Virus record (IMG/VR): IMGVR_UViG_3300032288_003079 | Span: 1 to 28,458 of that record | Length of the DNA stretch: 28,458 nt | Source: a virus | Reading direction: 5' to 3' (one strand) | Shown: piece by piece, positions 1 to 28,458 of the stretch | Numbering within the stretch: position 1 is the stretch's first letter | Layout of the letters: the number at the start of each line of letters is the position of its first letter | Notes under the pieces: generated by a model | What the model saw: the letters and a program-made list of their open reading frames with translations, nothing else | The model's database searches: none | What the model was told of the DNA's origin: nothing | Position numbers and translations under genes: made by a program

Positions 1-80
1 CCTTCAGGATTCTTTCCTTCAGATCTTTGCCAGGCTGGGGATTTACCACCAGATTTCATGACTTTTTTAACTGTTGCCAT
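1..80 (-). CDS. Small basic phage protein, DUF6321-like, 3' end outside window
   Basis: The start codon and the first 26 residues are visible; the gene runs off the left edge. It begins MATVKKVMKSGGKSP and continues AWQRSEGKNPEG. From memory this resembles a widespread small phage protein family (DUF6321-like, 'SPAWQR.EGKNP.GGLN'), whose function I do not know. Its ATG overlaps the TGA of the preceding gene (TGATG), so it is probably translated by coupling in the small-protein chain. The family name is recalled, not searched. Confidence 0.75.
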   Translation of the reverse strand, partial: MATVKKVMKSGGKSPAWQRSEGKNPE

Positions 81-241
81 CATTTACCTTTTCGCTTTGC
101 AGCAATTTTCTTAAATGTTTTAGCCAGAGCTTTAGCCTTTCCTGTACATCCAGGTTTGGTGATAGGAGTACATTTACCTTCTGTACCTCTACGTTTGATA
201 GAAGCAGCAGCTTTTTGCATCCATTTTTTATCTGTAGCCAT
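80..241 (-). CDS. 53-aa Lys-rich small phage protein
   Basis: The reading frame is complete at 53 residues, starting MATDKKWMQKAAASIKRRGT and continuing EGKCTPITKPGC, with a Lys/Ala-rich tail ending KRKGK. The motif 'GTEGKCTPITKPGCTGKAKALA' type is, from memory, recurrent in uncultured phage genomes next to structural genes, with unknown function. High positive charge suggests nucleic-acid contact or a packaged virion protein, which is inference. Two Cys residues (positions 24 and 32) could form a disulfide or a metal site. It follows the previous gene with a 3-nt gap and overlaps the next ATG by one base. Confidence 0.8.
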   Translation of the reverse strand: MATDKKWMQKAAASIKRRGTEGKCTPITKPGCTGKAKALAKTFKKIAAKRKGK

Positions 242-243
242 GG

Positions 244-390
244 TTATTTCTTTTTAGAAGATTTGCCCTTAGCACCAATTGTTCTTTCCTGAACTTTAGT
301 CCAAGCACCTTTAGGATCTACCATAGGAGCTTTCTTTCCTTTGCCACCAACACCTGCAGAGATGTTCTTAGCTTTACTTGCTTTTGCCAT
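244..390 (-). CDS. 48-aa Lys/Gly-rich basic protein
   Basis: A short complete frame begins MAKASKAKNISAGVGGKGKK and ends KGKSSKKK. About a third of residues are Lys or Arg. It shares the MAK/MAT opening of its neighbours and its ATG overlaps the upstream TAA (TAATG), which is the main argument that it is real. No domain is recognised. It is likely one of a set of basic accessory or virion proteins; DNA binding is possible but unproven. Confidence 0.7.
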   Translation of the reverse strand: MAKASKAKNISAGVGGKGKKAPMVDPKGAWTKVQERTIGAKGKSSKKK

Positions 391-746
391 TATTTAGACT
401 TTTTGTATTTATAATCAGGATTGTCTTTGTGCCATTTCTTTGTAGCAGCTACACCTTGCTTTACAGTTTTAGACTTAGCCTTCTTGGTGAGGTTGATTGT
501 ATCCCATTGACCCTTGTCTTTTGTAGGATGGTTTACAATTATGTCTCCAGGCTTAGCTTTACTACTCTTTTTAGTAGCTTTATAAACTACATGCTTCTCA
601 CCACCAGCTTCAACAGTCACCTTTCCACCCTTTTTAAGTGTAGATCCTTTCTCAGGTCCTTTCTTTTTAATCAAGGGACCATTGGGAACAGGCGTAACAT
701 TGCGCATCCTTGGAGCAGATTGCAGTAGTTTTTTAATTGTAGCCAT
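390..746 (-). CDS. 118-aa basic protein, start set by TGATG coupling
   Basis: The protein opens MATIKKLLQSAPRMRN, echoing the MATVKKVMKSGG opening of the leftmost gene. It is strongly basic throughout (for example KKKGPEKGSTLKKGGK) and ends DYKYKKSK. The frame stays open to an ATG at 779, but the start at 746 is preferred: it forms a TGATG overlap with a 26-codon frame just upstream, as every neighbour does, and gives the shared MATIKK start. The central part (about residues 35-75, VTVEAGGEKHVVYK...GDIIVNHP) may be a small beta domain. Function unknown. Confidence 0.75.
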   Translation of the reverse strand: MATIKKLLQSAPRMRNVTPVPNGPLIKKKGPEKGSTLKKGGKVTVEAGGEKHVVYKATKKSSKAKPGDIIVNHPTKDKGQWDTINLTKKAKSKTVKQGVAATKKWHKDNPDYKYKKSK

Positions 747-826
747 CACTTCTGAGATTCTATCAAACAAATTGAACATAATCCGTCTTTATCTAATTCT
801 ATTATATGGATGCCACAGAATTTCAT
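746..826 (-). CDS. 26-aa Cys/His mini-protein, possible zinc knuckle
   Basis: This 26-codon frame starts MKFCGIHIIELD and ends LCSICLIESQK. It has C4-x2-H7 and C17-x2-C20 pairs 13 residues apart, the spacing of a minimal zinc ribbon or knuckle. Support for it as a gene: it starts 6 nt after the homing-endonuclease stop, has AAGGAG just before its ATG, and its TGA overlaps the ATG of the next gene (TGATG). The Shine-Dalgarno-like run is closer to the ATG than is optimal and may be chance. It might also be only a translational-coupling leader. Confidence 0.5.
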   Translation of the reverse strand: MKFCGIHIIELDKDGLCSICLIESQK

Positions 827-832
827 TTCTCC

Positions 833-1456
833 TTATACTGTAACATGTTTCCAAGTCTTTCCTCTATAAATGTCTTTTATAGAGTAGTAACTTAATTTAA
901 GTTTATCTGCAACCTGTTTAGGAAGAAGACCAGTTGCTAACTGTTTCTTAATCTCAATGACCTGTTCTTCTGTAAGTTTAGCCATTTTGTGATTAGACCC
1001 AGCTTTCCAGTTCTTTGATAAGTTTTCTAAGTGTTTAATCCTATAAGCTTCATCTTTCCAGTTTTCCTTCTGAGAAGCTGATTTCTTAAGCTTTACCTCC
1101 TCCGTTCTCTTTATCCCAAGGTTACTTCCAGCTATTTTAGCAACATTATAATGCGGCTTTAGGCTATTTATATACTCTTGTTCAGTCTTAAGAATTTCAT
1201 CAGTAGGACATTCACAAACAATCTCAAACTTAAAGTTATCCTCTCCATGTTTATTAACTGCTCTGATTAGTTTTACACAACTATTCTTACCAGTTCTTAT
1301 GTGATTTACATGGGTGTAATACCTTTTTATGAGGTTATTTGTACTTCCTATATAAAACTTACCATCTATCTCATTAGTAATTTTGTAAATAACTCCCCCT
1401 TTTTGCTTCTCAGAGAAGTATTTTTGTTTACTTTCACTACTAATAGCTAGTATCAT
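833..1456 (-). CDS. GIY-YIG homing endonuclease
   Basis: A GIY-YIG nuclease domain covers about residues 20-110: GVIYKIT (21-27), then FYIGSTNNLIKRYY with R45 as the probable catalytic Arg, and E92 in TEQEYINSLKPHYN as the probable metal-binding Glu. A NUMOD3-like stretch (about 110-133, GSNLGIKRTEE) and a C-terminal helix-turn-helix-like region (160-205, ending DIYRGKTWKHV) are the usual DNA-recognition parts of free-standing phage GIY-YIG endonucleases. It cuts DNA to promote its own spread. Its ATG overlaps the TGA of the upstream gene (ATGA), so it inserted without breaking the operon. It lies among unrelated small basic-protein genes, consistent with a mobile insert. Confidence 0.93.
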   Translation of the reverse strand: MILAISSESKQKYFSEKQKGGVIYKITNEIDGKFYIGSTNNLIKRYYTHVNHIRTGKNSCVKLIRAVNKHGEDNFKFEIVCECPTDEILKTEQEYINSLKPHYNVAKIAGSNLGIKRTEEVKLKKSASQKENWKDEAYRIKHLENLSKNWKAGSNHKMAKLTEEQVIEIKKQLATGLLPKQVADKLKLSYYSIKDIYRGKTWKHVTV

Positions 1457-1620
1457 TTTCCTTTAGCTTTGATCTTTTTTTCCTGGGTCAACATAGCTTT
1501 GGTAGGAGCTTTAGGTTTAGCACCAGTTTTCTTATTCTGGGCTGCTTTGCTCCTCAAATTATCCCAAAGTCCCCTCTGAGAAACACTTCCATCTTTGCGT
1601 TTGATCATTTCCTTTGCCAT
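1453..1620 (-). CDS. 55-aa small basic phage protein (KRKDGSVSQRGLWDN family)
   Basis: The complete 55-residue frame starts MAKEMIKRKDGSVSQRGLWD and ends KKIKAKGK. From memory the 'KRKDGSVSQRGLWDN.R.KAA..KK.G..PKAPT..ML.QE.KI' pattern recurs in uncultured phages near structural genes; its function is unknown. The start overlaps the stop of the gene before it (TAATG), and its stop overlaps the start of the homing endonuclease (ATGA). Confidence 0.8.
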   Translation of the reverse strand: MAKEMIKRKDGSVSQRGLWDNLRSKAAQNKKTGAKPKAPTKAMLTQEKKIKAKGK

Positions 1621-1895
1621 TATAATGAGCTTTTATTTTCCTCTTCAGGCACTTCTTTAACAACACCATTTTCTACAGCTCTAGCCAGGGCTTGTTCAAC
1701 AATTTGATTAGCCTTGTCAGCCAGAAGGATTCTCTGGGATTCTGGGGTGTTTAGAACAGCACGAAGAGCGTTTAACAATACACCAAATTCTCCTCCAGAT
1801 ACGACAAATAGATCATCTTCTGACCATCTGTACTTCTTGTTAGGATCATAGCTAGGAGAGTTCACTGGTTGTTCTTGATCTTTTACGATTTCCAT
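1620..1895 (-). CDS. 91-aa acidic phage protein, first gene of the small-protein operon
   Basis: It starts MEIVKDQEQP, then PNKKYRWSEDDLFVVSGGEF, then a helical part (GVLLNALRAVLNTPESQRIL... to about residue 78) and an acidic end (KEVPEEENKSSL). The pattern of Trp-containing linker, 'GGEFGVLLNALRA.L.TPE.Q' and long helix is familiar from uncultured phage genomes, but I know no function. It is acidic while all downstream partners are very basic, so a scaffold or chaperone role for them is conceivable. A predicted Bacteroidetes-type promoter lies 24 nt upstream. Confidence 0.85.
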   Translation of the reverse strand: MEIVKDQEQPVNSPSYDPNKKYRWSEDDLFVVSGGEFGVLLNALRAVLNTPESQRILLADKANQIVEQALARAVENGVVKEVPEEENKSSL

Positions 1896-1919
1896 ACGTT
1901 AAATTTTTGGTTTTAGGGG

Positions 1920-1951
1920 CGAATGTAATAAAAAATTATGAATCTACCAAA
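1920..1951 (-). promoter_or_regulatory. Bacteroidetes-type promoter for the small-protein operon
   Basis: On the minus strand a TTTG (1951-1948), a 20-nt spacer with a T6 run, and TACATTCG (1927-1920) match the Bacteroidetes TTTG / TAnnTTTG form with one mismatch in the downstream box. The spacer length equals that of the two promoters near 19.9 kb. Transcription would begin near 1914 and leave a short A-rich leader before the ATG at 1895. The upstream box lies just past the end of the preceding tail gene. Confidence 0.6.
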
Positions 1952-1952
1952 T

Positions 1953-2240
1953 TTATTTGTAGATTTCTTTAATTCTAGCCTCTACATCAGCATTTGTCCA
2001 ATCACCAATAGCGTCATAAGCTGCACCTTCCCAAAGCACCACCTTACCAATACGCTTTACGTAGGCTTCCACCACCTTTTCAGCTGGGCTGTCTACAAAA
2101 TATTCGATTTCAATTTGGGATAGGCTCACTTGGTAAGCTGGTACTTCTTTAACCACCTTTGGTGATTCCAGGGATACAACGAGGGAAGATTGGTTCTCTC
2201 GCTCTTGTCTTCTTTGCAAAGATCTTTCGTTAGGTCTCAT
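1953..2240 (-). CDS. 95-aa tail-associated protein, paralogue of the 85-aa protein at 5254
   Basis: The N-terminal 35 residues are charged and low in complexity (RRQEREN). The rest is a compact domain: IEIEYFVDSPAEKVVEAY, then VLWEGAAYDAIGDWT and a final DVEARIKEIYK helix. The same domain recurs in the gene ending at 5254 (YIDSPSYKTVTAY ... VLWEGDAYDAIGQWT ... DVEARLIELF), with roughly half the residues identical over 58 positions. It lies directly downstream of the 693-aa fibre. A small virion component or fibre chaperone is a reasonable guess; no domain name is recognised. Confidence 0.85.
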   Translation of the reverse strand: MRPNERSLQRRQERENQSSLVVSLESPKVVKEVPAYQVSLSQIEIEYFVDSPAEKVVEAYVKRIGKVVLWEGAAYDAIGDWTNADVEARIKEIYK

Positions 2241-2260
2241 TTGTTTTATTTTTAAAATTA

Positions 2261-4342
2261 TTAAGCAGTTACGTTTCCTGCAACAAATACATTTGAATTA
2301 TTATAATATCCAAGCTGCACTGTACCATCTAGCCTTTTAAATGCAACTTTGGAGTAGTTACCATATATAACAGTGGCTGCTGAAATGTTTCCAGAAAGGT
2401 TTGCATTTCCGCTTGCTTCTATAAAACTTATGTTTTTAGATGTAAGTGTTCCACTAGCTGAAAAATCAAAACTACTTGTATTTAGAATGTTTGATTCTAC
2501 GGTACACAACTGCAATACATTACTTGTAAAACTACTGTATTGTAAATCATTTCTGCGTATAGTTGTATTACTAGTGATTGTATTTTCTTGAATAGAACTT
2601 AAATTAGACAGATTGTTATATGATATATTACCACCACTAAAAATATTATTAGTTATTTTACTCTGACTAGTTAGCGTATTATATTTAATTTCACAACCAC
2701 TACCTGAATTGTTGTATATTTCACTCCCTGTATTTAAAGTGTTATACTGAATCCTTGGATATCCTAATGTAAGATTATTATAACCTATTCGAGCTTGACC
2801 ACTCAAATAATTCCATGATATAGAAAGGGAAGCTCCAGTGTTTGCAAAAATGTCAGATTCACCAAACAATTCATTTTCGTATATATCTGTACTAGTTACT
2901 TCATTACCAGATATGGTTGAAAAATTGCTAAGAGTGTTTCCATATATGCTAGAATTATTTAAGTAATTACTATCAATGCTTACTCCTGAATATGTAGCAC
3001 CTGCACTTGTATTTAAAACGTTAGAATCAATAAGACCACTTTGTAAAAAGTTATATTCTATTCCTCCCGAATTCATAACATTTCTAGAAATGTAAGAAGG
3101 TTGAGATAAAACAGTTAATGTATTCTCATCTATGTATGTTTTTTGATTTAGGATATTATCAATAATACCAGTATAATAAAAAAGACCACCATTATCAAGA
3201 TTGTTGTAATATATACCAGCTTCATCATTTATTGTATTTCTTGCAATAATACATTGATGTAATGCATTGCCTTCAATTCCACTAAAATTATTTAACACAT
3301 TGTCTAAGATTTCTGATATATTACCACTAAATGAATTATCTAAAATATAACTACGTGCACTTAATGTGTTTCTATAAATAGAACCTTCTCCTATATTTCC
3401 ATCCATTTGACTTTCTTGTGTCAAAGTGTTTTGGCAAAGTTTAAACCCAGTAAAATTAATACACCCTAAATAACTATCTTTTACATAATTACTATAAATA
3501 CCTCTACCAGTATAAATAGAGTCAGGATAGTTGCCCCATTGAAAACCTTTTATCGGATGACCATATCCTATTTCTAAGAAATTGTAAGTAAAATCAACAT
3601 CGTTGTCCCACTTATCTTTTCTTCTGATGATTAAATCATGCTCATAATCATAATGAATAATATCAACCACTACATTGTAATCAACATCATTAAACGGTAT
3701 GACAGTCCAATCAGCTCCTGATAGAGTATAAATATCTACAGCTGTTCCTAAATTTCCAGATGTATTCACCCAATGTTTGCCACCCCATATAACATTGTCT
3801 CCAATATTATAAGTGGGATTTGCTACACCAAATCCTGAAACAGTTGCTGTAGTTAATGAATAACCTCCTGTAACAGTTGTAGCGGTGGACCAATCACCAC
3901 TTAGCCATTGAATTAGCCCATTAGTAAAATAATATCCTGTGGCCCCATTATCTGCTGTTAATTCTGTATAATAATAATAAGATTCGCCAAAAGGAATGTT
4001 TGTAAGTAAAACATTTTTAACATAATCTTGCCAAATATTGGAACCATTAATTAAGTATTTGGGATTGTAAAATATACCATGTCCTGCAAGAGCCAATTTG
4101 TTTGTTGTAGCAGCTTGAATGAGAATTGTTGTACCTCCATATAATGGAACATCTACTCCAGAAATCTCATAAAATTGTCCTGGAACCAGGGAGTTTGCAC
4201 TAATCAATGCATCCACCTCTGCTTTTGTTACAGACACAATGGTTGATCCACCACCGCCTCCAACAATATCCTCAAGGTTTAACCATCCTTTGTATCCATT
4301 CTTTTCGAGAGCCCAGAAACCAGTTTTAATGTAATGTGGCAT
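2261..4342 (-). CDS. 693-aa beta-helix tail fibre
   Basis: The N-terminus (1-25, ALEKNGYKGWLNLED) and a Gly run (29-32) lead to a conserved module (36-100: AEVDALISANSLVPGQFYEI, GVDVPLYGG, LALAGHGIFYNPKY). A second conserved block at about 183-250 includes VIWGGKHW and YDYEHDLIIRRKDKW. From about 300 to 630 come repeats such as 'I..N.L...S.I..NTL', typical of a right-handed parallel beta-helix. The last ~55 residues form a shared cap (ATVIYGNYSKVAFK, VQLGYYN). The 633-aa protein at 13488 has the same layout from the module onward. Probable host-binding fibre or depolymerase-like adhesin; no catalytic residues are recognised. Confidence 0.85.
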   Translation of the reverse strand: MPHYIKTGFWALEKNGYKGWLNLEDIVGGGGGSTIVSVTKAEVDALISANSLVPGQFYEISGVDVPLYGGTTILIQAATTNKLALAGHGIFYNPKYLINGSNIWQDYVKNVLLTNIPFGESYYYYTELTADNGATGYYFTNGLIQWLSGDWSTATTVTGGYSLTTATVSGFGVANPTYNIGDNVIWGGKHWVNTSGNLGTAVDIYTLSGADWTVIPFNDVDYNVVVDIIHYDYEHDLIIRRKDKWDNDVDFTYNFLEIGYGHPIKGFQWGNYPDSIYTGRGIYSNYVKDSYLGCINFTGFKLCQNTLTQESQMDGNIGEGSIYRNTLSARSYILDNSFSGNISEILDNVLNNFSGIEGNALHQCIIARNTINDEAGIYYNNLDNGGLFYYTGIIDNILNQKTYIDENTLTVLSQPSYISRNVMNSGGIEYNFLQSGLIDSNVLNTSAGATYSGVSIDSNYLNNSSIYGNTLSNFSTISGNEVTSTDIYENELFGESDIFANTGASLSISWNYLSGQARIGYNNLTLGYPRIQYNTLNTGSEIYNNSGSGCEIKYNTLTSQSKITNNIFSGGNISYNNLSNLSSIQENTITSNTTIRRNDLQYSSFTSNVLQLCTVESNILNTSSFDFSASGTLTSKNISFIEASGNANLSGNISAATVIYGNYSKVAFKRLDGTVQLGYYNNSNVFVAGNVTA

Positions 4343-4345
4343 AAT

Positions 4346-5251
4346 TTATTGCTTTAATCCAACGTTGTTTTTAATTATTAAGCTATCATTCTGTATATCT
4401 GTACATGCTGTAGGTGTAGGACCTATCCACCATTTTGGTGTACATGTAGATCCTATAGATCCCATGAAAGGACCTGTGTTGGTGGCAAAATCACACGGTT
4501 TGTACGTATAAAGAATGTTACAATTAGCATCCCAGGCTGCCTGGTGATATAAGCCAATTGTGTGTCCAGATTCATGTGTTGTTGCCAGTCTCACTCTGAG
4601 TGGATTATAAGAAAGCCTATCAGAGAAAACTAAACAAATTTGTTTATTTCCATAAAACATACTTCCTACATAGGCAATTCCTGCTACACCAACATAGAGC
4701 TCACTGCTTGCTGTAACCAGCACTCTTATCCTTTTATAGTCATTAGCAGCATTGTATACATTCTCATCTGTAGTGACTATTAGGTTAAATTTAGAATAGT
4801 CTTGAGCTATAAGGTCAAGTATTTGCTGTATCTCTGCAGGATAGAGTCCACTTGGTAGAGCTGTGTATGGAGCTCCTGTGTTGTTCCAAACATCACCTAC
4901 AGGTAGAACATGTCCATCGAAATCTAGGAGAATTACAGCTTGTGTAGTTACAGGTACAGAGAAAGGAGAACTGTCACATACATCTCCTATACCATCCCCA
5001 TCACTATCTTTCTGATCAGCATTGGCTTTTCTGGGACAATTATCCACATTATCAGCCACCCCATCTTTGTCTCCATCTTTTATACGCACAGGTCCACCAG
5101 ATCTGGCAAGCTCAAACTCCTCCCTGGGATATACAGCATTATCCAATTCTCCAAAATTGCAAATCTCTGGAGGACGAATGCTTCTACTAGGTTCCTTCTG
5201 ACAAGAAAAAACAAATAGAATCACTAAGATAATATGTAATGTGTATTTCAT
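4346..5251 (-). CDS. Metzincin-type zinc metalloprotease lipoprotein with TSP3-like Ca-binding repeats
   Basis: A signal peptide with lipobox VFSC predicts acylation at Cys17. The next residues (CQKE) partly match the K-(D/E) surface-export signal known for Bacteroidetes lipoproteins. Residues 58-93 are Asp-rich thrombospondin type 3-like repeats (DGDKDGVADNVDNCP, DSDGDGIGDVCD). The protease domain has HESGHTIGLYH (226-236), a full HExxHxxGxxH zinc motif with catalytic Glu227, and M263 in PFMGS as a possible Met-turn. It would cleave proteins outside the cell or at the surface of the infected host. It sits 3 nt from the 693-aa fibre gene and 2 nt from the next gene, so it is co-expressed with tail genes. 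Origin from a host gene is likely. Confidence 0.88.
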   Translation of the reverse strand: MKYTLHIILVILFVFSCQKEPSRSIRPPEICNFGELDNAVYPREEFELARSGGPVRIKDGDKDGVADNVDNCPRKANADQKDSDGDGIGDVCDSSPFSVPVTTQAVILLDFDGHVLPVGDVWNNTGAPYTALPSGLYPAEIQQILDLIAQDYSKFNLIVTTDENVYNAANDYKRIRVLVTASSELYVGVAGIAYVGSMFYGNKQICLVFSDRLSYNPLRVRLATTHESGHTIGLYHQAAWDANCNILYTYKPCDFATNTGPFMGSIGSTCTPKWWIGPTPTACTDIQNDSLIIKNNVGLKQ

Positions 5252-5253
5252 AG

Positions 5254-5511
5254 TTATTGAGGAAACAGTTCAATAAGTCTTGCTTCAACATCACTGTCTG
5301 TCCATTGACCAATTGCATCATATGCATCTCCTTCCCAGAGAACAATAGGTCCATATTGCTTTGTGTAAGCAGTTACAGTTTTGTAAGAAGGGCTGTCTAT
5401 GTAATGATCAACAGATATGTTGTTTAGATCAAATACATATATAGAAGGAGTGACAATTTCTTCAGGAGCCTCTAATCTAAGTGGTGTTAGTAGTGTATAA
5501 CCTTTACGCAT
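5254..5511 (-). CDS. 85-aa tail-associated protein, paralogue of the 95-aa protein at 1953
   Basis: Residues 26-85 carry the same domain as the 1953-2240 product: a YIDSP-x5-TAY strand-helix, VLWEGDAYDAIGQWT, and a DVEARLIELF terminal helix. The N-terminus differs (MRKGYTLLTPLRLEAPEE). The pair brackets the metalloprotease and the 693-aa fibre gene, which suggests duplication of a unit. Role unknown; a small structural or assembly protein is likely. Confidence 0.82.
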   Translation of the reverse strand: MRKGYTLLTPLRLEAPEEIVTPSIYVFDLNNISVDHYIDSPSYKTVTAYTKQYGPIVLWEGDAYDAIGQWTDSDVEARLIELFPQ

Positions 5512-5515
5512 ATTA

Positions 5516-5800
5516 TTAATTTAATTCTATTTCAAAAACAATTGTTGCTGAGCTCTTTATACTCTTTGACAAATTTAACTTAATTTGTAATAAGTTATGA
5601 AGTTTCAATATCTCTTCCAGCAACATTTGGTTGTATTTTGGAAGGGAAGGGGCAAGCCTGAAGTGGTATGCATCAGGGTGCCTTGTCACTTCTAATATTG
5701 AAAGCTCATCTACAGAGTCTATTACACCCTGTAAATGAGAGAAATATGCTAGTTCGTTGTCCTGCATTACAGGAGGAAAGAACTTTTTGTGTAGTTGCAT
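5516..5800 (-). CDS. Hypothetical 94-aa protein
   Basis: No family is recognised. The central part (LAPSLPKYNQMLLEEILKLHNLLQ) predicts one amphipathic helix, followed by a hydrophobic strand (SATIVFEIELN). It begins MQLHKKFFPPVMQDNE. Its start overlaps the stop of the gene at 5800 (TAATG), and the gene lies in an otherwise gapless tail operon, so it is likely expressed. Function cannot be assigned. Confidence 0.7.
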   Translation of the reverse strand: MQLHKKFFPPVMQDNELAYFSHLQGVIDSVDELSILEVTRHPDAYHFRLAPSLPKYNQMLLEEILKLHNLLQIKLNLSKSIKSSATIVFEIELN

Positions 5801-6204
5801 TAACTAAGAGTTAATAGATATTTGGTTTTTGCAGCTTCTCCAGAGAGAGAATCAGCTAGGTTTGATATGTCATGATAGCTATTACTTTCTGCATAGCTTT
5901 TTAAACTAGATGCAAAAGATAAAAGATTTGCCACACATTCATTTCCTGTACAGTTTATTAGAGGTTCTATTTTATAAGGTGCAGGACGTTTTCCTGTGTA
6001 GCCCATGAGCTTCTCAACCACCCCATCTTTAAAGTCATGTACATAATCATATAATCCACCAAGAGCCTGATGTTCTGCATAACTACTTGTCTGCCAATGT
6101 AATAGGTGCAGCTGCTCATGAAAATATGTGAGTTTACCTGCGATGGTTTCTAAGTTCAGTTCTCCAGAACTCAGCATTTCTTGTGGAAATAAGGATTTTG
6201 CCAT
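5800..6204 (-). CDS. 134-aa helical protein, Dps/ferritin-like or DUF5856-like
   Basis: The protein appears to be all helices. Residues 22-50 read AGKLTYFHEQLHLLHWQTSS and then YAEHQALGGLYDYVHDFKDG. This 'LH.LHWQT.SYAEH.ALG.LYD...D..D' pattern resembles the first two helices of Dps/ferritin-like proteins and, from memory, the phage DUF5856 family. The His, Glu and Asp side chains could bind metal, but whether the ferroxidase set is complete is not clear. The C-terminal half has two Cys (NCTGNEC) and a Ser/Ala-rich helix pair. Its position between a large adhesin and small tail genes gives no clear role. Confidence 0.75.
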   Translation of the reverse strand: MAKSLFPQEMLSSGELNLETIAGKLTYFHEQLHLLHWQTSSYAEHQALGGLYDYVHDFKDGVVEKLMGYTGKRPAPYKIEPLINCTGNECVANLLSFASSLKSYAESNSYHDISNLADSLSGEAAKTKYLLTLS

Positions 6205-6217
6205 TATATGTTAATTT

Positions 6218-9200
6218 TTAAGTTGTGTATATAAATGGTGGATTTGGTGAAGTTTGCATTTGAACAACGTCTCCATCTGGTCCACCTGCATTATTTGTAA
6301 GCAAGAACGGATTGATTCTATAAGATCCTCTATAAGGGTATGATGTACTGCTTCCCCATTGACTATTATTTCCAACAGTGGTACCAAATACAGTTACAAG
6401 AGGCATATTTACAAACCATGTATTAAAACCAAAACCAGTACCTGTCCAGATAAAGTTCCCTGTTGATGTAGCTGCAGGTATGTTAAGATGTCCATATCCT
6501 GCATAAAATGTTTGTTGAGGAATAAATGTTTGTTGAGGAAGATTTATTGATGAAAAGCTGTTAGCTGCAAGTATAGAAAAACTGGCTAAACTTATTGTAT
6601 TAGGAAGACTAAGAGATGTTGCTATGGCTGGTCCTGAATATCCATATTGTTGTTGTAAATTTGGACCATAAAAAGTGGAATAATTTGTTACGCCCCACAA
6701 CACTTGAGTACCAGTAAAGAATTGCATTCTTGGCAGATTTACAAAATATGCACCAAATGAATATAGGAATGCATATTGCTCCATCAGTGTACATGCTGGA
6801 AGAGATATTTCAATTGGTGTATATCCAACGTTTCCACCGTTATTATACCAGTTAAGTGTAGGTTGTCTAAATGCACTATCATTAACTCTTACAACAGTGT
6901 TACCATTATCAACCACCTTTCTCAAGTTTCTGTATGAAGAAAACCTATTTGCTGGGATTGTCATGTTTCCACCACCATAAAGCTTCACCTCACATCCATA
7001 AATTTGGGGACCAGGATAACCAGATCTAATAAGTGGTACATTTTCTGTCACTGTAACAGATGTAAATGGTGTACCATTTGTAGGCAAACTGAAGAATGTG
7101 TTCCAGTTAGCCACAGTGGTACTACCTCCTACAAGTGTATCTACAACTGCTTTATCTGTAAATGTTAATTGTAAGGAAGGTCTGTCTATTGTAACAGTGT
7201 TTGCAGCCTGAAGAGCAACAACATCTGCATCTGTATCTAGTGCTGATGGTATAGTTAGTGATATAGTATTTCCAGATATACCTGTGAATACATTATTGTT
7301 TCCTGTTGTAGTTCCTAAAGCTGCGCAATAAGGAATGTTTATAGTTGTTACACTGGTGTTATTATAAAATGCATAGTTACCAATTGTAGCAAGAGCAGGG
7401 AAATCATATGATGTCACACCTGTACATCCAGCAAATGCATAGTTTCCTACACTAACTAGATCTCTGATATAATTAAACGATGTTAAGCTTGTACAATTCT
7501 CAAAACAATTGTCTCCAATTGTATATGCATTTTGCAAATTAATATCATTGAGAACTGTGCAATCTTTAAACGCTCTTGCTCCATATGCTGTTGCCACTTG
7601 AAGTCTTGCAGAAGTTAGTGACGTACATCCATTAAATGCATCATCCCCAATACCAACAATTGAAAAAGAAGTGCCTTCTAAATAAGGTCCTTCATCTGGA
7701 CCATCCAAAATGGTTATTAAATTTGTATTTCCACTAAAAGTTCCATTAGGAATAGTTACACCTGCACCACCATAACAGGTGACCATTTTACCAATCCTAT
7801 TTATACTCACTCTTCCGTATGGTGTGGCATTTCCAACAGTGGCAAATTTTGCATTAACTGAAGCAACATCAATTGTTCCCCCAAAAAATGCTAATGCTGA
7901 TGCTGCAGAATCAAAGGTGATTCTTAAACCTGAAGGATATGTAGCAGTGTATGTATTAGTAACTGTATTATTAGCATTCAGGTATACCAAATCTCCATCA
8001 GGAAGACCAGCATTAACTGTATATAAATCTTGTTGAATATTTAAAGAAATGTTTTTTCCAGTTATTCCAGCAAATACACCATTGTCTCCAGTGGTGCTTC
8101 CTAAATAGTCACAATATGGTATTGACAAACTTGTCATAGCAGTGCATCCAGCAAATGCCCCATCACCAATACTAGTGACATTAGAAAAACTAAACCCTGT
8201 TGTTAATGTAGAGTTTTGAAAAGCATATTGAGGAATAGATAACAAACCTAGTGAAAATCCTTTGAATATTTTTGAATTTGCAAAACAATATTGCCCAATT
8301 GTAGATAGAAAAGAAGGAGAAAGACTTGTATTTGATGGATGAAATCTTGGAGATATAGATCCAGCTCCTTCAAAAGCATAATCTCCAATAGAAGTGACTG
8401 CTGGAAAAGGTGAATAACCAGATGATTTTCCACCCCAGTACAAAAAACCTAAATAACCACATCCCTGAAAAGCATTATTACCTATAGTTGTTGCATACAC
8501 TAAATAAATATCTCTTATTCCTGAATTTTTAAATGCACTATTTCCAATAATTTTAACACGTGACTCATCTACATTAGTATTATTAACAACTTCATCATAA
8601 TAAAGAAGACCAGATACATTTTCAAATAGAGATGGTTTGAGTGTGCGATCTCCAATTGCACCTGCAAGATTTACTATTGGATAGTTTTGAGGATATGATG
8701 CACCTGGAACAGCTGTAATTACTGATGTAAAAACAGCACCATTTGCAGGGAGATCAAATAATGTATTCCAGCTTGCTACATTGTTGTATGTAGGCACCAA
8801 ACTAGATATTGTTGACAAAGTATCAAATCCTATAAGTGTAGATCTTAAAGAATTTGTGTATGTAACTGTATTATTTGCTACAAGATATAATATATCTCCG
8901 TCAGGACCAGAGGAGTTGTTAGTTAACACTGTATTGTTAAATACAGCATAGCTAATTGTTTTTCCAGTGATGCCTAGAAATATATTATCATCTCCAGATG
9001 TGGCTCCCAATTGGGTAGCAAATGGAAGATATATGTAATTAACTCCTGTACATCCAGCAAAAACATTTGTTCCGAATATGTATATACATCTAGGAAAAAA
9101 CAAACCATCTAGAGAACTACAGTTGTAAAATCCATAATCAGAAATTTGTCCAATATAAGAAGCAACACTTATTGTAGATAGATTAACACATCCATAAAAC

Positions 9201-10096
9201 ATATAATTAGATACAGACACTACATTAGATTCACCATTCACTGTAAAACTAGTCAAAGATGTACAGTTGTAAAACACATATCCCTGAAACCAACTCATGT
9301 TAGGATTAATACTAGAAATTGTAACTGATGTTACATCAGATCCAGCAAATGCATACTGACCAAATTGACCAAGTTTGTCAAATGTTATATCTCCTACATT
9401 TGTTGCATTTTCAAAACCATTAAATCCTATATAGCCAACTTTTTCAAAAGGAAAATCATCAGGAATATATGCTCCTTTAAAAGCACGATCATAAATAGTA
9501 ATTGCTATATCCTCATTAAGATTTAAAGTTGTTAAACTTGTACAGTTAGTAAATGAATCAGATTGTACAATAGAAACTAAAGGAAGATTTACATAGCTTA
9601 AACTTGTACATCCAAAAAAACATGCATTATCTATCTGCGTAACAGATGGAAAATCTACATATTCTAAATTTGTACAGTTAGAGAATGCATTAAAAGAGAT
9701 TTGACTAATACAACCTTCATCTATAACTTTTAATAGGTGTATATCTCCATCAAAAGGAACACTAGCATAAGTTCCAGTGCTTATACCTGATCTGCCTTTA
9801 AGTTGTATCTCACCGTCAGGAGTTATTATTACAGATACAAATTTTGTTGTATTAAATAAGGTGTTCCAATCATTTACATCATTAGGATTTGCAACTGGAG
9901 CATTTGCTGGATTGTCAAATATTAATCTAAGAGTGTAATATGTAGGACGAACAACTGGAGGACAACATTCACTATATGGAATCTCTTCCCAATCACCCAC
10001 TGCTGGTTTAGAGTTATTTATAGATAAACTTCCAGGAACTAAATATCCCTGTTTGTCATATTTAACATAAGCCTTTAGATTATTATTAATTGACAT
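6218..10096 (-). CDS. 1292-aa BspA-type leucine-rich-repeat adhesin with fourfold internal duplication
   Basis: Residues 1-48 are the 'A' head (LKAYVKYDKQGYLVPGSL ... WEEIPYSECC) shared with three downstream genes. The rest is four tandem units at about 55-415, 416-716, 723-971 and 975-1292. Each starts with a short beta domain (such as WNTLFDLPANGAVFTSV), continues with LRR_5/BspA repeats (for example FNGCTSLTS, IGNYAFYNNTSVTT), and closes with a 'G.TIS...PDGDVVYL.ANNTVT' segment. BspA-type LRRs bind proteins and surfaces, so this is a probable receptor-binding fibre. Unit IV is most diverged and has lost many Leu-rich repeats. Its start overlaps the next gene by 11 nt. Confidence 0.92.
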   Translation of the reverse strand: MSINNNLKAYVKYDKQGYLVPGSLSINNSKPAVGDWEEIPYSECCPPVVRPTYYTLRLIFDNPANAPVANPNDVNDWNTLFNTTKFVSVIITPDGEIQLKGRSGISTGTYASVPFDGDIHLLKVIDEGCISQISFNAFSNCTNLEYVDFPSVTQIDNACFFGCTSLSYVNLPLVSIVQSDSFTNCTSLTTLNLNEDIAITIYDRAFKGAYIPDDFPFEKVGYIGFNGFENATNVGDITFDKLGQFGQYAFAGSDVTSVTISSINPNMSWFQGYVFYNCTSLTSFTVNGESNVVSVSNYMFYGCVNLSTISVASYIGQISDYGFYNCSSLDGLFFPRCIYIFGTNVFAGCTGVNYIYLPFATQLGATSGDDNIFLGITGKTISYAVFNNTVLTNNSSGPDGDILYLVANNTVTYTNSLRSTLIGFDTLSTISSLVPTYNNVASWNTLFDLPANGAVFTSVITAVPGASYPQNYPIVNLAGAIGDRTLKPSLFENVSGLLYYDEVVNNTNVDESRVKIIGNSAFKNSGIRDIYLVYATTIGNNAFQGCGYLGFLYWGGKSSGYSPFPAVTSIGDYAFEGAGSISPRFHPSNTSLSPSFLSTIGQYCFANSKIFKGFSLGLLSIPQYAFQNSTLTTGFSFSNVTSIGDGAFAGCTAMTSLSIPYCDYLGSTTGDNGVFAGITGKNISLNIQQDLYTVNAGLPDGDLVYLNANNTVTNTYTATYPSGLRITFDSAASALAFFGGTIDVASVNAKFATVGNATPYGRVSINRIGKMVTCYGGAGVTIPNGTFSGNTNLITILDGPDEGPYLEGTSFSIVGIGDDAFNGCTSLTSARLQVATAYGARAFKDCTVLNDINLQNAYTIGDNCFENCTSLTSFNYIRDLVSVGNYAFAGCTGVTSYDFPALATIGNYAFYNNTSVTTINIPYCAALGTTTGNNNVFTGISGNTISLTIPSALDTDADVVALQAANTVTIDRPSLQLTFTDKAVVDTLVGGSTTVANWNTFFSLPTNGTPFTSVTVTENVPLIRSGYPGPQIYGCEVKLYGGGNMTIPANRFSSYRNLRKVVDNGNTVVRVNDSAFRQPTLNWYNNGGNVGYTPIEISLPACTLMEQYAFLYSFGAYFVNLPRMQFFTGTQVLWGVTNYSTFYGPNLQQQYGYSGPAIATSLSLPNTISLASFSILAANSFSSINLPQQTFIPQQTFYAGYGHLNIPAATSTGNFIWTGTGFGFNTWFVNMPLVTVFGTTVGNNSQWGSSTSYPYRGSYRINPFLLTNNAGGPDGDVVQMQTSPNPPFIYTT

Positions 10097-10376
10097 TTTT
10101 CAATATGTTTGTAAGTTGATCTATAATATAATTCTTAACATCAATTTCGCTATACATGACAGGGATGTCCATTTCTACAGCAACATCTTTTATTACATTG
10201 TTTACATCTTCATATGAAAACAAAACTAACACTCTTTTATTGGATGCACCTATTATGTTGTAATAGTTTCTCTTCTTTCTAGCTGGTGTATTCCCATCTA
10301 CATTAAATATTGTAGCATAATTGGGACCTTTTTCATACCCTGCCAGTCTTATAGATTTTTCAATTAAACTATTCAT
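10086..10376 (-). CDS. Hypothetical 96-aa protein between two A-head adhesins
   Basis: It begins MNSLIEKSIRLAGYEKGPNY. A hydrophobic strand (RVLVLFSYEDVN) and a C-terminal amphipathic helix (DVKNYIIDQLTNILKN) suggest a small alpha/beta fold. No family is recognised. It overlaps the 1292-aa gene by 11 nt and the 490-aa gene by 4 nt (ATGA), so it is clearly part of the operon. A dedicated assembly factor for an adjacent adhesin is one possibility. Confidence 0.75.
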   Translation of the reverse strand: MNSLIEKSIRLAGYEKGPNYATIFNVDGNTPARKKRNYYNIIGASNKRVLVLFSYEDVNNVIKDVAVEMDIPVMYSEIDVKNYIIDQLTNILKNVN

Positions 10377-11845
10377 GACAATGGTGTTTTTGTTACAGTT
10401 ATATCATTCGTTGATGCAGTGTATGTTATCTCAGTTTCATTATATTCATCAAAATAGTTAGAATCTGAAATAGTAAGTGATATGTTTACAGGTGTAACTG
10501 GTGAATCTGTTATATCAAATTTGTCTGTTATATCTGCAAACGTAAAGTCACCAAATGTTCCTAATGTTTGTTCATTTGGTGAAAGTTTGATTAAAAGATC
10601 TGCAGGAGTTGGTCCATAACTAGGGCTCCACGCAGCAATTACGATTACACCATTCTTATATTCAACTGGATCATTTGCTATATTCCATCCTCCCATATAA
10701 AGGTTTGTAGGAGTGCCACCTGGAGCATACGTTACAGCAGTGATCCATTGTCTTTCTCCTAAAGAATTAAATTTAACAACAATCATTCTACTATTATAGT
10801 CAGGATCAACATTGTTCCAATAACCGTCATCAAAATTATAAATCCAAAAAACATCACCTACAGGAGAAACAACACATGAGTAGAGTTCTATCTCATAGGT
10901 TGTTACTGGAGATATTCCACCTTTTGCCCAAACCACCTGACTGTCTGCATCTAATTTCACCACTGATAAACCATCATCAATCACCATGTAAGAATTTCCT
11001 AAAGCATCTATTGCCAAAGAACTTTGATATTCATACGAATTATTAAGTGAGTTAAGATAGACACTTGTAATAATATTAAAATTACTATCAAGTTTTATAA
11101 AAACTCCACCACTATAGTAGTCTGGGTAACTGTAATAGTATGTTCCACAAATATATATATTTCCAGAATCATCTATAAACGGAATACTATATGACTCTGT
11201 ATAACCATTGTCACTGATACCTGAAAAGTCAATTTGTTTTTGAGTAATTACAGCTCCTGTATTAGGATTAATTTTTACAATAAAAAATAATAAATCATAA
11301 TCTATTGCAAACATGATTATGTTGCCTGTTTTGTCAAATGCTATTCCTAAAATAGTTATTGAATCAACAAATCCCCAACCTTTTGACCATACAACAGACC
11401 CATCCTTTGATTTTAGTTTTGCTAATCCATACTCACCCATTGAATATAAATCACCATCTGGTGAAATTTTCATAGTAGAAGTAGTCATATATAACTCAGA
11501 AATGTCGTAAGAAACATTCCATACAAGATCTCCAGATTTATTAAATTTCAAAAACTGATAAAATCCATTATCACCCAGGAAATTATAGATGTTGCAATCA
11601 TTTCCAACTACAGCTGCTGTTGGGTAGGTTAAACTGAACATTTCTATTTCATTTATCCAAAACCCACCACCTGCACATGAAATGTCTCCTGGACAACACT
11701 TCACTGTATCCACCTCTTTCCATATACCTGGATCCTTAGGAGGTTGCTCTCTAAATATAAGGCTGCCAGGTACAATCTTCTGACCATTGTGAAGATTGTA
11801 CTTGACATATGCCTTTAAATGCTTTCTTATATTAAAGCCAGCCAT
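10373..11845 (-). CDS. 490-aa A-head adhesin with beta-propeller-like repeats
   Basis: Residues 1-52 form the A head (HLKAYVKYNLHNGQKIVPGS ... IWKEVDTVKCC). Then come repeats of the SBBP/PQQ-like kind: LKFNKSGDLVWNVSYD, ISPDGDLYSMGEYGLAKL, GIAFDKTGNIIMFAID, SIPFIDDSGNIYICGTYY, AIDALGNSYMVIDDG, VVSPVGDVFWIYNFD. The pattern 'D..GN.Y..G......KLD..G..VWAK' marks beta-propeller blades; I count about six to seven. A C-terminal beta domain follows at about 445-490. Probable surface-binding tail protein with the same virion anchor as its neighbours. Confidence 0.88.
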   Translation of the reverse strand: MAGFNIRKHLKAYVKYNLHNGQKIVPGSLIFREQPPKDPGIWKEVDTVKCCPGDISCAGGGFWINEIEMFSLTYPTAAVVGNDCNIYNFLGDNGFYQFLKFNKSGDLVWNVSYDISELYMTTSTMKISPDGDLYSMGEYGLAKLKSKDGSVVWSKGWGFVDSITILGIAFDKTGNIIMFAIDYDLLFFIVKINPNTGAVITQKQIDFSGISDNGYTESYSIPFIDDSGNIYICGTYYYSYPDYYSGGVFIKLDSNFNIITSVYLNSLNNSYEYQSSLAIDALGNSYMVIDDGLSVVKLDADSQVVWAKGGISPVTTYEIELYSCVVSPVGDVFWIYNFDDGYWNNVDPDYNSRMIVVKFNSLGERQWITAVTYAPGGTPTNLYMGGWNIANDPVEYKNGVIVIAAWSPSYGPTPADLLIKLSPNEQTLGTFGDFTFADITDKFDITDSPVTPVNISLTISDSNYFDEYNETEITYTASTNDITVTKTPLS

Positions 11846-11856
11846 GTGTTATTTGT

Positions 11857-12096
11857 TTATGGAGCTGCAGTGGTGGTGGTAGTTGTTGTACTACTGGTGC
11901 TAGTGCTAGTTGTAGTAGTTGTGCTGCTAGTGCTAGTGGTGGTGGTTGTGAAATAAGGATCACAACATTCGTATGCTTGGATTTGTTCCCAGTTACCCAC
12001 CTTAGGTTCAGAACGTTGGAGGATGTTACCTCCAGCAATCACCCTTCCATTACCGTCATATCTAACGTATGCTTTTAAATCTCTTTTGTTACTCAT
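11857..12096 (-). CDS. 79-aa minimal A-head protein with poly-Thr/Ser tail
   Basis: Residues 1-49 are the complete A head (LKAYVRYDGNGRVIAGGN ... WEQIQAYECC). From residue 50 it is almost pure Thr and Ser, and it stops right after TTTTAAP. In other proteins of this phage such a Thr tract leads into another domain, so this looks like a head plus linker without its binding body. The DNA after the stop resembles that after the 47-aa mini-gene at 13340 (GCAGCTCCATA then A-rich), pointing to common origin. It may be a capping subunit, a glycan carrier, or an acceptor cassette for domain exchange. Confidence 0.85.
   Translation of the reverse strand: MSNKRDLKAYVRYDGNGRVIAGGNILQRSEPKVGNWEQIQAYECCDPYFTTTTTSTSSTTTTTSTSTSSTTTTTTTAAP
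11869..11949 (-). repeat. Low-complexity ACN/AGN triplet tract coding a Thr/Ser tail
   Basis: Twenty-seven successive codons specify only Thr or Ser, mainly ACT, ACC, ACA and AGC. The synonymous positions vary, so this is not a pure microsatellite, but it is close enough for slippage or recombination with similar tracts at 23698-23862 and 24148-24264. Confidence 0.85.
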
Positions 12097-12106
12097 GTCT
12101 TAAATT

Positions 12107-12295
12107 TTATAGTGGTGGAGCTTCAGTTGTGGTGGTGGTAGTAGTGGTTTCATTGCAGCACTCGTAAGCTGGTATCTCTACCCATTTACCCACCTTAGGC
12201 TTCTTCCTTCTAAGGATTAGGCTGCTAGGGACTATTCTCCCAGAACCGTCAAAGCGTACATAAGCTTTGAGAGGGCGTTTGTCAATTGTGGCCAT
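12107..12295 (-). CDS. 62-aa minimal A-head protein with short poly-Thr tail
   Basis: Residues 1-47 form the A head in what looks like its clearest form (LKAYVRFDGSGRIVPSSL, PKVGKWVEIPAYECC). Then come Asn-Glu, eight Thr and EAPPL, after which it stops. The same TTTEAP linker ending occurs inside the 346-aa protein at 23341. It overlaps the upstream glycosyltransferase gene by 14 nt. As with the next gene, no body domain follows the linker. Confidence 0.85.
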   Translation of the reverse strand: MATIDKRPLKAYVRFDGSGRIVPSSLILRRKKPKVGKWVEIPAYECCNETTTTTTTTEAPPL

Positions 12296-13307
12296 AATCT
12301 AAATTATATTTGTTTTTAATATTGAATAACTGTTTTAAGTAGTAGTGATTACAGAGTGTCCTACTCTTCTCACTATCAAGCACCTCGTAGATGTGTGGGT
12401 CTTTAAAAGGACTATCACCTGTGTGGTATTTGCCCTTATAGAATGTAGGAATGTCACCCTGACTATCTCCTACAATCCCTGCATTATGCAGGATGCCCAC
12501 TCTATCAAGTTTGGATATATTATCTGAGCTCCATGCAAATTCCATTTCTGGAATGTTTTTTGTCTCTTGTTCCCTCAACCAGAGGTTCCAGAGAACAGCC
12601 CACATATCTGCACACCAAGATTGATATCCTTTACTTTCGTTCTCGAAGTAATCTTTATTTATATTTCTGAGGTAGGTTCTGATGATTAAGCAATCATTCA
12701 ACACCTTTTCCCAGAAGCTTGCGCCTATGTTCTTCAGGAGATATTGTGCACCCCCTGAATGTTCATTGTTACGCTCACAGATTTCCCTAGTGATTCCTAT
12801 CATACTTGTAACCTCTGATAGAACATCCCTAGTTTTGTATTCCTCCAGTTTCTCTGGAAGAACATCTTTAATCTTACTATCAAAATATGAAGCGTTGATG
12901 TAACTGTTTGTATCTGAGAGATAGCATACATCATCCTCCAGGTAGCTGTCTATGTTGAAGTTCTCTGTGAAAACAACATCGCTGTCACAATAGAACACAG
13001 CTTTGTTCACCATTTCTGGGTGAGCCTGGAAGTATTTCATCAATGAATAAGGGCGCAACACAGGAATGTACACCTTCAACATTTGGCTAATCTTGTCCTC
13101 ATCCTTGACATAAAAAAACTCAGATTCTGGATAGAGATCTGCTACCTTTTGCCATGCTTCATTCCTTTCTCTGAAGTCTGGAGTGAACACTAGAACAATA
13201 GCTTTATCAGAATGTCCAAGTGTTTTGAGACTTTCTAGCCACATGTGCACTTGCCAGATGTAATAATTATCGTCTGGTTGTGCACAGATGAATTTCAAAT
13301 CCTTCAT
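12282..13307 (-). CDS. GT-A type glycosyltransferase, 341 aa
   Basis: The N-terminus KFICAQPDDNYYIWQVHMWL followed by alternating strands and helices, and the FYCDSDVVF motif (D108, D110: the DxD metal and nucleotide-sugar site), indicate a GT-A glycosyltransferase. Later segments (NNEHSGGAQYLLKNIGASFW, CADMWAVLWNLW, GILHNAGI) fit acceptor and C-terminal elements of such enzymes. Acceptor and sugar cannot be read from sequence. The gene lies between two Thr-tailed mini-genes (12107 and 13340) in the adhesin operon, so tail-protein glycosylation is a natural hypothesis; modification of host glycans is the alternative. Confidence 0.85.
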   Translation of the reverse strand: MKDLKFICAQPDDNYYIWQVHMWLESLKTLGHSDKAIVLVFTPDFRERNEAWQKVADLYPESEFFYVKDEDKISQMLKVYIPVLRPYSLMKYFQAHPEMVNKAVFYCDSDVVFTENFNIDSYLEDDVCYLSDTNSYINASYFDSKIKDVLPEKLEEYKTRDVLSEVTSMIGITREICERNNEHSGGAQYLLKNIGASFWEKVLNDCLIIRTYLRNINKDYFENESKGYQSWCADMWAVLWNLWLREQETKNIPEMEFAWSSDNISKLDRVGILHNAGIVGDSQGDIPTFYKGKYHTGDSPFKDPHIYEVLDSEKSRTLCNHYYLKQLFNIKNKYNLDYGHN

Positions 13308-13339
13308 ATATGTAGATGTTTGTTGGTTTTATGTTTGCT

Positions 13340-13483
13340 CTATGGAGCTGCTGTAGTTGTGGTGGTAGTGGTGCTAGGAACCAATTGAGCTGTCACCTTA
13401 ATCAACCTATCCAATTGCTTGGAGATTTGTTGAAGAAGATTAGCTTCATTGCTCCATCCTATTTGTTTGTTAGATATTCCCAT
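13340..13483 (-). CDS. 47-aa minimal B-head protein with poly-Thr tail
   Basis: This short gene starts MGISNKQIGWSNEANLLQQI and continues SKQLDRLIKVTAQLVPS, then seven Thr, AAP and stop. The first 37 residues are the 'B' head found at the start of the 633-aa and 444-aa proteins (IPNRQIGWSNESNLLWQI, IPNKQIGWTQEANLLWGI). It therefore parallels the A-head mini-proteins: anchor plus Thr tail, no body. It ends 32 nt before the glycosyltransferase and starts 4 nt after the 633-aa fibre gene. Confidence 0.85.
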   Translation of the reverse strand: MGISNKQIGWSNEANLLQQISKQLDRLIKVTAQLVPSTTTTTTTAAP

Positions 13484-13487
13484 TTTA

Positions 13488-15389
13488 TTATGCGTTTACA
13501 TTCACTACAGTGAATACATCAGATGCGTTATAGTAACCAAGTCTGACAGTTCCTGCACTATTCTTAAATATTTGTTTAGAATAATCACCATAAATTATTG
13601 TAGCTGTTGAGAGGTCAGCTAATACACTTGATTCTTTTACTTCTATATATCTAATTTTTTTATTTACTAGTGAACCACTATTATTAAGACTAAGGTTAGA
13701 ATTATTTAATATATTATATTCAATTTCATTTCTATTTAAGCTATTAGTGGCTAATAAAGAACCAAATTCAATATAAGTATTATATAAGTTATTGTAACTC
13801 AAACCAGAATAAGTTAATGTATTACTGTAAATATTACTACCAAGTGTCAACGTATTGCCTGATATAGCAGACTGATTATCTATATTATTGTATTGAATTT
13901 TGCTGTTATAATCTAGGTCATTACCGTCAACAAAACTATTTATAACATTAGTATCTATTCTACTACTATTGTTTAATGTATTATTTTCAACAGTACCATC
14001 ATTAATTGTATTATATATAATCGTAGAAGTACTATTTAATATATTGTATCTAACAAAACTATTATTAGTTATTGTATTCTGATTAATTGATCCAACGGTT
14101 AATGTATTAGCAATTACATTACCATTACTAGTTAAAGTATTGTATTGAATACTACTTCTATTTAATTTATTATAAGTAATTTCGCTATCAACTATTGTAT
14201 TTTGAGATATTTCTGATCCGTTAGTTAATTCATTGTTTATAAAATAGCCATTTGTTAAATATATATTATATATATTACATTCTGATTCTACTAAATTTCC
14301 ACTAAGTTCACTGTTTGTTAATACAATATTATACATTCCAGTATAAAATACATCAGTTGCGTAACCTCTTGTTGTTATAATATTTTGACTCACTAAACTA
14401 TTTTTGTCTGAAATTATATTCCAAATAAAAGCTGTTTGTGTTAGTGTATTATAACTTAGCTGCTGACCAATAAAATTAATACATTCCAAATAGCTATCTT
14501 TTACATAGTTACTAGTTACACCTAATTGATATGAAAAATCAAAATCTTCAGGTCCATTACCCCATTGGAAATCTTTTATAGGGTTACCAAGATTATAATT
14601 ATTAGCTATATAAAAAGTCTCATAATTACTATCTACATCATTGTTCCACTTATCTTTTCTTCTGATGATTAAATCGTGCTCGTAATCATAATGTATAATG
14701 TCAGCTACAACATCATAGTCTACATCATTGAAAGGAACAACAGCCCAATCTGCTGAAAGAGTATATTTGTTAGTAGCAGTACCAACGTTTCCTGTTACAT
14801 TTGTCCAATGTTTACCACCCCAAATAACGTCTTGACCTATTGCATAAGAAGGACTAACACCACCTGTTACATTGGCTGTTGCTCCACTTCCATTGCTAAT
14901 GCTTGTAGCTGCAGACCAGTTACCACTTACCCACTGAAAGAAATTTTTTGCAAGATAAATTGCTGTAGCACCATTGTTTGCTGTAACAGTGTTACCGTTA
15001 TAAAATGTTCCAACAATGTTAGACATTGTTATTGTCATATAATTACTCCATATACCATAACCATTATTTGGAGTGAGCTGGCTATTTAAATATCTAGGAT
15101 TATAGAACAACCCATGACCAGCAAGGGCTAGCTTGTTTGTAGTTTCAGCTTGAAGAATGACAGTGGTGCCACCGTACAAGGGAACATCAACTCCAGAGAT
15201 AATGTATGTTGTACCTGGAACAAGTGAATTAGAACCTATAAGTGTATCCACCTGAGCTTTGGTAACCACCTCAGCTCCACTTGGAATAAGTTTGGATGTA
15301 ACACCAGTGAGCCTCTCTATTTGTTTAGCAATTTGCCAGAGAAGATTGGATTCATTTGACCAGCCTATTTGTCTATTAGGTATTGACAT
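13488..15389 (-). CDS. 633-aa B-head beta-helix tail fibre
   Basis: Residues 1-37 are the B head (QIGWSNESNLLWQIAKQIER). Then comes the same module as in the 693-aa fibre (AQVDTLIGSNSLVPGTTYII, GVDVPLYGG, LALAGHGLFYNPRY), a second shared block (VIWGGKHWTN, YDYEHDLIIRRKDKW), a long Asn/Thr/Ser-rich beta-helix repeat region ('NTL..NS.I..N.L'), and the same C-terminal cap (TATIIYGDYSKQIFKN, VRLGYYN). It is a paralogue of the product at 2261 with a different virion-attachment head. The helix rungs have diverged much more than the conserved blocks, as expected for the binding surface. Confidence 0.87.
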   Translation of the reverse strand: MSIPNRQIGWSNESNLLWQIAKQIERLTGVTSKLIPSGAEVVTKAQVDTLIGSNSLVPGTTYIISGVDVPLYGGTTVILQAETTNKLALAGHGLFYNPRYLNSQLTPNNGYGIWSNYMTITMSNIVGTFYNGNTVTANNGATAIYLAKNFFQWVSGNWSAATSISNGSGATANVTGGVSPSYAIGQDVIWGGKHWTNVTGNVGTATNKYTLSADWAVVPFNDVDYDVVADIIHYDYEHDLIIRRKDKWNNDVDSNYETFYIANNYNLGNPIKDFQWGNGPEDFDFSYQLGVTSNYVKDSYLECINFIGQQLSYNTLTQTAFIWNIISDKNSLVSQNIITTRGYATDVFYTGMYNIVLTNSELSGNLVESECNIYNIYLTNGYFINNELTNGSEISQNTIVDSEITYNKLNRSSIQYNTLTSNGNVIANTLTVGSINQNTITNNSFVRYNILNSTSTIIYNTINDGTVENNTLNNSSRIDTNVINSFVDGNDLDYNSKIQYNNIDNQSAISGNTLTLGSNIYSNTLTYSGLSYNNLYNTYIEFGSLLATNSLNRNEIEYNILNNSNLSLNNSGSLVNKKIRYIEVKESSVLADLSTATIIYGDYSKQIFKNSAGTVRLGYYNASDVFTVVNVNA

Positions 15390-15406
15390 TCTTAATATTG
15401 TTTGTT

Positions 15407-16741
15407 CTATCTACTAATTTCTTCCCAGTCTATGGAAGCATATGCACCTAACACTCCTCCCACTGTATCTATAGCCATTTCTACAACTAGCTCATAAGGT
15501 ATTCCAGCTAGTCCATTTCTCTCAAGCTGATTAGAAAAGAGGGCTTCTTTGAGGATGTTAATTGATGGAGATCCCTGGTTAGATGAATTTACAAATCCAC
15601 TAGCCAACACTCTTCCACCTGTAGCACTTGTTCCTGTAATATTATATTCTACAGCAGAATCACCACCAGCAGGTAACCAACTTCCTCCAGAGATTGCTAC
15701 ATTACCATTCAGTATTCTCCACTGATAGTTCTTTCCATTACCAAGTCCTAAAAGGGATACGGCTGTTGCAATTACAATAGCATCAAGTCTTGTAGATTGA
15801 AGTCTTATACCTACAATTGGATAGTATGTACCAGCTACAGCAAATGTTGCTGGTGCAGTGATGGGTGTACCAATAGATTGTTGTTTACCTCTAAGTTCAT
15901 ACCCACCCTCTGATATCACTGTAGAACAAATCTGTTTAAGTGTAGATGCTCCAGTTGTACCAGTTTCATTGAAAAGCTCATAACGCAGTGGTAATGAGGC
16001 AGTTGTGATGTATGTACTAGTGATGATGTTTGCATGGTTGAATGTATGGCAAACAATAAACTGTCCGTTAATTACAAATCCCATACGTACAGAACCTACA
16101 CCCAGCCACTCAAGGTCCATCCAATAAATCTGAGCCTTGGTTAGGTCAAGAGTGAGTCCTGAAGCACCTGTTCCATCAAGCTTATCTCCATTCCAGTCTG
16201 ATTGTGGTACAGGAGTTTCTACCAAAGAACCAGTGACAACACTTCTTTTTACAAAAGCTATATCAGAATTTGCTTGTTCTAAATAGAACCCATTCTCATC
16301 TCCATAATATCCAACACGTTGTGTAAGTCCTGCTTTGGCAGCACTCATTACAAACGTGTTAAGAACAAGAAGTGACTTACCTGGTTGGTAAGCAAACACC
16401 TTAATTGTTTCTCTCAGTACGGAAGATCCAGAAGCTGCTGTAACAGTCAAGTCAACTAGTCCCTGATTACCATTAAATACAGCTGTACCACCAGTGGATG
16501 TTTCTGTAGCCCACAAATCATTGTCATCAAATCTGTGACTAGAATCAAACATTGTAAATGGTTCAGATACTCTTTGTCTTCCAAATGCATCTGATGCAAC
16601 AGCAGGCAACACCACATTAATAGGATTTGTGGAAGATCCGTTAGACTTTGAACTTCTCCAAAATCTATCTAGATCATTCCAGATACCCCACAGGAGATTA
16701 GCTTCCTGAGTCCAGCCTATTTGTTTATTAGGGATTGCCAT
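15407..16741 (-). CDS. 444-aa B-head tail protein (SDAFGRQRVSEPF family)
   Basis: The B head (QIGWTQEANLLWGIWNDL) is followed by a Ser/Asn-rich linker (30-42) and then VASDAFGRQRVSEPFTMFDS, a motif I remember from structural or tail proteins of marine and freshwater phages. The body is mainly beta (FDDNDLWATETSTGGTAVFN ... VLRETIKVFAYQPGKSLLVL) and lectin-like in character; it ends YASIDWEEISR. No enzyme motif is seen. It is the first gene of the tail block, and a predicted promoter ends 8 nt before its ATG. Confidence 0.85.
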   Translation of the reverse strand: MAIPNKQIGWTQEANLLWGIWNDLDRFWRSSKSNGSSTNPINVVLPAVASDAFGRQRVSEPFTMFDSSHRFDDNDLWATETSTGGTAVFNGNQGLVDLTVTAASGSSVLRETIKVFAYQPGKSLLVLNTFVMSAAKAGLTQRVGYYGDENGFYLEQANSDIAFVKRSVVTGSLVETPVPQSDWNGDKLDGTGASGLTLDLTKAQIYWMDLEWLGVGSVRMGFVINGQFIVCHTFNHANIITSTYITTASLPLRYELFNETGTTGASTLKQICSTVISEGGYELRGKQQSIGTPITAPATFAVAGTYYPIVGIRLQSTRLDAIVIATAVSLLGLGNGKNYQWRILNGNVAISGGSWLPAGGDSAVEYNITGTSATGGRVLASGFVNSSNQGSPSINILKEALFSNQLERNGLAGIPYELVVEMAIDTVGGVLGAYASIDWEEISR

Positions 16742-16748
16742 AAGTTTA

Positions 16749-16778
16749 CAAATCTATGCATTAATATCTGATTAACAA
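16749..16778 (-). promoter_or_regulatory. Bacteroidetes-type promoter, near-leaderless, before the tail-fibre block
   Basis: On the minus strand TTG (16778-16776), a 19-nt spacer and a perfect TAnnTTTG box (TAGATTTG, 16756-16749) precede the ATG at 16741 by only seven intervening bases. Transcription would start at or within a few bases of the start codon, so the mRNA would be leaderless or almost so. Confidence 0.6.
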
Positions 16779-16834
16779 TGAGCTATAATAAAATCGATTA
16801 ACCGATTTAATTAAATTCACTCTAATCAAATTGA
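16779..16834. other. AT-rich spacer with short inverted repeats
   Basis: This spacer between the lysis block and the tail block holds AAATCG-N6-CGATTT (16791-16808) and the palindrome TTTAATTAAA (16806-16815). AATCAA-N-TTGATT (16824-16836) runs into the stop of the next gene. They could be operator half-sites upstream of the promoter or a weak terminator. The low GC content makes chance a real alternative. Confidence 0.3.
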
Positions 16835-16963
16835 TTATTTTCCTTGACCTCTGTACTTAGATACAGCCTTGTCTTTTGGTCCTTTGGTTTTGGTAGCTTT
16901 TCCTTTCTTACGCTTACCAAAACTTATCTTTCTGGACTCTCCTGATGATTTTGATTTTGCCAT
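16835..16963 (-). CDS. 42-aa very basic protein
   Basis: The short frame starts MAKSKSSGESRKISFGKRKK and ends SKYRGQGK. Over a third of residues are Lys or Arg. The start forms a TAATG overlap with the stop of the upstream membrane-protein gene, and it opens MAK like the small basic proteins at the left end, which it resembles in composition. DNA-binding or virion-associated role is guesswork. Confidence 0.65.
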   Translation of the reverse strand: MAKSKSSGESRKISFGKRKKGKATKTKGPKDKAVSKYRGQGK

Positions 16964-17331
16964 TACAAGATAATTGATAATATAGTGATGAATATAAAAA
17001 TTCCATAATATGGAAAATATCCATATTTAGCCTGAAATCTATAAGACAGTCTGTCAATTATTGATGTTGTGGTAGATGATATGTAATCAAATCGCAGCCC
17101 TCTCATAATGTTTAGGGCTGTATCAAATACCACTCTTCTTAGTGATAGGAGTCCTATTATAAAGAACCAGTCTTTTAGATATAGATATACAGGGAGCAGG
17201 AGAAGGATGTACAATAGGGCATTCAACCCATGATATATCCTTAAATGTAATTTGATGCGCTCAGCATCATGATATGCTAGAATGAGATTCATTCCAACAA
17301 AAAGGAATGCTATGGCAAGCTTCACCAGCAT
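16963..17331 (-). CDS. 122-aa small membrane protein
   Basis: Hydrophobic segments at about 1-20 (LAIAFLFVGMNLILAY), 33-52 (LNALLYILLLLPVYLYL), 56-64 and 104-122 (YYGIFIFITILSIIL) predict three or four membrane helices. Between them is a basic, Arg-containing stretch. No family is recognised. Its start overlaps the stop of the next membrane-protein gene (TAATG). Its place just downstream of the endolysin suggests a lysis accessory such as a second holin, antiholin or pinholin. Confidence 0.72.
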   Translation of the reverse strand: MLVKLAIAFLFVGMNLILAYHDAERIKLHLRIYHGLNALLYILLLLPVYLYLKDWFFIIGLLSLRRVVFDTALNIMRGLRFDYISSTTTSIIDRLSYRFQAKYGYFPYYGIFIFITILSIIL

Positions 17332-17645
17332 TATGCCTCCAGTATTGCTTCAATTGCAATCAATAACCCCATGATTTCCAACAAGATAAACACTAACCAG
17401 AAGGCAGAATATATCTTGTTTCCTCTGTCATCATTGGCTGAAAACTTATCTTTAAATCCTACATAGCCCACCATGATGGATGAACCAATCAAAGCATAGA
17501 TTGGTGTAAGCAGAAATACCAACCACTGTCCACCCCCATAAATCCATTGTCTACCTGCATCTGTTTTCCAGATAGCAATCTGAAGGAGTGTGGCTACTAG
17601 AAAACCTATTACACCAAATACTCCAGCTTCTCTAATCTTTTTCAT
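17331..17645 (-). CDS. 104-aa membrane protein with three predicted helices
   Basis: Starting at MKKIREAGVFGVIGFLVATL, it has helices at about 8-26, 41-64 (WLVFLLTPIYALIGSSIMVG) and 79-101 (AFWLVFILLEIMGLLIAIEA), with a charged loop (FKDKFSANDDRGNK) before the third. The frame is open to an ATG at 17726, but that would overlap the end of the endolysin gene and add a non-membrane leader; 17645 follows the endolysin stop by 16 nt and is preferred. Candidate holin or antiholin. Family not recognised. Confidence 0.75.
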   Translation of the reverse strand: MKKIREAGVFGVIGFLVATLLQIAIWKTDAGRQWIYGGGQWLVFLLTPIYALIGSSIMVGYVGFKDKFSANDDRGNKIYSAFWLVFILLEIMGLLIAIEAILEA

Positions 17646-17661
17646 ATTGTTTAGTTTTAAT

Positions 17662-18279
17662 TTACAATAGTTCAGCGTAGAACAGTTTAAACTTGGATAT
17701 ACGATCAGCAAGTCCATGTGTTCCACCGTTCACCTTTCTAGTCACATCAGTGACAACAGCATCTGTAGCTCCTTTATCTGCAACAGCATTAAGTTTTGTC
17801 TTATCCCAGAACCAGGCTGCAGAGAGCAAAGGATATTTTGAAGCCACTAGCTCAGGGCTAGCAACCAAATCCTCATCAACAAACTGGTCGAATGCTTTAT
17901 AATTGTCCTTACCTGTCAATTGGATAGCACCCCTCCCACGAAATTTGAACCCCTCACCAGTAGATTCATCACCATTTCCCATACGTGAAGCATACACTCT
18001 AGCCCCTATCTTCTCTGGATTACGTGCATACTTTTCAGCCAAAGCTCTGTCAGGAGTGCCATCAGCTTTCCTGAAGTATTTAGGAAATACAGTGAGCAAT
18101 CCATCTGTAGAATAGTTTAGGTTCTCAGTGAACTTGCTAAAGTTACCACTCTCATGGGCACATTGAGCAAGGAAATGGGCTAGTCTAAGGGGTGTATTAA
18201 TCTTAAACTTATCCATCACAGCTGGTATCTGCTCAATAATGTTAACAGGAATCTTAGTCTTAAGCTTCTCCAGATTCAT
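17662..18279 (-). CDS. GH19 endolysin (chitinase-family peptidoglycan hydrolase)
   Basis: The 205-residue protein has the GH19 hallmarks: AHFLAQCAHESGNFSKFTEN with probable catalytic Glu43 and Glu52, YARNPEKIGARVYASRMGNG, and FRGRGAIQLTGKDNY (113-127), then an AAWFWDKTKLN helix and VTRKVNGGTHGLADR near the end. Phage GH19 enzymes cleave the glycan strands of peptidoglycan. There is no signal peptide, so release needs a holin; a holin candidate overlaps its start by 20 nt. No separate cell-wall binding domain is present. Confidence 0.95.
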   Translation of the reverse strand: MNLEKLKTKIPVNIIEQIPAVMDKFKINTPLRLAHFLAQCAHESGNFSKFTENLNYSTDGLLTVFPKYFRKADGTPDRALAEKYARNPEKIGARVYASRMGNGDESTGEGFKFRGRGAIQLTGKDNYKAFDQFVDEDLVASPELVASKYPLLSAAWFWDKTKLNAVADKGATDAVVTDVTRKVNGGTHGLADRISKFKLFYAELL

Positions 18280-18508
18280 CTTTCTTAGTTTTTATTGTTT
18301 GCCAAGCGGATATTCCCAGGGAAAGAGCAGCAAATGCTGCTGTTGCCTCTACCAAAACATCTGACGGTTTAATATCTCCATGGGTAAAGCTGTTAGCTAG
18401 TAGGGTGATACACAAGGATGTAGCAGCCATCCCACCAAAGAATCTCTTGCTGCTAATCTTTCCATCCTCTGAAAAGAGACTCCATAAAAAGTTCTTAATT
18501 GTTTTCAT
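18260..18508 (-). CDS. 82-aa holin candidate
   Basis: It has two predicted membrane helices, about 23-41 (FFGGMAATSLCITLLANSF) and 51-69 (VLVEATAAFAALSLGISAW), a basic N-terminus and a highly charged C-terminus (KTKKDESGEA), as in class II holins. The gene overlaps the endolysin by 20 nt and the lipoprotein gene by 14 nt. Size, topology and position make it the best holin candidate in the block, though the two small membrane genes downstream compete. Confidence 0.75.
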   Translation of the reverse strand: MKTIKNFLWSLFSEDGKISSKRFFGGMAATSLCITLLANSFTHGDIKPSDVLVEATAAFAALSLGISAWQTIKTKKDESGEA

Positions 18509-18875
18509 GTTCTATTACGGTTGAATCTACAGACTGAGCACTATCTGTTGTAACCTTTTTCTTACCCCAGAAGTTTGTCTTTTCTTTAATATATACAGTG
18601 TCTCTAACTGTGATAGTTTTTACAATAAGTGCTTCTTTCTTCAGAGACTCATTCTCTTTCTTAAGTTCATCCACCTTATGTGCTATGTTCTTCTCAAGCT
18701 TTTCTATCTTTTTATCTACGCTTGGAATGTACACAAGGATTGAATCATGTAGTTTCTCAGAAGCTATTAATACACTATCGTAAGTTGTTTCTACGATAGG
18801 TTCCTCTTTTTCAGCAACCTTTGCCATGCATGATGTGAAGAGGAAAGCAATCGATAAGAGGTAAATGTTTCTCAT
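18495..18875 (-). CDS. 126-aa lipoprotein with coiled coil, candidate outer-membrane spanin
   Basis: A short signal peptide (MRNIYLLSIAFLFTSC) ends in lipobox FTSC, predicting lipidation at Cys16. Residues 40-85 are heptad-like and charged (DKKIEKLEKNIAHKVDELKK), followed by VRDTVYIKEKTNFW and an acidic end. It would be anchored to the outer membrane facing the periplasm. It overlaps the TM/coiled-coil gene upstream by 4 nt, the arrangement of two-component spanins, which fuse inner and outer membranes in the last step of lysis. Spanins evolve quickly, so assignment rests on architecture and context. Confidence 0.7.
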   Translation of the reverse strand: MRNIYLLSIAFLFTSCMAKVAEKEEPIVETTYDSVLIASEKLHDSILVYIPSVDKKIEKLEKNIAHKVDELKKENESLKKEALIVKTITVRDTVYIKEKTNFWGKKKVTTDSAQSVDSTVIEHENN

Positions 18876-19150
18876 TTTATTTTGCCAAGTTCTTGTAAAA
18901 GAATAAGTCTAGATGTTGTAGCAGCAGCAAGGCTGTCAGATTTCTTAAGCTGAGCTGTAAGCTCATCAATCTTTGCTTCCAACTTCTCAATTTTCTGTCC
19001 CTGCTTTTCAATAAGTTCTCCATATTGCATTTTAGAATCAACATAGAGATAGCCAATAGCAGCTAGGGTGATGAGAAGAAATGCCTTCACAGGCTCTTTT
19101 ACAAATTGATCAAAACTGAACGAGGGAACAATCGAGTTCTTTTTTTCCAT
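18872..19150 (-). CDS. 92-aa TM plus coiled-coil protein, candidate inner-membrane spanin
   Basis: After a cytoplasmic N-terminus comes one membrane helix (about 19-35, AFLLITLAAIGYLYV), then a coiled coil (GQKIEKLEAKIDELTAQLKK, about 50-70) and a final helix. This N-in, C-out plan is that of an i-spanin. It pairs by a 4-nt overlap with the lipoprotein gene at 18495. The 92-residue length is in the usual range. Confidence 0.68.
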   Translation of the reverse strand: MEKKNSIVPSFSFDQFVKEPVKAFLLITLAAIGYLYVDSKMQYGELIEKQGQKIEKLEAKIDELTAQLKKSDSLAAATTSRLILLQELGKIK

Positions 19151-19155
19151 TTTAT

Positions 19156-19761
19156 TTAGAGTTTAATATAAAAACTTGCGCCATACACAGGCTTACCATT
19201 AGGGGCAACGCCTGCAGAAATTCCATATAACCTATCACGTTTGGTTTTGAGCATCAATCCAACGCTTGGATTTTGAGCACCGCTCCCTTGTAGGTAGTCC
19301 ATTCTAGCACCCATGTACAGGTGTGCTTTTGGTTTTTCTTTTACAATGGTTGTGTTGGTTATTGTAGGAAATTTCAAATCTGAAGACAGAGATCTGCCTG
19401 CAAGTTTATTATATTGAACTGTATCCTGTATATATATTCGTCCAAATTCACCAAGTTTCATGGTGTCTTTGAACGTGTTTTTTGCGTAATATTTTGATAA
19501 GACTTCTTCCATCTGTGCAGAGTCAAGCACAGGCACAGGTACATAAATAGTAGTGTCATGATAGATGTCTTCTCCCTTTTTATATTTAGTTTCTTTTATC
19601 TTAACGTATTGAGTATCAATCACTTGTTTAACGACCTCATACTTCTTACCTTCCACAACAACTGTCTTACCTGGAACTACAGGCTTACCACACTCAGCTT
19701 TGTATAACAGAACCAAAACTAATACTCCAAGAAGGATGTTTACTATTCGATTAACTTTCAT
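19156..19761 (-). CDS. 201-aa membrane-anchored protein at the head of the lysis block
   Basis: Starting at MKVNRIVNILLGVLVLVLLY, it has one N-terminal membrane helix (6-21), a periplasmic region with Tyr/Thr/Lys-rich strands (KIKETKYKKGEDIYHDTTIY), and a C-terminal beta part ending YGISAGVAPNGKPVYGASFY-IKL, which resembles the last strands of an outer-membrane beta-barrel, including the aromatic end. It could bridge inner membrane to outer surface, as a single-protein spanin would, but two better spanin candidates follow. The frame extends to 19866, but that adds 35 unlikely residues over a hairpin, so 19761 is chosen. Confidence 0.75.
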   Translation of the reverse strand: MKVNRIVNILLGVLVLVLLYKAECGKPVVPGKTVVVEGKKYEVVKQVIDTQYVKIKETKYKKGEDIYHDTTIYVPVPVLDSAQMEEVLSKYYAKNTFKDTMKLGEFGRIYIQDTVQYNKLAGRSLSSDLKFPTITNTTIVKEKPKAHLYMGARMDYLQGSGAQNPSVGLMLKTKRDRLYGISAGVAPNGKPVYGASFYIKL

Positions 19762-19783
19762 TACGTTGAGTTGTAAATAAAAA

Positions 19784-19820
19784 TAACACACCATTCCCTC
19801 CGAAAAGAAATGATGTGTTA
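19784..19820 (-). terminator. Leader hairpin followed by U-rich run: possible attenuator of the lysis operon
   Basis: Read on the minus strand, TAACACATCATT (19820-19809) pairs with AATGGTGTGTTA (19795-19784): twelve pairs with one G-U, around a 13-nt loop containing GGAGGG. A T-rich stretch (TTTTTATTT) follows at once, the form of an intrinsic terminator. It ends 22 nt before the first gene of the lysis block, so it could attenuate leftward transcription. The stem is AT-rich, so strength is uncertain. Confidence 0.55.
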
Positions 19821-19840
19821 TGTAATTTGTATCACTTAAT

Positions 19841-19855
19841 TGCCCGTGCAGGGCA
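19841..19855 (-). other. Small GC hairpin in the lysis-operon leader
   Basis: TGCCC and GGGCA flank a five-base loop. It is the most GC-rich spot of the intergenic region and lies inside the predicted leftward leader RNA, between the 5' palindrome and the terminator-like hairpin. Confidence 0.4.
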
Positions 19856-19872
19856 TAATATAGCATTAATAC

Positions 19873-19886
19873 AGAGGTACACCTCT
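19873..19886. promoter_or_regulatory. Perfect 14-bp palindrome at the predicted leftward transcription start
   Basis: AGAGGT-AC-ACCTCT is a perfect inverted repeat beginning about seven bases downstream of the leftward -7 box. It could be an operator at the start site or a hairpin at the extreme 5' end of the leader RNA. No other copy was noticed in the window. Confidence 0.45.
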
Positions 19887-19892
19887 AGGTAA

Positions 19893-19924
19893 CAAAACTA
19901 TGTATTTTATTTGAAACTACCAAA
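19893..19924 (-). promoter_or_regulatory. Leftward Bacteroidetes-type promoter of the lysis operon
   Basis: On the minus strand TTTG (19924-19921), a 20-nt spacer and a perfect TAnnTTTG box (TAGTTTTG, 19900-19893) are seen. The start would fall near 19888, leaving a leader of about 125 nt before the ATG at 19761. Its upstream half overlaps the rightward promoter. Confidence 0.65.
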
Positions 19925-19941
19925 TCTTTTTTGTACATTTG
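19910..19941 (+). promoter_or_regulatory. Rightward Bacteroidetes-type promoter of the glycosyltransferase gene
   Basis: TTTG (19910-19913), a 20-nt spacer containing a T6 run, and a perfect TAnnTTTG box (TACATTTG, 19934-19941) stand five bases before the ATG at 19947. The mRNA would be leaderless or nearly so. This also argues against translation starting upstream at the TTG at 19911. Confidence 0.68.
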
Positions 19942-19946
19942 CCTCT

Positions 19947-22900
19947 ATGCCAAACAGTTATACATTTTTCAAAAGCGAGGTTAGAGATTGGTTCATTCAG
20001 AATGTTCCAACTAACAAGAAAATCTTGGACGTTGGTCCAGGACAGGGTACATATTCTATGCTTCTCAAACACGTAGGATATAAGATGGACGCTGTGGAGA
20101 TATGGGAACCGTATGTTGAGCAGTTCAATCTGAAGGATAAGTATGATAATGTCCATGTAGGAAACATTATGGAATTCCTGATAGATGGATATGACTTCAT
20201 TATATTGGGAGATATATTAGAACACCTGTCGGTTGAGGATGGTCAGAGGCTGATTAACCATATATCCACCCTGGGTAAGGAGTGTCTTGTTGCTATTCCC
20301 TACACCATGGAGCAGGATGGGGAAGAATATGGGAATGTTTATGAAACTCATCTACAACCAGACCTCACACAGGAGGTGATGACTCAACGTTATCCAGATC
20401 TGGAACCTATATTCGTCAACCAGTATTATGGATATTATGTTATGCTCCATCATGTAATGGAAAAAGCCTATGTGCTCTATGCCACTCCTTCATACAAGAA
20501 TACATTGGAAGGATGTGTAGCTTCTCTGAAAAGATTCAGTGACATCCCTGTAATTGTATACATGCTTAACTCTGATGTAAAGATAAAGGGAACAAAAACC
20601 ATTAGGTGGAACTGTCCTGTGGAGGATGTATTTCAAAGACCACATGTAGACAGGAAAGACCCCAGGATATATCATATTCTTATACAGCGTCCACTGATTG
20701 TAAAGGATGCTCTCAAGTATGCTAATGTTGTAGCTTATGTAGATGCTGACAGTGTGGCCACTCCCAATGTTGATGGTATATTCAACATGTTTGATGAAAC
20801 ATCTGTCCATCCATATTTTGTTGAGGGTATATATGAATACCTACTATACGATGGGAAATCAGATATAGAATCTACTATATTAGCACTGTTTCGTGTTACC
20901 CGAACTAATGTATACAGACAGACAGGATTTTTTGTAGCTGGTCAATTGTGTAAAAGGTTTCTGGATGAGTGGTGGTGGATGTGTAACCATCCAAGTATTA
21001 TAGATAATCCATTTATGTATGCACCATTCCATGAGGAAACTGTAGTGAATGTTCTCTTATGGAAGAATGGCTATACAGAAGGGCTACCATATATTTATAC
21101 CAATGGGTCACTGGATGCAATAGATGATGTAAATAGAATTGGCTTCACTGGAACAAATAACCTGGTGAGAGACTGGTTTAAAATACCAGCTAGTAAAGAT
21201 AAACTATTGTTCTTCCATGGAGAGAAAAACAAGGATGTTATGTTAAAGATGATAAACAGGCTCACTGGTAGGTTGAAAGTGTTGTTTTTAGCACCTCACC
21301 TGTCTACAGGAGGAATGCCTGGGTTCTTGTTAAAGAGGATTCAAACATTAAAACAAGATGATGTAGAAATCATTGTTGTAGAATATACAGACTATGGTCC
21401 AGCGTATGTTGTACAGAAAAACCAGATCAAGGGGTTGGTTGACTATTTCTACACCCTAGGAGAGAATAAGTATGAGCTTCTTGATATTATCAAAAGGCAT
21501 AATGTTGATATAGTGCATTCAGATGAGATTGTTGAGGGATTTGATAGCCATAACACCATACCAACAGATCTTATATTGAAACTTTATGCAGATGACAGAA
21601 CCTGGAGAATGGTAGAGACATGTCATAATGTTTGGTTCCAGTCAAGCAATAAGATGGTGCAGCCAGAAGCTTATGCATTCTGTACACCACATCATCTGAA
21701 GACATTTGCAGATATGCCTAGTTATAAGGAAGTGCTAGAGTTTCCTATAGATGATAGGATAGGATCGTTCTATGACCAGATGGAAGCTAGAAAGATCTTA
21801 GGATTTGTCAATAATAAAAGACATGTTGTAAATATAGGACTGTGGACTCCAGGTAAGAACCAGGGAGAAGGGCTTGAGATAGCTCGTAAGTATCCACATA
21901 TGATGTTCCACTTTGTAGGGAACCAGGCAGTGAATTTTCAGGAATACTGGGAGCCCCTGATGAAGGACCTACCAGAGAATGTCAAGATATGGGGAGAGAG
22001 AAATGATACAGAATTGTTCCTCACTGCTGCTGATATATTCATGTTCAACAGTACATGGGAGTGTAATCCCCTTGTCTTGAGAGAAGCTATTTCCCACCAG
22101 CTACCTATTATTGCTAGGAACTTGCCACAGTATGAGAATATGTTTACACCATATCTGCAACCAATTGATACAGATTTGGATACAATCGTGTGTGATTATA
22201 CAGTTCCTACCTACAATACATCTGAAAATTTTGGACTAGCTCACTATGATTTCTACAAATATGTACTATCTCTACCTATTAGGAAACAGGAAACAAAGAG
22301 CAACGTAACTATAAGCCAGAACTTTGTAGAGAATCCATTCCTTGAAATCAAGGGAACCAGTGTAAACAAGTTCAAGGTGGTATTCCATGATGATAAAGGA
22401 GTGTTGCATTACAGTGCGGAGATAGGTGTAAACTCCTGGGTGAAACTGAATAGACAGTATTTCACTAAATGGATAACTAGTGTATGGGAGAATGACAAGC
22501 TTATATATCAGAATGTCCTGAGTTTAAAGGATAGAAGAGTTTACATAGCATTTGATAGCAGCTCCCTGGGAGATAATATTGCATGGATACCGTATTGCTT
22601 AGAGTTCAAGAAGAAGCATGACTGCCATGTAATAGTGAGCACATTCAAGAACTTCTTATTCAAAGATGCCTATCCAGAACTGGAGTTTGTAAATCCAGGA
22701 GATGTAGTTCCAGATGTATATGCTATGTACAAGATAGGTTGGTTCTATGATTCAAATAGAGAACCAGCTTTACCCAACACTGTAAACCTACAACAGTGTG
22801 CAGCTAACATATTAGGACTTGATTATCAAGAGATTAGACCAAGAATAAGTTATCAAATTGGTAACAATCCATATGGTAAATATGTTACGATAGCCACCAA

Positions 22901-23384
22901 CTCTACAGCAGGTTGTAAGTTCTGGACCAAAGAAGGATGGCAAGGAGTGATCAATTATCTGATAGAGCAGGGATATAGCGTTGTGAATGTATCTAAAGAA
23001 AAAAACCCCTTTGAAGGGGCTTTACAAATAGAAGATGATTCCATGGAGAACACAATGAATGTTATTCATCATTCTCAATTCTTCATAGGACTAAGCTCAG
23101 GACTTAGCTGGTTAGCATGGGGTATGGGTAAGAAGGTTGTGATGATTAGTAATTTCACACAACCTGATCATGAGTTCAGCTGTATAAGAGTAACTAAGAA
23201 GGATGTGTGCAATGGATGCTGGAACAATCCCAACTTCAAGTTTGATAGAGGAGATTGGAACTGGTGTCCAGTTCACAAAGGAACAGACAGACAGTTTGAA
23301 TGTCATACATCAATAACGTCACAAGATGTAATTGATGCAATTACACAGGACATGCAGGAGGAACATTACTATTACCATACGTAG
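19947..23384 (+). CDS. 1145-aa fusion: methyltransferase + GT-A + GT4-like + TibC/Aah-type heptosyltransferase
   Basis: Residues 1-155 are a class I SAM methyltransferase (ILDVGPGQG, 26-34). Residues 170-435 are a GT-A glycosyltransferase (KAYVLYATPSY; YVDADSV with D266/D268). Residues 443-780 are a GT-B, GT4-like enzyme (KVLFLAPHLSTGGMPGFLLK; E705-x7-E713). Residues 783-1145 resemble the autotransporter strand-loop-strand O-heptosyltransferase family (TibC, Aah): SSLGDNIAWIPYCLEFKKKH, VSTFKNFLFKDAYPELEFV, NILGLDYQEIRPR, and a four-Cys set C1088-x2-C1091-x15-C1107-x11-C1119 like the metal finger of TibC. Those enzymes attach sugars to Ser/Thr of repetitive adhesins. It is the only plus-strand gene here, and its end overlaps the converging gene by 44 nt. 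Substrates are unknown. Confidence 0.88.
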   Translation: MPNSYTFFKSEVRDWFIQNVPTNKKILDVGPGQGTYSMLLKHVGYKMDAVEIWEPYVEQFNLKDKYDNVHVGNIMEFLIDGYDFIILGDILEHLSVEDGQRLINHISTLGKECLVAIPYTMEQDGEEYGNVYETHLQPDLTQEVMTQRYPDLEPIFVNQYYGYYVMLHHVMEKAYVLYATPSYKNTLEGCVASLKRFSDIPVIVYMLNSDVKIKGTKTIRWNCPVEDVFQRPHVDRKDPRIYHILIQRPLIVKDALKYANVVAYVDADSVATPNVDGIFNMFDETSVHPYFVEGIYEYLLYDGKSDIESTILALFRVTRTNVYRQTGFFVAGQLCKRFLDEWWWMCNHPSIIDNPFMYAPFHEETVVNVLLWKNGYTEGLPYIYTNGSLDAIDDVNRIGFTGTNNLVRDWFKIPASKDKLLFFHGEKNKDVMLKMINRLTGRLKVLFLAPHLSTGGMPGFLLKRIQTLKQDDVEIIVVEYTDYGPAYVVQKNQIKGLVDYFYTLGENKYELLDIIKRHNVDIVHSDEIVEGFDSHNTIPTDLILKLYADDRTWRMVETCHNVWFQSSNKMVQPEAYAFCTPHHLKTFADMPSYKEVLEFPIDDRIGSFYDQMEARKILGFVNNKRHVVNIGLWTPGKNQGEGLEIARKYPHMMFHFVGNQAVNFQEYWEPLMKDLPENVKIWGERNDTELFLTAADIFMFNSTWECNPLVLREAISHQLPIIARNLPQYENMFTPYLQPIDTDLDTIVCDYTVPTYNTSENFGLAHYDFYKYVLSLPIRKQETKSNVTISQNFVENPFLEIKGTSVNKFKVVFHDDKGVLHYSAEIGVNSWVKLNRQYFTKWITSVWENDKLIYQNVLSLKDRRVYIAFDSSSLGDNIAWIPYCLEFKKKHDCHVIVSTFKNFLFKDAYPELEFVNPGDVVPDVYAMYKIGWFYDSNREPALPNTVNLQQCAANILGLDYQEIRPRISYQIGNNPYGKYVTIATNSTAGCKFWTKEGWQGVINYLIEQGYSVVNVSKEKNPFEGALQIEDDSMENTMNVIHHSQFFIGLSSGLSWLAWGMGKKVVMISNFTQPDHEFSCIRVTKKDVCNGCWNNPNFKFDRGDWNWCPVHKGTDRQFECHTSITSQDVIDAITQDMQEEHYYYHT
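22999..23023 (-). terminator. Intrinsic terminator for the leftward tail operon, inside the plus-strand coding region
   Basis: On the minus strand AAAGCCCC, loop TTCAAA, GGGG and seven T make a GC stem, extended by A-T pairs around one unpaired G, followed by a U tract. It lies about 320 nt beyond the stop of the leftward gene at 23341. On the plus strand the same hairpin is followed by only three T. The bases encode KEKNPFEGAL of the heptosyltransferase-like domain, so they serve both strands. Confidence 0.75.
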
Positions 23385-24381
23385 CATATACAGAGCTATG
23401 TAAAGGTGTTGGGCTCACTGTATAAGTATCTGATGTAGGAACACTGCTATCATAAACAATCTCTGTGCTGTTTGTAACATTACATATTCTATATTGAGCA
23501 ACCTCTGCACCAGCTGTTACAGTGATAGTTGCTGTATATGGAGTTTTAGATTGTGGTATATAAATAGTTCCAGTGATAGGACCAGTTCCTTGTGACTCTT
23601 GGTTTACCAACTCAGTGTTGGTGTTATCTTTAATAATCAATTGTACAGCACCACTTCCTTGTTCATCCACTCCCCAATCAACCTGCACCTGAAGTTCAGT
23701 GGTTGTAGTAGTGGTTGTAGTAGGTGTCTCAGTGGTGGTAGATGTAGTGGTGCTAGTAGATGTACTAGTAGTTGTAGACGTGCTACTAGTAGTGGTGGTT
23801 GTAGATGTACTGCTTGTAGTGGTGGTTGTGCTAGTAGAAGATGTGCTTGTTGTGGTTGTAGTTATAGGAGCACATGTTGTAAAGTTATCAATTTGAGTGC
23901 TGTAAGTAAAATTAAAACAAATTCCTATTCCACCAGAAGCCCAGAAATATCCACCAGTAGATGTAAATGGTATAGTTCTAGCAGCGTCTAAGAATAAAAG
24001 AGCTCCATTATTGAGTGTTGAAACACTATATACAGTGAGAAGAGGAGTTGCTGTTGCATAACATGCATCACAAGCATCCAAGTTAGTTCCATATCCATTA
24101 TATGTACCACTACTATATCCTATTGCATAAACCAAGCTTGGTTCAAAACTAGTTGTAGTGGTGGTGGTAGTGGGAGCTTCAGTAGTAGTTGTGCTAGTGG
24201 TGGATGTAGAAGTTGATGTGGAAGTGGTTGTAGATGTAGAAGAACTAGTTGTAGTGGTTGTTGTACCAGCTTGAGGAAACACCAATGTGCTTCCAGCATA
24301 CACCTTTTGTACAGTAACTGTTCCCACCTTCAGTTCTCCCAGGAGATCAATAAACGTATTTCCTACATACAGCTTTCCCAT
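23341..24381 (-). CDS. 346-aa tail protein with two mucin-like Thr/Ser linkers
   Basis: Domain 1 (1-37, MGKLYVGNTFIDLLGELKVG, KVYAGSTLVFP) is a short beta module. Linker 1 (40-78) is almost only Thr and Ser with one EAP. Domain 2 (80-172) is a Cys-containing beta domain (YAIGYSSGTYNGYGTNLDAC, YFWASGGIGICFNFTY). Linker 2 (174-228) is again almost pure Thr/Ser with one ETP. Domain 3 (229-346) is an Ig-like or fibronectin-like beta domain (VQVDWGVDEQGSGAVQLIIK). The linkers resemble O-glycosylated mucin stretches. The adjacent gene, overlapping tail to tail, is the four-domain glycosyltransferase, making this a prime candidate substrate. Likely virion appendage. Confidence 0.85.
   Translation of the reverse strand: MGKLYVGNTFIDLLGELKVGTVTVQKVYAGSTLVFPQAGTTTTTTSSSTSTTTSTSTSTSTTSTTTTEAPTTTTTTTSFEPSLVYAIGYSSGTYNGYGTNLDACDACYATATPLLTVYSVSTLNNGALLFLDAARTIPFTSTGGYFWASGGIGICFNFTYSTQIDNFTTCAPITTTTTSTSSTSTTTTTSSTSTTTTTSSTSTTTSTSTSTTTSTTTETPTTTTTTTTELQVQVDWGVDEQGSGAVQLIIKDNTNTELVNQESQGTGPITGTIYIPQSKTPYTATITVTAGAEVAQYRICNVTNSTEIVYDSSVPTSDTYTVSPTPLHSSVYATYGNSNVPPACPV
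23698..23862 (-). repeat. Thr/Ser-coding triplet tract, linker 2 of the 346-aa protein
   Basis: Fifty-five codons specify Thr and Ser apart from a single Glu-Thr-Pro. Sub-blocks of the form TTTTTSSTS recur three times in tandem (about residues 175-202), indicating expansion by small duplications. Confidence 0.88.
24148..24264 (-). repeat. Thr/Ser-coding triplet tract, linker 1 of the 346-aa protein
   Basis: Thirty-nine codons encode Thr and Ser with one EAP. Alternating ST pairs (STSTSTST) dominate the centre. Codons vary, so amino-acid composition rather than DNA sequence appears conserved. Confidence 0.88.
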
Positions 24382-24382
24382 A

Positions 24383-24718
24383 TTAGATTATTACATATAA
24401 ATAGTCAGAAGATGGACTAACAATAGCATCATATTCAGCCTGTGTGAGTGTAACTATATTTGTTATTTTTGATGTAGATGCCCAAACATCTCCTGTATTA
24501 ACAACATAGTTAGCAACATTTTCAGTGATGACATTACCACTTGTATCAAATGTGAGAAGTCCAATAGCAGTTCCTGTAAATGATGTTGGAGAAGTATAGG
24601 CACTCAATATAAATTGACTTGCAACTGTAAGATTGTTAGGAAGTGAAACGTTATTAAGTGCATCTGTAACTACTACATTTGCAATATTTGACGTTTTCCT
24701 TTGTTTATCCATTGCCAT
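24383..24718 (-). CDS. Hypothetical 111-aa virion-associated protein
   Basis: It begins MAMDKQRKTSNIANVVVTDA and contains LTFDTSGNVITENVANYV and LTQAEYDAIVSPSSDYLYVI near the end. The last motif ('LTQAEYDAIV...DYLYVI') is, from memory, frequent at the ends of phage tail or neck-appendage proteins. It lies one base from the 346-aa gene and 12 nt from the 851-aa gene. A small structural component is likely; fold and role are not known. Confidence 0.75.
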   Translation of the reverse strand: MAMDKQRKTSNIANVVVTDALNNVSLPNNLTVASQFILSAYTSPTSFTGTAIGLLTFDTSGNVITENVANYVVNTGDVWASTSKITNIVTLTQAEYDAIVSPSSDYLYVII

Positions 24719-24730
24719 ATTCTAAATAAT

Positions 24731-27286
24731 TTAAGGATTTGTTAGTGTAAATCCATTTAAGTTAACTGTAGCTGGTGCTGTGAGTGTGTATGTATTCAAT
24801 ACAGATACATTTCCTTGTAGTGTTTTTGTTCCTCCACCATTAAATGTAAGGTTTCTATATGTGTTCCCTTTAACATCCTGGTTTGAATTACCATAAATCC
24901 AGGTGTTGGCGTTTGTCGATGTGTCCAGAATACCCGTAACCATTGGTTGCGTTGGTGATTTGTAATTTATTATCGTATTTGTATTAATTAAAAACTTTGA
25001 TGATGCGTTATTACCATTTATAACATTGTTATAAATAGTTTCCTGCCCACTAATATTGTTTGATGCGGTTAATGTTATTGCTCCATCAATCAAAATAGAT
25101 GCATCTATTGGGTTATTTCTAAAAAATGAACCTCCAATGATTTGATTGTTTGTTGAAAATTTCCATTGTCCATTTCCACTTGTAAAGTTACCAGGATTAT
25201 AATCTAAATTCGATGTAGAGTAACCTATATTTTTAAATTCAACATTTGGATTTCCATTTAAGTAAAACTTACAACCATTGTTCCTTAAATAAAATCCACC
25301 ATTAAATAATATGTTTCCTGCACCATTTTTTGAAAATGTACCGCCATACAATTCAGTAATTCCATTTACTGATAAATCAAATGATGAACATTCAAACGTT
25401 GCTGAACTTTGTACAATTAAATATTGTGTTGTTGTATTTGCTGATAATGTTTTTATTCCGCTTGTTCCTGTAATTGATAAATTTTGAAACGTTGAATATG
25501 GTATTGTATAGTTTGTTGTATTTTCAAATTGCATGCCAGCCCAAACGGATGTTGTAAAATCAAAAATGCCAGTTGACATTATTGTATTCGAATTTGTTAT
25601 ACATAAATAAAAATAGCTTGTTGAAATAGCACCTCCAACGTAAAGTTTGCTATTTGCATTATCTCCATTTATTGTATCATATATTCTAACTGAACCATTT
25701 GAAAATGTAGTATTAACAAGGCTTAACGTAATTGCTCCTTTTATTAATACGGGGCCATAAAATTCATATTCCGAACCATATCCTCCACGAATATTTTGAT
25801 TGTTTGTTGTAAATGACCATGTTCCTGTACCACTTTTGAAAAAATAATTATTCCATGTATACGAATTTGCATTTATTCCATTTCTCATTTCAACATTGGG
25901 ATTTCCTACGCTGAAATCAATCATTCCTTTTCCTAATGCATAGTTAACTTCACCTACAAAAATAACATTTCCAGGACCACTTTTTGATAATGTTGGAACC
26001 AATGAAAGGCTACTACCAGTATATCCTGAAAATTGTGTTGTTCCATTTATTGTAATATCATAATTTCCTAATTCAAGTTTTGTGACTGCACTTGATTGTG
26101 CTAAAATTAAATTCCCGTTCAACGTCGTATTAACCCCCAATGATTTCGTTCCCGTTCCGCTGATGGTAAGGTTGTGGAATGTTGTAAAATATGAAGGTAT
26201 TGTGGCGGTGTAATTTCCAACATATCCAATTGTATTCACATTTGTTGTGAAATCAACAATCCCGGTTGTCATTGATGTAACGGATGCCAAAGTGTTGAAA
26301 TTTATGGTACCCGAATTCATCAATAATCGACTTGTTCCATCGGTTCCATTTATTGTATTATTTAATGAAAACCCGCCACCCGAAATTCCAACTGTTAATG
26401 TTACGTTACTTCCAATTACAATATTTGCATCAAATATGTACGGATTGTATGTGTTTATTGTTTGATTATTGGTTGTAAATGACCATGTTCCGGTTCCCGA
26501 AATTATTGATGTTGGAAAGTTTGAAACGCCTGATGTTATTCCGCCCCTACATTCAACATTTGGATTCCCAAATGAAAAATCTATGACATTCGATGCGTTT
26601 TGTACATATAAATTACCAATAAATAATATATTCCCACCGCCACCGGTTTTTATCATTTTTGTTTGAATATTTGTTGTTCCATTGACAACTAAATCGTAAA
26701 TACTCAAATCAAGTGTTCCAGACGCAATAAATAAATTGCTTCCAATAGTCACATTTGAACTCAATGTTTTAATTCCGCTACCCGCAATTCTTACTTCAAA
26801 TGCTGGATTGAATTGCAAAACTTTTTGATCGCCAATTCTTGAATATACAAGAACCAAACTTATCCCGATAAAATTTGATGCTGATAATTCATCAAATTCG
26901 CCCGTTGTATTAATGGTCAAAAATTGTTGTTGTGCATTTGTGATATTAATAAATCCTCTACAAACAATCCGATCATTTACAATAACATTTGCACCGGCAC
27001 TTAAATATGTTAATCCGCCAGATTGTAATATGAATAATTTATTTGAATTGCATATGTAATTTGCAATTTGTGGCGTTTGAATTGAATGCCTTATGTAAAC
27101 ATCATCAAATTGTCCAGGTATTATCCCAACCCTACCCGATGCCGTTTGCCATATCGTTGTATCATTCCAACTCCCATTTTTTACCGAATAGAAAATTTCC
27201 CTTTGCTGAATTTTAGGAAATCCACTATCGGCATTGTTTGTGAATGTTTCTATATCTGCTTGACTATTTACGGGAAATCCAAACAT
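24731..27286 (-). CDS. 851-aa beta-rich adhesin with three ~220-residue repeats
   Basis: The N-terminal part has SVKNGSWNDTTIWQTASGRV and GQFDDVYIRHSI (34-68), the 'W.D..TW.....P...D.V.I' opening of many bacterial beta-helix surface proteins. Three long repeats follow at about 165-370, 371-600 and 601-815, each with GNPNVE (240, 461, 678), a GTWSFTTNNQ-like motif and an INGxxxxSKL-like motif; a fourth partial copy (GGGTKTLQGNVSV) ends the protein. A right-handed beta-helix or stacked beta fold is likely. The gene's right half is richer in CG dinucleotides than its neighbours, hinting at a separate origin. Probable host-surface binding protein. Confidence 0.85.
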   Translation of the reverse strand: MFGFPVNSQADIETFTNNADSGFPKIQQREIFYSVKNGSWNDTTIWQTASGRVGIIPGQFDDVYIRHSIQTPQIANYICNSNKLFILQSGGLTYLSAGANVIVNDRIVCRGFINITNAQQQFLTINTTGEFDELSASNFIGISLVLVYSRIGDQKVLQFNPAFEVRIAGSGIKTLSSNVTIGSNLFIASGTLDLSIYDLVVNGTTNIQTKMIKTGGGGNILFIGNLYVQNASNVIDFSFGNPNVECRGGITSGVSNFPTSIISGTGTWSFTTNNQTINTYNPYIFDANIVIGSNVTLTVGISGGGFSLNNTINGTDGTSRLLMNSGTINFNTLASVTSMTTGIVDFTTNVNTIGYVGNYTATIPSYFTTFHNLTISGTGTKSLGVNTTLNGNLILAQSSAVTKLELGNYDITINGTTQFSGYTGSSLSLVPTLSKSGPGNVIFVGEVNYALGKGMIDFSVGNPNVEMRNGINANSYTWNNYFFKSGTGTWSFTTNNQNIRGGYGSEYEFYGPVLIKGAITLSLVNTTFSNGSVRIYDTINGDNANSKLYVGGAISTSYFYLCITNSNTIMSTGIFDFTTSVWAGMQFENTTNYTIPYSTFQNLSITGTSGIKTLSANTTTQYLIVQSSATFECSSFDLSVNGITELYGGTFSKNGAGNILFNGGFYLRNNGCKFYLNGNPNVEFKNIGYSTSNLDYNPGNFTSGNGQWKFSTNNQIIGGSFFRNNPIDASILIDGAITLTASNNISGQETIYNNVINGNNASSKFLINTNTIINYKSPTQPMVTGILDTSTNANTWIYGNSNQDVKGNTYRNLTFNGGGTKTLQGNVSVLNTYTLTAPATVNLNGFTLTNP

Positions 27287-27287
27287 A

Positions 27288-27707
27288 TTAATAATCTCCT
27301 CCTCTTGCTACTACATGTGTTTGATCTGCTGCTGATCCATATACAGACTGGCTCACCTTAATCAACTGTCCTGATTTTAATATCAATCCATTTGTGAAGG
27401 TGATTGTAGATGTAGCACCAATTGCTGTATTAGATGCTGTCACTGCGGACATTGCAACTTCAGATATGAGCCTAGGGTTTAGGCCAGATGTATCTGTTAG
27501 GAATACTCTTTGTACTCTTGCAGCAGATGCTGCTGGTGTAGCCTGTGCTGATGTGAATGTAATAAAGTCTATTCTTGAACCATTTACACCTGAAGTGAAT
27601 AAATCCACCAGAGATCCAGATCCATCACGTGCTGTATTTGCTGCAGCTATTGTAGCAGTGGGTGTGTTTGGTACTAGTGTAAATATGGGTGCTGTATTTG
27701 CTGGCAT
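27288..27707 (-). CDS. 139-aa probable virion protein
   Basis: The sequence is Ala/Thr/Ser-rich and mainly beta: MPANTAPIFTLVPNTPTATI, then DGSGSLVDLFTSGVNGSRID, RVFLTDTSGLNPRLISEV and NGLILKSGQLIKVSQSVYGS. From memory such 'ANTAPIFTL.P......I..ANT..DGTG.....' proteins are common beside phage tail genes, probably beta-sandwich decoration or tail-associated proteins. It starts 5 nt after the upstream gene. No enzyme motif. Confidence 0.8.
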   Translation of the reverse strand: MPANTAPIFTLVPNTPTATIAAANTARDGSGSLVDLFTSGVNGSRIDFITFTSAQATPAASAARVQRVFLTDTSGLNPRLISEVAMSAVTASNTAIGATSTITFTNGLILKSGQLIKVSQSVYGSAADQTHVVARGGDY

Positions 27708-27712
27708 GGTTA

Positions 27713-28000
27713 TTAATTAAAAAGGTTATTGATTATTTCTGTATCAGTGGCACCACCATCAACCTCTTGTTGATATGCTATAAGTTCCTCCGAACTGCTT
27801 TCTTTAATGGTGATAGTAATGCTATCCTCTGTGATTACTCTCGTAATCTGTATCTGCTGAATGCCAATGGATGTGGCAGCAGATTTGGTTTCAAGACTAA
27901 AAAATGTTCCTTCTGTCATTCCTGACTGCGGACAAGTGTAAACAACTGGCCCATCAGGGCTGCTTACAATTACATGGCCATCTGGTGCTGTGTATGTCAT
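27713..28000 (-). CDS. Hypothetical 95-aa protein in the tail operon
   Basis: It begins MTYTAPDGHVIVSSPDGPVV and has YTCPQSGMTEGTFF, then a strand-rich part (IQQIQITRVITEDSITITIK) and a helical acidic end (EELIAYQQEVDGG). No family is recognised. The repeated PDG turns and length suggest a small beta structural protein. One base separates it from the upstream gene's stop. Confidence 0.72.
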   Translation of the reverse strand: MTYTAPDGHVIVSSPDGPVVYTCPQSGMTEGTFFSLETKSAATSIGIQQIQITRVITEDSITITIKESSSEELIAYQQEVDGGATDTEIINNLFN

Positions 28001-28001
28001 A

Positions 28002-28458
28002 TTATATGAAATTATAAAAATTAAATAATGTTACTGCTGCTGCTTGTGCTTGTTGTGGAGAAGTGATGTTTCCTGTAAACCCTACAATATCTATTATATC
28101 ATTTAGAGATGCTGCATCAACAAGTGTTATACTGTTTGATGTAGCACCAAACTGATCTATCTTTACACCATTCAAATATACATCAAAATAGTTAGCAACC
28201 AATGTGTTAGTGGTTGTAAATACAGTTTGACCAGCTGTGGCTGTGAATGTTTCAGCAAACCTTGTAAAGGTTGGTGTGATTCCACTTGACCCACTTGTTC
28301 CTGAAGTACCATCTACTCCACTTGTTCCTGATGAACCTGTTCCACCACTAGATCCACTACTACCAGAAGTTCCTGTCGTACCTGATGATCCACTGGTACC
28401 ACTTGTACCAAAGGTTCCATCAATTCCACTACTTCCAGAGGTGCCAGAACTTCCACTA
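28002..28458 (-). CDS. Collagen-like tail protein, N-terminus outside window
   Basis: Only the last 151 residues are inside. Residues to about position 59 are Gly-X-Y triplets, mostly GTS and GSS with occasional GID or GVD, a collagen-like stalk typical of phage fibres. Then FTATAGQTVFTTTNTLVANY and FDVYLNGVKIDQFG begin a compact beta domain, a frequent trimerising or tip domain in phage proteins, ending TLFNFYNFI. Trimer formation is inferred from the collagen-like triplets. Confidence 0.85.
   Translation of the reverse strand, partial: SGSSGTSGSSGIDGTFGTSGTSGSSGTTGTSGSSGSSGGTGSSGTSGVDGTSGTSGSSGITPTFTRFAETFTATAGQTVFTTTNTLVANYFDVYLNGVKIDQFGATSNSITLVDAASLNDIIDIVGFTGNITSPQQAQAAAVTLFNFYNFI
28281..28458 (-). 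repeat. Collagen-like Gly-X-Y repeat, continuing off the right edge
   Basis: About 59 residues in strict Gly-X-Y phase are encoded, with Thr and Ser at nearly all X and Y positions and no Pro at Y. Thr at Y can carry sugars in bacterial collagen-like proteins, so this is a further possible glycosylation target. Confidence 0.85.

Follow-up and report, generated by a model that had tools for sequence, protein, structure and literature searches.

The window analysed here is a viral record of 28,458 nucleotides (IMG/VR IMGVR_UViG_3300032288_003079). One of its genes appears to join a methyltransferase, two glycosyltransferases and a domain resembling the O-heptosyltransferases of bacterial adhesins. 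Is this fusion real, and what would a phage modify with it?

Reading frame

The gene and the element in front of it are as follows.
19947..23384, plus strand: fused enzyme, 1145 aa, ATG start; open frame without a stop, under purifying selection
19910..19941, plus strand: Bacteroidota-type promoter TTTG-N20-TACATTTG, 5 nt upstream of the start codon; sequence and pattern match

The single reading frame described in an earlier note on this DNA is intact over 1145 aa. We place the start at ATG 19947 because the homologues begin MP(N/Y)S, matching this codon, and because the TTG at 19911, from which the listed frame of 1157 aa runs, falls within the promoter's -33 box. An assembly or frameshift artefact, named in that note as a way in which the fusion could fail, is ruled out. 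Of 142 relatives from a scan of viral contigs, we retained 80, which group into 50 clusters at 90% identity; in 21 of these, comprising 38 independent IMG/VR contigs, one frame encodes the identical domain order. Values of dN/dS (0.15 against the nearest relative, L002, and 0.09-0.24 across seven pairs) indicate purifying selection. At the DNA level, no match to positions 1-25000 of the window was found in 50,697 phage records.

Domains of the fused enzyme

Four domains and three sets of predicted functional residues were located.
19947..20426, plus strand: class I SAM methyltransferase domain, aa 1-160 (PF08241, PF13489, motif DVGPGxGTY)
20445..21254, plus strand: GT-A glycosyltransferase domain, aa 167-436, with DAD at 266-268 and HEETxxN at 362-368 (AlphaFold, Foldseek, conservation)
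21264..22271, plus strand: GT4 (GT-B) glycosyltransferase domain, aa 440-775, with E705-x7-E713 (PF00534, invariant residues, fold)
22299..23351, plus strand: TibC/Aah-type O-heptosyltransferase domain with N-terminal beta-barrel, aa 785-1135 (TIGR04414; 4rap, TMt 0.85)
22572..22574, plus strand: predicted catalytic base D876 (TibC D110), in 81/81 aligned proteins
22917..22919, plus strand: predicted donor-binding K991 (TibC K230), in 81/81
23208..23303, plus strand: predicted iron finger C1088/C1091/C1107/C1119 (TibC C339/C342/C358/C370), in 81/81

The domain identities are close to certain and, judged from sequence profiles, support for them is far beyond chance. All four had been proposed in the earlier note from motifs, and all four stand. 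For the SAM methyltransferase, PF08241 (aa 27-108) is over its cut-off by a narrow margin (22.2 bits against 21.2; Pfam), and motif I (DVGPGxGTY) is conserved among relatives; PF13489 reaches 23.1 bits, which is under its cut-off (Pfam). The GT4-like domain with E-x7-E matches PF00534 at aa 612-734 (36 bits against 26.4, 6.3e-9; Pfam). Its residues K637, E705 and E713 are present in 81/81 aligned proteins, and its nearest folds, ranked by Foldseek after TibC, are MshA, PimB and WaaG.

The GT-A domain carries the DAD motif (D266/D268) as claimed, and D266, D268, E363, E364 and N368 are invariant in proteins having this domain. Modelled alone, it reaches an AlphaFold pLDDT of 93. The top 50 PDB structures found with Foldseek are almost all GT6 (E ~1e-8, TM ~0.5), which confirms the fold and refines the claim by placing it nearest to GT6. 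No GT family in Pfam or NCBIfam matched aa 167-436, nor did any PDB sequence significantly; since there is no sequence-family match, the modelled domain is GT6-like by fold and not a GT6 member. We take its invariant HEETxxN to resemble the GT6 motif HDExxxN.

The C-terminal assignment to the TibC/Aah family, proposed in the earlier note for residues 780-1145, is confirmed by both profile and structure. In NCBIfam, TIGR04414 (autotransporter strand-loop-strand O-heptosyltransferase) matches residues 809-1133 with 281.6 bits (cut-off 200), and PF01075 (GT9) is over its cut-off at aa 978-1098 (Pfam). The only strong PDB sequence matches are the TibC entries 4rap (3.7e-52) and 4rb4. The whole-protein model (mean pLDDT 86.7, pTM 0.43: good domains, uncertain relative placement) supports the heptosyltransferase and GT4 folds. 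With this model as query, TibC ranks first in Foldseek (E 4e-31, TM 0.85 by target length), over 371 columns against the 381-residue TibC chain; these include the N-terminal beta-barrel, whose strands lie at 787-857 in the model. Also located as claimed are SSLGDNIAWIPY at 872-883, VSTFKNFLFKDAYPELEFV at 897-915 and the four cysteines. As linear strings, SSLGDNIAWIPY and VSTFKNFLFKDAYPELEFV are not invariant; the cysteines and the other cited motifs are, in proteins having the respective domain.

In TibC, Asp110 is the catalytic base, Thr226, Lys230, Arg286 and Trp305 lie at the donor, and Cys339/342/358/370 lie at the iron; Arg286 contacts the adenine and is required for activity (PMC4358343). 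We mapped these residues onto the fused enzyme through HMMER alignments. D876, T987 (Thr226), K991 and W1055 (Trp305) occur in 81/81 aligned proteins. Arg286 is replaced by Thr1036 in two independent alignments (79 Thr and 2 Val among the 81). In a second, wider phage set, Val, Ala or Leu predominates at this position and Arg occurs three times, with Arg retained in the 735-kb phage L084; the remaining TibC sites hold there, save one Thr-to-Ser. Thus, with all mapped sites invariant except 1036, the catalytic machinery seems preserved, and the adenine contact differs. At Pro300, the site of stereoselectivity in TibC, the phage proteins have Ser or Gly. AAH, which has Ser there, can use either heptose form. 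In the alignment, ~10 residues are deleted from the beta-hairpin thumb, on which dodecamer assembly of TibC depends.

Distribution and exchange of domains

Besides the 21 clusters with the window's domain order, 12/50 encode only GT4-heptosyltransferase and 10/50 encode GT-A-GT4-heptosyltransferase. The remainder are variants, in which a polysaccharide pyruvyl transferase is inserted between GT-A and GT4, or an FkbM methyltransferase, a GT25, or a further GT9 plus methyltransferase is present at the N terminus. A quick tree of the core, with 62 rows, implies at least 18 architecture changes; a few of the architecture labels depend on ORF starts. Within the window's clade, GT4 and heptosyltransferase are always joined and the outer domains turn over.

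TIGR04414 was over its cut-off in 23 of the 24 records searched. These include an isolate, Microcystis phage Mel-JY01, whose fused protein (1226 aa, 317 bits) is annotated 'methyltransferase FkbM'. Phage L084 encodes another fusion (738 aa), and stand-alone heptosyltransferases of 385 aa are common in phages. No relatives turned up when 84,980 genomes of bacteria and archaea were scanned twice for exact peptide patterns, which were strict enough for relatives to be missed. The enzyme family is widespread among aquatic phages, with a fixed core and other domains swapped. The gene moves, given that at least two phage lineages with only 2-4 proteins in common carry it.

Sugar donor

ADP-heptose is the likely donor for some family members, because heptose-pathway-like genes adjoin the enzyme in two relatives. 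In L006, HldD-like (162 bits), HldE-I-like (115) and HldE-II-like (97) genes lie downstream of it; the best match of each is the heptose family, with a score under the equivalog cut-off. In L005, HldD- and HldE-I-like genes occupy the same place. Also identified was a GmhA over its cut-off, ~26 kb from a stand-alone heptosyltransferase in a 636-kb phage (W04). A 'cytidylyltransferase-like' neighbour in the Microcystis phage, considered as an HldE homologue, was rejected by profile. Most relatives lack heptose-pathway genes and would thus rely on the host for heptose.

The donor of the window's own enzyme is uncertain, as Thr takes the place of TibC Arg286 and a profile search of the 28-kb record gave no match to HldD or HldE-I. 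Given Thr here and Val, Ala or Leu in other phage clades, some members may use a donor other than ADP-heptose. It is conceivable, although we rate it as rather unlikely, that the heptosyltransferase domain takes another nucleotide sugar and that the glycan contains no heptose. This would account for the variable Arg286 position and for the many phage genomes without heptose genes; it fits poorly with the HldE/HldD-like cassettes that adjoin the enzyme gene in two relatives, the GmhA of W04 and the invariance of the remaining donor-contact residues, and ADP-heptose may in any case come from the host.

Candidate acceptors and proposed function

Four proteins encoded in the window are candidate acceptors, the last two being less likely.
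23341..24381, minus strand: Thr/Ser-repeat protein, 346 aa, convergent with the enzyme gene; the 3' ends overlap by 44 bp
28005..28457, minus strand: incomplete collagen-like tail-fibre ORF, truncated by the window edge (matches PHROG tail-fibre families, 4.4e-8 for the best)
2261..4342, minus strand: protein with a 5-residue-period repeat, a predicted solenoid on the basis of its hydrophobic period of 5
13488..15389, minus strand: protein with a 5-residue-period repeat; related ORFs in 21 loci

The 346-aa protein includes a stretch of 40 residues that is 100% Ser/Thr. No homologue of it was found in related loci, where other Ser/Thr-repeat fibre genes replace it. Ser/Thr-repeat ORFs occur near the enzyme in most loci with enough flank (TTTSTST in the window, TSGTSG, TPTQTPTNTS), and they again adjoin fused forms in the second phage set. 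By PHROG, the TSG-repeat proteins are collagen-like tail fibres. TSG repeats lie within 10 kb of 34/57 fused clusters (~60%) and of 0/30 stand-alone clusters (p 4e-9); with clustering at 70% identity p is ~0.05, because the stand-alone forms are close kin. Six large contigs have Ser/Thr-rich ORFs elsewhere in the genome as well, so proximity of enzyme and fibre is by itself suggestive only.

We consider it probable that the fused enzyme is a cytoplasmic, multi-domain protein O-glycan synthase with which a tailed phage decorates its own tail fibres. The C-terminal TibC-type domain would attach the first sugar (heptose or similar) to Ser/Thr residues of freshly synthesised virion proteins; the likeliest acceptors are the tail fibres with Ser/Thr repeats whose genes adjoin that of the enzyme. 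The GT4 domain would transfer the second sugar, the GT-A domain (GT6-like) would transfer the third, and methylation of the glycan end would fall to the N-terminal methyltransferase; the building order would then be the domain order read from C to N terminus. Relatives that swap outer domains (no methyltransferase, no GT-A, an added pyruvyl transferase or FkbM methyltransferase) would keep the first two steps fixed, so that the glycan's outermost part would vary from phage to phage. We infer the acceptor, donor, step order and biological role from these observations. As the earlier note had suggested, we also infer that one polypeptide builds and caps a short glycan, and the domain shuffling fits this. 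DNA glucosylation is, judged from the family, an unlikely function.

To our knowledge, the known TibC targets are Ser residues in beta-helix proteins, not disordered Thr-rich stretches. Virion glycosylation might accordingly fall on strand-loop-strand turns of beta-solenoid or YadA-head-like shafts instead of on Thr/Ser-rich repeats, an arrangement that we regard as possible but doubtful. The iron finger, which binds the substrate and is invariant, would suit it, given that TibC substrates are beta-helices (PMC4358343). L006 encodes a 1262-aa fibre of GGGxxNTASG repeats near the enzyme and heptose genes; from its repeats this is a solenoid-like candidate, closer to the known TibC substrates. 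The window contributes its two 5-residue-period proteins, but that at 2261-4342 has no homologue in other loci, and such proteins may not be general neighbours of the enzyme.

In weighing fibre glycosylation, we counted in favour TIGR04414, the TibC fold with its beta-barrel, the invariant sites, the fixed core, the inserted domains, purifying selection, the nearby Ser/Thr-repeat ORFs, the TSG association, the Hld-like genes of L006 and L005, and GmhA. Counted against were Thr1036, the shortened thumb, the lack of an autotransporter, the preference of TibC for Ser in beta-helices, the p of ~0.05 at 70%, the Ser/Thr-rich ORFs elsewhere, and the few heptose-pathway genes.

With a fixed core, swapped domains and Ser/Thr-rich fibre genes usually adjoining, these phages probably coat their own fibres with variable sugars. 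More tentatively, fixed TibC-type initiation and GT4 extension with rapidly exchanged outer domains could form, among aquatic phages, a cassette system that varies the sugar coat of tail fibres, a counterpart of surface-antigen variation, with some phages carrying part of their own ADP-heptose pathway.

Promoter, neighbourhood and host

The -7 box of Bacteroidota sigma-A promoters is TAnnTTTG (PMC9723704). This box occurs within 60 nt upstream of the enzyme gene in 27/47 dereplicated relatives (2.7 expected), and the full -33/-7 element in 12/47 (0.1 expected). The match within the window alone is not significant (0.73 expected by chance), so the promoter call rests on recurrence among relatives. 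Scans for sigma-70 promoters and terminators were at or near chance level, unlike the Bacteroidota consensus. Recurrence of the element upstream of relatives points to Bacteroidota as hosts of much of the clade, and the window's phage probably infects Bacteroidota.

The enzyme gene is on the opposite strand to both neighbours in 49 of the 71 loci with two sides visible. Among the family matches of the main window ORFs there is no autotransporter; phage structural genes are found instead. Also present is a companion gene, relatives of which occur near the enzyme gene in 37 loci.
12282..13307, minus strand: companion protein with a DSD motif, a possible second glycosyltransferase (phrog_4417, 5.5e-53)

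Chryseobacterium phage MA9V-3 shares the phrog_4417 gene but has no heptosyltransferase, and has only 2-5 proteins in common with each large relative.

A host-type promoter of its own and an inverted, moron-like position relative to the late genes in many loci could also befit an enzyme that alters the surface of the infected host (LPS, capsule, host adhesins) and so prevents superinfection, for instance, or masks released phage receptors. Both GT4 and GT9-like domains commonly belong to LPS and capsule pathways. Nevertheless, we think such a role improbable: the domain, with its beta-barrel and iron finger, belongs to TIGR04414, a family that acts on proteins, and is no WaaC/WaaF equivalog; fibre genes are close by; and in the model, soluble catalytic domains would account for all ordered regions.

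Comparison with known systems

The phage enzyme resembles TibC/Aah (TIGR04414, BAHT; 4rap) in profile, beta-barrel fold, catalytic Asp, Thr, Lys and Trp, and four-Cys iron finger. It differs in being fused to GT4, GT-A and methyltransferase domains, in having Thr for Arg286 and a shortened thumb hairpin, and in being encoded by phages beside fibres, not autotransporters. The GT-A domain shares its fold and DxD with GT6 (blood-group A/B transferases, BoGT6a) and presumably an HxE-type motif; unlike GT6 members, it has no sequence-family match, and TM is just ~0.5. The capsular polysaccharide multienzyme of A. pleuropneumoniae (PDB 8qoy; Foldseek rank 35) likewise combines several polymer-building domains in one protein, but it makes a capsule polymer and the global match is weak.

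By analogy, the nearest precedent is chlorovirus PBCV-1 A064R, in which two glycosyltransferases and a methyltransferase in one protein build and methylate a capsid glycan (PMC9614988). The viral multi-transferase architecture is shared, and a structural protein is the probable target of the phage enzyme too. A064R has no heptosyltransferase, acts at the end of a capsid N-glycan, not at the start of an O-glycan, and belongs to a virus of an algal host; we claim no relationship. In mycobacteriophages, phage-encoded transferases modify the capsid and tail-tube proteins of their own virion (Freeman 2023, cited in PMC11256854, PMC12619734); the texts consulted mention no TibC-type enzyme.

In the open-licence literature searched we found no description of a phage O-heptosyltransferase, nor, as the earlier note had supposed, of a phage protein with this domain combination. 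The papers examined describe TibC-type protein heptosyltransferases solely as adhesin partners in bacteria. In the present data the gene is common among phages, both by itself and in fusions. That fused forms retain the core and trade finishing domains yields a testable claim on fibre decoration, relevant to how phages adsorb, which hosts they infect and how they are recognised by immune systems. The fused enzymes are also natural single-chain glycan synthases that might serve for O-glycosylation of proteins. Of the proposed roles, modification of virion fibres with O-linked glycans has the best support; the multi-transferase principle was already known from chlorovirus A064R, and virion glycosylation from mycobacteriophages.

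Promoters and other genes of the window

A second Bacteroidota-type promoter overlaps that of the fused methyltransferase-glycosyltransferase enzyme, on the opposite strand. Thus, the enzyme gene and the opposite-strand gene appear to be fired divergently. The promoter and other window features are:

19893-19924 (-), second promoter
12282-13307 (-), phrog_4417 protein with a DSD motif
6218-10096 (-), BspA-type leucine-rich-repeat protein, 1292 aa (PF13306, 7.5e-75)
5800-6204 (-), Dps-like protein
4346-5251 (-), lipoprotein-like ORF that contains thrombospondin type 3 repeats
833-1456 (-), GIY-YIG homing endonuclease

The phrog_4417 protein, possibly a second glycosyltransferase, has relatives in 37 related loci. 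A relative in Chryseobacterium phage MA9V-3 likewise adjoins Thr-rich ORFs. The BspA-type protein sits within the structural region. The Dps-like protein is conserved (19 related loci), relatives of the homing endonuclease are limited to two, and the lipoprotein-like ORF has a weak zinc-protease match.

TIGR04414 proteins and a sugar-nucleotide cassette in related phages

A stand-alone 385-aa TIGR04414-like clade, apparently undiscussed in the papers retrieved, is very common in freshwater phages (locus L164 and about 57 further loci). Also identified were:

PP395634.1 4750-8430, 1226-aa protein of isolate Microcystis phage Mel-JY01
L006 13604-18587 (-), sugar-nucleotide cassette adjoining the enzyme in this related locus
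L006 19532-23320 (-), 1262-aa fibre with GGGxxNTASG repeats

The annotation of the Mel-JY01 protein, "methyltransferase FkbM", overlooks its GT4 and TIGR04414 domains. The cassette encodes HldD-like, HldE-I-like and HldE-II-like proteins, as well as a HAD phosphatase, a cupin, and APS-kinase-like, sulfotransferase-like and GT9-like proteins. The fibre, which resembles the head of a trimeric autotransporter, terminates in an apparent S74-type chaperone region.
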